Part shown: piece by piece, positions 1 through 64,000 of the stretch
How positions within the stretch are numbered: position 1 is the stretch's first letter
Layout of the letters: each line of letters begins with the position of its first letter
NCBI GenBank assembly: GCA_030248225.1
Contig: JASANE010009957.1
Location: 1 to 64,000, forward strand
DNA: 64,000 nucleotides
Direction: 5' to 3'
Source: Trileptium ribeirensis
Lineage: Eukaryota > Nematoda > Enoplea > Enoplida > Thoracostomopsidae
Program-made: the position numbers and the translations under genes
Notes under the pieces: model-generated
Databases searched by the model: none
What the model was told of the DNA's origin: nothing
What the model saw: only the letters and a program-made list of their open reading frames with translations

Positions 1-285
1 ATAATAGTATTCATTGAAAAATATATAAACAATTTTGTTTGAAAATGTTAAAAATAGGCTAACACCCTTAAATAATTATTTACTAATTTAACTAAAACAA
101 ATTTTGACAGAAACTATATGTCTTACACCTGAAGAATATTAGGCCTTTCAAACAAAAAAATTTTAAAATTCGGCCCAGCAGTTACTGAGAAGTTCGACGG
201 ATGGACGAACAGACGGTGCCGATTTCCCTCTTTGACGAAAACAAAAACGCTTCGCTTCGTTCAGTTCAATGATATATCTATCAGA
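1..285 (-). repeat. Dispersed repeat family I, copy 1
   Basis: The segment is homologous, read on the minus strand, to 49140-49392, and more distantly to 2925-3260 and 58060-58335 on the plus strand. Shared marks are a TGAAAAAT/GTTTGAAAATG block, an AT-rich middle with TAATTAG-like words, and a GC-richer end carrying repeated GACGGA/GACGGTGCC words and AAAACGCTTCGCTTCG. It has no convincing open frame. It is probably a short non-autonomous element; its boundaries are approximate. Confidence 0.7.
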
Positions 286-405
286 GGTGTCACATTTTCT
301 TTCATTATTAATTTGCGGTGTCAAATTTCATAAATGATAGAAATCAAAATTCAAGATTTTAATGCAAGAGTAAATCTAACTTGCTCTCTTCACCATCCAG
401 TATTG

Positions 406-1345
406 TTACTAGTAACTCGCAAGTGAGGGTGAAACGGAGCGAGCGTGGTGTAATCAACTAGGTATTTCGTGAAATCACCTTGTAACAAGCTTTGTGTTTA
501 ATATATATAGTGCACTAAAACTTCTGTAACTCTGAACCCATTGAAAACCTTAAAACCTTGTTGACCAGTCGAAAACAACTGAAAACAGACGGAGTGATCT
601 ATCTTCTAGATAACCGAACCATCGTATTCAGAATGCCCAAGATCGTAAGAACTCATTAAGACTACTACTCATGAAGACAGCCTACGTATATTCTGGCAAT
701 CGCGTTCATTGCCCCTAAACCCATTGAACACTGTTGAAATGCTAAACCGTCGTATTCAGTGTGCTGAAAACCTAATTATAGACCCTTCTTAGTGCCATGC
801 AAGCAATAAGTAACCAAGAAAATGAAAACTAACTACATTTTGGAAATCCGGTTTGTCGACCGTAGAACCCTTGAAACCTTATGAAAAGGTATAATATAGT
901 AAAGTTGGTCTCTATATAGCAAAACCATCGTGTTCAGTGTGCTTGATTACCTAACAGATGTTCGTCGTAAGGTTTAACACACAAAATGTCGAAATTTAAA
1001 AAAGCGGCATTGCTGGCAAACGGTCGCCGAGCCATATTAGGGCCCACAGCGGCCCAGGGACTGACCCCATAAGAAGTATTGGCATGCAAAGTTGTAGATC
1101 TCGATTAGTGTTTTGATGCGAAGCCAGTATCGCAAGATAGGGTTGCCAAAGACTGGTATGGCCAAATTTGACAAGGAACTTTTAAAATTTTATTTTACCA
1201 TTTTGACCCCGAAGATGGTGTCAGAATTGTTCGCGTTTAACTAAAGGGCACATCCTTATCACTTTTGCTACCGAATGAAAAAATTGACAACTCTGGCAGG
1301 CACCAAAAATAAAGAGCAAAAACCAAAGGTTTCTAAGCAAGGAAA
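406..1345 (+). repeat. Dispersed repeat family II, copy 1
   Basis: The segment opens with an ACTAGTAACTCGCAAGTGAG / GTGAAACGGAGCGAGCGTGG terminus that recurs at 16010, 21030-21075 (inverted) and 61383-61435 (inverted). Its body holds degenerate subunits of about 150-180 bp marked by 'CCCATTGAAAAC' and 'CCATCGTATTCAG' words near 613, 750 and 910. It then has a GGGCCCACAGCGGCCCAGGG block near 1040 and a GTTCGCGTTTAACTAAAGG block near 1228. The copy at 16005-17440 repeats the same order. No coding frame survives. Confidence 0.75.
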
Positions 1346-2149
1346 AACAGTATTTTTTATGTTAGAAAATACCATCAACAATAGTATTTCCGTTATGGTG
1401 TAGCTTGTTAGCTAATTCTGTCTGGAAATGAAAAACTTTTACAGAGATATCCAAAGGACATTAAACCGGAACCGCGATTTCCACGAAAAATTTGCCGAAA
1501 CCGGGATCCGATTTTTTTCCAGAACAGGAAATCCCGTTACACCCTGTTATATACGTATATATAATTAAAGACGAACCAACAAGGCTGTACTATTTAGCTG
1601 AAATATAAACAGCAATAATATTGCTGTTATTACAATTTTGTATGCAATAAAGTGTTTGCTGCTCTAAATATGCAACAAAAAATGCACCTCTACAGAACTG
1701 TACAAAATACGACTCATGTTTTAAAACAATGGTAAACATAGCCGGTCATGTTGAGTCCAATCGACATCTGGTAATTGTAGCTTCCAGCGTTGAAATTCAA
1801 TAAATATGTACTGTGGAGAGTATAGGTTATGTTAGCAAAATTCGCCACACTGGCACCTTGTGCAGAGATGTTTTGAAGACGTCTCGCTTTTTTGGTTTCC
1901 TGGTGGAAGTTGGAAAATTTGGGATATATAATTCTTGCAGTGTTTTCTCTAACCGTACAAGACCTGTTCCTAATAACATGACAACGTAGGCAGTAACGTT
2001 CGAAATTTATCACGTCTCAAATTCAGATACTCAACTTTCAAGAAAATTATCACCATTGGGTTACCCCAATAGGTAATTACAGCCATTAATTATTTACACG
2101 GCGTGTTTGGGCGCTTGCAATGTTTAGCCGCTATGCTCACTGGATATAA
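1346..2149. other. Non-genic stretch with repeat fragments
   Basis: Bases 1346-1440 resemble 2925-3020 (TTTTTTATGTTA... followed by GTTAGCTAATT.TGTCTGGAAA), so this is a small repeat shared with the lead-in of the family I copy at 3 kb. A patch at 1465-1540 is built of CCGGAAC/GAAACCGGGA words that recur at 3575-3640, 54110-54195 and 60120-60180. I see no exon in the remainder. Confidence 0.5.
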
Positions 2150-2800
2150 GGGAATAACCAAACCCGGAACAGTCCACTTAAACCGGATCTGGAACCTGGT
2201 GTTCGTAACTTATTTGCAGTAAACCACATGATGGAAGAAATGAATGTACTGGAGAGTTAAAATGTATTAAAAATTATTTTACATTAGAGTTAATGTATTG
2301 GCATGGCATTGCTGCTTCTCTGAAACTTTGAAGATGCTGAGCAAGCTAATAATGTTTTGGTGCGCTATAGCAAAGAATGGCTTCCGCATTGCTGTCTTGC
2401 GTAAACTGCGTCACACTGAATGTGGCTGTAATGCATGCAACGTAGACTAGACATTTTTGCTCTGTCTGCAATCGCCTCGCTTTACTGGACAATACATATG
2501 CTACATGTTTTTCTGTAGGAAATTTCAAATTATTGTTTTATATGTATAAAAGAAAATAAAAGAAGTTATACTATAATTTTCTGATAAGCGGTCATACATT
2601 GCTCAGGCTAGCGTTGGGAAACCAGTGCCTGACAGGTAGATGATGAGGATCGTCTGATCAGAATGCTACAAATTAGACAAACTGAGATAAAGCTACGCAC
2701 GGCTGCGTTGCAGATATGTTACTTTACTCCGATGCAGATTTAGAAAATTTACAAGCGCACTGGCTACGTATCCTGGACTACGGAGTACTTCAAAAATTAT
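2150..2800 (+). repeat. Dispersed repeat family III, copy 1
   Basis: The segment matches 53126-53790 (same strand) and 60240-61100 (inverted) in the same order: a CCGGATCTGGAACCTGGTGTTCG start, GGAAGAAATGAA, ATTTTACATTA..GTTAATGTATTG, CTGAAACTTTGAAGA, CTTGCGTAAACTGCGTCA.ACTGAATGT, TATACTATAATTTTCTGAT, CTGATCAGAATGCTA and GGCTGCGTTGCAGA.ATGTTACTTTACT. The short minus-strand frames in copies 1 and 2 give similar peptides (CLVY...FS.TQFTQ), but they are only about 60 codons long and I do not call them genes. Confidence 0.75.
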
Positions 2801-2924
2801 AAATATGCTATTGTTTGATCGATTAGCGTTATTTCTTTGTACCTTATGAGGTGTTTAGTAGAGGTAGATAAATGTGTGTAGGTAAATTAAAAGAGCTAAC
2901 CAAAGGCAGCTGAGCGAGAACAGA

Positions 2925-3260
2925 CACAAAGTATATTTCTTTTTTATGTTATAAAATAACATCCAGAATAGTGTTAAGTTATGATTTAGGTTGTTAGCTA
3001 ATTTTGTCTGGAAACTAAATATTTTGTTGAGCGGAGCTCGGCGAAGCCGAGCGAAGCGTTTTTATTTTCTGTCTGGGAGTAACAAGGTCGATGTCCGTTC
3101 GTTCGTTCGTTCGGTCCGACGGATCTCAAGAACCACTGAACGGATTTTAAAAAACTTTTTTTTGTTTGAAAGCCTATCATGTCAGAGTGTACACCTGATA
3201 TTTGGGATTAAAAAATTTTGAGTGGTTCATTAGTAATTAGCAAATTAGTTAATATTATGC
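2925..3260 (+). repeat. Dispersed repeat family I, copy 2
   Basis: The copy is most similar to 58060-58335. The core runs TTGAGCGGAGC, CGAGCGAAGCGTTTTTATTT, TCTGTCTGGGAG, GTCGATGTCCGTTCGT, GGATCTCAAGAACCACTGAA, TTTGTTTGAAAGC and TATCATGT, then an AT-rich tail with TAATTAGCAAATTAG. A (GTTCGTTC)n microexpansion sits near 3096-3110. The 3' part corresponds to the minus-strand copies at 1-285 and 49140-49392. Confidence 0.75.
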
Positions 3261-5229
3261 AGCTAAAATAGAGAATTTTGCAATATTTGTGTTATTTATT
3301 GAAATAGAGTCGTTTCGATCAAACCATTATAGGTTTTTGGGTCGAAGAAGTCAAATATAATATTTTACCAACGATAAAGCCCTATGCAATGTAGTTACAT
3401 GAACATAAAATTGAGTACATTCGTAATGCCACAGCCAAAGTTCCGCTCACAAATGTACTTCCACTACCGACTAGTTTTATGGTATATATACAAACTTCTG
3501 CACTTACTCACGTAACTAATTTTAACTTGGAAATTGTAAACTTGTTTAAAATTTCGTCACGCAGATATTCAAGACATGAAACCGGAACTTTGACTCCGGC
3601 AAAAATTAGCTGTAACCGGGACCGGAATTCTGATTACTCCCTGATGACTATGTATGCTTCGTTAACATGCAATGGCAAAGCGGACTCTAAAGCAGTAAGA
3701 TGGGATTCACAAAAACAATACCATCGTTTATGTACTAACTTCCAGCTTCCAGGAATTACATTACTTACGTACCACCACAATATCCAGCGATGAAATCTAC
3801 AGTATTCATTCGCCAACGTTATCCAATGACAATGACAATTTGTCATTTCGTGTCATACAATAATCTTAACTGAGGACTGAAATATTTAGCGCAATAGTAG
3901 TGATAAAAATATACATAAAATATATATTCAAAAACGGTATAGTTGTATACAATGTCTACTTTAGCATGTCTGTGTAAATACGGCAGTCCGGCTATAACAT
4001 GCTCCTATTAAATTTTCTACTTTTTGCACTAATGGTACAATTTGCACACGAAGCACACTGTATTAGTTAGTAAGCACACCATTATCTGTAAGCCGGTTCT
4101 GTGAAAACCTATTGTTCTCACAGCTAGCTATCTCACTGTATCTCCTCATTAATTAAAAAGTTTCTAAACAATCTGGCCCATAGGTCTTTCGACCTACTCT
4201 CTAAATCCCCCCAGCTCATGCACGCAAGCAAATTTTGACCTCTTCCCAGTTTATTACCCCGCTTCTCCCAGGTATTTTCCTGCGCCACTTAGCTACCAAA
4301 TTTTGTGTGATGGGTTGAAAAATAAGCGAATTTCTATTAGGGTATATAACATTTCCAAATTTTCCGGTATAATTACTATAATCTAACATTTCTAAGTAAG
4401 CAAAATTAAAACCTGTTGCAAATAAAACCATTTTTGAAGTTTTCCGATAGTTACATTATTTTATGGTCCCCAGAATTGGGGTAGCGCCTTTCAAAACCTT
4501 CTAGATTGTACACTTAATAGCGGCAAGTACCGGCACCTACCTTGGCGAGGACATGGTATGTCGGCATGGAATTATGTAAATATATTTCGTATATACTGCT
4601 ATATGTTTATGATTTTAAGTGGGGGTGGGTACTTTGCTGGCTATGACAGCTATTGGTATTATTGGGACGGGAAGTTTCTGCATTCAGATGCGGTTCGTGT
4701 ATGTGGCCAGAAGTATGCCGGAGGGGTATTATTTTTATGGGACACGTGATATGGCTAATGGCAATCACGAGTGTCCGAGCACAGTTCTAGATTCGATATC
4801 CAAGTCTATCAGATACAATCGACCTATGTGCTTTATGCACTCTTTCCGGTTCCAACACGGTATCACAATAGGCTTGTTTAAAACTGTTTCTTATAAAGCA
4901 ATTATTTAGCCACCGGTTAGTATAAAAGCAATATCGATGTGATATAAAATACAGTTGTTTCTGTGCCTCACCTTTATAATATGTTCAACCGAGCTGCAGC
5001 ACTTTTAATGATTTAGGCCTGCTAACGCAACTAATTAATTATTCGGCTAGATAATTTTAATGACGCAACTACTTGCTATGTATTGGCAGGAGTACCCCCG
5101 ATTGCGTACTGACACTGTGGCGTTGATAGATTACCGACTTGCCGCGTTATTTGCTGTATTGCTATGAAATATGAATCATGGATTAAGCTTTGCTACATAT
5201 GTTTTATCTTGTCCAACCCATGCATGATG
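3261..5229. other. Gene-free stretch, no supported feature
   Basis: No exon, RNA gene or complete element can be supported here. A CCGGAAC-type patch occurs at 3575-3640. Open frames of up to about 100 codons near 3480 and 4560-4900 show no recognisable domain, and I found no splice-consistent continuation for them. Unrecognised semaphorin 5' exons could be missed here, since only conserved motifs were searched by eye. Confidence 0.4.
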
Positions 5230-6250
5230 GAACCAAAGGAAGTACCAGTCAAGCTGGATCTACTTGATCACTGGGCCCTTTCGTCAGCTTCTTCCAAGGA
5301 CCATTTACATTTACCGCAATAGTCATCTTCAGAAGCCAATGGTTGAGATTCCTTTTGTGCTCAACGTAATTTGGGTTCATAGCCGCCATAGTCTTCTGGC
5401 CCGTCGCAGAAGTGCTTGAATTCAGTTCAGTTGTACCATTTTGGCCGCTGCGTTGCGCCTCCAGGTTTCAGTTGTAGGATGATAGAAAATTTCACTTCGA
5501 TAAGTCGGTGCATGTGGTCGAATTCAGGAGATAGACACTACTGTAGTGTCCCATTGTGGATTTACACAGATTCTTCATAAGTACTGGTCACTGTTATTAA
5601 GGTTCGCTTTTTCGCTCGCCAATCAAAGAACTGTTTGTGTCTATGTTGGGTTAAGAAGAGTCGCTTTGGCACTTGCTCCCAAGCTGAGGTAACCTTATCG
5701 ATAAGTTGAGGGCACGTATCCTTCGTCTGTGATTGCCGTTAAATATACAAAGATTGGGTTTCCACTGGGTAGATCGGGACCGCCATCATAAAACAGGAAC
5801 AAAGGCGGCTGGCCTGTTGAGGCATATGCTGCTGTTCCATACGCAAAGCAAAGGGGTTCCAGAAATTCGTCCCAGCGATCGGATACTAACTCAGTAGTTG
5901 GCTGCAACAATGCTTTCAGTGTTTGATTTCATCTCTCCATTAATCCGTTAGCTCGGTGGTGGCAGGGCACATTATAATGTTTTTTGGTTCCGATTTGTGC
6001 CAATTCCTTGAAACGATTCGGCCGTGAAGCAAGGATTTTAGTCGATTAAGGTGCCTCGTGGAACTCCGTGTCGACATACAATTTTCAACACAAATAACTT
6101 CTTGATGGTATTTGCAGTTTGATCAGGAACGGGGAACGCTTCGGGCCACTTGGTGAAACAATCCATGAAACTCATGACATATTTGTTGCCAGATTGAACT
6201 GGAAGTAAGAGCCAATTATATTGACGCCAAGCATATGGAAGAGGGCTGCA
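5230..6250 (-). pseudogene. Decayed Ty3/gypsy-type integrase (pol 3' end)
   Basis: Minus-strand translation, allowing stops and frame changes, gives an integrase core. The order is an HMLGVNIIG segment (about 6240-6205), MSFMDCFTKWPEAFPVPD (about 6178-6125) carrying the first Asp, and a GVPRGTLID segment near 6062-6035 carrying the second. An NG.MER segment near 5950 stands at the third acidic position. The longest unbroken piece, 5695-5910, reads WDEFLEPLCFAYGTAAYAST followed by GQPPLFLFY, the usual post-catalytic block of gypsy-like integrases. Downstream to about 5230 there is a weaker frame rich in K/R/W, as in the integrase C-terminus. At least three stops and two frame changes make it non-functional. 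Protease and reverse transcriptase are absent: only about 550 bp separate it from the leader-type array at 6800-7010 on the same strand. Confidence 0.8.
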
Positions 6251-6799
6251 TGTATGTGAACAAAACCCCTACCCAACTTTTCAGCAGGTCGTTTTTAATT
6301 CGTTCATTTTCAAACAACTACCGCTGGGCCTAAACAAAAAATATATTATATAACTGTTGTTTTGTCTGGTTGTTTTTATGACGACTGTCGGAATTAAAAA
6401 GGGTTCGGGATTCGTCACCCAAGAATGTGTAGCTCGAGGTGTGGCCAGTAGAATGCCGGTGGGGAACGAAATGGTCCGTATTCTTATTGCGTGTGCACAT
6501 TTCTTCCAAGCAACGCGATTATATTGAGCGCTGCGGGGTGGCTGCTCTACCCACTCGCGATTCAACTATTTATTAACCAAAGCCGAAGCTAAAAGCGTTT
6601 ATTTAAAATATTGAGAAAACAAGTAAGGCACAATTCTTTAGTACCGTTAAGCTTAGGTCACACCTCTAGTATCACCGGTAAGTGTGATTCAATCCCCAGC
6701 TAGGCCACTCTGAGCAACGTAAATAGCTCTTTCCTTATTCCCTATTAGTGTTTAAGGTTTAGGTTATTTCATTCTTACTAATCCTCTTTTCAGGTTGAT
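6251..6799. other. Deleted interior between integrase and leader array
   Basis: A 94-codon minus-strand frame (6281-6565) lies directly upstream of the integrase remnant but shows no recognisable reverse transcriptase, RNase H or zinc-knuckle motif. No other feature is visible. In a complete gypsy-type element several kilobases of gag-pol would sit here. Confidence 0.35.
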
Positions 6800-7012
6800 G
6801 CAGCACCCCCGGATGGCTGGCAGTAGATGATTATTTAATTGCCTTTACCTGAGCCTTAGAATTACGCTATTAAGTTTGATTATATTAAAGCAGCTATTTC
6901 CGGATGGCTGTTATGCTGCGTTATCCTACGAACTAGGTTGTGGTATTTTAGCACACGATTGTAGTTGACCAGTTTGTCTCACTCAATCCTCGGCGCCCCG
7001 GATGGCTGACGC
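6800..7012 (-). repeat. Leader-type repeat array A (3 units)
   Basis: The plus-strand word CCGGATGGCTG occurs at 6810-6820, 6900-6910 and 6999-7009, spaced about 90-100 bp. On the minus strand the core is CAGCCATCCGG, and the left unit continues GCCAGCCATCCGGGGGTGCT then GCATCAAC. This is very close to the + strand unit at 47501 (GCCAGCCAGTCGAAGGT then GCTGCATCAAC). Upstream of the core, a TAAGGCTCAGG / CAATTAAATAATC block also corresponds to the arrays at 41405-41780 and 47321-47680. It lies on the same strand as, and 5' of, the gypsy integrase remnant. Confidence 0.7.
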
Positions 7013-7807
7013 AACAGGTGGTTATGATGGGATTGTACTGTGGCACCATGTGCGTCGCACAGTAATATTCATACGCATCATTTTGTATTGTACCAGTTTC
7101 TGTTGGTTACACTTGGTTCCATGTGCTCATCGTTTGGAATGTTCCCGCAGGTCGTTGTCACGTACGGGGTTTGCATTCGGTTGTATACATTTAATCTTTG
7201 GGTTGAACAAAATTTTGTTTTCACGCTCGGGACTTGTAGTTGGTTTCATGTGTTCACCGTTTGATATGCACCGGATCGTTCTTTATTTGCACCGGTTCGC
7301 TCTTGAATTGCACCGAATTGTTCTGATTTGTTCGGGACTTTTTTTAATTCGTTTCGATTGGGTATCGGTTTGTGTTTTGTAGCGGTAGCGTTTTATTAGT
7401 GTCGATTAGGTATTGATTTTCATCGCATTCGTTGCAATTAGTTTAGAATTGTTCCAAATTTACGTTGGGTTGTATTTGGGTCGCACCGTAATTTAACCAG
7501 TTTTTGCCAGAGTTTTGGTTTTATTAAAGAAACCTTAGAAATTTAATTTTTTCAAGTACTAGAAAGTATAATTAAACAAATTTAAATCTTTTTTAGGTTC
7601 GATTTTCGGCTAATTACTCTTATTATAATATGTCTGTGAACGCGAACATCGGGCAACAACGACTACGTGAACTTTCAAAATTCCAATGTGAAAATCTACG
7701 CCGTATTCTTCGTACTACAAACAATTATACTGAACATGCCATAAAATTGGTATTCAAATAGGTCGAAAAAACCTAATAACCAGTTATTTAATATGAAATC
7801 CCGGAAA
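7013..7807. other. T/G-rich gene-free stretch
   Basis: The plus strand is strongly T/G-biased with recurring TTCGTTT, CACCGG and ATTCG words, and its hydrophobic 126-codon frame (7002-7382) is likely a product of that bias. A small open frame at 7630-7761 begins ATGTCTGTGAACGCG and encodes 43 residues (MSVNANIGQQRLREL start). No homology is recognised and it is not called a gene. Confidence 0.35.
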
Positions 7808-9165
7808 CTAATTTTTGTGTAACCGAATGTCACATCGTTTGCATTTTAATGGTGTATTCTTCTTACATATACTGCAACGGCCTTCTTTTTCAGGTTGAAC
7901 AAGTAAGTGTTTAACCTCTTCCTTTTTACCGCGATATAGACACGCATCTCGGGCTTAGCGCTTGTGCTCGTACCACCTCCATTCGATTGCTTTTTCCAGT
8001 ATATAGCCAACTAACAGGTAACAATGGGCTTCGAAATGTTAGTAAATCCATAGTTTTGTCAGCAAAATGCCAGTATATTTGCCAAGCGTTGTGAACAGAC
8101 TTCTTCAGTGCAAATATCAAATAGGCCCACCACCACTTCTTGCTTCGCACAGCCACACGATAGTTGTCGATGTTCGTGGACCATGCGGTTGGCTCCTCCC
8201 ATGAAACGGCTATAGCGGATAATGTTGTTCCGGATAGGACTTGGTACTTTCTTCCGCCGCTCCTTTACCCAGCGAGAAACTGTTTGCACTGGCTCCGTCG
8301 AAGCCGACAAAATTTACTGCGCGGTTATCATTGCAGGCAGTGACCACAATACCAGATTCATTGCTTTTATATAATTCCAACGTGCAACGGGACCTCTTTT
8401 CAAGCGTTTGCTTCGGAACAATTCTGTAGCCTTCTAACCGGTTTGTCATTGTTGTCCTCATGTAGCCTATTCCTTTCTCGATAAGCATATTAGCAAGCCT
8501 ATATGACGAAAAAAAATCCGTCACCATACACCTTGTACGAATCGACCGGCAATCCCGAAAACAGATCAAGGACAACTCTACCACCTAACCCTAATTCACG
8601 ATTATACAATCCAGATCCTTGGTACGGTTCGAATTGAATCAAGTAACAGGTATGATTGCAAAGGCACCAAAATCCGAACCTGACTGGTTTAGCTCTAAGA
8701 AACTGTTTCGGTCCATGTCTTCCAAACTAAGGAGCCATACTTTATCGACGCACAGCTTCTCGGGAATTTCAGCAAAATTCAAAACCGTTTTGTTCAGTGT
8801 GCAATAAAAGAAGCCACAAATTTCTCGTCTTTGCGAAAGTTTTCTATTTGTTGCTCAGGTGTATCGTTTTATTTCGTCGACGTTCGGTTTCCCCGTACCC
8901 TCTGAACAGTGCCAGTTGTGCAAGAACGTAATTGGCGATCGCTCAGGTTGTCAACTTGAGCTGGCTTATAATCGTCCCCGCTATCCAAACACAGCATGCA
9001 GTGAACCTCGGCGGATTTTGACGCATAGCACAAAACATTGCGCATGGAGCGTAATGCCCGAAAATAGCAATTTGAACAACGTAACTTATGCAAAGTTTTT
9101 GTGCTGGATTTGCACACTTTCATGCCCAGTAAATGGTTTTCACGAACTCGGAAATAAAACACCTC
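7808..9165 (-). pseudogene. Decayed piggyBac-type transposase
   Basis: Minus-strand pieces in several frames follow piggyBac (DDE_Tnp_1_7) order. First is a poorly preserved N-terminal part (9165-8870). Next come IENFRKDEKF (about 8852-8823) and a TVLNFAEIPEKLCVDK block (about 8793-8746), which stands at the first catalytic region. The longest open piece, 8584-8210, has VTDFFSSYRLANMLIEKG near 8520, the region of the second catalytic Asp, followed by GIVVTACNDNRAVNF. Then comes YSRFMGGANRM near 8180-8215, the family's conserved MGG box. After a frame change near 8150 follows SKKWWWAYLIFALKKSVHNA. The C-terminal cysteine-rich zinc-binding region (CSICKKNTPLKCKRCDIRLH) ends at TAG 7808-7810. 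Stops and at least two frameshifts disable it. I could not identify terminal inverted repeats or the flanking TTAA sites. Confidence 0.85.
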
Positions 9166-10548
9166 GTCTGACGGATAAATGGTATTAACGAATACAAATT
9201 TAGTACTAACATTATCATTTAGGCCTTTTTGTGCAGCACATCACGTATAATATAAAGGTATTTAAATACAAAGCATTTACTCCAACCTGGGATCACGTCG
9301 TTCACTTATGTCACTATAGCTAACTTCAGCTATAGGTTAGAAAATATATAGCACAAATTTACACTATATTTTTGCACGCAATGATTAACTAACAAGTGCT
9401 ATATAAATTTGAAATAGAGAAATCAGACTAAGTATACTCATGTATATCTGGAGCAGCGAAATTATTATGTTTGTAAAAACCGAACAGTGGGAAGGTAAAA
9501 CGGGTTAAAGCACTTTATTAACATGATATTTGGCAAAATGTGAAATCAAACGGCAGATGCTACTGCTGGTTAAACCTAGAGTGATTTTCATCGCTCAGTC
9601 ATTAACGAAATATATAACCAATATATCGCTTGATCATATTCGAAATTTTTGAATTTTAAATTGAAGCGTTTTCTGTAGCAACGGTTTTAAAACCCTTTAA
9701 TTCCCGATTCTATGTAGCAGATTCGTGCCGGTACAAGGAAGCGGGCCCCAATTTGAACATTCCAAGTGACATACACAAACCACTAAATTATTTAGAAGCG
9801 TTTGGTGGATGCCTTAAGGATCCTTATAAGTGAGCGAATATATAGTACCATACGTACAAACAGACATCGCACGATAAACTTAGTTCACGCTAGGTTACAC
9901 AATGCACCAATGTACTTTACAGTGTTTTGTTACCAATACTTTTCCTGTCAACGTCAAATTTTATTTTTATGGCAAAAATTATTGTCAGCATTTATCAAGC
10001 AGTTATAATATTGGAATCGTGACACCACTATATCGCATTTACAGCTCATATTGATATTTTACTGATATTATTTTCATGTGGAAAGTATAGGTTACTGCTT
10101 TTTGTTTATAAAGCAAGTCTTAGTCAACAGCCTTGTGCAGTGTATTCAGCACTAATAGCTGTTCGTTGATATACTAGCAAAGCCATGTATTGCTGTGTAG
10201 TCTGAACGACTACACTACATTAAAATGTATGACTTTTGTGCCCAAAGGCGGGTGTTTTCCGATTTTCTAACAAAATTGGTAACCTATGAATATGTTTAAT
10301 TTTATACAAAAAAAATTGTATAATGAGCTTACAAATAAAAACAACTAAGGCGTGATAGAGCGAAATTAAAATATAATAACTTCATTATCTTTCGAATGCG
10401 ACAGAGTATAATTTTAGTGATAACTTTGTGACAATGTAAAATATGTAACATGTTTGATCCAACTTAAAATTTCTGATTCTCACTCATTTTTTGATTATGT
10501 TCTTGCCAAGTTTCATATTACTTATTAGATGGTTTATTTTTGTTTCAG
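9166..10548. other. Presumed semaphorin intron, no exon recognised
   Basis: The stretch lies directly upstream of the first recognised semaphorin exon. Reading all plus-strand frames for conserved N-terminal sema motifs (the Cys-rich CQN and GTN-like blocks, the DPLIYR-like block before the EPNFVSS motif) gave nothing. It is AT-rich without an obvious repeat copy. Confidence 0.4.
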
Positions 10549-10803
10549 AACCAAATTTCGTATCGTCGTTTGCCGACGGTCAACATATTTATTTTTGGTT
10601 CCGTGAAAGTGCTTCCACACACGATGTCATGCAGTGTGGTGCTGGTAAGAGCAGCGTTTACTCTCGTGTCGGTCGTGTTTGTCGTAATGACCGTGGAGGT
10701 TCTCGGTCACGGCACGAAGGTGGCGACAGTTGGACAAGTTTCGTTAAAGCGCCGCTAAATTGTTCACTACCAGGCCATGTTCCATTTACATTTGATCAAA
10801 TTG
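10549..10803 (+). CDS. Sema1a: Semaphorin-1a exon (sema domain, blade region with EPNFVSSF)
   Basis: The first recognised exon of a class-1 semaphorin, a cell-surface guidance ligand that binds plexins through its sema beta-propeller. The acceptor TTTTTGTTTCAG precedes it and the donor ATTG|GTAAGT follows. It starts with the last two bases of a split codon (phase 1) and ends one base into the next. It encodes PNFVSSFADGQHIYFWFRES, then a QCG cysteine, VYSRVGRVCRND, SWTSFVKAPLNCSLPG and VPFTFDQI. These are the hallmark sema stretch, with its conserved cysteines and an N-glycosylation sequon (NCS). Compared with other family members, the segments around QCGAGKSS and GGSRSRHEGG look slightly expanded. 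No start codon belongs here; upstream exons are missing. Confidence 0.93.
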
Positions 10804-13800
10804 GTAAGTGATCTCTTCAGTAGTCGTTATATCGAACACTAGAACCAGGAATATGCAGTAATCAACGTTGGTATACTGTTAAATTATATGAGGATCTTTC
10901 AAAAAAATTGGGCAGTTTAATTAACAAACAGTTCTGAAGTGGAGGCATTATAACGATACTAAGTATACGTACTACTGTGCCATGTGCAAATCGATTTCAG
11001 AAGCGAAAACAAACACTTTCAGTACAAAACGAAAGAAGCTGGCCCTATTTCGTAAAAAGAACATTCTGAGACGCTCGCAAGATAGATTATCCTGCGGGTA
11101 CTGTCACTTTTCCAATGTTGGCCAAACGGAGTTGCGCTGCTATATTGAACACAATAATTATATTAAAGTAAATATAAAACATCGGAAGAGATTTGGCAAA
11201 TCTAACCAAATTTTTGGGGTCTGATCTAATTGTTGTTCTTCTTATAAAAATAAACGTAATTGCATCTGTGTAACTGCGCCGCAAGAATAGAATGAGCGTT
11301 CTCATTTTTGAGGGCAAATAAACTGGAATTTAGTTGTTTTGGTTTGAAACTTTAAAAAACTGGTGAATCGATCTGTCTCGGATTTTTATTGTACAACTAA
11401 CCGCGTTGAATACCTATGTCTTCATATATTGAAATAAAGAAAGGAAAAGTTACAACCTTAATTTTAACCCACAGGATGCATACAGAAATTATGGTTCTGT
11501 TGCCATTTTCTTGTACAATAATGCCGTGTGGCCTTTTGAAAACACTGATTTTGAACAGGTAATACTCACTTTGCACTGAGGCTGAACTATTTATATTTGT
11601 AGCAGGCACACAACGAGCGCTTAAAAAAGGCTGGCGCTAAATTAAAAAGAAATCGGGATTGTTGTCATGACTTGTGGCACGCACTGCAAATTTTTAGTTC
11701 CCCTAAAAATTCATGCTCAACACTCGACACTGCCATGTCAAGAGCATGTGTAAACAAATGTGCACTATATTAGAATTGATTGATTCTCCTATTTTTAGCG
11801 TCTTTCGCCAGCAGGGGCGTCGCAAAGAACGTGGGCAGGGAGAGGGGGTGCTCTCTCCCAGTTTTGCTGATACAAGTTAAAAAATTAACTGATGCGGTTT
11901 TAGTAAAATTGGCCAACGTAGCCATGAAGTGCAGGCCATGCCGTTCTAGATATACTAAGCCTAAACCTTAGTCTTAGCCTAAACTAAGTCCTTATATGAG
12001 ACATACACTAAGCGTAAGCCTAAGTCGGGAGACTCCTGAACCCCCCGCTCTAAGCTGTTCTTTTTTCTAACGCTATAACGTACCGCCCCTCAGGCTTACT
12101 TGAGCCGTAAAATGAATGTAAACCCCTCAACTTTTTTGCCGGCACCCTCCACTTTTGGATAACTTGCAACGCCCCTGTTCGCCCGTATATCCTCGAAGTT
12201 ATCGCAAATTTCTTTTGAATTTTTAGATTAACACTTAATTTTCAAATGTACTAATATAAGTTAAAATAATACATTTTGCTTTTTATCACTCAAGCAACCA
12301 ATTACAAACTTTTACAGATCGGCCACCTCATATAATCACTTGCCTAAGTTTGAACAGTAATGATCATTTAGTGCGTGTGACATGTTGGCAGCTGCCACAG
12401 AATTTAAGTGCGTATATTCAAAAAAACAGTTTGACTACTATTTATTGTGATGTTTAAGCAAAATTTAATATACCCACCTATAAGTAGTATTATTAGTGAA
12501 ATCGTACCCTTTTACGCCCAGCGATGCTAATCGGCGCCAGCACATATTGCCGCGTGTTGTGTTGACTAACCTTGTCGTATGCCGTATGTTTGTACGTACA
12601 TTTGCGTTGTTATCCTCTCGTTATGCGAAGTCCCTTAAAAACCAGCATTTGCTTCTTCATAGATCCGTGGTTTCTGTATGCCCCTTGCAATCTTACTCGG
12701 GTTTAATGTGTCGCCCCGGGTTAAGTTTGTCAAGTGCTACACGATACACAGAGCAATCCGAACATTAAAGTGTTACTACACGCTTTGCAGGGTCTGCTCA
12801 TTTTGCACTGTTCAAGAAACATTTTACGACGTGTCGTATGTTTAACAATGTTTAGTTTAACTAGTAAAACAGTATTTGTAACACAACTTATATAGTTAAA
12901 GCCGTGCATCAAAATTATTTAACGCACACTTAACAAAATTAGCTGTATTACAAGTCAGTTTTAGCACAGCCAGGCGTGTGTTAAGTAATTTGTATGCACG
13001 GTTGTGTTGTTTAACTCGTTCAACCTCGTGCTGACGCACTCATTTGAAGTCGTCACAACCCTGCGTTCAAATCTCTTAACGCACTATGGCTGTGCTACAG
13101 TTACTTGTATGATATTGTTGTATCGACTACGTAATTGGATATTTCAAGTTACCACAACAATATTATTTATTATTGATTTCTTCTAATCGGACAGGCCTCG
13201 AATCTGTGGCATTTTCTGTTCCACTCTGTGCAAAACAAGTGCCACTGGTTCTGGCCTACTAGCTAAATTGAGGGCTCTGCTTTGTTTAATTTAACCTGGC
13301 ATATTTTCACCGGCGAATCAAGAAATAGACAATATGTTTTAGAAAATGTTATTCCAAACTATTTGATAAATCATGTAAAATTTACGCGCTGTTAATCCTG
13401 CTATGTATCTAAAGATAATGCGCCAATCGATATATAGTGTGGATCCAAAACTACTGAAAACACCAACAACGGTAGCGACGTGGGTTGGATCCCTAACCTC
13501 CAGATTGGTATGACGGGACGGAGCCCTGATCGTCCCGCCACATTTGCGTTCGGATCATTTGTATGACATGCAATTTTGGATTAGACTAAAATTTTCCAGA
13601 CAAAGCAAAAGTGAAATTTTAAACAAATATTCCTAGCCACATCACTTATAGCACCTTAGTTGATTACTTAAAATATTTGAATTGTATATTCATACGATCG
13701 GCCAAATATTCAAAGAAATATTATGTGAGTTAATGTTGGTTATTATCTTCTTGGGTAAACCCAATGGTAAGTATACCACGCATGTATAAGTAAAATTTTA

Positions 13801-13834
13801 ATATACCCATGCTTAAACTTGTGTTTTATTGCAG
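10804..13834 (+). other. Semaphorin intron
   Basis: A 3.0-kb intron between phase-matched exons (phase 1). It contains a telomere-like TAAGCC repeat copy at 11940-12070, described separately. Otherwise it is AT-rich, and its short open frames have no domain or splice support. Confidence 0.7.
11940..12070 (+). repeat. TAAGCC-rich dispersed repeat, copy 1
   Basis: The sequence begins CTAGATATACTAAGCCTAAA, passes through TATATGAGACATACACTAAG CGTAAGCCTAAGTCGGG, then a C-rich block and CTCTAAGCTGTTCTTTTTT. The inverted copy at 40378-40490 shares the whole order, including the GAGACATACACTAAGCGTA word. Copies at 42960-43095 and 32600-32660 share only the GC-rich hairpin-like part and the CTAAGCTGTTCT-like end. 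Confidence 0.7.
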
Positions 13835-14049
13835 CTTCGGCTACCAATATTATTCTCGACGAACAAGGCAATGAGATCGTATACGCAGTGTTCGGGACAC
13901 CGTTTTCGTCGGTTCGTGGATCAGCAATTTGTGCCTTCAGCATGCGCGATGTCCGAGACAATTTCATCGACGGTCCGTTTCGTGCCAACGAATTCGCCAG
14001 TTCGTCATCGGCAAGTCGTCATTATTACGGCTACAAACGGCCAGCATCG
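13835..14049 (+). CDS. Sema1a: Semaphorin-1a exon (sema domain, YAVFGTP blade)
   Basis: The acceptor is TTTTATTGCAG and the donor is GCATCG|GTAAAT. The first two bases complete the Ala codon begun in the previous exon, and the exon ends on a codon boundary. Its 71 codons include SATNIILDEQGNEIVYAVFG, then TPFSSVRGSAICAFSMRDVR and DNFIDGPFR. This matches the sema blade in which an I/V-YAVF-T/G-TP strand is followed by a GSA-CAF strand. The exon's end, YKRPAS, leads directly into the cysteine that opens the next exon, as in the family's R-P-G-x-C segment. The serine-rich insert EFASSSSASRHYYGY sits at a surface loop that is variable in semaphorins. Confidence 0.93.
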
Positions 14050-15847
14050 GTAAATCATATTTTGATTTCAATTGCAATTCTTAACTACCTGCACTAAATT
14101 CAGGAAATATACAATTTTTCGCATTAAACAGCCTAACAGAAAAAGAAGAATAATATATTTAATTGTGCATTTTGCTACTTTCGGATTATTTTCGAAGCAA
14201 ATACGCGGCAACGAAAATCTAAACATTGATTTGCTATTGAAGTATACATTCCATGCCTCCATGCAAATGCAGATGCATGTGTTTTTACTGTGTAACTATC
14301 ACAGAGGTACCGATAGGGAACGTAGGAGGGTTACTCTCTTAAGTGTCGGGCCGCCGCGAAACGTAACTATACAGACCTCCCGCCGAGCGCCTGGAAAGCT
14401 TTAGCCTGGAAGTAACTGAGAAAAACATGATGAAAAGTAATAAAAATAGAGGTAAAATTTCTAAAAAATTTATCAAAAATTTGCAAAAATTAGGGAGGGG
14501 GAATTTCGAATTTCTAAAAATTTCAGAAATTATTTCTCTAACGACTTTCTCTCTCCGAGGACCTCCGCCTTCGAGACCATCTTCGTCTCCTAAGCCGATC
14601 AATCTCCGACACCTATGAACAATGTGGTTCTTGCAGTCTTTGTTTGTTTTTTGTTTATTTTGTTTGTACATTTTTCACAATATTTGGCAATCAGACGACC
14701 GCTGCGCTTCTGTATACAATTACAATATTTGGTTGTATTCTTGGGGGAGATTTTACCATTTTAGATTGTAGTATCATTGTTTGATCACAGCCATTACTAG
14801 CATACACGTTTTAGCTTGCAATAAACCTAGTAGCGCTGTTATTGTTAATAATCACATTATATTATACTAAGCGCATGGGTCGGCGAATTTCCAACCACCT
14901 TAAAAACTGTTGTACTTCAGTGATAATTGAAAAAACAGAAACAAAAAACTAAAAACAGTAACCAATACCAAAAACAAAATCTTCATTCCTAGCTATGTAA
15001 TAATCTACCATCATACTAGCCGACACGAGATTGTAATGCAGAAACCAACAGAAATTCGTTTGGACTGTCTGCGTCGCAAACTTCAGCTTGGACATAGCCA
15101 AAAGTAGTAAAAGGCACAACTAGGTGACCATGTATTTGCGGAAAAATTACATAATGGGTTACGTTTTTTATGTAAGGCTTTAGATTTGGTACAAAAGTTG
15201 CGTATTTTTATGAATTTAGTACACTAAAGGACCAACGGTAGCTGACAATATTGTTTTATTATTAATTTCATGGAATATATTGCAATAAAACTGGTATAAA
15301 TATTAAAATTAAACACTGTTTCGAATAAAACATTGGTAAAAATGGAGGGGGAGAATTGGTAAATTTTAAGAAAAAGTCTTAGCACAACCAATTTTAAAAA
15401 TTTATTTCCTCTGGCGATCTCCACTCCCCACCTCCCTCCCGCCGACCTGATAGTCTCCTCTGGAGTACCTGCCACCCGGTCCACCTGCGAGATTTCGAAC
15501 TTCGAGCATGTATGTTTTTAATAACCATATAGCCTGACGAAAAATGAGGGTAGTCCGGAATACATGTTGCTGATTTCGCATGTTCAGCTGGTACTTTCTA
15601 TCTAAATTTTGTTTGAATTGATGGAATCAAAAATGCGTTGTGCACCCATTGGTGCAGTATGCTACTCAAATGTGGGATATGTGCGCTACAGAAAAGGGGG
15701 GAGGCCGCCTTAGCGCGTCTTCTTATGCTCGAAAAGTGGTTTGGGCACGCCACCCCTCCTACTTTTGCTGCATTGCGCATGCACCTCCATATAAGATATG
15801 GTAAGAATATGCGGAAATAATTGAGACATTCATTTTTTATGTTTCAG
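14050..15847 (+). other. Semaphorin intron with GC-rich fragments
   Basis: A phase-0 intron of 1.8 kb. Two GC/pyrimidine-rich patches stand out from the AT-rich background, 14330-14410 with 14540-14620, and 15400-15490. Both combine CTCC/CCTCC runs with a neighbouring AAAATTT-rich, GGAGGGGGA-bearing segment. They look like fragments of one dispersed element. No exon is recognised. Confidence 0.55.
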
Positions 15848-15969
15848 TGTTCCGGCGACAGTCGAACATTGCCCGACGATGCGATCACATTCGCTAAGCA
15901 ACATCCGTTGATGCAAAATGCCGTTTCGAATTATTTTACAAACCCGATTATCACTTTGGGTAGTGAATG
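15848..15969 (+). CDS. Sema1a: Semaphorin-1a exon (sema domain, SRTLPD motif)
   Basis: The acceptor is TTTTTATGTTTCAG and the donor GAATG|GTAATA. The exon begins on a codon and ends two bases into a Trp codon. It encodes CSGDSRTLPDDAITFAKQHP and LMQNAVSNYFTNPIITLGSE. The C...SRTLPD...F...HPLM..AV order is a signature of the sema propeller, and the opening cysteine is a conserved disulfide partner. No residues appear to be missing between this exon and its neighbours when the family pattern is followed. Confidence 0.93.
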
Positions 15970-18142
15970 GTAATAATATTTTTTAATCATTTCTACGTTT
16001 AGTATATCGTAAGCGAGGCCGAAACGGAGCGAGAGATGTTTCATCTTTAAGTTATTTTGTTTAATCATCTGTTAACAGGCTGTGTTTGATTTATGCACCA
16101 CCCTAAAACATCGTCATTCCTGAACACATTGAAAATTGTAAAGCCTCGTCGACCCTAAGCCCATTGAAGACAACTGACAATGCATCAAGTATTTGTATTG
16201 GTCTTTAGATAACCAAACAACCGAATTTAGCTTACCGTAAAAGCCATATACAGAATTCTTGATGACCTGTATGATATATATGTAATCAAACAACTGAATA
16301 CAGATTATACCCTGAAAATTCTATTAATTGTCCCCAAACCAAATGAAAGCCCATGAAAAGGCATGAAATATGAACCCTGGGGTCTGGATAACCAAATCAT
16401 TGTATCTATCATACCAAAAACAATTACATATGGATTGCTTTTGATGCCATGTACCAAACTACTGTAGACCGACTAATTTCTGAAAACAGGATTCATTTAT
16501 CCTAACCACGATAAAAAAGTCTCAAACGCCACGATGCTCGCGTTGGACTATAAATAATGAAACCATCATATTCAGCCTACCGAAAAACCTTGTAGACAAC
16601 TCTTGATGACCTGTACGCGATACGTAACCAAAGAACTGAATCCAGACTATATTCTGGAATTCAGATTCAATGACCCTAAACCCCCATTGAAAACCCATAA
16701 AAACGCATGAAATATGCACGCTGGACTTTAGGTAACCTAATCATTGTATTCAGCATGCAGAAATACGTACATATAAACCATGCCTGATGCCCTGTGCGCA
16801 ATACACAATCGGATATATGAAAACGCGCTACATTTTGGAAATCGGGTTCTTCGACCGTAAAACCCTTGAAACCTCATAATACATACGGTTAAGTTGGACT
16901 TTACATACCGAAACCGTCTTATCCAGCGTGTTTGATAACCTAATTGGTACTCATATAAGTTAAAAACAAGCAATAACACGGCGATATTTGAAGAAATAAC
17001 TATTTCTGGCGAAGTGTCAACGCACCATATTCGGGCCCACAGCGGCCCAGGGAGTGATCTTCTGAAAATGTGGTGTTCGCCGATTTTTTCGTAGTTCTCG
17101 TAGTTGTAAATGTCGATGATCTGATTTCGTTCGTTTTTTTCGATTCGAGGCTTGTGTCGCAAAACATGGGCTGCGAAACAGTGGTACCCGTATGGCCAGA
17201 TTTTTCACAGAACATTTAAAAACCAGTTTATTGCCATTTTGACGTAGGCGATGAAGTCGGAGTTGTTCGCGTTAAACTAAAGGATACATTGTCGCCACTT
17301 TTGCTTGCTAACAAAAAAGTTGCCAATATCCGTCCATCCGAATATGAGTTATGAATGACAGCCGCAGACAAAAATGAATTTTTCACGATTTTTTACTATC
17401 TCCGCCTGTAGAAACTCCGCTCGCTTTGCCCGCTTCGTTTCAATAAAATATTACACTTTACATAATTACAGCATTCTGATATGAAGAATTTTTAGTTACT
17501 TTATTAATATTTATGTTGTTGTTGATTTAATTTCAAAACTGACTAAAATTATTTCCGAAACTCTCAATGTATGAATATCGTACAAATTATTTAATGTTCT
17601 TGTCGACCGTGATGTGATTCCCAAAAAATTAAAAAAAAGCATTGTCAAGTTTTGCCCACCCTAGCGTATCATGTCAAGTTTTCCCAAAGTATAATTGTAA
17701 ATATTTTGTTTCACTCATTAAGCCTAAGGCTGAGTCGAAGCCTGAGAATAAGCCTTAGCTATGCTTGAGCTCAGAATTAAACTTTAATTTTTCGTCCTAT
17801 CGTACTCCTGTCAAATTTTGGGCCAATGTTATAGGTATTGTATTATAGCTGTGAGCCTCCAAACTGTTTTCCATTGTGTAACAAAAGACGGTTATGCTGC
17901 TATTACGGTTCAATTAATTTTTAGAGCAAAATTAAATTCACAGCACAGCGTAAAATTATTTCGAAAACACTGATTGAAACATCACAATCTGAATAATAGC
18001 TGTGAAATATGTAGCTCACTTTCAATTTTATCGCGGTTATACGGACACTTTGTTACAAACGACAACTTATAACGTATACAAACGACAACAAATAAAATGG
18101 AATATAATGTATACAAGAAGTGTATTCTGCTGTTGTTCATAG
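15970..18142 (+). other. Semaphorin intron carrying repeat family II
   Basis: A phase-2 intron of 2.2 kb. Bases 16005-17440 are repeat family II. Bases 17716-17780 hold a degenerate TAAGCC-rich patch (TAAGCCTAAGGCTGAGTCGA). The remainder is AT-rich with no exon recognised. Confidence 0.65.
16005..17440 (+). repeat. Dispersed repeat family II, copy 2 with internal subrepeats
   Basis: The copy begins GCGAGGCCGAAACGGAGCGA and ends at AACTCCGCTCGCTTTGCCCG, so its ends are roughly inverted with respect to each other. In between are five degenerate subunits of about 170-180 bp. They are marked by words such as CCCTAAACC(C)ATTGAAAAC, CATGAAATATG.ACCCTGG, AACCAAATCATTGTATTCAG and TTGATGACCTGTACG.GATA. 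Its 3' part (GGGCCCACAGCGGCCCAGGG near 17032; GTTCGCGTTAAACTAAAGGA near 17266) matches copy 1 at 1003-1300. Confidence 0.75.
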
Positions 18143-18222
18143 GAGTCAATTGACAGTGATTACCGTTGATCAAATAGAAGCAGTTGACCGCCGGAAATAC
18201 GACGTTATATTCGTTGGAACAG
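18143..18222 (+). CDS. Sema1a: Semaphorin-1a exon (sema domain, LTVITVDQ strand)
   Basis: An 80-bp exon with acceptor TGTTGTTCATAG and donor AACAG|GTATGT. Its first base completes the Trp codon from the previous exon, and it ends one base into a Glu codon. It encodes SQLTVITVDQIEAVDRRKYD followed by VIFVGT. This is the family's LT-I-VD.......YDV.F.GT strand pair that precedes the D/E-N-G turn at the start of the next exon. The exon is too short to be found by open-frame length; it was recognised by motif and phase. Confidence 0.92.
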
Positions 18223-19285
18223 GTATGTCTACTGCTAAGATTATGGATGTTAAATTTGTTTTAGAGAAAATAATCTGGGACTTTAGCTGAATTTTGAAAA
18301 CAACCATTGTTAATGAAGAAATGTAAAATATTCTTGTATTTCTTACTGCTCAGACTTGCATATGTTATAATTAAACGGAACATTCGGGACACTCAAGCAT
18401 AGACGTTTCTATTACAAATGGATAGCACATAGCAGCGCAGTATAAACGGAGGCGGTGCCGTAATTGAAAAATGGAAAATGATAACGATAATAAATTGAAA
18501 TGACGAAATTTCATATTGGATATAAAACTGTACTACAATAGCGTACAACTTAGTTAACAGACACGGAATTGTCATTTACAAGTCACTGGCAGATATAGCT
18601 CGTCTGAAAGGGGGCGGGGTCTACGGACCTACAAAGTGTATCACTTGTTAGCCAAATCTAGGCAATTTTCATTCCATTTTAAACCCGTAGGGCGAAATAT
18701 TAGTGTCTGCTTAATATTGAATCACTATGCTCATAAAAATGGAAAATGAAATTTAACCATTCACGCCTTTTATGTATGAGATAGATCGAAAGCCCACTTC
18801 ATTGGCACCCAAAAAGTTTTTTAAGTCCTAGTCCAATGTCGAGGGGGGGGTTGGCCCGGTTGCACCTCACCTTATATCCGACCTTGATTGTACGTGATAC
18901 ACAACGTAACTTGCAGCGTGCACGTTATAATGTCACCACTGTTTGGAACTTTTGTACGGCTGCAGTCGTAACTCTGCCGATCAGACAATCATGATCGCAC
19001 TCATACAGTAATTCATTTCCTGGTGGTTTACGATACATCTTTATGCACAACATTTATTGTTTACTGTTTCGCATATACCTTTGGCTATAATTTTTCGGAC
19101 ACCTTCCTTAGCTATTGTGGTGTATTATTCAGTTGCATAGTTAGATTTTGAAAATATCAATATAACCCTGACCATATTCTGAACATGGAACTGAAGGAGG
19201 AACTGAACACTAATAATCGGTATAAACTTATTGCTGATAAATACACGATTATAAATAAGTTATGCTATATAAAATATTATTTCAG
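18223..19285 (+). other. Semaphorin intron with repeat family IV
   Basis: A phase-1 intron. Bases about 18885-19140 resemble 24245-24460: GCACGTTATAATGT, CTGTTTGGAACTTTT, (G)CTG(C/T)AGTCG.AAC, GATCA/TAAATCA-TTTC and TTAGCTA. This is a small repeat family with both copies inside this gene. G-rich patches occur at 18608-18630 and 18840-18860. No exon is recognised. Confidence 0.6.
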
Positions 19286-19721
19286 AAAACGGTGAAGTTC
19301 ATAAGATCGTTCGAATTCCTGTCCTACCTGACACATCTGGTTCGACTACAACAAGCTTCAGCTCTTCACACGTTGCTACGAAATCAACTCTTATCGAGAC
19401 CATCGTTGTATTTAACGAAACATCCATTGCTAAGTCGTCTATTGAATTGACTAAGCATAAACGGCATTCAGGGCTGGTTTACCAAAGCCGTGCAATAGTA
19501 AATATTATGGTTGTTAGATATCGGCCCAAACTTAATAAATCCTCAAATGCCAACATGGACGAACGAAAATTGGTGGTTGTTAGCCGGGATACAATCGCTA
19601 GTTTACCGCTCAATAATTGTCCTACTGATCCTCAAATATCGTGCAGTGATTGTGTTACGCTAAGGGATCCGTATTGCGCATGGAATGTCGACACGAAGCA
19701 GTGCGTTGGAAAGTCGTCAGG
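19286..19721 (+). CDS. Sema1a: Semaphorin-1a exon (end of sema domain plus PSI domain)
   Basis: The largest ectodomain exon (436 bp), with acceptor ATATTATTTCAG and donor TCAGG|GTAAGG. It enters in phase 1 (completing Glu) and leaves in phase 2. It begins NGEVHKIVRIPV, the last propeller strand after the GT-E-N-G turn. It then has a Ser/Thr-rich loop and TLIETIVVFNETSI with one NET sequon, followed by KLVVVSRDTIASLPL. The PSI domain follows: NNCPTDPQISCSDCVTLRDP and YCAWNVDTKQCVG, with the C..C..C..DPYCAW.....C cysteine pattern intact. The PSI domain is the small cystine knot that follows the propeller and orients it to the stalk. Confidence 0.95.
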
Positions 19722-20769
19722 GTAAGGAATGAGCATAATTTCAGTTTGAAATTTAGTGAGTTTTAGTTGTAAACTGAAATTTTAATTTTGATATACCTTA
19801 GCGATGAATGTTTCCATGCGTTTTTCAAGGTTATATAATATATTTTTATAATTTTTATTGAAAAAGCGTGCGAATTTGGCATATATACAGCCATCAGCAT
19901 ATAAGATGAGTATAATTTCAGTTTGAAATTTACTGATTTTAGATGTAGACTGAAATTAATTTTGCAGTGAATTACTTCATTTGTTTTTCAAGGTTGTATA
20001 ATATATTTGACCGATTTTGTAAAAGAAAAGTGTGCAAATTTGGTATATAAGCAATCATCAGCGTATAGAATGAAGATAATTTCAATTTTAGGTTTAGTCT
20101 TTTTATTTGTAAGAGGACACTTCGTAGTTTGTAGTTCGAGATTCATAGAAAAACATGCAAATTTTGTTCACAAACACAACAGATGAGCTACGTTTTACTC
20201 TAGTATTTTCGTTCACCGGCGGGCACATGTTTGCAAAAGGCAAATATTAGCTAAATTATTACGCAAAAATTTAGTACTGTACAGTCTCGTTAGAGCTTGG
20301 TGAAATTCATTTTTTCACAGCGGCCTGTTTCATAAATTCCGCAGATTAACAAGCTAATTGCATAACTATCACAGATAAAATTTAAGTCTCGGAAGTTGTG
20401 ACCCAGTCATTGTTTGAGAGCGAGCGACATGCGACGAAGTATAATTTCTCCGTAACTAAGGTTATAAGTTATGTTCGTCAGAAATACTTGCACCCAGAAT
20501 TCATGACTAAAAAGCACCAAAAACTGTTTTTTTAAATGAAACAACGTAACATCAGTCATCATAGTATTTCGTTGAAATTTCATCATGAAACACGTCAACT
20601 ATTTATTAAATATGTATGTGGGTGCTGTAAACAGTGACAATATGCAATATAGCAAAGATTGAAATATTGCTATTTAGGTGCTCAAAGGTAGTAATGATAG
20701 TAAATAAAGATTCATGGTTTAGTTTTTCACCATCTGGTTTTTATGATATGTATATATTTTTCTTATCAG
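19722..20769 (+). other. Semaphorin intron with tandem duplication
   Basis: A phase-2 intron. Bases 19728-20095 contain a tandem repeat of about 2.2 units, described separately. The rest is AT-rich with no exon recognised. Confidence 0.6.
19728..20095 (+). repeat. Intronic tandem repeat, about 160-180 bp unit
   Basis: The unit begins ATAATTTCAGTTTGAAATTT, continues with GTAAACTGAAATT / GTAGACTGAAATT, TTTTTCAAGGTTRTATAATA, and GTGCRAATTTGGYATATA, and ends with AGC.ATCAGC.TATA. The order occurs in full from about 19735 and again from about 19911, and starts a third time near 20072. The AAATTTCAGTTT/AAACTGAAATT words within each unit are themselves inverted. Confidence 0.75.
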
Positions 20770-20840
20770 AGACTGGTCCGATGGACGTTATGTGCAAGAT
20801 ATTACTCAAGGATATTCCGAAATGTGTGGTGATACAGAAG
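20770..20840 (+). CDS. Sema1a: Semaphorin-1a exon (post-PSI segment)
   Basis: A 71-bp exon with acceptor TTTTTCTTATCAG and donor AGAAG|GTACGT. Its first base completes a Gly codon, and it ends one base into a codon. It encodes DWSDGRYVQDITQGYSEMCG followed by DTE. This corresponds to the conserved segment after the PSI domain of class-1 and class-2 semaphorins (a W..G.Y.QD...G....C pattern), including the last PSI-associated cysteine. Phase agrees with both neighbours. Confidence 0.9.
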
Positions 20841-22394
20841 GTACGTTGAATTTTGTTTAATGGCGTTAATTGAGACCGTGCCGAGTGTAGTGAGCCAAGT
20901 TTGCTATGAGGCGCTAGGGGAAATAACAAAATCTTTTTTGTTTTCACAACTCATATTCGGGTGGACGGATTTCAATAAATTTTTTGTTCAATAGCAAACA
21001 GGTTATTACAGATAATGGCAGCTATAGATGAAACCACGCTCGCTTTGTTTCACCCTTGCATGCGAGATACTAGTTTAAAGAGACAGAGCCGGACTTTTAC
21101 GCACTGGCTCAGGATCGACCCTACTCGGCTGTTCATGAACCGTGTACGGTTCGACTGACGCTTAAAGGCTTTTAATTATAAAAGTATGTGCTGCCCTAAA
21201 ATTAGAGAACATATAGAATACAAATCAACAAAGGAGTTATCTACCTGGTAGGTATGTTGAATACTGAGCCGCGGTAGCCTCCCTCGGCTTGATGTGGACA
21301 GCCTTTATACTACACACTATTCGTTATATTTATGATTCGTTATTCAGTAAATAAATTTTAATACCCGACATTATCTTTACCAGTTACACCAGACTTAGCT
21401 TTGACAGACAGACCCGTGCAGAGCTTACAGCTTAAACTATTACCTTTGGTTTGGCATATCTTTTAAGCAAGCCAAACTAATTGAATCAGGTTAGAAACGC
21501 AGCTTTTGTAAAACATTGTTCCTTATCTGTCATTATAATGCACATTCGTTAAACAAAGTGTGTGTGATAGTATTTTGACATCTGTGAGAACATTTGATGT
21601 TGATAGATACCGTGAGATACTATTGCCTCTGGTACCCCATCTGTCTATTTGACGTACTCAATTCTGGTTTAAGTTTGAGTTTTAAAAATCGGAATTCAGC
21701 TTTCGGAAGCATAAAAATGCCAAATACATAACGGGAATGGTGCTATCTGCATTGATTAACTTATGCCATGAAGGACCACATACATCTAGAGTAATTGAAT
21801 CACAATTGCGTTTTATGTAAAATTGGTGCAATTCAACCAGCTTGAGCCTTACGGCGTTGAACACAACGCATCTCTGAATGTATTTACCATGGCGAAATAG
21901 ATCCATTAACACCAAATTTTATCCCAGACTTTGTCCCCCTCGGGCACTACTGAGTCTCTTTCGGCACTATTTAGTTTATACATGAGTATTTGCATTATTT
22001 ACTAATTATGCCCGCCTCTTTTGATAGCCAACGTATGCAGTAGACAAAACATCATACAACGAGTACAAAAACAATGAACTGACAGACACACAGACAGGAC
22101 CTCCTCAATCCCCCTTCAGAGCCAAAATTGAAAATTCTCGTTTCACTCGCTCGCTCCGCTCTATCATTCCACTCGAATTCAAATAGCTATTGTTGAGAGT
22201 AAGATTTCATGCTTATACATAGATGCCTTCCAAAAATAAGGCTAAAACTAAGGTTTTCCGCAGTTTTCTTCATAGTAACCGTAACGCTATGTGCTGAAAT
22301 CTCAGTTACTATAATTCTATTATATACATAATATTCGGTCTATTGTTTTGGTACCGCAAGTGTACGCTGTTGCCTAAATCATATACTTTTACAG
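20841..22394 (+). other. Semaphorin intron
   Basis: A 1.55-kb phase-1 intron. Bases about 20875-21080 hold a short element ending in the family II terminus in inverted orientation (CCACGCTCGCTTTGTTTCAC then CATGCGAGATACTAGT). A related CACTCGCTCGCTCCGCTC word occurs at 22143-22162. The rest shows nothing supported. Confidence 0.55.
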
Positions 22395-22451
22395 GTAGAA
22401 AAACGAAACCACTGATTGATTTGATTGGACCTAACTACAATTCTAGACAAG
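22395..22451 (+). CDS. Sema1a: Semaphorin-1a microexon (stalk), tentative
   Basis: A 57-bp exon with acceptor TATACTTTTACAG and donor ACAAG|GTATTT, encoding RKTKPLIDLIGPNYNSRQ between two split Gly codons. It was placed because its phases (enters 1, leaves 1) fit both neighbours and it has good splice signals. The stalk between PSI and membrane is poorly conserved in this family, so there is no motif to confirm it. The flanking exons could also splice directly (both junctions are phase 1), which would make it optional. Confidence 0.55.
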
Positions 22452-24038
22452 GTATTTTTGGAAAACAATATTTTATAACTAATTGATGCTTTTTAATACT
22501 TTTTCATGTCTAGGATTGTCAGAGTAGAGACACAGAATTTGATAGATGAATAGAATGGCGGCAGAGGTTTTCATCAAATTTATTTCCAACTACCGTAGAT
22601 CGACCTTGCATATAAGGTTATCGTAGCTACTGTATATGGAGATTACTATATTTAAAACAAGCAAAATTTATCGTCGAAATATTGCATAGCTTCTAATCCT
22701 CAACGTAAATAAATGCAAGCATACTTATTTACCCCTCAACAGATACAGCTTTTGATTCGGTTCGATTCAGCACGTCATTACGGTTCAAACGTTATTTTTA
22801 ATTTATACGTTTTTATCGACAGAAAATATTTGTCGAAAGCTTTCGGCATCATTGCTAAAGCCGAAAAAGGTCGAAAGGAAAATGTCATAAAGGAGGTATA
22901 TAATTTTTGGAACATTTAACTTCCCTACTAAAATTCACATTTTTTGCTAAAATTTCTGAGTTTTTTTGTTAAATTTTTCACAATTTCAGAGATTTTTCCA
23001 AAAATTTTCTGCCGACTAATTCTGGTATGAAGCAGAAGTCCGATTTTCTGGGGTGGCGGGAGGTGGTAACACAACCCTTCTCTGTAAGGACACCCATGTT
23101 ATAAATATGCCCTAAGAGGGCTGTTTTGTGAACCACCTCGCGAACTTTGCACCCTGTTCACCTTCTACCTGTTTAATCAACTTAGAAAACAACGGATATA
23201 CAGTCACTACGTTTAGCCTGTGAAATATTTTTAAGAATATTTTGCAAAATTAAGCCGTCGATATAGATCCTGGGAATAAACGGCTATTGCACGTATGAAG
23301 ATTGAGCTGAATAACAAACTACGATATGCTAAAACCAAAATTGATCAACACACTGAGTTTGTCAGTTTCTAAATCAGGATTATTATTTTGAGAATTATCG
23401 TCTTTTCAACTTTTGCAAGAAAATTGTCATATTTGACACGATGCAAATTAAGGGCAAGGGACTAGGAGTATTTGTTGATATTTTCTCGATGATATTGCTA
23501 TCAGAATTAACATGCCTGACCGAAAAATATACCAATATCTAAACTAATATGTATCTATATGTACGGCTGTGAAATGAGTAGCACTTCACTTGACGCCATT
23601 TGTGTATGCTTGATATTTTTTACGATGGAATGTTTTGTTGGCTTATCGGGGTAGTCCTAAAAGCCAAGCTAGCTCTTTGATAGTTTTAACTAGCGCTTGC
23701 TCGGTTTATTCGGTTATGGGGAAAATTGTTGTCTTGGGCTAATAATATTTTCGCTTCCGTTTAATTTAAAGTATTGTGTGATACATAAGTTCGTGTATCA
23801 TCATGTGTAACACATACGTGATACACATCATAAGCAACGTATCAGGGAAGCTGCACCCAACGGACTTGATCTTAGTGAGTTTTTTCGAAGGGTGTAAAAA
23901 CTTGAAATTTGTAGTTTTTCCGTTTTCTAGATCCCAGGAAATAAAAAAAACTTAAATTACAAAGCAGCTTCATAAATGATAACATTACCATTATTATTGA
24001 TCAACTGAAAGTTTTGATTTACCAGCAGTACATTTTAG
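22452..24038 (+). other. Semaphorin intron
   Basis: AT-rich. A 68-codon frame at 22713-22919 has no family match. A near-palindrome occurs at 23781-23826 (GTGATACATAAG... and GTGTATCATCATGTGTAACA, CATACGTGATACAC). No exon is recognised. Confidence 0.5.
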
Positions 24039-24167
24039 GAACGCCGTTGAAAGTGGTTCCAACCAAATTTTCGTGTGACTGTGAGGATGGTTCTGTTTTT
24101 GCAAGCGAATCTCCAGCTGCATTCCATGCGACGATCGATGTAAGCGAAGGAGATGGGGACAGTTCAG
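24039..24167 (+). CDS. Sema1a: Semaphorin-1a exon (acidic stalk)
   Basis: The acceptor is CATTTTAG and the donor TTCAG|GTATAT. It enters in phase 1 (completing Gly) and leaves one base into an Asp codon, agreeing with the next exon. Its 42 codons encode TPLKVVPTKFSCDCEDGSVF and a Ser/Asp/Glu-rich run ending VSEGDGDSS, likely the flexible ectodomain stalk. Two upstream AGs (24023 and 24026 region) give phase-0 alternatives that would not fit the preceding exon. An internal GTAAGC at 24140 is a possible alternative donor but would break phase with the last exon. Confidence 0.7.
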
Positions 24168-26659
24168 GTATATATACCTATATTTTCATTACAGTCGTCA
24201 GTCTGTGACATTGTTTTCACCTTTGATAAACTGTGGCATTATTAACTTAATTGCACGTTATAATGTTCCCGCTGTTTGGAACTTTTATCCCCCTGTAGTC
24301 GCAACCATACCGTATAAACGGTCACGGTTGCGCCCATACCGTAAATCAATTTCCGCGGATGTAGGACACATTAGCTACTACATTTTTTCTTACGGTGTCG
24401 TACACACCCTTAGCTACCAATTTCTACCAACTAACTGTAACGGACATCGTCTGTAACGAATGCGAAGTATTAGCCAGCTGTACTTCCTAATTTTTTAAAA
24501 AATCTCGATATTTTTATCTTGGCCATATGAATGTTGACGAGATTACACCGCAAAGAAGACACGGTAAAAACTACAAAGAAGACACGGTATGCTTTGCACT
24601 GTCGACACGTGTCGATAGTCATAGCTTAGCTACCGTTGAAAATTTTATGAAAAAACATGGGGTGTCTAGAACATCCTTTTCTCGACAGTTTGGCTGCTAC
24701 TATGTGGGTACATAGTTCCAAATGTTGGGAACATTATAACGAGAACGCCACATAATTGCGTTTGCATTGATCTCTTGTGGTTATTAAAGCGTTTTACAAA
24801 TGTGACCGCTGAAGTCTACATGTCGTACGAAAGCGGCACGCAGCAAATGGCTCAGATTTGTTGAACCACATTTGAGAAGAACCATTTTGACATTTCATGA
24901 AAGTGATACACCTAAATCTGTATTATCAAGTTTACAAGGTTTAATACTCTATAGTATATATAGATTCGATACAAGTGCTACTCATTCCGTTAAAGGTAAA
25001 GCCAATGTTGTAGTTTCGATTTGTTCCTCAAAGCGGCTTCACTGAGTAACTCTTAAATTCCGGCATTAAATATAAATTTAGTAACGTTCGGTAATGGATA
25101 TAAACCCTGGTATTAAACATAGATATGTCGCTATGTATGTTGGTGAGCTGCGCAAATATGCACAAAAGTTAGGCGAATTTTATATACTAATAAACTATGT
25201 AATATTTTACGTGTACAAGTCATAGTTGTGGCATAGGCTGCAGTGCGTTCAAAGCCAGTCGGTTGTCAAACTACATAAATATAATATTTACAGTATAATA
25301 TCTAACTTATGAACTGAAAAATTTTTCGCTTGTACAGGTGTAGAAGCATTGCTGTCAAGCAAATATATTCATGGAAGCCTCTCTGTCATTATCTATGAGA
25401 TATAATTTTCTAGACTGTATAAAGGTACGTCTAATCTTTACAAGTAATCGGTTTCTCGACGGCGAATTTGCTACGTAAGCAACAGACCACTAACAAGTGA
25501 CACCGAGGCGCTTTTTGCTCATTACTACAGTGACACTCTTCTATAAGGAACAATTGTTGTGGTAAAAAGGTAAAGCTCCTGCAAAACTGTACTTTTAGAC
25601 ACGGGAGGTTATTTACCTACAGTTAGTTATGGAACGTATGTAACGCATATAGTTTATATATGGTTTTGTACGGTGCGCATAACATATATAAATACGTATA
25701 TAATATGTGTATAATGTAGAGAAACAGCATGCGGATATTGTACGAGAACTACGTGGAAGGTTCTCTTCAAAAATATACTGTTCTTAAAAATGTCCAACAG
25801 CTAGCTAGACCCAGCTCAACCAGTTTGCAGAACAGAAAAGTTGTTGTAATGTTTAATTTCTTTTTTCCTCAAACTTATGCAACATGTGTTCTTAAAAAAG
25901 TTTACCCACCTTCAGTGGCAGATTTGTTCAAAAGCCGACAAAATTGCTATTCTTTTCAGAATGACATTTCTCTTTGTAGTCTAGATTGTGTGCCACACCG
26001 TTATGGTTCGTTTGCGATTGTAGAAGTTGCAGTAATTGGTATCGTTGCATTTTCAGACTTCGATCACAAACACTTGTCTACCTTGGATCCACATTTACAA
26101 CACTTGAGGCCTCTTACTGTGCGGTCTGTTTGCATAGGGTGGACCTAACTCTAATAGAAAACCGAGTTATAAGCAAATTGAGGATTTTGTTTTACGTACA
26201 TGATATATATTTTATCACATGTTAGCCTTGTTTAGTGCTATTAGTTCTCTTTAGTTTTAAGGTTAAACGTTATTAAATTCAATAATTTTGCTTTTACAAC
26301 GTCGGACCGCGTTGTTACAAACGAGCTTTTCATTTTATCTCGAAGAATTAATATATAATAATGCTCGTCCGTGATAAAAATGTAGGTTAGAGTGCATAAA
26401 TATTATGCATATATTTCATCATGCCATTTTTTCGCCTTTTGCCTGCCATTTTTAGTTTAGTTGAGATGGTCCCTCAAAGTCTGAGGCTAAGGCTATGGCT
26501 AATCCTAAGACTCAGCATCAACATTAAGCCTAACAATACTCTGGGTACACATTTGAACATCAAATCTTTGCTTATATTTCCTCTGTTACTTGGGGAAACG
26601 ATATTTTTCTGTATATTTGCACAGTATTTTAAGATATGTAACAATTTTTTATGTTTTAG
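24168..26659 (+). other. Semaphorin intron
   Basis: A 2.5-kb phase-1 intron. Bases 24245-24460 are the second copy of repeat family IV. Bases 24549-24590 contain the direct repeat CAAAGAAGACACGGTA twice, 29 bp apart. Bases 26480-26545 hold a degenerate TAAGCC/GGCTAAGG patch. A 139-codon plus frame at 25729-26148 has no recognised domain or splice support. Confidence 0.55.
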
Positions 26660-27378
26660 ATCAAACATCAAGCCGGAATGACAAAATTAGTTTTGACAAG
26701 AATGAACCACTTCAACCATCATCGTCGCGTACTCGTCGTCAGTACGGCGCTGGGACCATTGCAGTTAGTGTCGTAATAACTTTCGTCGTTGCTGGACTAG
26801 TTGGCTTTGTATTTGGATACATATCAAAAGCCTTCAATTGGTTTAGTCGAAACAAAATCGCAAGTACAATTAGCAGTTGTAGTACTTCACAAAGTGGAGC
26901 CGCGAGCACCAGTGGTAGTCCAATGATGTACGGCGCTGGTTTACAAAGTTTTGGTCGATCATGGATATCAAAAACATCAACCTTTGGTCGTCTTGGTATA
27001 CCGTTTCCGTCAGCATCAGTTACAAAGCCAAAAATACCAACACTGCCAAGCGCGTCAATATTTACCCATCATCAGTCGTCTATAATGACGCCGTCAACAA
27101 ATAAGAACAGTAATTCCGCTGCTACTACCTCACCTCCTATCGATGCGTATAATAGTCCGCCGCCTTTTAACGGGGCGGAACCAATTCATATGATGCTATC
27201 AGCTGATGATGATATAGCTCCTTGCCAAGATCAGCAAAACTACGCTATTCAAACGCCCATTTCATGCTCGCCTGACTCTGCTCCTGAAAAATACAATGCT
27301 GGTGAAGGCTCATTCGACTTTAGCAACTTTAGCACACTGCCCAAAGACTATAAAATTAGTCGAAAAACGTATATTTAG
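26660..27378 (+). CDS. Sema1a: Semaphorin-1a last exon (transmembrane and cytoplasmic tail)
   Basis: The acceptor is TTTTATGTTTTAG; its first two bases complete Asp, and the frame runs 238 codons to TAG 27376-27378. After about 30 residues of stalk with SSSRTRRQYGAG there is one hydrophobic segment, TIAVSVVITFVVAGLVGFVF, followed by GYISKAFNW. The cytoplasmic tail of about 155 residues is rich in Ser, Thr, Pro, Asn and Gln. It ends FSTLPKDYKISRKTYI, which resembles the conserved LPKDYK-type C-terminus of invertebrate Sema-1a. There is no Ig domain and no thrombospondin repeat, so the protein is class 1. The membrane anchor allows both ligand and reverse (receptor) signalling, as known for Sema-1a. 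The upstream open extension from 26590 is intronic. Confidence 0.93.
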
Positions 27379-27640
27379 CAAAGCATAGTACATTTGCAAC
27401 ACAAGTTTATTGTAATTACTACTTCGTGCCAAATCCATTGCCGAGCTTTGTATATATTCCGTCGATGATCTCATATATATCTTGTACGCATCACCACGTG
27501 CTTCTAATTCGAATGAAACCAGCGCGAGAACGAAATAAACTGTTATTGAATGTGAACTTCTCAAACCAGTATTACTATTATGACGGTGTACGAGAGAAGC
27601 TATCAGATTCTACTACTGCACATTAAAAGTGCATTTTGTA
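27379..27640 (+). other. Semaphorin 3' untranslated region (approximate)
   Basis: A short AT-rich stretch after the stop codon, with a candidate polyadenylation hexamer at 27534-27539. Its true end is not visible from sequence alone; a second AATAAA lies at 27811. Confidence 0.5.
27534..27539 (+). promoter_or_regulatory. Candidate poly(A) signal AATAAA
   Basis: The first canonical hexamer downstream of the semaphorin stop codon, 155 bp beyond it. GT/T-rich sequence (TATTATGACGGTGTACG) follows within 60 bp. Confidence 0.45.
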
Positions 27641-27719
27641 ATATTTATCTGCACTTAACTTAACGTTAGCGTATAGCTACAAAAAATCTAGCAAGTCTTC
27701 TCTGTTATAATGGAGTAGT

Positions 27720-28060
27720 TAGTGGAAATGAGTGGCATTGTTACCGCAATAACGATTGCTGTTATTGCGGTATAACAGGTATAGTATAACAAGTGCGACG
27801 CAATTTATTCAATAAAAAGACAACCGGTGTTGTTATGATTACCACGTTTAATCCAAGAAGACAGCTGCTGCTGTCATGACTGTGACGCTTAGTGCAAAAA
27901 AGACACCTGTTGTTGTCATGATTGTGACGTTTAATCAAAAAACACCTGTGTTTGTTGTTACTGTGAAGACTAAATTCAAAAATATATCTTTTGCTGTCAT
28001 TATATATTGTGACGTTTAATCTTAAAGACGTATATTGCTGTCGTGATCATATATAGAATT
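27720..28060 (+). repeat. Degenerate tandem repeat, about 60-bp unit
   Basis: The units have the pattern AAAAAGACACCTGTTGTTGTCA then TGATTGTGACGTTTAATC. Members lie near 27815, 27870, 27920, 27965 and 28020, and a further one resumes at 28250-28325 (TATTGTCATGACTATTCCAG ... CAATCTCAAAAGACAGCCGT) beyond the GC-rich block. The array starts at the edge of the semaphorin 3' end. Confidence 0.65.
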
Positions 28061-28061
28061 G

Positions 28062-28245
28062 AAGCGTCGGACACCCTTCTCTCGGCGCGAAGCTCTCACC
28101 ATCTATCCGCTCCTGTCAGGTGTCCCGAACCCAGCCACGTTGCGTCACCGCCGTCGCAGAACCTATAGATGGCGCCAAGGCGCCGCACCCCAACCCTCCC
28201 CCCTGCTCCCGAGGATCCGGTTGCCTCCTTGAGACGTCGGACCTT
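28062..28245. other. GC-rich block interrupting the tandem repeat
   Basis: About 180 bp of GC-rich sequence (GCGTCGGACACCCTTCTCTC ... CGCCAAGGCGCCGCACCCCA) splits the 60-bp array. GCGTCGGAC near its start and GACGTCGGACC near its end are direct matches. It may be an inserted element fragment. It contains a 77-codon frame, but its composition alone explains that. Confidence 0.45.
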
Positions 28246-28769
28246 AAGCATGTATTGTCATGACTATTCCAGAAATGCAGTAGTTGGTGTCATACTTGGT
28301 ATGTTCAATCTCAAAAGACAGCCGTTGCTCCAAATGATTTCAAAATATCTTTTAGAACGCCAGACTTTGACTTGCTTAGCCGTCTCATGTCTGAAAAAAT
28401 AAATTAATTAGATCCGAATTCTATATGAGTATCATATATAACCGGTTGTGCTTTTAAGCAATTGACGGTTGATTTAATTAATCGAATCGTTATATTAATT
28501 ACGTAAAAGTGAGAAAACTGCTCATATATCCGACCAGGAATTGTGTGTCGCAAAAGCAGATGTTCTAAAAACTCTAGAGCATCACCGCGGTGTATCAGAG
28601 TTTTGTACTGCATGGTATTTAGTACTCAAGCATCAATAGCCACTTGTACTGTCTTTTAGAGGACACAAGGCACTGAATGCCAAATAGAATTTTTTTATAT
28701 ATAAATCAAGTCAAATACAATAGCCACCTTGTTATTTTCTACAGCTTCAACAAGCAACTCAGTCTGAAG

Positions 28770-30141
28770 TTAGCGTGCATAATGTTCCATTCTTGCCAGT
28801 TTTTTAGTAATTGTACTTTCATTCATACGTCCTGTCTAAAAGCATGTCTGAAGTTTGTGAGTATAACTTTCCATTTTGGTACGTTTACTAGCGATCACAC
28901 TGTCATTCATGGGCCTTGTCTAAATCCATGTCTGAAGTTTGTGACTATAATGTTCCGGTGTGTTTCATTCACTAGTGTTCACATTATCACTCATTTTTCT
29001 TGTCTAAAAGGTCTATAAGCATTTCTAAATTTTGTGAGTATAACCTTGTATTATGACACGTTTACTATGAATCATACTTTCATTCATGTTTCCTATCTAA
29101 AAGCATGTCTGAAGTTTATGAGCATACTGTTCCATAGTGAGTTGTTTGCTATAAATCACACGATTGTTCATGCACCTTGTCTAAAAAGTGTCTGAATATT
29201 GTGAGTATAACATTTCATTGTGGGTCGTCTGTTAGTAATTGCACTTTCATCCATGCGTCGTGCCTAAAAGCATGTCTGAACTTTGTGTGTGTAACGTTCC
29301 ATTTTGGTTCGTTTACGAGCGATCACACTGTCATTCAAGCGCCTTGTCTAAATGCATGTCTGAAGTTTATGACTATAATGTTCCGTCGTGGTTCATTCAC
29401 TAGTGATCACACTTTCATTCATGCGTATTGTCTAAACGGTCTAAAAGCATATCTGCTTCTGAAGTATAGAAGTTTCAGAGTATAACGTTGTATTGTGATA
29501 CGTTTATTTTGAATTATACTTTTATTCATGTGTCGTTTCTAAAACTATATCTGAAGTTTGTGAGCATAACCTTCCATTGTGGGTCGTTTGTGACGAATCA
29601 TACTATCATTCGTGCGTCCTGTCTAAAAGCATGTCTGAAATTTGTGAGTATAACGTTCCGTTGTGGGTCGTTGAATTAAGAATAATACTTTTATTCATGT
29701 GTCCTGTCTAAAAGCATGTCTGAAATTTGTGAGCATCACGCTCCATTGTGGGTCGTTTATTAGTTATCGCACTTTCAGTGATGCGTCCTGTCTAAAAGCC
29801 TGAAAGCATGTTTGTAGTTTGTGCGCTTAAAGTTCCATTGTGATTCATTTATTAAGGATCATACTTTCATTCACGCGTCCTATCCAAAAGCATGTCATAA
29901 ACTAGTGACTATAATGTTCCATTGGGGGCCGTTTGCTAAGGATAACACTGTCATTCATGCTTCTTATCTAACAGCATATCCGAAGTTTGCGAGTATAACG
30001 TTCCATTGTGCTTCGTATATTAAGAATCATACTTTCATTCATCCGTTTTGTGTAAAAGCAGCATGTGTGAAGTTTGTTCGTATGACGTTCCATTGTGGTT
30101 CGTTTATTAAAAATCATACTTTCATTCATGCCTCCTAAAAC
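28770..30141 (+). repeat. 84-bp satellite array with 5-unit higher-order period
   Basis: There are sixteen units of about 84 bp. The pattern is TTCCATTGTGGGTCGTTTA, (C)TAGTGATCACACTTTCATTC, ATGCGTCCTGTCTAAAAGCA, TGTCTGAAGTTTGTGAGTAT and AACG. Unit starts lie near 28785, 28868, 28952, 29047, 29130, 29213, 29296, 29380, 29488, 29571, 29656, 29740, 29834, 29917, 30000 and 30089. Units 1-5 pair one-to-one with units 6-10 by private variants (for example GGTACGTTTACTAGCGATCA at unit 2 against GGTTCGTTTACGAGCGATCA at unit 7), at an offset of 428 bp rising to 441 bp. The unit is divisible by three and one frame stays open, so long frames at 28677-29018, 29177-29485, 29488-29679 and 29821-30138 all spell the same 28-residue unit. 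Confidence 0.92.
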
Positions 30142-32590
30142 ATCCCATCTAAAACATTAAACACAGAGATACTTTTTGCTTCACCTCAAAGTAGTTATTG
30201 AAATACACCCGAAAAGCGTCACAATAACCGAACCTATTTCTGACTGACAACTTATTATTAGTTGTCAGCCATAAAATGACGCTTCACGCTAATCAGTCTC
30301 TATAGCCTTAGAATCTAGCAAGATTTACTTAGCATCAATGTATACGCATCCCCTAATATTATGCTTTAAAGTAAATTATGAAGCTGTAAAGAGTAGACGT
30401 TGGAAAGATCTAGATTTTCGGGCTCTGGTTATGCTCAATTTTTTATGAACCATATCAAGCAAGTTCCAATGAAAATCCAGGCTCGGCTCGGCTCTTACGT
30501 TCCCAATAATAGTAGTTTGCGATTTAGTAATAACAGAGAGAGCATAATGCAATATAGGAACAACCAAACGAACTACATATAGTTGCTATTAAAGCTTTTA
30601 AGATCAGAGCCGAAACCGTTCTTACTGTTGATAGCGGTTTATAATTATGTTTTTGTTTTGGAAAAGAGCTTTCAGAAGTGTACTGCAGGGTTTTAAAATA
30701 TATATACTAAGCTCGGTTTGGCACTGTTCTAGAGCAGAACCGATTGTAGAGGGTAAATTCTCAGCTTCAGTAAAGAGTATACCCGTGATCAATTTTATGA
30801 GCAAGGTATAGAGATATCACAGGTTGTATAGCGCAAGTGCACTGAACATACGCTGTGGGATATACAAAATGCATGCATATAAGTTTTAACCTTAAGAACG
30901 TAGTCTTCGCTGTTTATATAACTTAAAGGGACATGGGTCACTCGTCTCATGATAATAACAATGTCTAACGCCTTGAGTACTTTAGGTTTGAAAAATTATC
31001 TATCCTTGTCCCAAATTACACACTTCAAATGCTAAAAACTTATCGCACGAACATCAAACTTCTGTGCTAGACAACAATGTTTTTGTATAACAACAAAAGC
31101 AATTTGTAAAAAGTCTTCATCTCTTTACTGCTACATAAAAACATTACGTCTTAGGTATCGATGGAGGGAAGGGGTTAGCAAAAGTCACGTCGTCATGATC
31201 GAACCTTTCCGTATATGCCAAACCTAATCCCCTGGAGGTTCCCCTCCACATTTCTGCAAAAATACATAAAAATAGGACGAATATTGCGTCATATTTGCAA
31301 AAATGTGGATATAAAAAAATATTTATAGCATGGTAAAAATTTAAAAAATTTTTGCAAAATTGAGAAAAATGTTAAGTTCGTACGCATTTCAAAGATTTGC
31401 ACCCCCTAACCTTCGGATTCGGCATTTTTTCGTATGTTGTTACGTGCCCTTCCAAGGGATAAGGCACTAATGAGAGGGGGTGAGAGAACACTTTAATCGA
31501 AATCCATAGCATAAAAATGCACCAGAAACGGATAGCTAACGGAATTTGTTAATATATGCAACCATGATCCAATTTGACAGAATTTGGATCTATTTGACAT
31601 TGGGCTGATTGGAGGAACGGATCACGAGTGTCTAACACATGTCGAGCGTGACATGCCTATAACCGAATTGTGAATTACATTTTTATCTGTTATATATATA
31701 TGCTTTAAGTAATCGTTTGATGCCTGTATTTGTCATGACACGACAGCTATTTTGAGTGACAATGGAGTCAAGCAGGGGAACCGTTGCCTATGACGGATTT
31801 AATAATTCATTTCGAATGCAGTGTAGCATTCTACAGGAACTTCAACAATAGATAACTCTACGCTTAGATTACGCATTGTAGGCCTGCTTTGACATTATTA
31901 TAAAAGGAAAGTAAAGAATTAAATTTTTGTTGCGGTAATTGTCCACTATTGCTCCTACCAAAGCGGACAAGTGTGTAATGACTACACATCTTATAGTATA
32001 AGCCAAGAAAGCCTTTGTTGCAAGATAACAAGTAACAGTTTCCCACTATTTTTCAGAAGATATTATTTGTAATAAATATATATTAATGAAGGAACTCAAG
32101 GCACATACAGCAATACACTTTGGTAATTAATATATGCAGTGCACATATAAACTTGTAAATTGTACGGTGCCGACGAAAAAATTTAGCTCTCAACAAACGG
32201 TTTTGTGCAACAAACCCTTTTATGAACAACAACAAAGTTATGTCTGACCGGAGAATTCTCTAATTCGTGCACAAATTTTGTCAGGCGGGACTGTATAAAC
32301 CAGCATGTAATAAAATATAAAAAAATAAAAGATTAACCTAAGCTCAGAGCCTCATTGCACTCAAAGGTGTGTTTAGTCGCTTGTTCCAGCTACGACACAT
32401 TTGTAGAAACACACTATCGCAGAGATTTTAACGTTAGCCACTGCACCCATATGATGTTCTGAGTGAAATTTAGCCAATTTCGCGGCAACTACCATCACAA
32501 ATGAAGCTGTATGCCATTTTACGGTTCCATTTTTTGAATTTTACGTTTGCGGCTTTATTTTATGTTGCGCAAATCTTCTCATCTGTCATA
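30142..32590. other. Gene-free AT-rich stretch
   Basis: No exon or RNA gene is recognised. Bases 31165-31250 and 31395-31500 contain G/C-run patches (GGAGGGAAGGGG, CCCCTGGAGGTTCCCCTCCA, CACCCCCTAACC) around an AAAATTT-rich middle. This is the same style as the fragments in the intron at 14330-15490, so it is probably another repeat fragment. Confidence 0.45.
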
Positions 32591-32599
32591 TAAGACATA

Positions 32600-32740
32600 T
32601 ATTTAGCCTAGGAGTGAGGCGCTGGGGTGCCGCCCCAACCGACGCACTAAGCTATTAAAGATATGACGCTGCGCTTTGTAAGCTTTTTAATGATTTAACG
32701 TTTCGCACCTTAGCTTAACTTAGGCCATGGTCTTAATGAA
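32600..32740 (+). repeat. TAAGCC-family end fragment
   Basis: GGGGTGCCGCCCC (a short hairpin) is followed by AACCGACGCACTAAGCTATT and then CTTAGCTTAACTTAGGCCATGG. This corresponds to the hairpin-plus-CTAAGCTGTTCT end of the copy at 42960-43095. Confidence 0.5.
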
Positions 32741-32929
32741 CACTCAACCGATCTTTGTGGCTTATAATGGTAACACTCCTGAGGGCATTTAGACCTCATA
32801 AACCTTATAAAATGTGCAAAAAATTTTACGGTATAATACACTAGTTTTTGTATTAGTTGCACATGTAAACTCATGAATTCTTGGCAGTCTCATTTTAAAG
32901 TTTTTATTTGATAAACAGGCGGTTGTGTA

Positions 32930-33200
32930 ATTAACAAACATACAAAGTTCGAAGCATTTGTAATATTTGTTGTAAATGATCGGTCGTTTATAACATTTAA
33001 ATTACAAAAACCAATCGTCACAACAATTATTACATCGTTTGTAGTTTTGTTATAAACGACCTATCCCTTATTTTAAACACTACAAACGTCTCGCTCGTTG
33101 CAGCCGTTGTTATAGATGACACGTCGTCTCTAACCGATTTTATAGACGGCTCGTTGCCCGTAACTTAACCATACGACAGATCGTTTGTGCCACAATTTTT
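32930..33200. repeat. Cluster of TCGTTTATAAC-type inverted words
   Basis: The words TCGTTTATAACA, TCGTTTGTAGT, TGTTATAAACGAC, CTACAAACGTC, GTTATAGATGAC, TTTATAGACGGCTCGT and GATCGTTTGT occur in alternating orientation through about 250 bp. They form possible stem-loops. No coding potential is seen. Confidence 0.45.
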
Positions 33201-33639
33201 CGAGTCGGTGTACAAAATATTTTGGGAACGTCGCATAAATTGGTAAGTTTTAATTTGTTGTGGAACAAATACAACTGTTTTGTGTTTTGAAAGCTACCCA
33301 TAACGTGTGAGGCTTCTGAATCACACGTATTATGAAAATCACAAATTGTATTTAGCGTAAAGAAAAAAGTATGAAATACAGTTTAATGCATGGTGAGTTG
33401 TAGAACGTAACTATGGTAAAACGATAAAGTGGTGCACTGTGCTGGCGAACGAAAGTACATCGTTTTATTATCGTACACTCCGCGTTCCTAAACGAAAACA
33501 TTTGAATGTGAAATATCCTATAGTAAAAACTCTATTTTTCTCAGCTTTTCATATGTCGTGTCAAAAAATATAGGTAATTTTAGTTATGCATAGTTAGGTT
33601 TGCATCCAATAGTATTTTAGCTATTTAACAATTTATCGT

Positions 33640-34070
33640 AGCTATGGTAGGCATGAATGTCAGACTTTGGTAATTGTATACGCGAGCGTAACATGCATGG
33701 TACTAAATCACAAAGACATGTAACTACGTTTAAGAGTGTAACCCATTTACGCTTGCCAAAAACATTTCGAGTAACCTTAATAATCATTATAACTGAGTTA
33801 CTCACATATATAACTTTTGTAACCACGTACGTATGCGTAATACAGTTACACGAAATTGAAAATACACAAAATACAACTGCAATAAGCAATGTAACTTAGT
33901 TGCAAAGTGCTCATTTTTGCTTGTTATACAGTGGTGTTATGCAGTTACACTAACCTGCAACACAACTGTAACTGTATGCAAAACTCAAACGCAGTTACAC
34001 GGCTGTAACCAGTTAAAAGCATCTGTAACTACATATAAGGGTAACTTAGTTATGCGAGAATACTGATAAC
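33640..34070. repeat. GTAAC/GTTAC-enriched patch
   Basis: About twenty copies of GTAAC or GTTAC in both orientations (for example GTAACTACG, GTGTAACCC, GAGTAACC, GAGTTACTC, CAGTTACAC, CTGTAACTG) lie within about 430 bp, with no fixed period. The count is by eye. The 80-90 codon frames here are by-products. Confidence 0.45.
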
Positions 34071-34089
34071 GAAGTCACCTCGCCGTACA

Positions 34090-36185
34090 CATTTTTATGT
34101 GAAAGATGCATTACCACGGAAAATCTCAAAAGCCATGAAACATGGTGGACCTAGTTCGTCTAAACGTGAACACTCGAAAAATGGACCATGCAAATAACGA
34201 AACGGTATAAAACAGGAAAAATCTCCATATCGAAAATAAGAAAAAAGCGGCGAGTGACGGAGAAAACAAGACGAAATGATAGATCATGGATTGGCTTTGT
34301 GATGTTCGAATGGAAAATTCCATTCAAGCACATTTATCTATTGTGAGCTTTTGTCCGTATTCATTAAATGACATTCTGAGTGAGGAAGCAATGTTTGCGG
34401 TCTATTTGAGTATTATAGCATACGGAAAACGCGATTGGTAATCAATTAATTACGATCATGAAATGACTTGACAAATGAAGAAGCCAGGTGTACGCACCTA
34501 AAGCGGACTCACGCAAGAGTGAAGCAATATCAGCTTGATTCAAAAAATGATTGATGAAAAGACGGATGGCCAAATTACTGAATTTGGAATTGGTGTCCAA
34601 AAATGGTCAGGAAAATATATTGTAGACGATCAGGATAATGTAAGAGACAGGACATGGAGGGAGAAAAATAATTTAACGAACATCAGAGGATGTAAGCTCA
34701 AACGTGCTACAAATACGTGTTATGACTTTTTAAATTATCATGAAACATATAATTGAAAAAAAAGAAATGGCGAAGTTCGGAGTAGGAGCTACTGAACAAC
34801 CAAAACAGAAACCAAAAGTGCTGTCGAACAAAGTAACACGATCGGATCAAAAATCGCAATTGATATTTTACTATTGCGGGGACGCCTTTAATGTCCGGAT
34901 TGGTGAGAAATTAAAGTCCAATAGGCGAATTGAAACAGTATGCTAGACTTCGACCAAGGAAAATGCGTTTTATTATCCTTGCTGGGCACCCCAAGCTCCA
35001 GAACCTCCAACCACCGAAAAGAAGCATTAAATAGAAATAACGAAAACAGCGACAGTTGAAAAGAAACGATAGGACTCGATTGCAAATAAACGTTGAGAAC
35101 AAGCCAGGCCATTTATGACACAAGATACTCTTGGCAAATAAAGCTTCGGGTTTATGGGCAATACTTACGAGCGATAGAATAGAGAGTTGACTTCACTGTT
35201 AAGGAACATTTCTCGACGAACTGACTCGATCGGAAGTACAATACCGATGGAACCAATGTGAGGAATAGGTAGGCAACAACAACAATTGGGAGTTATCGAA
35301 GAGACCGAAGCGTTAAATGGCAAAAATAAGTGTTCGAAACCGATGGAAGTGTACCCAGGGAACAAGTATGGCACAAATATTATTTATGGACAAAGAAGAC
35401 TTCGAAAGACAAACTGGGATAAGCTAGAAAACAGATAAAAAAACAAAGGAGTCATGAGTCCGCTTGCCAAAAACATAAACAAAAAGGCACGGAACCTACT
35501 GGAAGAAATCGCAAAGTCCGCAAAAAAGTAAAGAGGCATCGAGTGAAAAAGACAAAACGCTTCAACGATTGCGTGATGGAATGGAGGAACTGACACCGGT
35601 AAATAATCGCTTAGGGAACGAAAACACGAAGTCGTAATTGGAGCTGAACAATTGCTGAATCAAGCACTACAGCAAGGATGTCAACTAATTCTAATAATAC
35701 AACGATTGTCGTGTCCAGTAATCCAATTACGACAAGTGCAACAACAATGCCAACATCCAGATAGTACATATTGAAATGGCGCAATAATTATTTCAGCAAA
35801 CGCAACGAAGTGCAGGCTGCACAACCGGAGCAACAACCGGTCTAACAACCGGCAATGAAACAGGATGAAAGACCGGTGGAAGAATAAGAAGCGAGGTGAA
35901 TACAAGTGATATGCCAACGGCGGGACGGCATGTATCGATATCTCGATTACTTGAAGGACCAGTTCCGTAACGCAGTGTTACATTTTGAAATCAATCCACA
36001 AGAACATTAACACGTGCCGATATCACCAGAGATCGTATAACATATAGCGCATCAAGTGTAACAGCCCGATTTTATAAAAAAGGAGAGAACGCTCGAACCG
36101 TGTCAAACTTCGTAGGGAACAAGGGAATGGACGGCCGAATACCGGTGGAGTGTGACCTCTGTGTGGACTATTGCGTAATTGTGAT
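34090..36185 (+). pseudogene. Decayed Lys/Glu/Gln-rich open frame, possibly retroelement gag
   Basis: The plus strand is purine-rich for 2 kb. It reads, across stops and frame changes, as Lys/Glu/Gln/Asn-rich protein: ISKAMKHGGPSSSKREHSKN (about 34124-34185), the open piece 34535-34756 and the open piece 34740-34946. A Q-rich part follows near 35270-35900, and then ADITRDRITYSASSVTARFY near 36018-36080, continuing to VECDLCVDYC near 36148. No zinc knuckle or known domain is recognised. The hydrophobic minus-strand frames throughout are the complement of this bias. It lies next to the LTR-like sequence at 36900, so a gag-type origin is an inference. Confidence 0.35.
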
Positions 36186-36895
36186 TTAATTATTTGATAT
36201 TGATAAAAATTTAGATCCCCTAAATACTTACGGATCCCCAAACAGGCGCTTAACCCCCCAATTTTCTAAGCCTAAAAGGACACCCAAAACAATCTAGATT
36301 CCACGATTTTTGGAGCCCAGGACACTTATCGGGTTCTCCCCTAACAGTTTGGTCGAAAACCGGGGCCGCCCACCCCCACGGGTCCGCTCAGGATTCCCTA
36401 AATTCAAGCGGGCCACCAAAATTTTGGGTTTTGTATGGCCAAATCGGCCTCTAACAGGCCTCCTATAAGTGCAATATTAAATTTTAAATTTTTATCAGTA
36501 GCCGGCCTGCCAGGGCATGATTCTGGTCCTGCCCCCGGCCGCCTACTGTTTTTCGATCACGAGATATCGGCAAAAAATGTGCCGATATCCCTATGAGCAA
36601 ACGGCACTCTGAGCGCCGTTATATTTTGTTTTCGAAATTCTCTCGCACCAACCAGGGCGAGGTTTAGTTGTTTTTGTTGATTTGCCGCTTGCCTGGGCCT
36701 TGTCTACTGCTCGTGCTCTACCAGCAGATTTTATCATATAACACCGTTGTCGGCTGACCAGCGATCATTGTTTATGTTCTATTAATGTACCATTCGTCCT
36801 ATAGCGGCGATGCCTTGTTGTCATTAACTGTTATACGTAGAAATGTGAGTGCCGCGAGATTGCCGTTTTAAATTTAAATTTACGCTTATTTGCGC
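36186..36895. other. GC-rich non-coding stretch
   Basis: The composition changes sharply at about 36190. CCCC-run words, AAACCGGGGCCGCCCACCCC and the near-symmetrical GGCCTGCCAGGGCATGATTC / TGGTCCTGCCCCCGGCCGCC are visible near 36500-36545. It is probably untranslated retroelement sequence. No gene is seen. Confidence 0.35.
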
Positions 36896-37740
36896 TGTTG
36901 GGATATCAGGGGGCCTCAACAATGCTGAGGGGTAGCTGCGTGGTATAAAAAGAACTGTCCCAGCTCGGAGGCGGGACCAGTCGAGTCGTTTGCTCGTAAA
37001 GTTCGGTTGGTTTTGGCGGTTGTCGCCATTGTTGGTTTCTCTCCCGCTTTTGTCTTGTTTTTCGGCTTTTCGTTTCGCCCGGGGAGCTTTTCGGCATGCA
37101 GCCGTGCGGAAGAGACCCGCCCGGGGTTTTCCGATACTTTTAAACTTTTGCTCGAGTTCAGGACCAGGGGCAGCCCTTGCGGGTGCTGGGACGTCCGTTG
37201 GATGCCTCGCGCTCCCGTAAGTGCTGCGCCCGCGCTGGGATGTGGGTTGAGCCTCGGACAAATTGTAATCAAAATCATGCCAAAATTGCAACAAAAAATG
37301 GAAGGTACCCTCGTTCTCGACTGGTTCCCCACCCCCTGGGTTGATTTTATCGTTCATGCTCAGGGGGTGAATTGTTCCGTGCACTATAACGTGTTGCGTT
37401 GTTGTTTGATGGCACATCGCTAAATTTCGGAGTAGGCGTTTTCTATCAGCAGTGTCTCTGGGTTAAATTGACTCAAGCGATCGTCAGGCGAACTTTTAAA
37501 TAAAAGAATTCTAGTGCCGCATCCTGGAAGTTATTGTTGTCTCGGGTGGACTCCTCGACAGCGGACGCGTGGAGGAGTTCCACCCGAGGTTCCTCCCAGA
37601 GTTCCAAAATTTTCATGTGTAGATCTAGAAATAGGGGCAGCCCTTGTGGGTGCTGGGGCGTCCGCCGGATGCCTCGCGCCCCCGTAAGTGCTGCGCCCGC
37701 GCTCCTGCGGTGCAGTCAGACAAATTAGCAAATTTCTAGG
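36896..37740 (+). repeat. LTR/promoter-like segment with internal direct repeat
   Basis: A TATA-like GGTATAAAAAGAACTG at 36941-36956 is followed by a GC-rich block. An 80-bp segment, GGGGCAGCCCTTGCGGGTGC ... CCCGTAAGTGCTGCGCCCGC, at about 37166-37243 recurs at about 37635-37712 with few changes, 469 bp apart. Both copies keep a CCCGTAAGTGC donor-like word. AATAAAAGAATTCTAGTGCC at 37499-37518 resembles AAATAAAAAGATCTAGTGTA at 45039, suggesting a shared retroelement 3' processing region. The long frames across it in both strands reflect GC content. Confidence 0.45.
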
Positions 37741-38829
37741 GTCAGGAATAGTGACCGTTTCGAGTTTGATCGCGGCAAGGTCCTAAGAACAAACTTTGGG
37801 TCGAGGGTTCCGCGTTTCTAAAAGAGCCCTAGCTGGCTCACCGGGCATCATTTCGTCATCCCCATTTAAGCCGGCACTCGTTAAAAGACAGCAACTCCCA
37901 GTAATTCTTAGATTAGCTTCGGGACCGGCTGAGCCAAGAACGGTGCCCGTGTTCTAAGAAACCTCGTTTCTGAGGGTAGGCAATGTTCTTTCGATCAAAA
38001 AAAAGGGAGAAAGGGTAATATCATAGGGTGCGAAGAATTCCTCTTAAATCATAACTTAGGTAGCGTTGGGGGGGTGCATTGTAGTAACATTATAATAGTG
38101 ATGCTTTCAAAATTTCTTTGTGTGTTGAATAATTATGTTATCAAAAGAGGGAGCGCCCCAAAATAAATATCTGACGTGTGCATTTTTGTAGGCGAAATAG
38201 CTTGATCTTGACCAGGTACCCCCAGTTGCGCGAAAACGTAGGTCCCTCTAAGGTATGTTGAATACTGTCTGACCCAACGTTTCTTCTAGTTACATCAAGG
38301 CCCCATTCAAATCATACGCAATTTCACCCCTGTAGTCAGTCTAAATTTTTAACGCTCCAGCTAACCCCGCTCGCGCCCGCATCCCAGCTCGCTCCACAAA
38401 TGACTTGTTTCGGTGTCCAGGTTCCTAAGCGTATCAAGGCAAATATTTCCCCACCTTCCATATAATCCTCAAATACAGTAGACTGATAAGGACTAGTCAG
38501 CTGGGACTTGTGTCAAACTAGGATCAAACAAAACCTTTACAAAATGGGTTCCGCCGTTAGGAAATCTCGGCCCTGGCATAAGGCATAGGATTCGATAACC
38601 GGAAATGAGGGAAAGACGGGTCCGCCCTGTTACCTGTGAGCAGGCTTAGGGGATGACCCTCCCTCAAGGGGACCTCCATACCACTAGACACGCGGGCCAT
38701 TATAGGGGCCAGGCCGAACACCCTGGTAAACCCGCCGGCGGCCTACTAAGCTAAGCGGTTCCTATCGGTCTGACCAGAGTCCACCGGGTAATCGTGTAAG
38801 CCGGGGTTGTCCGGGCACCACCGGGAACA
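37741..38829. other. GC-richer gene-free stretch
   Basis: Compositionally this resembles untranslated retroelement sequence (for example CCGGAAATGAGGGAAAGACG near 38601 and CTCCCTCAAGGGGACCTCCA near 38660). No recognised domain appears in any frame. Confidence 0.3.
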
Positions 38830-39315
38830 TTGAGTGTGGTGCAGCTGGGATCCCTTAGGGCCAGAACTGGTCCTAGTACAAAGTACAAGAAGAATACGGG
38901 GAAATACTACAATAGTACTGAGATGACGGTAGAATGGGTAACGATAGAAATGCTGGTTGCCATGAAAGAGAATATACTCAACGGACAGGATGGCACGCAT
39001 TACAAAGACGAACAAGAAATATACAGCAGTGATTCAATGTGCCATCCGGATACAAAAAATTCTCAAAGAATTCCGCTGGTGAAATGTCTCAAGACGACAC
39101 GGACATTGATGCATAATGTTCGGAAAATTATAGTCTTCCCAACGTACTCTGACGGTATTATTACAACACAGCTCCGAAAGTATATGTGGCAAGAGAAATT
39201 ATCGAAGCGGGGGCTGGCATTAAAAACGTTATCAGTTCAAGCAGTCAACATATTCAAAGATGGCGCATCAGGGTGTAGCAACAGCGTTGCCTTCGACTTC
39301 CTAAATAGTAATTGA
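38830..39315 (+). CDS. Unclassified 161-codon open frame
   Basis: An ATG-initiated frame of 161 codons, basic and Lys/Thr-rich (MSVVQLGSLRARTGPSTKYK start; SNSVAFDFLNSN end), in a region otherwise full of stops. No domain, signal peptide or membrane segment is recognised. It sits between retroelement-like segments and may be a remnant of one. Length alone is weak support, although its A-rich third positions are not simple repeats. Confidence 0.2.
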   Translation: MSVVQLGSLRARTGPSTKYKKNTGKYYNSTEMTVEWVTIEMLVAMKENILNGQDGTHYKDEQEIYSSDSMCHPDTKNSQRIPLVKCLKTTRTLMHNVRKIIVFPTYSDGIITTQLRKYMWQEKLSKRGLALKTLSVQAVNIFKDGASGCSNSVAFDFLNSN

Positions 39316-40377
39316 AATGAAGAAAAAATTGTGGGGAAAAGAGAATTTAAACGAGCAAAAGTCAAATTTGTTGGTTTATACACCATAATAAGACCCGATT
39401 TTTAAATACCATCCATGAGGTAGTACAGCGGTTCATGGATCGGATAGCGATGCAGCGTAAGTATCCAGCGCAGAACGAAATAGCAATGTAACGGCGTAAT
39501 GCTTGAGGATACTGAGAACTAAAGTAGTGGGTGCCTCTATTGCGAGAGCTTGAACTCTCCTACTGTTTCTCCTGCGCAGACAGTATGTGCCTCAGTAGCC
39601 TCAGATAGGAATGTAGCTAGGACATTGTATTCTGTTCCTCAGGTGCAAAACCCGTATTAATAATTAAATAAACGGTAAAGAAACTTGTATTGCAAATACG
39701 ATCTGGTCAACTATGCATGTTAATTCCTGGTGCTGAAAAAACATAAATTTAACCTTTAACGACACCGCCAACAGGATAATAACACTGTCAAGCAAACTTG
39801 CCAGGGATTTTTTAAATCATTGCCTTAAGAACCAAACATCGCGCTATATTCGACTCTGATGATAAACTTTGATGTTATTATAATAATTTTCTGTTTATGA
39901 TGTCATAATGATTTTTTGTTTATCTTTAATGATTTGTCATTTTCAGACATTGGGTGACTCTCGGATTGAGAGAAAAATCCGGGCGGCTCTGAATGAAGAA
40001 ATAAATCAAAAACAATTTCGGTATCCGATCCGATAGAAAGGTAATACAGCGCCAGTGTAATGCGCATTGTTATGCGCAGATGGTGGAGGGTCGTTCAAAA
40101 CAATAAAAGGAGGAATCGCTGTTGCTAGATTCTGTCAGATTAACGAAGCAGGGAAACATGATGGTGCTCTCACTGGGTGGGACAAATTTAGGACTTCCGT
40201 ATCTGACGTGCCGGGGTTCGCCAGGTAAAACGTCCCCTGTTAGCTCTCACATGAGGCGAGTAACCTAATGTGGCATAGCTCTCATGTAGCATCAGTATAA
40301 GATGTCAGTATATGATATAAGGGATTCTGGAGGCGGCACAGGTGACCCTGGGGACAAGACGTTATATCATTAGAAAA
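39316..40377. other. Gene-free stretch with a short coding-like patch
   Basis: Near 40075-40210 the plus strand reads ADGGGSFKTIKGGIAVARFC then QINEAGKHDG, a patch of about 45 codons without domain recognition. The rest shows no supported feature. Confidence 0.25.
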
Positions 40378-40490
40378 AAGACAGCTCCGAGGTTCGGGAC
40401 CCCGACTTAGGCCTACGCTTAGTGTATGTCTCATATAGAGACATAAGCTTAGGATAAAAAGGCATAGGCTTAGTATATCGAGATATATGC
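40378..40490 (-). repeat. TAAGCC-rich dispersed repeat, copy 2 (inverted)
   Basis: On the minus strand it reads TCGATATACTAAGCCTATGC, TATATGAGACATACACTAAG, CGTAGGCCTAAGTCGGGGTC, then CCGAACCTCGGAGCTGTCTT TTTT. The order matches 11940-12070. Confidence 0.7.
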
Positions 40491-41404
40491 ATTACATTTT
40501 GCCCCATGAGGTTTAGCTTGGCCGAGCCGTCTATGAAACCTAAAAGATTACTTACGTTTTTAAAGTCATAGTTTATATTTCGGGATATTTTACATAGCTA
40601 GTATCCTTTACCTCAATATTGGACGATGGTTGATTTTTGGCGAAATTGGAATAACTGTCTGGGGTTTAGTAAGTGTAAGGGGTTTACCAGGCTACCGGGA
40701 GGGTTCACGGTCCGAACCCGCTCCAAATCCCTAAAATTTCGTAAAAACCTGGGTTTATCACTTTTTCATCTATTATATCCCTCCGTCCCTTCTGCGTCCG
40801 TGTGTTTTAGTTTTTCTTGTTTTCGCATTTTGTTTTGTTTTAAAGCTAATTTGCGTAATTAGCATTATTTTCGTTTAGTAGCTAACATGTTAGCTTCTCT
40901 TTAGTTTTCTGATTTCAGTCTTAGACGAACTTTCGCAGAGTAGGGTAGCACGCCCACGCATCGTTATCGATCCGCTTGAATTATACGTCATAGTTTTGGA
41001 TTTTTTTGGTTGTCAGTTTTTGACTAAGTTAATCGCCAGGCGAACTACTAGTTCTGGGTTTCTTGCCATTATTTAATGTTTGATTGGAATTACCTAGCTA
41101 CTACGCTACGTTGCTTTTGAACTTCAACTGAAGTTTGAGTTTATATATGTGAACCGGCTTTGGTTTTGACTTTTGCGGATCTGATAGATGAATGCTAAAC
41201 GTAAGTGAACCGCTGCTGCTCATCTGGTTATGGGGATAGCAACAAGTCTAACCCAACTTTGCAATCATTAACGTTGAGCTTACGGTACTACACAAATAGG
41301 CATTTACTAAATTATTAATTTACTTTATTCCTACTATATTTCCGAATTAAACTTGAGAGAGAGCAAGAGCGTTAATTAATAATAACCGTACTCGAATTAA
41401 CACG
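40491..41404 (+). other. Upstream part of leader region B
   Basis: Non-coding. It contains TTAGCTAACATGTTAGCTTC at 40877 (compare TTATTAGCTAACCTATGCTT at 46594, in the same relative position before array C) and AATCGCCAGGCGAACTACTA at 41030 (compare CGATCGTCAGGCGAACTTTT at 37480). These parallels suggest the 5' ends of related LTR elements, but no matching pair of LTRs was found. Confidence 0.4.
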
Positions 41405-41790
41405 CGCTTAGCTGATCCGTCCGGCAGCAGGAACGTTAACATAAGAAACGTAAATAGTATAATTCTAAGACCTTAGGATAAAGTAATCAAATAAACGTAC
41501 GAGTCAATCCGTCCGGCGGGTACGTACCAACCCAAAAGGGAAGGTTATAAATATTAATTACTCAGGATCTATCAGTGATCCGTCCGGCACTGGTAGCTCT
41601 AAGGAAACTAAGTAGTGTAATTCTAAGGAAGAGGTTAAGGTACTCAGATAAACGTGCGAGTTGATCCGTCCGGCGACTACGTACCAACCTCAAAAGAGGA
41701 AAGCATAATGAAGTACCATTGTAAATCTAAGACACCGGTAAGGTATTCAAATAAACGTGCGGGCTGATCTGTCCGGCAGTCTCGTACAAA
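41405..41790 (+). repeat. Leader-type repeat array B (5 units)
   Basis: The core TGATCCGTCCGGC or a one- or two-base variant lies at 41413-41425, 41505-41517, 41576-41588, 41662-41674 and 41765-41777 (spacing 92, 71, 86 and 103). Alternate units are led by AATCAAATAAACGTACGAG-like sequence and followed by GTACGTACCAACC-like sequence. The unit order TAAGACCTTAGGATAAAGTA ATCAAATAAACGTACGAG then core aligns with array C (TAAGGTCTAGGTTGAGATAA TCAAGTAATTGTGCAGTG then core). Confidence 0.8.
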
Positions 41791-42254
41791 CCTCACAAGA
41801 GTGTTGGGGTTGGTGCCTTTTCACACCTAAAATTTTTCAATTTCTATTTACAACACTGGGGCCGGCCTCCACTCCCGCCTTAGTATTCCCTGTCGTCCTC
41901 GGCATGGAATATGAGCGTATAATTGCGTAAAGTCTAAATATAACCTGTTACGTTAACCTAACTACTAGCTATGTATTTAACTCTAAATATATAAAATATA
42001 TTAAACCTCTATAAATCTCAAAATTCCCCCCTACCATCATATCTCCCAAAACCCAAATTTTATACATATATACTTAAAAACCTCTTAAAACTTATTCTTT
42101 CCTAAACACCCTATTTCCTAACACATATTTCATATTCACCCACCCTCTTTTACTATAAGTAAAATTACACCAAATTTCATTTTTTCTCCCTTTCCTACTT
42201 TTTCAACCAAAATTCGGCACTCTTGGGTTGGGGGGAAAAATCAGGGAATCGTCG
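41791..42254. other. Pyrimidine/AT-rich gene-free stretch
   Basis: The stretch consists of C- and T-rich words interspersed with AAATATA and has no gene. Its composition resembles 43740-44100. Confidence 0.35.
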
Positions 42255-42600
42255 TACAGCGATGATTTGGTACCATTCGACTCAGCTCGACGAGGCGAGT
42301 TCAACGGTACCAAATTTGACCATATTCCAACAACTTTGAAATTTTTCAAATTTTGCCCTCAGTACTAAGGGGGACCCGGTACTTTGAAAAATCGAGAAAA
42401 AATTTTTATGAGCAAAATAGACATAAGTAGCATAGATACACGCAGAATGACGAGACAAATTCAACCGTTCCTTATTTATCATGATATTTTCACTCTTTAG
42501 CTAGTTATGGCTGAAAAACCATTTTTGAACTACTGAGCTCCACGAGAAGACTTCAACGATATAAAATGTTACCATATTCAAAATATATTTCTTAACTTTT
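42255..42600. repeat. Inverted GGTACC element and decayed direct copy
   Basis: TTTGGTACCATTCGACTCAG at 42266 and CGAGTTCAACGGTACCAAAT at 42295 form an imperfect hairpin around GCTCGACGAGG. A decayed second copy (GAACTACTGAGCTCCACGAG AAGACTTCAACGATATAAAA ... TTACCATATTC) starts near 42525. GACCATATTCCAACAACTTT near 42317 corresponds to TACCATATTCAAAATATATT in the second. Confidence 0.55.
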
Positions 42601-42674
42601 AGGCTAATTTCAATAATATATTAACTAATCACATTAAATATAGTAATGGCTGCCCGCGGACGCCCAACAAATAA

Positions 42675-42929
42675 AAGATTTATTGCAGATATCTTCATGC
42701 AACGGTCAATCATCACAACCGCCTGTTCGTTAACCCAGACAACGTCCATGCCCACACCCAGAACATCGATGGCCTCTGGGGAACCCTTAAGAGCTTCATG
42801 ATGCGTCGACAAGGCATACCCGACACATTGTTCCACCGTACTTTGATCGAGTTTCAGTGGCGCCGCCGTTTCTCCCACAACATCCTCGGAGCTGTAGTGG
42901 GCCAAATTCGGGATCATCATCCTTTTTAA
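42675..42929 (+). pseudogene. Merlin / IS1016-type transposase C-terminal fragment
   Basis: The plus frame from after an in-frame TAA (42672-42674) to TAA 42927-42929 encodes 84 residues. It contains ATVNHHNRLFVNPDNVHAHT then QNIDGLWGTLKSFMMRRQGI, LIEFQWRRRFSHN and a short tail ending IRDHHPF. The TVNH....V.P....HTQ.I..LW..LK...RR pattern and the E/QWR.RF tail are diagnostic of ISXO2/IS1016-like transposases (eukaryotic Merlin elements). The acidic residue after HTQNI is Asp rather than the usual Glu. The N-terminal two-thirds with the first two catalytic acids is not found upstream, so this is a fragment. The 99-codon minus-strand frame over it is a shadow. Confidence 0.8.
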
Positions 42930-42959
42930 TTGTAAGTTGTTATAATTTACGTTGCAATA

Positions 42960-43095
42960 TAAATGTTAGACTAAGCCTAAGCCTAAGCCTTAGACTAAGA
43001 CTAAGCCTAAGTCTTAGACTAAGCCTGAGCCTTATACTAAGCCTAAGCCGGGGGGCTCCGCCCCCCCGGACCCCCCGTACTAAGCTGTTCTCCCA
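42960..43095 (+). repeat. Telomere-like (TAAGCC)n tract with GC hairpin
   Basis: About 14 imperfect six-base units (TAAGCC, TTAGAC, TAAGAC) run from 42967 to 43050, followed by GGGGGGCTCCGCCCCCCC, GGACCCCCCGTACTAAG and CTGTTCT. On the minus strand the units read GGCTTA, a rotation of TTAGGC, the nematode telomere repeat. The same GC hairpin and CTAAGCTGTTCT end occur in the other copies, so it is a dispersed element rather than a captured telomere. Confidence 0.75.
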
Positions 43096-44100
43096 CTAAA
43101 CCTAATCACGATATGACCAATGAAAAAATCCATCCATTTAAACGCATAAGAATTTCATTTAAAAATATCAGTTTTCGCTTGCATTGAAAGTATCGGGCTC
43201 CATATGTCGTTACCCTGACTACCTACGGACGTACCATACACCGTTCGATAGCGCATGGGATCTTCTATTTTATGTCCAAACTTGAGCCAAATCGGTCCAT
43301 TCAATAAAAAGTTATGGTAAAAAATGTAAAAAAACCCAAAATCCATATTTTTAAAAAAAATTCCGACCCCTCAAATTAGGGCCCCTTGCTGAAGCCTCCT
43401 TAAGAGTTAGAGCCCTGAAACCTTCTCCATTGGAAAGAGCGGGAAAAATTACCCCCCGGGGGGTTAGGGGCGGGGAGAATCTTAAAGCGAAGCTTTAGGA
43501 AAAAAATTGCCAGAAAAGCCTCCATATCCCCCAAAAATCCGAATAAAAGAATGTTGAATCAGCATATCGGAGGTTATACCTGAAAAGGGGTGACCCTGAT
43601 CTCGAAGAGATCGGTTTTGGGGGTGAGAGATGATTGGGGGTCCAGACAATATGGGGGCTATACCTGAAAAGATGGTGGGCCCCTTCCCTGATTTTTCCCC
43701 CCAAGCCAAGGAGGGCCCAAAATTCAAACCCCTCCATCTCACCCAAAATTAAATCAATCTCCCTAAAATTTTCATATTTTTTCCCTGACTACCCCTATTC
43801 ATATATCTAATCTACCCCTTCCCCTCTCTCTACTTTTCATAAATTTCATTTTTTTATTAGAATCCCATTTGTCCACATTTTTCAAATACCTTCCATTTTT
43901 CCAAAACTTATTCCCTACTTCTCATATTTCTAGTACAAACTTCCCTACCTACCCCCATGACTATATTAAAATTTTACCACCCATCTCCCACTACTTTTTC
44001 CAAACCACCCTTCCTTCTTTCACCCCATTTTCCTAATTTGTTTTTAAATTTTCATTTAATTTCTTTAAATACATATTATATATATTAAAAATATAATATA
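43096..44100. other. Gene-free, homopurine/homopyrimidine-biased stretch
   Basis: Bases 43430-43760 contain G- and A-run words on the plus strand and open minus-strand frames produced by that bias. A near-duplicate GGTTATACCTGAAAAGGGGT (43569) / GGCTATACCTGAAAAGATGG (43656) lies 87 bp apart. Bases 43740-44060 are strongly pyrimidine-rich (TTTCC/CCCTA words). No gene is recognised. Confidence 0.4.
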
Positions 44101-46620
44101 TTTTGTTGTGGCAATGTGTAGTACAGTACGGGGTACTGTTTGTCGGCGCCTGAACGGCGATGTGACTATTCACAACTATTTTACTTGTGTTTGGTATTGA
44201 ATTTGGATTATTATGTTGTGGATGATTATGTTTTGAATTAGTTAGTTGGTGACCTAGCTAGGTGGGGGACGGAGTAGTAGTCAATATTACGAGTTGTTTT
44301 ATTTGGTATGCAGTGGTTGTCTAGTGCGCGAGTTGCGTTTGTATGTCAACGAGTTTTGGTTATTTGAAATATTTTTTATGTTTGAATCTCAAATTATGAG
44401 AGACATTTCCTTTAGAAGGTTCCTAGCTAGCGTTTTACAACGTACACTTATATTCGTTATATATCGCATAGTTGTAATGTACAAATTTTGTAATATCGAT
44501 GTGTCTTGGTTATTAGATGAGGATTATTAGGAGAGTTAATTTTAATGTGTTGTGAATGATATTAGCGGTTTCCCTGAAGACTACTGCGTGTTATTCTAGC
44601 GTGTAGAGAGTGCTTCGTCACGTTTTAAAGTGTTTGGTAGAACTGCGAAGTGTTGATAATGTATCGTCATCAATTGCATTCAGTATTACGTTAGTTACGA
44701 GTACATTTTCTTAACGACTTTATGCGAGTTTTTCTCGGGTTTAACCTCATCATTCAGTAATGGCATGTCATAGCTATAGCTCGTTCAGGGGTTAAACAGG
44801 ACGACAAATTAATATTTACGTTGATTGCTGCTATTTGTTACCTAAAGTGGTATATGTACGCGGAACGGTGAACATTAGCGTTGAGATTAAATTAACGATA
44901 GTTTATCGACTTATTCGGCTCAGGAGAGTAGTATCTATTAATCTACGTAGCATCGTGTGTCGTACCTGCATATGGACCAACTGAATTATTAGTAGTGAGG
45001 AATTTTCGCTATACAGTGTTGTTTAACGGAACAGACTTTCAAATAAAAAGATCTAGTGTACGATGATTAATTTTCCAATTTGGGCAGTGAGTCTATCTGA
45101 TCCCCGAGTCGTTTCTGGTGTCGATTCAACTGCATCTGGGTTTCTACGTGATATTACGTCTACGAAAATTCAATTGCGTGAGAGCAGTTCGAAAGTGATC
45201 AACCGTGAAGCCATCAAAGTGATCTGCTTGGTATACGGATTTTCCGGTTGGTAAACGTGTCGTGTAATACTTGTGTTTTATTAGTGTTATTGGTATACAA
45301 GCGGAGTGCCATATTGCATAGGAGTTTCGATTCTGAACTCAAGAGGGCTAATGCTTTAGTTGAACGCACACCCGTTTACCCGCGTTGTTTTTACGAGAAC
45401 CAGTGAAATCGACTTAGTCGTCGAAGGTCTCAGCGCGAATTGGCACTTCGCGGGAATAACGAATAAATAATTACTACTATTCGGCTGTTGTTGGTATTTC
45501 GAAAAGAGCGTAATAAAGCTACATCGGTGGGTGCTGAGCAGTTAAAATCGTCGAAGCAATTCTAAAACAGGAGACACTAGGATTTATTTATCACCACTTC
45601 CCTGGTACGCCAGACCACGAACTTGCGCACCCCAACTGCTAGCGTGTAGGATTGTATATGGTGGCCAAAATTGTAATAAGATTCTAACTGTGTATTATAG
45701 TAGTTGCTGGGGGTTGGAGGAGCGTCGCGTAAGCACGAAGCTACACCACCGTCGAAAAATAGTAAGCTCCGACAAAGAGGACTTGGTAATACATACCCTA
45801 AATTAAAGTATTAGATAACTTACTCAGGATAATTGTGCGCTCAAATCTGAGATGGAGAAATAGCAAGGCTCACTCAACAAAGAGCAAAGTGAAATGGATC
45901 GAGTCTAAACTAAAATCTAACGGTGCTTTACAACTGAATGGCAAAGTTCTTCGTACTCGACAAGTCCTAAGTGGCAAAATTATTCAAGAGCAATATTGTC
46001 TGAGAGAAGCTTTAGTGGTGTTTCTCTGGCACGAGTGGTGAAAAGATCCGTATTTAACCAGGCATAGGCGGCTTACTTGGAAGCGTACTAAATAACGGGA
46101 ACAGAACCGGTGTACAAATAAGATTGGCGTGTTATACTAACTGTTGAATATACATTCTAGCTTCGGCTGTGTTGATTTTATATCAGAACCAAAACCTGAG
46201 CTAATCGAACTAGTCACGCCGCAACGCCAAATAAATTAGGGCACGAGAAATAAAGTATACGCGCGCCAAGGAAAGACAGTACAATTCCCCACCGGCGTAC
46301 TACTGGCCACGCGTACCTACCGCACATCTTCGAGTCAAGAATCCCGCCCCAATTTAATAATCCGATAGCCGCCATAATAAATCATAGTCCACCCCTACCC
46401 CCATAAAAACTCTATAAAATAACAGTAAGCTACCGAAGTCCCAAGTTCCAAAAATTGACAAAATTTATTTCAAAACTAATTTCTTTGTTATACGTTTCTC
46501 CAACTATTTTAAACTATAAAATTCTAAAATTTAAAAACTTACTAAAATTTTCTTGTTTACTTATTTTATTTGCATATTTTCCACTCGTTTTGTTTATTAG
46601 CTAACCTATGCTTAATAGTC
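44101..46620 (+). other. Gene-free retroelement-like untranslated region
   Basis: T/G-rich at first. CGGCGCCTGAACGGCGATG at 44144 partly resembles a tRNA-Lys-type primer-binding site. AACAGACTTTCAAATAAAAA GATCTAGTG lies near 45030. Short open frames at 45063-45254 and 45835-46041 have no recognised domain. No gene can be supported. Confidence 0.3.
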
Positions 46621-47320
46621 TTGAGTTTTAGTTTTCAGTTGCTGATTTTGATTTGTTGAGTCTGGTGTGATTTTACCGAGATTATCGGGCAGTGTAACGA
46701 ACTACACGATTTATCTGTGTTATATATAGTTATTTTTGTATCTAGGCGACATAGCTACTCAATTATTGGTAGCTTGCCAGTTAACGGTGCTGCGGTTTAT
46801 ATTCGAATTATTTAGTGAGGCATTGTGTCAAAACTTATTTTTAACGCTACGAATTTGGTTTTACGTGCTTTTTCGAATATCTGGAGTAACGGCGCAAAGA
46901 ATTGCCTATATCCTTTACGACTGTAGAGTTTTGGTTTTTTGGAGTTGATTTTGCAATTAGAGCTAAAGAAGGAGTGAAGGCAGCTTCCAGGTGATATAGT
47001 TAAGTACCTTAACCTTGTTAATAATTAATCTCAGTAATATTAGGTTCTTATAAAAACGAAGTGGCATAAGTTATTAACAGGAGCGTTAATATAATAACGA
47101 ATATGAGTTAGTAATATATATAATTTAGCCCCTTGTGTCGAGTGAGAAAGCCAGGACGAGAATATGAAGTGGGATATTTGGGTAGTAATGCGACTTGTTG
47201 GATCAGCAGATGAACGGTGCGGCTCAACAAGAAATCCTATTCTTGAGAAGACCGGGTGAGTAAGGGGTGTGGAACCGAATTACTTTATCGAGCACCACCT
47301 TATCCCAAATCGTCTGATAA
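46621..47320 (+). other. Upstream part of leader region C
   Basis: Non-coding. It follows TTATTAGCTAACCTATGCTT and TTGAGTTTTAGTTTTCAGTT, which parallel 40877-40920 before array B. A 70-codon frame (46736-46948) has no recognised domain. Confidence 0.35.
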
Positions 47321-47680
47321 GCCAGCCAGTCGGGGGCTTGTCTTTTTAGAAAAGTTCGACTGAATAGTAGTCGACCGCTACTACGCAGTAATATTTAACG
47401 TAGTCTGCCAGCCAGTCGAGGACAGCATGTGTAATATAACCGGCAAGTATTAGCGTAAACCTAAGGTCTAGGTTGAGATAATCAAGTAATTGTGCAGTGT
47501 GCCAGCCAGTCGAAGGTATTGCTGCATCAACTCACAAAAGCAGTATTACATTAGTAGCTAACTTAAACGTAACGAACTATCGCTCAAACCGTAACACAGT
47601 AAATAAATAACGTATTAGTTTAAAGGTAAGAATTTGGGGTCAGGTACTTAGTTACTTGTACAGTTACCAGCCAGTCGGGG
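47321..47680 (+). repeat. Leader-type repeat array C (4 units)
   Basis: The core GCCAGCCAGTCG lies at 47321-47332, 47407-47418 and 47501-47512, with ACCAGCCAGTCG at 47666-47677 (spacing 86, 94 and 165, so one unit may have decayed). Lead-in GATAATCAAGTAATTGTGCA and tail AAGGTATTGCTGCATCAACT around the third unit match array A and, less closely, array B. Confidence 0.8.
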
Positions 47681-48420
47681 GTAGTTGTGTGTTACGGGGT
47701 AAGGCAATACGATTGTACACCTCGTAATATGAGCATATATTTACAAATACTATTGGTATTAGGGTCACAATACATGAACAAAGTCTATACAGTGGGATGA
47801 ATGGGCAAGGTTAAACGTTGGTTCCTCGAATTCCGAATAGAATGTCCACAGCCGTATTTATCTCCTCGATTCTAACAAATGCTGTGGTGGCGGGTGAGCT
47901 TACCTTACTATACGGACTTTAGGGATCGGGCAAAAATGGATCGCGCGATATAATTAACCGGGCGTCAATGGAAAACTAGTCACTCCATAATAACAATAAT
48001 AAAACAAAATACCATTTGGCTGGTGCAGGCAAGCTGAATGCGGCTAACAAACACGAAAAGGTTAGACGGAGGGTCGAGGTTTGCTCCAGGGATACGAATA
48101 TTAAAATGTGATTCGACTACACCTATCCTACTCTACAATAAGTCGAATACAGTGGCAAAATATATAGGTACATAATACAACTACTAAACGTAATAAATTA
48201 CAAAAAGTGAGCGGAGGAATAGTCAAAGAATATTATATTTTATTTATGTATACATGTATTTTAACTAAATAATCAATTTATAAAGTATCACAGTTTAGAC
48301 ATTTGATGTCAAATCCATCTTACAAAAAGCTAGCTATGTAAAAAAATGCAAATTAATTAGTAATATCACCCGATTATTTAATTAATTACTAATTAGTAAA
48401 CACGATAAAATCATAAAGGC
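47681..48420. other. Gene-free stretch after array C
   Basis: No gag or pol frame follows the array. An imperfect symmetry ATTCCGAATAGAATGTCCAC AGCC / GATTCTAACAAATGCTGTGG occurs near 47830-47890. AT-rich afterwards. Confidence 0.35.
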
Positions 48421-49120
48421 TTAAAGTCACATATTCATGATCAGCGATATCGAAAATTCCCGAGTGCTAAAAATCAGCAATTTTAAGGTGATTTTAAAAT
48501 TTGCATAAAAATGACTAATCATATAGCTAATTGATTACTTAACTAATTAGCATATACGGCCAAGTTTTAGAGCGTCAGAAATATCATATTCGTGATCAGC
48601 GTCATAGAAAACTCCCGAAGACAATTTTTGTCATTTCGGAGCACTTTGAAAATTTTCAAAAAAATAGCTGCTAATAAATAATTACGTAATTAGCTAATTA
48701 GCACATCTATCTGGCCTGTCCACAGCCCTCCGAATAGTGGGGGAAAACTTCGGGGGGCCCCATGTGCATTCTCGGGGGAAATTTCAAAGTGGGGGGGATA
48801 AATTTTGCTTAAAAATACAAAATATTTCCATATTTTCCTGCATTTTTACTACTGTGAACGTACTTTCAAGCTAAAAAACATTATAAATAGTGATAATTAA
48901 TGTTTAAAAAACAATTTGCAAACAAAGAACATAAATTTTCAGACATAAAAAATTTTTGGAATTAGTTGAACATGGGTGGTTTCGGCCGTGTGGGGGTACG
49001 GACATGGAAAATCTCACGAACATGGGGGATTTGGAAAGTGGGGGGTCCCCCCACTGTGGACAGGCCGGTCTATCATATCCCCGAATACTAATAAACACTA
49101 GATTCATAATCAGCACGTAG
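48421..49120 (+). repeat. AT-rich tandem repeat, about 157-bp unit, interrupted
   Basis: The unit is marked by CATATTCATGATCAGCGATA TCGAAAATTCCCGAGTGC (48430), CATATTCGTGATCAGCGTCA TAGAAAACTCCCGAAGAC (48587) and a third start GATTCATAATCAGCACGTAG (49101). Each is followed by AATTAGCTAATTAGCA-type sequence. The 357-bp element at 48712-49068 interrupts it between the second and third units. Confidence 0.65.
48712..49068. mobile_element. 357-bp MITE-like element with 6-bp target duplication
   Basis: The left end is TGGCCTGTCCACAG and the right end reads CTGTGGACAGGCCGG, giving a 13-bp perfect inverted repeat (GGCCTGTCCACAG) plus one or two terminal bases. It is flanked by TCTATC at 48706-48711 and again at 49069-49074. 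The subterminal regions are G-run rich (AGTGGGGGAAAACTTCGGGG; TTGGAAAGTGGGGGGTCCCC), the middle is AT-rich, and no transposase is encoded. It sits inside the AT-rich tandem repeat, so it inserted later. Confidence 0.85.
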
Positions 49121-49139
49121 AGATGTAATAGTCGCACCA

Positions 49140-49392
49140 AAATAATGCTTTACAATAATTATTCATTGAAAAATCTGCAGTTTTTGTTTGAAAATGCTAA
49201 AAATAAGCTGACACGCTTAACTAACTAGCTAAAGCTAATTAGACAAAATCTATATGTCATCTGTTCGATATTACTCGTTTCAAATAAAAAAATTTTTAAA
49301 TCGGCCCGTTAATTATTGAGGAGTTCAACGGACAGACGGTGCCGAATTTTCCCGCTCTGACGAAAACAAAAACGCTTTGCTTCGCTACGCCT
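49140..49392 (-). repeat. Dispersed repeat family I, copy 3
   Basis: Closely parallels 1-285: TTATTCATTGAAAAATCTGC, TTTTGTTTGAAAATGCTAAA AATAAGCTGACAC, TATATGTCATC, AAATCGGCCCGTTAATTATT GAGGAGTTCAACGGA, then GACGGTGCCGA and GACGAAAACAAAAACGCTTT. Orientation is the same as copy 1. Confidence 0.75.
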
Positions 49393-52329
49393 AATTATAC
49401 AATAGATAATAGTAATGGCATCATGCAACAAGAATAATGGTACAATATAATGATAAAGTACGCCTCTCAAACAGTGCGACTCATTTGAAGGCATGACATG
49501 GCAGTAAGTTTATGGTTCAAATCCGTATTCTACAATCGTAAAATGTTGTACTGGATTTACTGATGCGAAATGATCTCAGGTGCTACAGTTTAACTGGAAC
49601 CACCCGGCGATATATTTTATCATACATAAGTTTATGCATACGCGCAATTGTGCAGGAAAATTTTAAACGGCAAAGGGCGTTAGCGATCTCTTTTATTTGG
49701 CTATACTCAACTGGGCTATCTATTCGCTGAAAATTTTGCTAGGGGGCCCCTGGCTCCGAACCGGGGGCGCCCGACTTTGCCAGTGGCATTTTATCAAGAG
49801 AAAAACGGTTTAAAATCGTGTCAGAAACAGTGTCAAAATGCTTTTGATGGAGAGAAAAGCCATTTTGAAGCAAATTTTGACAAAATTTGCGAAATTTTTT
49901 GCTTCAGGATGGAATTTTAGTACAATTTTGATCAAATTTTATATACGTTGGATCGATTGGAAACAAAAGATTTTCCAAGAGGCGGTGAACCGGAAGGAGC
50001 CCAAAATTTAGCCAGGCGCCATGAACCAGTGGAAACCCAAAAATTCTATAGGGTCCCACCCCAATTTGGAGAGCCCGGCTCAAACTTATCCGATTGCAAG
50101 TTCATCGAAATTTTGCATACCTACTGTAACTAGCTAACCGCGCCGGTGCGGCAAAAGTACACTACCATCAACACGTAACAGAGATATTGTTACCGATTGG
50201 GAGGGAACAGGGAAAGTATAAGGTGGATTTGACGTCCACTAGTAATAACTTAAACGTAGTTGCGATCGGTTCAAATTAGGCAAAATTATGCTTGCCTGAC
50301 AACGATACAAGTGGGTATATGTACATATATGTTCGGTGCTTAAACTTGTGAACTTAAATTGTGAATCAAACATCTTATACGTGGCCGTTTCAATGGTTAC
50401 ACTCGTGAACCAATGCTAACCAGGGGCGTGCAGTGCAGATACCCTATTTCTCGGCTTACAAGTCCCGGTAAATGTAGGTTGAGACCAATTTTCTAATTTT
50501 TAAGGTTTTCCTAAAGGTATTATTGCATAAGGAATATCTCCACGCGATTTATACATTATGCCTAACTTATTAAGGCGGCAAGAAAGGTTCTGATGAAAAC
50601 AGCTTTCAATATCTCAATAGCATAAGCTAAGAAAGTTTTTGGAACTTAAGGACCGTACTGATCCTTAAATTCACGAGTGTAGTATATGTACAAATTTTAT
50701 AGCCAACTTCGCCAAAGAAGGACTTTCGCACTACCGCGGATAGTGGCGGCCCAGTGCTGAAACACTATATACGGATCGTCAAAAATGCTTATTGGTTCTC
50801 CTAAATATAGTTTCTCAATTTGACTACTGTTCCTTTAACTGATCCTTAGTCGAAAGTAACGAGGACTGCGATCGAGCTCGCGAGCACTGCCGAAGCAGTT
50901 GTCCTTTCTGATGTCATTCCCCAATTTCCATCTCAGCCGGGTTAAACGATTAGCCTAAATGACTGATTTGTCATGATTTGTATGTCCGAATTTGTATTTC
51001 TCCTTTGGAATTCTTTTTGTCACAATATAGGTTCACTCATCGCTGCGAAGCGATGGTACTATGGTAGCGATAGGGACACTCCTAAGCTGACGAACCAATA
51101 GTTAGGGAATCTATATGTGGCATATTAAGCAGATTCTATTCGTCCTTTGCTTTACATAACTTGTATAACTATGTTATACAAATGTATGAATTTGGGCGTT
51201 GGTTTCAAGGCATGGGGACAGTGGTAGAAAGGTAGTTAAGCTAGCCAAAACTCAATTCACAATTAAAACCTATGGGCGAGGATGACTAATAAACCATCAG
51301 CACCAGTCCTAAAACAAGTAACTTTTGGTACAGAAGATGTCAAAGTAACGTTTGTAAGTATCCTATTCTTTATAAAAACTAAGTTAAATTTTCTCTATTT
51401 TTGGTTATTAAATTATTATTGCCGTTTGACATCAAATTTACCAACGTGGTAAATTTGATACTGCATTTGTAATGACGGCGTATTTGAACTTAGTGTCTCC
51501 GATACAGCCGTGCTGCATTGATGAAACTAAAACACTACAGCTATCAAACTAAAACTCAATATACCTATGAAACTAAACCTATCTAGCTCTATGTTACTGT
51601 GTAAATTTTTATAAAAACTTGAGCGGCATTTATTTGGTTCGGGGTTAAATTTATTCTTCTGGTTCACCGGACAAACGGATCCAGTTGAATCATTTCAAAT
51701 GTAATGTCTTATTTAAAAGAGCAGATGTATATGTATAACCCAATAAAATTAAAACAAAATGCAATATTTAGTTATCACGTTTTAAACTCTAAGCGAGACA
51801 TTCCTTTTGAGTCAAGGTGGAACCAGTTGCATATTGTTAAATTTTAAGGTTGCATCTGAAAGATTGTATTCTTATGTTTAATTCAGCAAAATTTTAGCCA
51901 AATTCTTGGAGGAAATTTTGCCCGAGCTTGACTACCTTCGGTTGTTAAGAAATGTTCAGGGTACAACTCCGTAAATGTATAAGTTTGGTATATTGCATGC
52001 GTGAAACCTCCTAATCATACTCGAAATAGAAAACTACCAAGGATAGGAATGTTTTTTGTTTACATATTTCCTTGAAGAAAATTTATTTAACCTCGGTCGG
52101 CTCAAGTTCACTTTCTATCTCCTAACTCGACTCAGGACATCATGCAAAGTTATTCTTCAGGAGTGTCGCGATTTGTTTATATCCTAAATCTGCCCGAGGG
52201 GAATTCAGCATCGATGATCTGCAGGACTAGCTGAACAACAGGGTTACCATGACAAGGAAAGCATAGACATGTAGCCTCACGGTACTAAAGACTTCAATCC
52301 GACTAATTGTTGTTCATTTCTACTAGACG
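49393..52329. other. Gene-free stretch
   Basis: No exon is recognised. A GC-rich patch lies at 49740-49790 (GGGGGCCCCTGGCTCCGAAC CGGGGGCGCCC). It is followed to 49920 by internally symmetrical AAAATTTTGA / TCAAAATTT words (GCAAATTTTGACAAAATTTG CGAAATTTT). The remainder is ordinary AT-rich sequence. Confidence 0.35.
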
Positions 52330-52530
52330 TCAACGGTTCTCCCTATAGAATTTAATCTTCTCTGACATGAGTGCCACTCGCCTTTTTAAAACCGTCTCCC
52401 TGTCCATACTTACGGACATGGAGCCCGGCCGACGATCCGCCCATCGCACGTCCATCCACTTGCAAAACCAAAAACCCAAAACTGAAAACAGAAGCAAGTA
52501 AAACATGTTAACAAAAGTAAACGAAAGCAT
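52330..52530 (-). CDS. Possible 66-residue single-pass membrane protein
   Basis: An ATG-initiated minus frame starting at 52530 and ending with TGA at 52330. It begins MLSFTFVNMFYLLLFSVLGF WFCKWMDVRW, a hydrophobic N-terminal anchor, followed by a charged, helical-looking C-terminal part (RETVLKRRVALMSEKIKFYR). The layout of membrane helix plus basic tail and the balanced codon use are more gene-like than other short frames here. There is no homology that I recognise and no promoter or splice evidence, so it may be spurious. Confidence 0.25.
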   Translation of the reverse strand: MLSFTFVNMFYLLLFSVLGFWFCKWMDVRWADRRPGSMSVSMDRETVLKRRVALMSEKIKFYRENR

Positions 52531-53125
52531 CGGATCCGGGCTGTGAAATCGACAGAACTATGCTGCCGAAGTCAAACTGAATCGTCACACTTGGTCGGAA
52601 CGTGTGTCCCCCACTGTCTTTTCAGACTCTAACCAATCAGAGGCGCCTTAATCAGTACCAAGGTTTCGGTATTTTCTTAAATTATCCAATTACATTTTAG
52701 TATGGTACGGCTACCGTAAACCGGTCGCGATCCCAATCCGTAATTTCTTTGGAGGTTAGGGTAATTAAAAAACCCTTTAATTTTGGTAACCGTTCCGGGG
52801 TCCCAGAACTTAGTCAGCAAAATCGTCTCTTTTCGAGACGATTTGTCTCAATTTTCCTGACAGCATATTCCCCAAGCTGTCAGAAGCCCAAAACCCAAAC
52901 TTATTTCCCAATTTTATCCCGAAATTAATCCTAATTTATGTAATTTTAATTATTAAATGAATAATTTTATTTTAATATTAATTTTTACTTAATATATCAA
53001 TATAACTATTAGTATTAAGTATACGTGTTCTACTTTATTATTAGGTCCTGTCCAGACATACATATTAATATTCCTATACTTCCATATTAAATTTAAATTA
53101 TATTACTTTATTATTCGACATATAC
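52531..53125. other. Gene-free stretch
   Basis: GC-moderate to 52900, then AT-rich. The local inverted words AAAATCGTCTC and GAGACGATTT occur near 52818-52845. Nothing else is supported. Confidence 0.35.
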
Positions 53126-53790
53126 AGCAGGAAATTACCGGAACCTTGTGTTCGAAGCTTATATAAAACAAATGAAGGAAGAAATGAAGGTACTGTGCTT
53201 TTAAAATGTAATAAAAATAAATTTTACATTAAACTTAATGTATTGCGATGATATTATTGCCTCTCTGGGACTTTGAAGACGCTGAGGAAACCAAAATACT
53301 TATCGATCAAGATGATGTTTTTTGTACTCCCAGCGGAAAATTGCTTCGCTGTAAAGGCTTGCGTAAACTGTGTCAAACTGAATGTTCTTTGAACGCATGG
53401 AGCGTAGACAAGGCAATTTCGCTTTGACTTCAACCACCTCCCTTTTCTAGACATAAGTTTGTTACGTGTTATTCCGAAATTTGAAATTATTGGTTTAAAT
53501 GGGTATAAAAGACTATAAAAGGTATACTATAATTTTTGAACAATGGTCGGACACATTGTTCAGGCTAGCGTTAGGCAACCGCGGTCCCTCAGCTAGATGA
53601 AGGCGCTGACTTTCTGATCAAAATGCTATATATAAATGAGACAAACTGTGATACTGCTTGCACAGTTTCAATAAATGTGTTTAATTATCAAGAATACAAT
53701 TTCTGGCTGCGTTGCACATATGTTACTTTACTTAAATGATAGGCTGATGTACTAAGTTTAAAAGCGCACTGGCTTGTGCTTGACGCAATT
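53126..53790 (+). repeat. Dispersed repeat family III, copy 2
   Basis: The same ordered words as copy 1: ACCGGAACCTTGTGTTCGAA, GGAAGAAATGAAGGTACTG, ATTTTACATTAAACTTAATG TATTG, GGGACTTTGAAGACGCTGAG, GGCTTGCGTAAACTGTGTCA, TATACTATAATTTTTGAACA, CTGATCAAAATGCTA, and TGGCTGCGTTGCACATATGT TACTTTACTT. Confidence 0.75.
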
Positions 53791-55699
53791 TATGTTAGCC
53801 AAGCTTACAGTTAAGTACTTCTAAATTATCCATACTCTGTTACCGATTTGAACCGGTATAATTCTAGCATACACCGCAGACTTCTGAAGGGGTAAAATAG
53901 CTGCTACAAGCATCGACTTGGTTTTGTTTTGTCAACAAACTCCTGCAGGGTCAGGATGAAAAATTCCTACAGAAATTATTTGTCCTACTTACGTTTCAAA
54001 GGGCAACTTCTGAGTTAATATTTTCTTTTTTTTGTTGTCTTGGAACTTGATCATTGTGTATATGTTACATGTTTGGACCACAGCTGAAGCAAAAATGTGC
54101 AAAATTTTAAACCGGAACTCCGGTTCTGGTATGGTTTTCGTCTTTTGCCGGAACCGCAACCATAACACGATTTTCGCAGGAACCGGAATTAAGGTTACTA
54201 CCTGATATATGTAATATATATTTTACTTATATACGGATGGGCAGACGGTTGTGCGAATAAATAGGCGGAAAACTAACGCTGGAGTGGAACACGAAAAAGG
54301 GCTCCAAATCTATCAGTCACCTCGAGCACACGGTATGGGCCTCAGATTCGGACTCGGTTCCTCCAGCCGAGCATTTTGATACCCTAAGATTTTGACACTA
54401 TAAGGTTCAAACCAGAAAATGGAAACCGGACCGTTGGGCGAGTCCATCTAAGCTTGCGGTAAGAAAATGGCAGGTTTCAACGGTCCTCAGTGGGCTGGGG
54501 TTTTCTTTTTATCTGTAGGACCATGGAATTATACTTTTGGTTGGACGTAATAAGAGGAACACGACGATGGATGATGTGCCCATCGGAAAATTCTCGTCAT
54601 TTCCACGGGGTTACTTTACCCAAGGTGGGCACATTAGACTCTTACCAGGCTAAAATCAAACCCTAGAGACCACGGAACATCGTTATAACATTTATATGCA
54701 TAACTAATAATTAGTTATTAAATTAAATATATATAGTTTTAATTTGGCCAATTTTCCATTTTTTGATGGTGCTATCAATTGCCCTTAATAAGTCCGTGGA
54801 TTCTGATCTGATTTGGTGGGGACCGGTCGGATTTAAAAGCCCGGAAAATTTTGTACCTGTAAAATATGTGTCTGTCTTACAATTTCTCAATGGTTCCAGG
54901 GTTACGGGCCGGACCCGTCAAGACCCTCAATTCCGAGGATTCATAATTGACATTTTAAAATTCCTATTAATATATTTCTTTTGTACTGCGCTTTTCCAGT
55001 GTCCACTAAACATGGTGAAAACACTGGTAAAATAATATTTCAGCAAATTTACTACTAATTTTCAAAAATTTAACTCAATTGCTGTTCGCTGCACGACGAA
55101 CATACATAATTCGGGGATTTTTTCACGGGAAGGGGCGGTTGGGACCAGTTTCCTACAATACAAAATTTTCATATTTTCGCTACCTACTTTTAATCCTTCT
55201 ACCCCTATCCTCTTTAAATCCGCGTGTTCATACCATACCCTCATAAACGGAATAAATTCATGACTCGCACAGGTCATATGCCATTTGCGGGTCGGAAATG
55301 GTAAGAAATCCCAAAATACCTCACTAAACCCGCAAAAGGATATCAACCATACATTTACAGCACAATATGATTAATATCAAATGAAGATGGCGGGCCGGGG
55401 CCGGTAAGGTACTAGGGGGTATATACCTCATTAAACCCGGCCAACCAGTAACTACATATTAATGTACGTACAACAGGCGAGGATCATGCGAGTTTCGCAT
55501 AGCCCATATAAATATCAACGATTATCATGAATTTACGGACAACTGGTCAATGAGTTACAAATGAAATAATGAAAAGACGGTACAGTAACGTGGTATATAC
55601 ATTAAACATATTGCGAACGTACTCAGTCTATGGTTCATAGAATTATAACAATGTTTGACATGGATGCAACGACAACTTTTTCTTGAACGACAACAAAAA
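53791..55699. other. Gene-free stretch with CCGGAAC patch
   Basis: Bases 54110-54195 are built of CCGGAACTCCGGTTCTGG, GCCGGAACCGCAACC and AGGAACCGGAATTAAGG. They are the same degenerate motif as at 1465-1540, 3575-3640 and 60120-60180, always within about 1 kb of a family III copy. No exon is recognised; the 90-codon frames near 54763 and 55062 have no domain. Confidence 0.4.
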
Positions 55700-55875
55700 G
55701 GCATTATATCAATGAATTGTACACTTAGCTAAACAGCTATGGGGACAATATGTGGTGCAATAATTGTAACAATGAATCCTAATGGTACAATAGGGTATAC
55801 AGTACTAGTAACAATGAATCGTAATGATACAATAGCGTATGCAGTAATGATAACAATGAATAATTCAGAAAGCAC
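55700..55875 (+). repeat. Short tandem repeat, about 51-bp unit
   Basis: AACAATGAATCCTAATGGTA CAATAGGGTATACAGTACTA is followed 51 bp later by AACAATGAATCGTAATGATA CAATAGCGTATGCAGTAATG, and a partial third, AACAATGAATAATTC. It is low-complexity A/T. Confidence 0.65.
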
Positions 55876-56288
55876 AGAATAACACATAAAGAGTCAGAAT
55901 TAAGTAATCCGTACGGTTGCAACAGCAGATACAATATACATTTACAAACAGCGCCATGTCCATGGCCACAGTTGCTGAGTTCTCTACACACGTCTCTATA
56001 TGTGTTAAAAACCGTGGATTTTAATGCTTGTAGCGATTTCTGTTGCTTGACTAGTAATTCATTGCCCGTTTTTCTGTGGTGGGGATTAATCTGTCTTTTA
56101 ACGATCCGAAATGCATCTGTTACACTTGTTTGCTGTACAAAATGATCCCAATTTTGGAATACAATAGATAACGTGATTTTTGGGCTCTTTTCGTGACCCG
56201 ACCAAACCTCATTCGGTGTACTTTTTCGTGGCGAAGATGCTAGAATCGGGCTTCGCGCCTTACTAAAGGGCATAAATAAAGATTTCAA
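55779..56288 (-). CDS. Unclassified 169-codon open frame
   Basis: The longest minus-strand frame in the right half. It starts MKSLFMPFSKARSPILASSP and has a soluble middle (ITLSIVFQNWDHFVQQTSVT then DAFRIVKRQINPHHRKTGNE). The C-terminal Leu/Tyr-rich part runs through the 51-bp tandem repeat. No known domain is recognised. The first 110 residues look more protein-like than the repeat-derived tail, so this could be an exon or a decayed gene whose reading continues into a repeat. Confidence 0.25.
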   Translation of the reverse strand: MKSLFMPFSKARSPILASSPRKSTPNEVWSGHEKSPKITLSIVFQNWDHFVQQTSVTDAFRIVKRQINPHHRKTGNELLVKQQKSLQALKSTVFNTYRDVCRELSNCGHGHGAVCKCILYLLLQPYGLLNSDSLCVILCFLNYSLLSLLHTLLYHYDSLLLVLYTLLYH

Positions 56289-57095
56289 GTTTTAAATGAG
56301 CTGTAGCGCGAATGAATAAGTTAAAGTATATGCAGCTAAAGTTGGGTTATGCGTGTAACCCTAAAAACTAAAGGAACATTATCAAACTTCACTATTATCC
56401 GACTAGTAGGAATTCTTCGCTTCGCTCGTTTTACTTAGCTTTACTCAGAATTTAATTAGGAGTCCCGATTACTCGTTTAAGGGTTGCAGTTATTCTCTAG
56501 TAGCTATGTGCATATATTTTTGCTCAGTGCACTTCATGGTAATCCCAAACGCACACTCACATGTTCCAGTGTCACGTAAAACAACGCGTTACTCAAGGTT
56601 CCTTTTGGAAGTTAAGTTTCGGATAATGTCGGTTAATACACATTTCTATGCAAAATCTCCGCACTAAAACACACAAAAAGTAAAAACTAAAACACAAAAC
56701 ACGACAATAACACTCTGCTAGCAATAAACGTCATCGTTAAAATACATAATCAAGCTATTTCTCGTCGTCATTGTAATTGAATCACGCTCATGCTTCTATT
56801 CATGAGCACCGAAACACACCGTTCATTGCTTCCTAAACAAAACGTAAAAATCCACTTAAGCCTGTATATAATAGTTAGATAGAGGGAAACTGAATTCATA
56901 CTTGTGTTTGATTCCTGTTTTTTCAGCCTAAACTTAACGTCTGTAACATTAGAGAAGGTAAAATTTCTCATCGTTGTGACCCGAGCCGAGCAAATTTTCT
57001 GGTATATATTTGTTTCTATCCAATTTAAAATTCGTGTAAGGTTTGCAAAAAGCTATCTAGCTGGAATTCCATCAGATTTCGCGTCCGTGGATTGT
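56289..57095. other. Gene-free stretch
   Basis: AT-rich with an AAAACACAAAA-rich patch near 56660-56720. No supported feature is seen. Confidence 0.35.
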
Positions 57096-57099
57096 GGCT

Positions 57100-57930
57100 T
57101 CTCTAAACTACCAAAAATATGCCTGGTAGGAATGACCTGGTGGTCCCTTCAGTTTGGAACTGGTGGAAATCGAAAATAGTTGAACTGTGAAACCATAAAG
57201 TTCTGTGACCGTCAGAAAACGTCAAAAATGTCTGTTTTGGCAACTGATTGTAATTGTTCTTACTTAAAAAGGGAAAATTATAGTGGTTTTTAGCCGTGCA
57301 GGGGAAAATTAAGGGATTTCGTGGCCAAAATAGGGTAAAATTCGCATATTTTTTTAGCCAAACAATAAAAAAATTGATAATTTTTAATGCTGCAAGAAAG
57401 TACCTGTGGTATGAACTGGAGGAGGCCAAAATTTATCTGGTGGACATGAACTGGGGGAATCTGCGGTAGGTTGAATTATCTATACTTAAATATGATTTTA
57501 TGAATATGATTGGCATGAGAACGGTCAAAATTAAGCTTGGTATGTTACTCATCTTGTGTTAAGCAAGCCTATGGCTGATGATGTCCAATCCTGTTATTTT
57601 TAGAGATATTGATTTTTCGCTAATACACAGTACGTATATTACCTGATGGCTAACCTAGCAACGACTAGTGGTGTCAAGGCGGAGCCCGGCGATGTTTCAG
57701 ATGCTGAAACCAAGTAAGTATATATATATATAAATAAGCTTTTGTTAGGTTTCACCTGTCGTTGTACTGATGCTGTTATGTATAAATATTATACAGGCTT
57801 CTCAGTACTTCCAAAATAATACCTGGGAAGGAGATTGCTTCCGGTTCATTTGAGGGAATCTTCCAGCTCAACTGGAAACCATAAAGCACTGGAAGTGTCA
57901 AAAAACGTCGTACATGTGTAGTATATGTAT
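57100..57930 (+). repeat. Pair of diverged direct repeats flanking the POLR3F-like first exon
   Basis: The 57100-57250 segment (CTCTAAACTACCAAAAATAT GCCTGGTAGG ... GAAACCATAAAGTTCTGTGA CCGTCAGAAAACGTCAAAAA TGT) resembles 57797-57930 (CTCAGTACTTCCAAAATAAT ACCTGGGAAGG ... GAAACCATAAAGCACTGGAA GTGTCAAAAAACGTCGTACA TGT). A third, weaker partial copy occurs near 57420-57470. The first coding exon at 57646 lies between the two good copies. Confidence 0.55.
57646..57713 (+). CDS. POLR3F: POLR3F/RPC6-like exon 1 (start codon)
   Basis: ATG at 57646 opens 22 codons, MANLATTSGVKAEPGDVSDA ET, ending two bases into a Lys codon at a strong donor, ACCAA|GTAAGTA. The exon is short and acidic, as expected for the disordered N-terminus before the first winged helix of RNA polymerase III subunit RPC6 (a TFIIE-beta-like, initiation-specific subunit). 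By itself it has no diagnostic motif; the assignment rests on the phase-compatible exon at 61448. VKAEP resembles a sumoylation consensus. Gene identity is an inference. Confidence 0.5.
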
Positions 57931-58059
57931 ATGTAAATAAAGTTTAAGGCTATTTTTGGCCACACTGGAAAAAATATGGGTTATTAGCCAAAATGTGAAA
58001 CAATCGCATATCAATCACTCCATTATCTATATTGACACGGAAAACCTTTATTGTGGCCA

Positions 58060-58335
58060 TATAATGCTTATTGAGCGGAGCGAGGTCGCCGAGCGAAACG
58101 AGGCGTTTTTATTTTCTGTCTGGGAGCAAAAAAGTCGATGTCCGTTCGTCCGTTAGTTTTTCATGGATCTCAAGAACCACTGAACCTATTTCAAAAAACT
58201 TTTTTTGTTTGAAAGCTTATCATGTGAGGATGTGCATCTGATATTTTAGATGTTTGGCAACTTGCCAATTTTATCATTAATTAAGCTAATTAGCTAATTA
58301 ACACCCTAATTAAGCTCATAACACCTTAATTATTG
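58060..58335 (+). repeat. Dispersed repeat family I, copy 4
   Basis: Words in order: TTATTGAGCGGAGCGAGG, CCGAGCGAAACGAGGCGTTT TTATTTTCTGTCTGGGAGCA, GTCGATGTCCGTTCGTCCGT, GGATCTCAAGAACCACTGAA, CTTTTTTTGTTTGAAAGCTT ATCATGTGAGG, then an AT-rich tail with TAATTAGCTAATTAACACC. Closest to copy 2 at 2925-3260. Confidence 0.75.
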
Positions 58336-60239
58336 GTTGTAGAGTCGTTTTGACGGCATATACATTGAGTTTTCCATGGGAAATAAGAAAATAGATGCGT
58401 TGTACATACATGCCGTCGCTCTGCTCAAAAAATGTAGTTCCACTACGATTGGTTAACTAGTATCTTAAAGATATGATATAAATACATACAGTATTAAAAT
58501 TGGTTTTTTTGGGACCCCATTTTGTGCCGCTATCTCCTTATTCGCGAGGAGTCAGATATTTTCATTTTCAAAAAGCATTTCCCTTAACAAAAATAGAGGT
58601 GGTACTTTCTTTAAATGGGATTTGCCATACCCCATGGGTAGGTTGTATAGATAAATCGCACGTGGGGTCATGGGCCAGATTATAACCTATTATCTGTAAA
58701 AGTCCCGACATGGGAATATCTTCATTCGTTCCTAAATCTGTTTGGACGAATGAACAGACGGACGGACACGGTAAAATTTATCAGTGCGCATACAAATAAA
58801 TGGTTCCGTTGCTGGCTTCGGTTGCTACGCAGTTTTTGTTGCATCAGAGAAAGACACTAAAGTAATGCATTCAGGATAGCATAACGTCCATTTTCAGCAC
58901 GCTTTCATGTTTTCCTTCCCCAATTATCAAAGTTGCAAAACATTCTAAATTTATAGAGAAGCTTCTCTTAAAATTAAATTTCATGAACCATTTAGAACGG
59001 TGTATGCTCCTTGCGCTCATCATGTTGGATGCTTATGCTTACTGCTATATGTTTACTTTACATGTATATATATATTAATTAGTTACCAGAAAACATAGAG
59101 TCTATTCTAGCCATCTTTTCGTGGAAAAATGATATTTTGGACCTTCCTCCAACGCATAGTACCAAAATAGACCTAATACATGGCCAATATGTCTACTATA
59201 GGTCTAAAACAACGCAGCAACCATGTTCAGCCGGTTAAATAGCATCACAAACGATAGGAACACCACCAAGAAGCAATAACTCAGTAAATGGTTCCTTTTG
59301 GATAGTTTTACCAGTACTTGAAAGTGGCTGCAGCTGAGACTAGGTACTTATATTAGGCGACGAATCCAGACTAACCACGCCCGTCCGTATTCATTCAAAG
59401 ACGAATTAGTTGCACTAAACAATTTCTAACAAAGTGAAGTACTCGGAGTTGCTTTATGTTAGGCTTTCACGGGCATCAGAGCGACTGATAAGTATACAAT
59501 TTGTTGATAACAGTTGTTTGTCGAAAATGATTAAGATGGAACCGTTAGGTAATGGTATAGACATCATAGTTTGGACTAAAGAGTGCTTGAAATATAATTG
59601 TGTTAGTGTTTGAATGACTAGTATTATCTGTTACACAAATAGCACAAAGAATAGTGCTGCGCTTCATCCCAAATACAGTTGGGTTTTTAGTGAATTAAAT
59701 TCGAGAAAAATACGCAATTTTGATATCAAATGCACTGCATTACTGTAAAGAAGCATAACAAATTATATTATTTTGCCGCAAATATATGGTCATCGGGTTG
59801 GGCCTTTTACCACTTTTGGCTTTGTTCAAGCTGAAGTCTGCGACGCAGACGGTCCAAACGTATTTCTGCTCGATTTTGCATTATAGACTTGTGGCGGCTA
59901 GTATATATAACGACAATATATTTGTGGGATTCTGTTTAGGGTTTCGGGTTATTGTTTTTTTTGTATTTCTCCTTTTTTCAATTATTAAAGTCCAGCAGTA
60001 TTTGTGTAGATAGGAATTAGCCCACCTAGCCGCCCAGTATTGTGTAGTTTGCTAGCTAATATTGAGTAGCGAAATGTAAAACATATTACCAATTTCGCCA
60101 TGCAGATTTCAACAGGAAGTGAAACCGGAACTTCGATTCCGGCAAACATTGGCCGGAACCGGAGCCGTAACTCCGGTTAGTGAAAAGTTATGCTTTACAC
60201 AGATAGGCATGATGAATTATTTCACAATTAAGCGGTACT

Positions 60240-61100
60240 GAAGCAATCTTTGATGTCCTGTTTCAATAATAAGCTTATAAATTAACGAAGGCTAAAGCGT
60301 GACGCACATTTTATAATGTACATATAGAAATCCTCTACATTTGCTGCAATGGGAATTATTATGTTTTCGCGTCAAGCACCAGCCAGTGCGCTAGTAAACT
60401 TTGTAAGTCAGTCTACATTGAAGTAAAGTAACATGTCTGCAACGCAGCCAGAAACTGCGTTCTTGGCAATGAACCGTTTTTATTGAAACTGCGCGAGCCT
60501 TATAACAGTTTGCCTCATTTATAGCATTCTGATCAGAAAGTTATCATCATTATCATCTAGCTGACGGGCACTGATTGTCCAATGGTAGCCTAAACAATAT
60601 GTCCACTGATCAGAAAATTATAGTATACATTCTTTTATTTTCTTTTAGAACCAAATATATATACCAATAATTTCAAGTTGCCCACATAATAACATGCATC
60701 AACCGTATTGTAGTAAAGGCAGGCGATTGCGGACATAGTGAAAGTGTTTAGTCCACGCTTCATGCAAGCATGTGTAGTTACAAGCACATTCAGTTTGACG
60801 CAATTTACGCAAGCTGTATATTAGAAGGCATTTTTGCTCTGGGGGTCCAAAAACCAACATATTGATCGATAAATAAAAACTATTTGCTTACTTAGTATCT
60901 TCAAAGTTCCAGGAAGGCAATAATGTCATCCCAATACATTAAGTTTAATGGAAAAGTTATTTTTAATACATTGTAAATCAACTGTAGCTTCATTTCTTCC
61001 TTTATCTGTTTTATTATATATATATAAGTTTCGAAGACCAAATTCCGGATCCGGTTTAAATGAACGGTTCCGGTTATTCCTTGATATATATATATGTAAT
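60240..61100 (-). repeat. Dispersed repeat family III, copy 3 (most complete)
   Basis: Reading on the minus strand from 61100: AACCGGAACCGTTCATTTAA ACCGGATCCGGAATTTGG, AAGGAAGAAATGAAGC, TTAAACTTAATGTATTGGGA, GGAACTTTGAAGATA, GCTTGCGTAAATTGCGTCAA ACTGAATGTG, TATACTATAATTTTCTGATC AGTGGACATATTGTTTAGGC TACC, CTGATCAGAATGCTATAAAT GAGG, TTCTGGCTGCGTTGCAGACA TGTTACTTTACTTC and CGCACTGGCTGGTGCTTGAC GC. It appears complete relative to copies 1 and 2. Confidence 0.75.
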
Positions 61101-61164
61101 GATTTGTTAAATATGATGTACAGAGCGTATATACCATGCCTTTTCATAGGGGTTCAGCAAATTT

Positions 61165-61440
61165 AGGCTCAATGGAACCGATTAATAAAATCAGTGCAAT
61201 AATTTGGTTACGTATTACGTGTAGTGCATCAAGAATGGTAATACAGGGTTTCGCCATGCTGAATACAAAGGTTTTGCTACCTAGAGACCAGCACGCATAA
61301 TACCTTTTCAGTGGGTTTACGGTGAATGAAATCAAACACAGCCTGCTACAGGTAATTACACAACCTGATAACTTATAAATGAAACTATGCTCTCTCCGTT
61401 TTACCGTCGCATGTGAGATACTTGTTATACTACATATCGT
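61165..61440 (-). repeat. Dispersed repeat family II fragment, inverted
   Basis: On the minus strand it reads AAGTATCTCACATGCGACGG TAAAACGGAGAGAGCATAGT (the family terminus), followed by CCCACTGAAAAGGTATTATG CGTGCTGGTCTCTAGGTAGC AAAACCTTTGTATTCAGCAT. These match the 16680-16760 subunit of copy 2. It ends about 8 bp before the acceptor of the next exon. Confidence 0.65.
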
Positions 61441-61447
61441 TTTCTAG

Positions 61448-61565
61448 ATTTTTGCATTTGTTGGGACAGCGATCGAATGGTGTTTCGGACGGTGAGGTAC
61501 AAGCAGCGCTCAGTGAAATATCAACTCAGTCAAGAGCAGCCATTATTAACGGCCTTTTAGCAAAG
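61448..61565 (+). CDS. POLR3F: POLR3F/RPC6-like exon 2 (first winged helix)
   Basis: The acceptor is CGTTTTCTAG. The first base completes the Lys codon of exon 1, and 39 codons follow: FLHLLGQRSNGVSDGEVQAA then LSEISTQSRAAIINGLLAK. The pattern of a hydrophobic helix, G-V/I-S/T-D, V/I-Q, then Q-x-R-A-x-x-I-N-x-L-L matches the first winged-helix domain of RNA polymerase III subunit RPC6/RPC34. The family continues with a G and a D/E-L-L segment, which would come from a further exon. The donor AAAG|GTTCAT is weak and the 3' boundary may be wrong. No downstream exon was recognised up to 64000. It could be another winged-helix protein, but the spacing of the motif favours RPC6. Confidence 0.5.
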
Positions 61566-61788
61566 GTTCATAGTATGACGTTTATGAATTGAAGAGTTAA
61601 AAGATAGTCATCATCCACCAGGGGTGGGTGTTAACAACATTTTCGTTCGGTGTCGTTGAGATATTGTATGTTTTCGCAACGACTTATAATGCTGTCAGAA
61701 AATCCCTTAAAGCAATATTGTTGTCATTCATTGCATTATGAAACATGGGTTATTTTAACACTTTTTTACATTAACATGGTTTTATTAA
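61566..61788 (+). other. Presumed intron
   Basis: The stretch between the exon and the SINE. No feature is recognised. Confidence 0.4.
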
Positions 61789-62079
61789 TTATGTGCCTGC
61801 AAGTGGCCGAGTGGTTAGAACGCCTGCTTCATAATCGTGAAGTCAGGAGTTCGAATCCAGTGGTCGCGCTAATCTCCTTGGGCAAGAGACTCAGCCACAA
61901 TTGCTTCGCAGTACCTATGCGTTAAACAGGTACTAGACTTTGGTCTAGGCGGATAAGATGATGGGTGGTGTAAAGGGCAATCATCGTGGCCAGCCTACAC
62001 ACAATGCTTCGGCATAATAACCCGGATTGTCACATAGTGCCAACTGCATGTTTATCCGACTTTTTATGCGCCTGCAAGT
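61789..62079 (+). mobile_element. tRNA-derived SINE with target-site duplication
   Basis: The A box is GTGGCCGAGTGGTTAGAAC at 61803 and the B box AGTTCGAATCC at 61849, placed as in a tRNA gene. They are followed by TCTCCTTGGGCAAGAGACTC AGCCACAATTGCTTCGCAG, a CCTTGGGCAAG central block known from several animal SINE families, and then a unique 3' part to about 62063. TTATGTGCCTGCAAGT (61789-61804) and TTATGCGCCTGCAAGT (62064-62079) are 15/16 identical and bracket the element, consistent with a target-site duplication. The T-stem does not pair (AG opposite CC) and the acceptor does not close, so it is not a functional tRNA. Confidence 0.85.
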
Positions 62080-64000
62080 TATCGGCTTTATGTTTTAACG
62101 CAGACTGTGGACAAACTGTCCTATATCTGCTGATTATTCTACGCAGTGGGTAGCTATTTTTTCCTCCGGGTGCCCTAGTCCGCCATCTATTTTACTTTAG
62201 CGTCCCTTCAGTTCAGCCACCAGGTACGTTTCTGAACGTTTGAAAATTAACCATATTCTCTGTTTGGAGGCTAAGACATGTGAATTTTTCTTGTGGACAT
62301 AAAGTTGCTGCTATCAACGCCTGTGTAACCGATATTATTATTTACTGTCAACTAGTTGACCGTATTTAAAGTGTTTTCTCATTTCTCTGGTCCTCCTTGT
62401 TGATCTAAAGCGTTCCCCGCAATTCGTTGCGTGGGAGAATTGCATTCTTCGGTCGAATTGGGGGCATTAGTTCATTGGTTCCCCAGGTGCTTTCGAGTCA
62501 GTTTGTAAAACCCATTATATATAGATTTATTCGTTATGCTTTAGCTTAATTTCGCTCCTACTGGTTTTACAGGGTTTGCAGAACTACTTTGCTGTGGACT
62601 TAACCAGTATGTTCTGAAGCATATACTTTCAAGGACCGTTTATCCGCTTTCAGTCTGTAGTTTACCGCACTATTTTGTTGTGGACGTAGCCAATGCATTT
62701 TGAACCATTTCGGCAGTCGGTTGGAGTCACTTCAAATAGAGTTTTGAGAGGCAATATACGTTACCTTGTCCGTGTTAATTATAACTGATTCCCAAATAAA
62801 ATGATTTAAAAATTATTACATGACTACTAGTATCGTGTTTTCGGTTTCTCAAAGTTCCAATTCTCGATTTATTTTGGCTATATCGAATTAGCAGACGGTT
62901 TAACATCAGTACCAGCTAAAGATCAGAAAAATATCTTTGCGTGATTGTAGAGTAACTGGAGTACGAAAGTATATACAACAGAAAATCATGGGATTTTATC
63001 AGAAATTAAGATAATAGTAAAATTTGCCATAACATGAGGCAAATTCTAACTTGTCTTACTTGGTACGTGTATAGGGCATCGCATTCATTAGACACAATTT
63101 TCATGTCACTTTCATACTATATAATATATACTATCGTATCTTGTGGTTATTAAATTTCGAATGTAACCTTCTTTTTGGTGACTACAGGGCGAAATAAACA
63201 TGTGCCAGAAATGAGACCTTTTGCTATAACGTATCACAGGTCTTTAATTTTTTCTGGAAATTTGAACGGGTTTCAATGAGAATGCACAGTTTAGGATATC
63301 ACTGGGTACACACAAAGTGAAGTGTTGGTGGCAGCAAAGCTTCGCTTCTGCAATAAAGTATACACTAGACTTCCGGACACGTAGTAACTATCGCCGTAAA
63401 ACTAACTGGATGCTGCAACTCCGGAGCTTACACTTAAAACTCCCATATGATGCGGTTCCCTCATATTCAAATGTGAGGCACATGGGGGTGGGAAGAATTC
63501 AGCTTACCTCATAAACTGGTGAATTAAAAATCGCGGAAATACTATAAGTTTATCGCTGTTAATATTCATATAATAACAATATATTTGTACTATATATCGT
63601 AAACTTAATGACATACTGCAATTTCACGTTTTTTAAGCTCAGTAAGCTTTGACTTATAGCGTTATCGCTAGTACGGGTACGAAACGACGTTCCACGATAG
63701 AGCTGCACCAAGGTGACGAATAATACCACGTCACTGTAGTCGGTTTTGGGCTGTAGCAAAGGTTCTTATATTGAAAACTCGGCTATGTGAGAAACTAGTT
63801 TTTGTTTATTTTTTGCCCTACAGAAAGATATTTGGTGGCTGAGCTGGGACAAAGCCAAAACCCACAGGAAACCAAAATGTCTATTAGCCCCTCACTGTGT
63901 AAGCCAATGACACAACGCAGCTACTTGAGTTCTCGCTTTGTCAGCTGATGGTGTGGACTCGGTTTCTGGATCGCCAGGGGCACACGGACATGCCAACTTC
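62080..64000. other. Presumed POLR3F-like intron or flank, nothing firm
   Basis: Searching for the next winged-helix exon gave no convincing candidate. GCAGAACTACTTTGCTGTGG ACTTAACCAGTATGTT at 62578 and TACCGCACTATTTTGTTGTG GACGTAGCCAATGCATTT at 62663 are diverged direct repeats about 85 bp apart; related TTGTGGAC words occur at 62107 and 62290. Short frames at 63317-63514 and 63559-63759 have no recognised domain. Confidence 0.35.

Follow-up and report, generated by a model that had tools for sequence, protein, structure and literature searches.

Old LTR pieces of a nematode Ty3/Gypsy family carry serial hairpins with concerted loop changes

The operator hairpin of phage MS2, with a bulged A, two base pairs and an ANYA tetraloop, is bound by the phage coat protein. 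The gypsy insulator, by its nature a DNA element, consists of conserved duplex Su(Hw) sites without stem covariation. As far as the consulted parts of the published accounts go, MS2-type phages have multiple dispersed packaging signals on one RNA (PMC4836477, PMC6281560), yeast Ty3 is a Ty3/Gypsy element with a structured genomic RNA (PMC11381356), and Cer1 of C. elegans encodes its own export factor, CERV (PMC10309623). The signals that mark retroelement RNA off from cellular RNA are short and hard to see.

We analysed a 64-kb stretch of DNA of the nematode Trileptium ribeirensis (the window). A sequence-only reading had pointed to three diverged arrays of a roughly 90-bp unit, and all three are present where it placed them:

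6998 to 7010, minus strand: core A1 of array A; loop ATCC, fold z +0.47
6900 to 6912, minus strand: core A2; loop ATCC, degenerate flank (AACAGCCATCCGG), fold z -0.42
6809 to 6821, minus strand: core A3; loop ATCC, a fourth or fifth hairpin type, fold z +1.01
41405 to 41790, plus strand: array B; five AU-bulge hairpins with a GUCC loop, cores at 41411, 41503, 41574, 41660 and 41763, the fifth hairpin having CUGUCCGG
47321 to 47333, plus strand: core C1 of array C (hairpin H2); loop AGTC, fold z -1.91, 8 of 200 shuffles as good
47407 to 47419, plus strand: core C2 (hairpin H3); loop AGTC
47501 to 47513, plus strand: core C3; loop AGTC
47666 to 47678, plus strand: core C4; loop AGTC

The core GCCAGCCANYCGG, with at most one mismatch, occurs six times in the window, where 0.14 occurrences would be expected, a count that none of 100 shuffles reached. 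Across the 687-Mb genome its exact form is found at 771 places (407 + 364), compared with 61 (26 + 35) for the reversed pattern. Array B departs from this core. Nevertheless, a covariance model trained on 24 hairpins, none from array B, matches three of its five hairpins (E 2.4e-5, 4.1e-5 and 2.7e-4), which makes array B a relative; the training rows of the model (R1) include cores A3, C3 and C4. The idea of a repeated unit needs correction: cores follow one another at 71 to 165 bp, and the supposed units are distinct hairpins in a fixed order, not copies of one unit.

Arrays A, B and C are old pieces of LTRs of one degenerate Ty3/Gypsy family. The loci used for comparison (numbered with L) were drawn from the first 100 listed of the 771 places, those with at least two exact cores being taken first; L001-L008 entered only the covariance-model search. 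The pieces and their neighbours in the window are:

4594 to 4729, minus strand: b2 block belonging to another, degenerate LTR, 64-71% to L010, L022, L014 and others
5716 to 6240, minus strand: Gypsy integrase remnant, 87 bp past the end of LTR A; open pieces at 6038-6268 and 5695-5928
6355 to 7018, minus strand: LTR A, surviving as a 3' fragment with three cores; 3' end ...acaaaacaaca
6373 to 6466, minus strand: block b2, highly conserved, near the LTR 3' end, probably U5
7045 to 7376, minus strand: sequence resembling the internal region of L013 on the gag side, 61% to L013 875-1201, with repeats of about 21 bp
40674 to 41801, plus strand: LTR B, 5' part, bearing array B; 67.5% to L012 2343-3396
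41802 to 45776, no strand: insertion of about 3975 bp splitting LTR B, placed by the L012 comparison
45777 to 46424, plus strand: LTR B, 3' part; b2 at 46289, end ...aaaataaca at 46424
46426 to 47689, plus strand: LTR C, directly after LTR B, 3' part missing; 68.2% to L026, minus strand, 5792-7089

LTR A matches the L013 LTRs over 6370-6910 (62.5%) and 6755-7018 (67.9%). Sequence of the same family flanks this fragment on both sides, gag-region-like on one (with a 21-bp tandem repeat at 7267-7324) and integrase on the other, and the reading of array A as the leader of the adjacent integrase is not supported. This integrase remnant scores under the curated cut-off (rve, E 0.0012) and resembles the integrase of the L022/L041 element at 72% of 29 aa and 57% of 56 aa (64% in DNA). 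The split of LTR B is deduced from L012, where 2343-3396 and 3382-3740 are contiguous while their window matches lie 4 kb apart; its 3' part is 75% to L012 3382-3587 and 71% to 3547-3740. Arrays B and C sit in two adjacent LTRs, and no b2 block was seen in LTR C. The hairpins are inside the LTR and not, as first proposed, between LTR and gag.

LTRs of the family are 1.6-2.0 kb long, in mostly solo or tandem copies. They have TG...CA termini, their ends read ...ATAACA, and nine starts, picked by eye from 16 pattern matches, share a beginning like TGTYGGGGGTCC and further sequence. Of 23 placed ends, two have an exact 5-bp target duplication (L018, 1605 bp; L026, 1628 bp); since about two such matches are expected by chance alone, it is the agreement of the start sequences that carries the weight of the LTR argument. 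Downstream of the L022 LTR lie a weak reverse transcriptase piece (PF00078, E 0.092) and RNase H (PF17919, E 5.2e-18), and L041, which continues L022, adds an H2C2 integrase domain (PF17921, E 4.3e-12). This is the Gypsy order, if with a weak first member, and together with the LTR matches and the integrase remnant beside LTR A it supports the suspected Gypsy-type link. Such coding remnants set the family apart from non-coding LTR elements (TRIM, LARD). Beyond the L013 LTR, L042 holds a weak protease piece (E 0.12). Sequence behind the LTR is common to L012, L013 and L022, one of the three having TGG at the expected primer-binding place. A second LTR was found neither in L042 nor in L041, which was followed as far as its contig runs, and 32 stretches fetched by place gave no full two-LTR copy. 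At least two LTR landmarks on one strand were seen in 25 of 30 fetched loci; three of the 30 (L023, L024 and L025) are without an array, and L033 and L034 have model-detected hairpins but fewer than two landmarks.

Other identities were discarded. A free-standing tandem non-coding RNA gene was dropped once LTR-type ends and duplications appeared, and b2 is not a coding block, its copies being separated by one- and two-base indels. No tRNA or known RNA family matched: Rfam gives nothing above the gathering score in the window and, in L027, L031 and L032, a single weak sub-threshold match, in L027 and outside the hairpins. Two viral contigs show the two-core pattern and none the b2 word; the best model match there (E 0.25) was taken as chance. 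Separately, we noted a semaphorin exon whose best solved relative is Drosophila Semaphorin-1A, with no protein-database match at E 1e-5.

Each LTR hairpin, as deduced from its sequence, has the same head, written CC-RNYC-GG: an RNYC tetraloop closed by two C-G pairs, with a bulge between these and the stem that is AG/G or, in hairpins of the array B type, AU. Five hairpin positions per LTR recur in fixed order, on different stems. Folded singly, none of the 12 window hairpins goes beyond z -1.91 and four fall on the wrong side of zero. Taken together, the 79 of 99 core matches retained for an energy test reach -7.98 with their own flanks versus -5.86 with swapped ones (best of 20 swaps, -6.45).

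Covariation, which the sequence-only reading had asked for, is found in the stems of H1 and H4/H5 and supports its suggestion of structured RNA. In H1, 88.9% of cells are paired and 15 show two-sided changes, where shuffles give 6.4 (0 of 500 as high), while 89 of 500 shuffles match the observed value for further pair types. In H4/H5, 88.1% are paired and the covariation score is 0.340 against 0.203 (0 of 500). The signal is not in every stem pair, some being at chance, and with the register slipped by -1 two pairs also reach 0 of 300. G-U cells outnumber A-C cells (112 of 586 versus 14), an imbalance that comes mostly from column make-up, as shuffles give 121 and 27. RNAalifold on a 27-row alignment of whole LTRs returns one hairpin only, and the fold of A1 gives three pairs that do not covary.

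Because units were picked with a pattern that dictates part of the core, its conservation is best read from 27 LTRs, themselves sampled through exact cores. Mean identity there is 0.859 at constant loop positions, 0.694 in outer stem arms and 0.73 over all columns; two other blocks are equally conserved (0.885 and 0.881). The core is thus better conserved than its adjacent spacers, as claimed, without being the LTR maximum.

Periodic sites, a conserved core and tandem clusters would also suit protein sites at the DNA level, as in an insulator, or a plain satellite. We hold this to be very improbable: the stems covary, whereas the Drosophila gypsy insulator, offered earlier as a parallel, is a DNA-binding array; the hairpin order is fixed inside LTRs with TG...CA ends; and LTR landmarks accompany the cores at the 25 loci above.

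The loops change in concert. With 29 of 33 clusters retained (L025, which overlaps L024, was left out), loop letters agree in 57 of 101 pairs within one LTR and in 426 of 3813 between LTRs; none of 2000 permutations reaches 57, the highest giving 24. All loops are identical in 13 of the 29 LTRs and mixed in L014, L019, L020, L026, L030 and L035. The H1 loop departs in four LTRs (L010 and L016, ACCC; L013, twice), and part of the odd loops reflect chance matches to AGCCNNNNGG. Adjacent LTRs of one locus differ in loop in L011, L013, L018, L027 and L036.

A tree of 27 LTRs, built with the cores masked, calls for seven or more changes of loop class among the 22 rows labelled by class; loop letters differ between lineages, as had been suggested. 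Within one clade of support 100/100, L032, L012, L036 and L031 have ATTC and the nested group of L010, L027, L016 and L028 (96/99) has ATCC; L027_5741 (GTCC) is sister to L011_4222 (ATCC) with support 98/93.

Exchange between hairpins, by short gene conversion or by template switching, could make loops identical without selection, given that repeats less than 1 kb apart can undergo it, and in L010 1951-3169 two hairpins do have more than the loop in common. However, the 28 bases of stem flank are no more alike within LTRs (0.369) than between them (0.372), and conversion tracts would need to stop at the loop; we give this account little credence.

We lean, with modest confidence, towards the hairpins being repeated sites for one trans-acting, probably element-made partner in packaging or export, with loops that follow the partner. 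Upstream of them, about 0.3 kb into the LTR, is a TCAGTY-like start site, and downstream is AATAAACATT; these suggest that the hairpins are transcribed within the R region, so that the genomic RNA would have them in its leader and again close to its 3' end. There they would most likely act jointly in the selective packaging or export of this RNA, bound by an RNA-binding protein such as the Gag nucleocapsid or an export protein comparable to the CERV of Cer1. A shift in the partner's preference would be followed by the loops, which may be how the concerted change in each LTR arose.

The partner could instead be a host factor in RNA export, translation or stability, as with the constitutive transport element of simple retroviruses and its repeated loops. 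Several one-loop hairpins in a long untranslated region fit this, and retroviral RNA elements acting via host factors are described in the available part of one account (PMC8579622). A conserved host factor should, however, fix the loop, which is at odds with its many changes in one genome, and we consider this unlikely. Less probable still is pairing of the loops with RNA, through kissing between hairpins or between molecules, with a guide RNA, or with some other complementary stretch. One complementary site would indeed lead to a two-base code changing in step, but most loop classes are not self-complementary, and own complements are not clearly enriched in or around 23 LTRs: for five flank forms, own versus other complements per LTR are 0.087/0.080, 0.043/0.029, 0.478/0.319, 0.217/0.341 and 0.174/0.348. 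No clear pairing partner in cis was seen there.

Returning to an element-made partner, we tentatively suggest, as a possibility somewhat short of an even chance, that the loops form an address code: at least seven coexisting classes, each read on all hairpins of the RNA that bears it by a protein matched to it, would let related elements sort their RNAs, an MS2-like architecture arisen independently in an LTR element. A hairpin series with loops changing in step is a natural experiment, in which code, lineages and partner could be matched in one genome. RNA-protein co-evolution and cross-packaging among related elements would become testable once the partner protein is found. Degenerate LTRs can, moreover, preserve a readable record of RNA structure.

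Titles and the beginnings of abstracts in the open-access literature yielded no such hairpin series in LTRs, a text search being unable to find sequences. According to the accessible portions of the sources, the Cassandra TRIM likewise has a structured RNA sequence within the LTR and tandem LTR arrays, but it carries 5S RNA and codes for nothing (PMC7215508); some copies here have coding internal regions, and the window has no Rfam match at threshold. SPRE-like elements of mammalian retroviruses are also RNA elements common to many endogenous copies; they differ, in the available text, in being three specific motifs of vertebrate retroviruses, with no switching-loop hairpin series (PMC8579622). 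Ty3 and Cer1 are relatives at the level of the Ty3/Gypsy family, with structured RNA; the consulted parts of their accounts mention neither a repeated hairpin series nor a loop code, and in the Cer1 text 'stem-loop' is absent and 'hairpin' occurs once, in a protein name (PMC10309623). Unlike the MS2 operator, the LTR hairpins have C-G for G-C pairs, an RNYC loop ending in C and an AG/G or AU bulge; no homology is claimed, and a counterpart of the coat protein is not known here. What they have in common with MS2-type hairpins, as these are described in the available excerpts, is the stem, the bulge, the two pairs, the tetraloop with a pyrimidine in third place and the many sites per RNA.

Arrays A (three cores, minus strand), B (five, plus) and C (four, plus) lie where the sequence-only reading placed them, and their units are hairpin-bearing pieces of Ty3/Gypsy long terminal repeats (LTRs). 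Six strict-core matches at no more than one mismatch occur in the window versus 0.14 expected; genome-wide, the exact core is found 771 times versus 61 for its reversed pattern. The core of array B differs (ATCCGTCCGGC), and a covariance model made without array B links it to the other arrays.

Among 30 loci fetched from elsewhere in the genome (L-numbers) via exact core matches, 25 carry at least two landmarks of one shared layout on one strand: five hairpin positions in fixed order (H1 to H5), plain hairpin-like motifs in between, often AATAAACATT, then b2, a highly conserved block near the LTR 3′ end. AATAAACATT is exact in ten cases, eight of them 135–140 bases ahead of b2. A family LTR at L010 1951–3169 has no core with the RNYC loop described below; another loop and flank are common to two of its hairpins. 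A second hairpin series with a different shared loop, CCTATACTCGG, lies upstream in the LTR (example L010 3711–3801; also in L012, L015, L016, L018, L027, L028, L031, L036 and L038), with stems that include GGAAG/CTTCC and GGAAAC/GTTTCC. Its loop has 24 matches at no more than one mismatch in L009–L038, a few of them chance, and no clear member of the series was found in the window.

The conserved stretch stops sharply at ...ATAACA, with unrelated sequence beyond. The five bases after the LTR end are repeated 1605 bases upstream in L018 and 1628 in L026, each time ahead of TGTCGG; TGTYGG and further sequence are common to nine LTR starts, chosen from 16 pattern matches. The next LTR begins five (L026) and four (L032) bases past the preceding LTR end. 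Downstream of the LTR in L022 come a weak reverse transcriptase piece and RNase H (5.2e-18), with an integrase zinc domain (4.3e-12) farther along, in L041; this is the Gypsy order. L042, beyond the L013 LTR, holds a weak protease piece (E 0.12). The window's integrase pieces belong to the same family, matching at 57% of 56 aa and at 72% of 29 aa. The primer site is uncertain, TGG standing at its expected position behind the LTR in one of three cases, and no two-LTR copy was found among the fetched stretches. The retroelement carrying the hairpins is of an ordinary kind. At L018 751–2640, an LTR is split by another element (751–2474 matches L041 4050–2337), and an unrelated repeat, 87% alike between L032 224–905 and L014 2378–3102, adjoins the hairpin LTR in L032.

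Family elements in the window.
5716–6240: integrase remnant, on the other side of LTR A from the L013-like stretch
6355–7018, minus strand: LTR A, a fragment flanked by the L013-like internal stretch and the integrase remnant
7045–7376: stretch resembling the L013 internal region, beside LTR A
40674 (start) to 46424 (end): LTR B, with an insertion interrupting it between 41801 and 45777
Directly after LTR B: LTR C, without its 3′ part
6373–6466, 46285–46424, 4594–4729: block b2, among the most conserved LTR parts

Since LTR C directly follows LTR B, arrays B and C are neighbours in one tandem pair. Within the ~4-kb insertion in LTR B (41802–45776) there is a C-rich stretch, together with degenerate GCCTAA-like repeats (42971–43049) that resemble the nematode telomere unit. 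No clear fold was found in b2, which may be U5 with priming or integration sites. Elsewhere, the window holds a satellite-like array (28762–30137, units of ~84 and 169 bp), a semaphorin exon (19273–19725; its plexin repeat matches at E 2.1e-6, and the best solved relative is Drosophila Semaphorin-1A), a dispersed repeat family 71–83% alike (2144–2765, 53138–53786, 60369–61087; also L041) and a 71-bp repeat, 93% alike (37166–37236 and 37633–37703), within its G+C-richest stretch.

The core forms the head of each hairpin, in which inner pairs are followed by a bulge with AG facing G, then two C-G pairs and a tetraloop RNYC, whose letters define the loop class. Array B hairpins have the bulge AU and loop GUCC. 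Over 79 units, hairpin energy is −7.98 with own flanks versus −5.86 with flanks exchanged among units. At H1 (14 rows), 88.9% of cells are paired, against 33–61% on sliding, and both sides changed in 15 cells versus 6.4 in shuffles; at H4/H5 (24 rows), the figures are 88.1% and 35–55%, with a covariation score of 0.340 versus 0.203. Individual window folds are unremarkable (z −1.91 to +1.01), which is no surprise in old copies; support for the hairpins comes from comparison. G-U and A-C make up 112 and 14 of 586 cells, versus 121 and 27 in shuffles (0 and 11 of 500 shuffles are equally low in A-C). The A-C depletion fits sense-strand RNA, but column make-up explains most of the imbalance.

The cores had been read as better conserved than their spacers. 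This holds locally: across 27 LTRs, in a sample drawn through exact cores and so somewhat favouring them, mean conservation is 0.859 at constant loop positions versus 0.694 in outer stem arms (all columns, 0.73). It does not hold for the LTR as a whole, where two other blocks score as high, b2 at 0.885 and the one behind H1 at 0.881.

Loops agree in 57 of 101 pairs within LTRs versus 426 of 3813 between them (29 LTRs, each with at least two RNYC cores), a level that none of 2000 permutations reaches (maximum 24). The 28-base stem flanks agree no better within (0.369) than between LTRs (0.372). Loops are fully uniform in 13 of the 29; array C, whose cores do not fit the strict pattern and which was therefore left out, has AGTC in all four. 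As loops differ between adjoining LTRs at one locus, change proceeds LTR by LTR. A masked-core tree of 27 LTRs calls for seven or more changes of loop class across the 22 rows that bear a label (the other five lack a clear class; L026_4074 was labelled on a tie). The clearest switch lies within one supported clade: ATTC is found in four LTRs, on three or four of the hairpins of each, and ATCC in a nested group of four. The H1 loop deviates in four LTRs, at the second loop base only.

With LTR position, hairpins and concerted loops established, a mechanism can be proposed. A TCAGTY-like motif in five of nine aligned LTR starts, with AATAAACATT downstream, suggests that the hairpins are transcribed within R; the motif could instead be a splice acceptor rather than a start site. 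The loops would be read by one trans partner, and the series would serve packaging or export. No cis pairing partner for the loops was found. Since the code has shifted rapidly between copies within a single genome, we favour a partner encoded by the element. That such elements can encode their own RNA-export protein is illustrated by Cer1 of C. elegans (PMC10309623).

As far as we searched the openly accessible literature, a hairpin series with a switching loop has not been described. The parallel drawn earlier with the gypsy insulator does not apply, the system is not Cassandra, and by sequence the hairpins are not an MS2-type operator. They probably work like the hairpin series of packaging or export systems.
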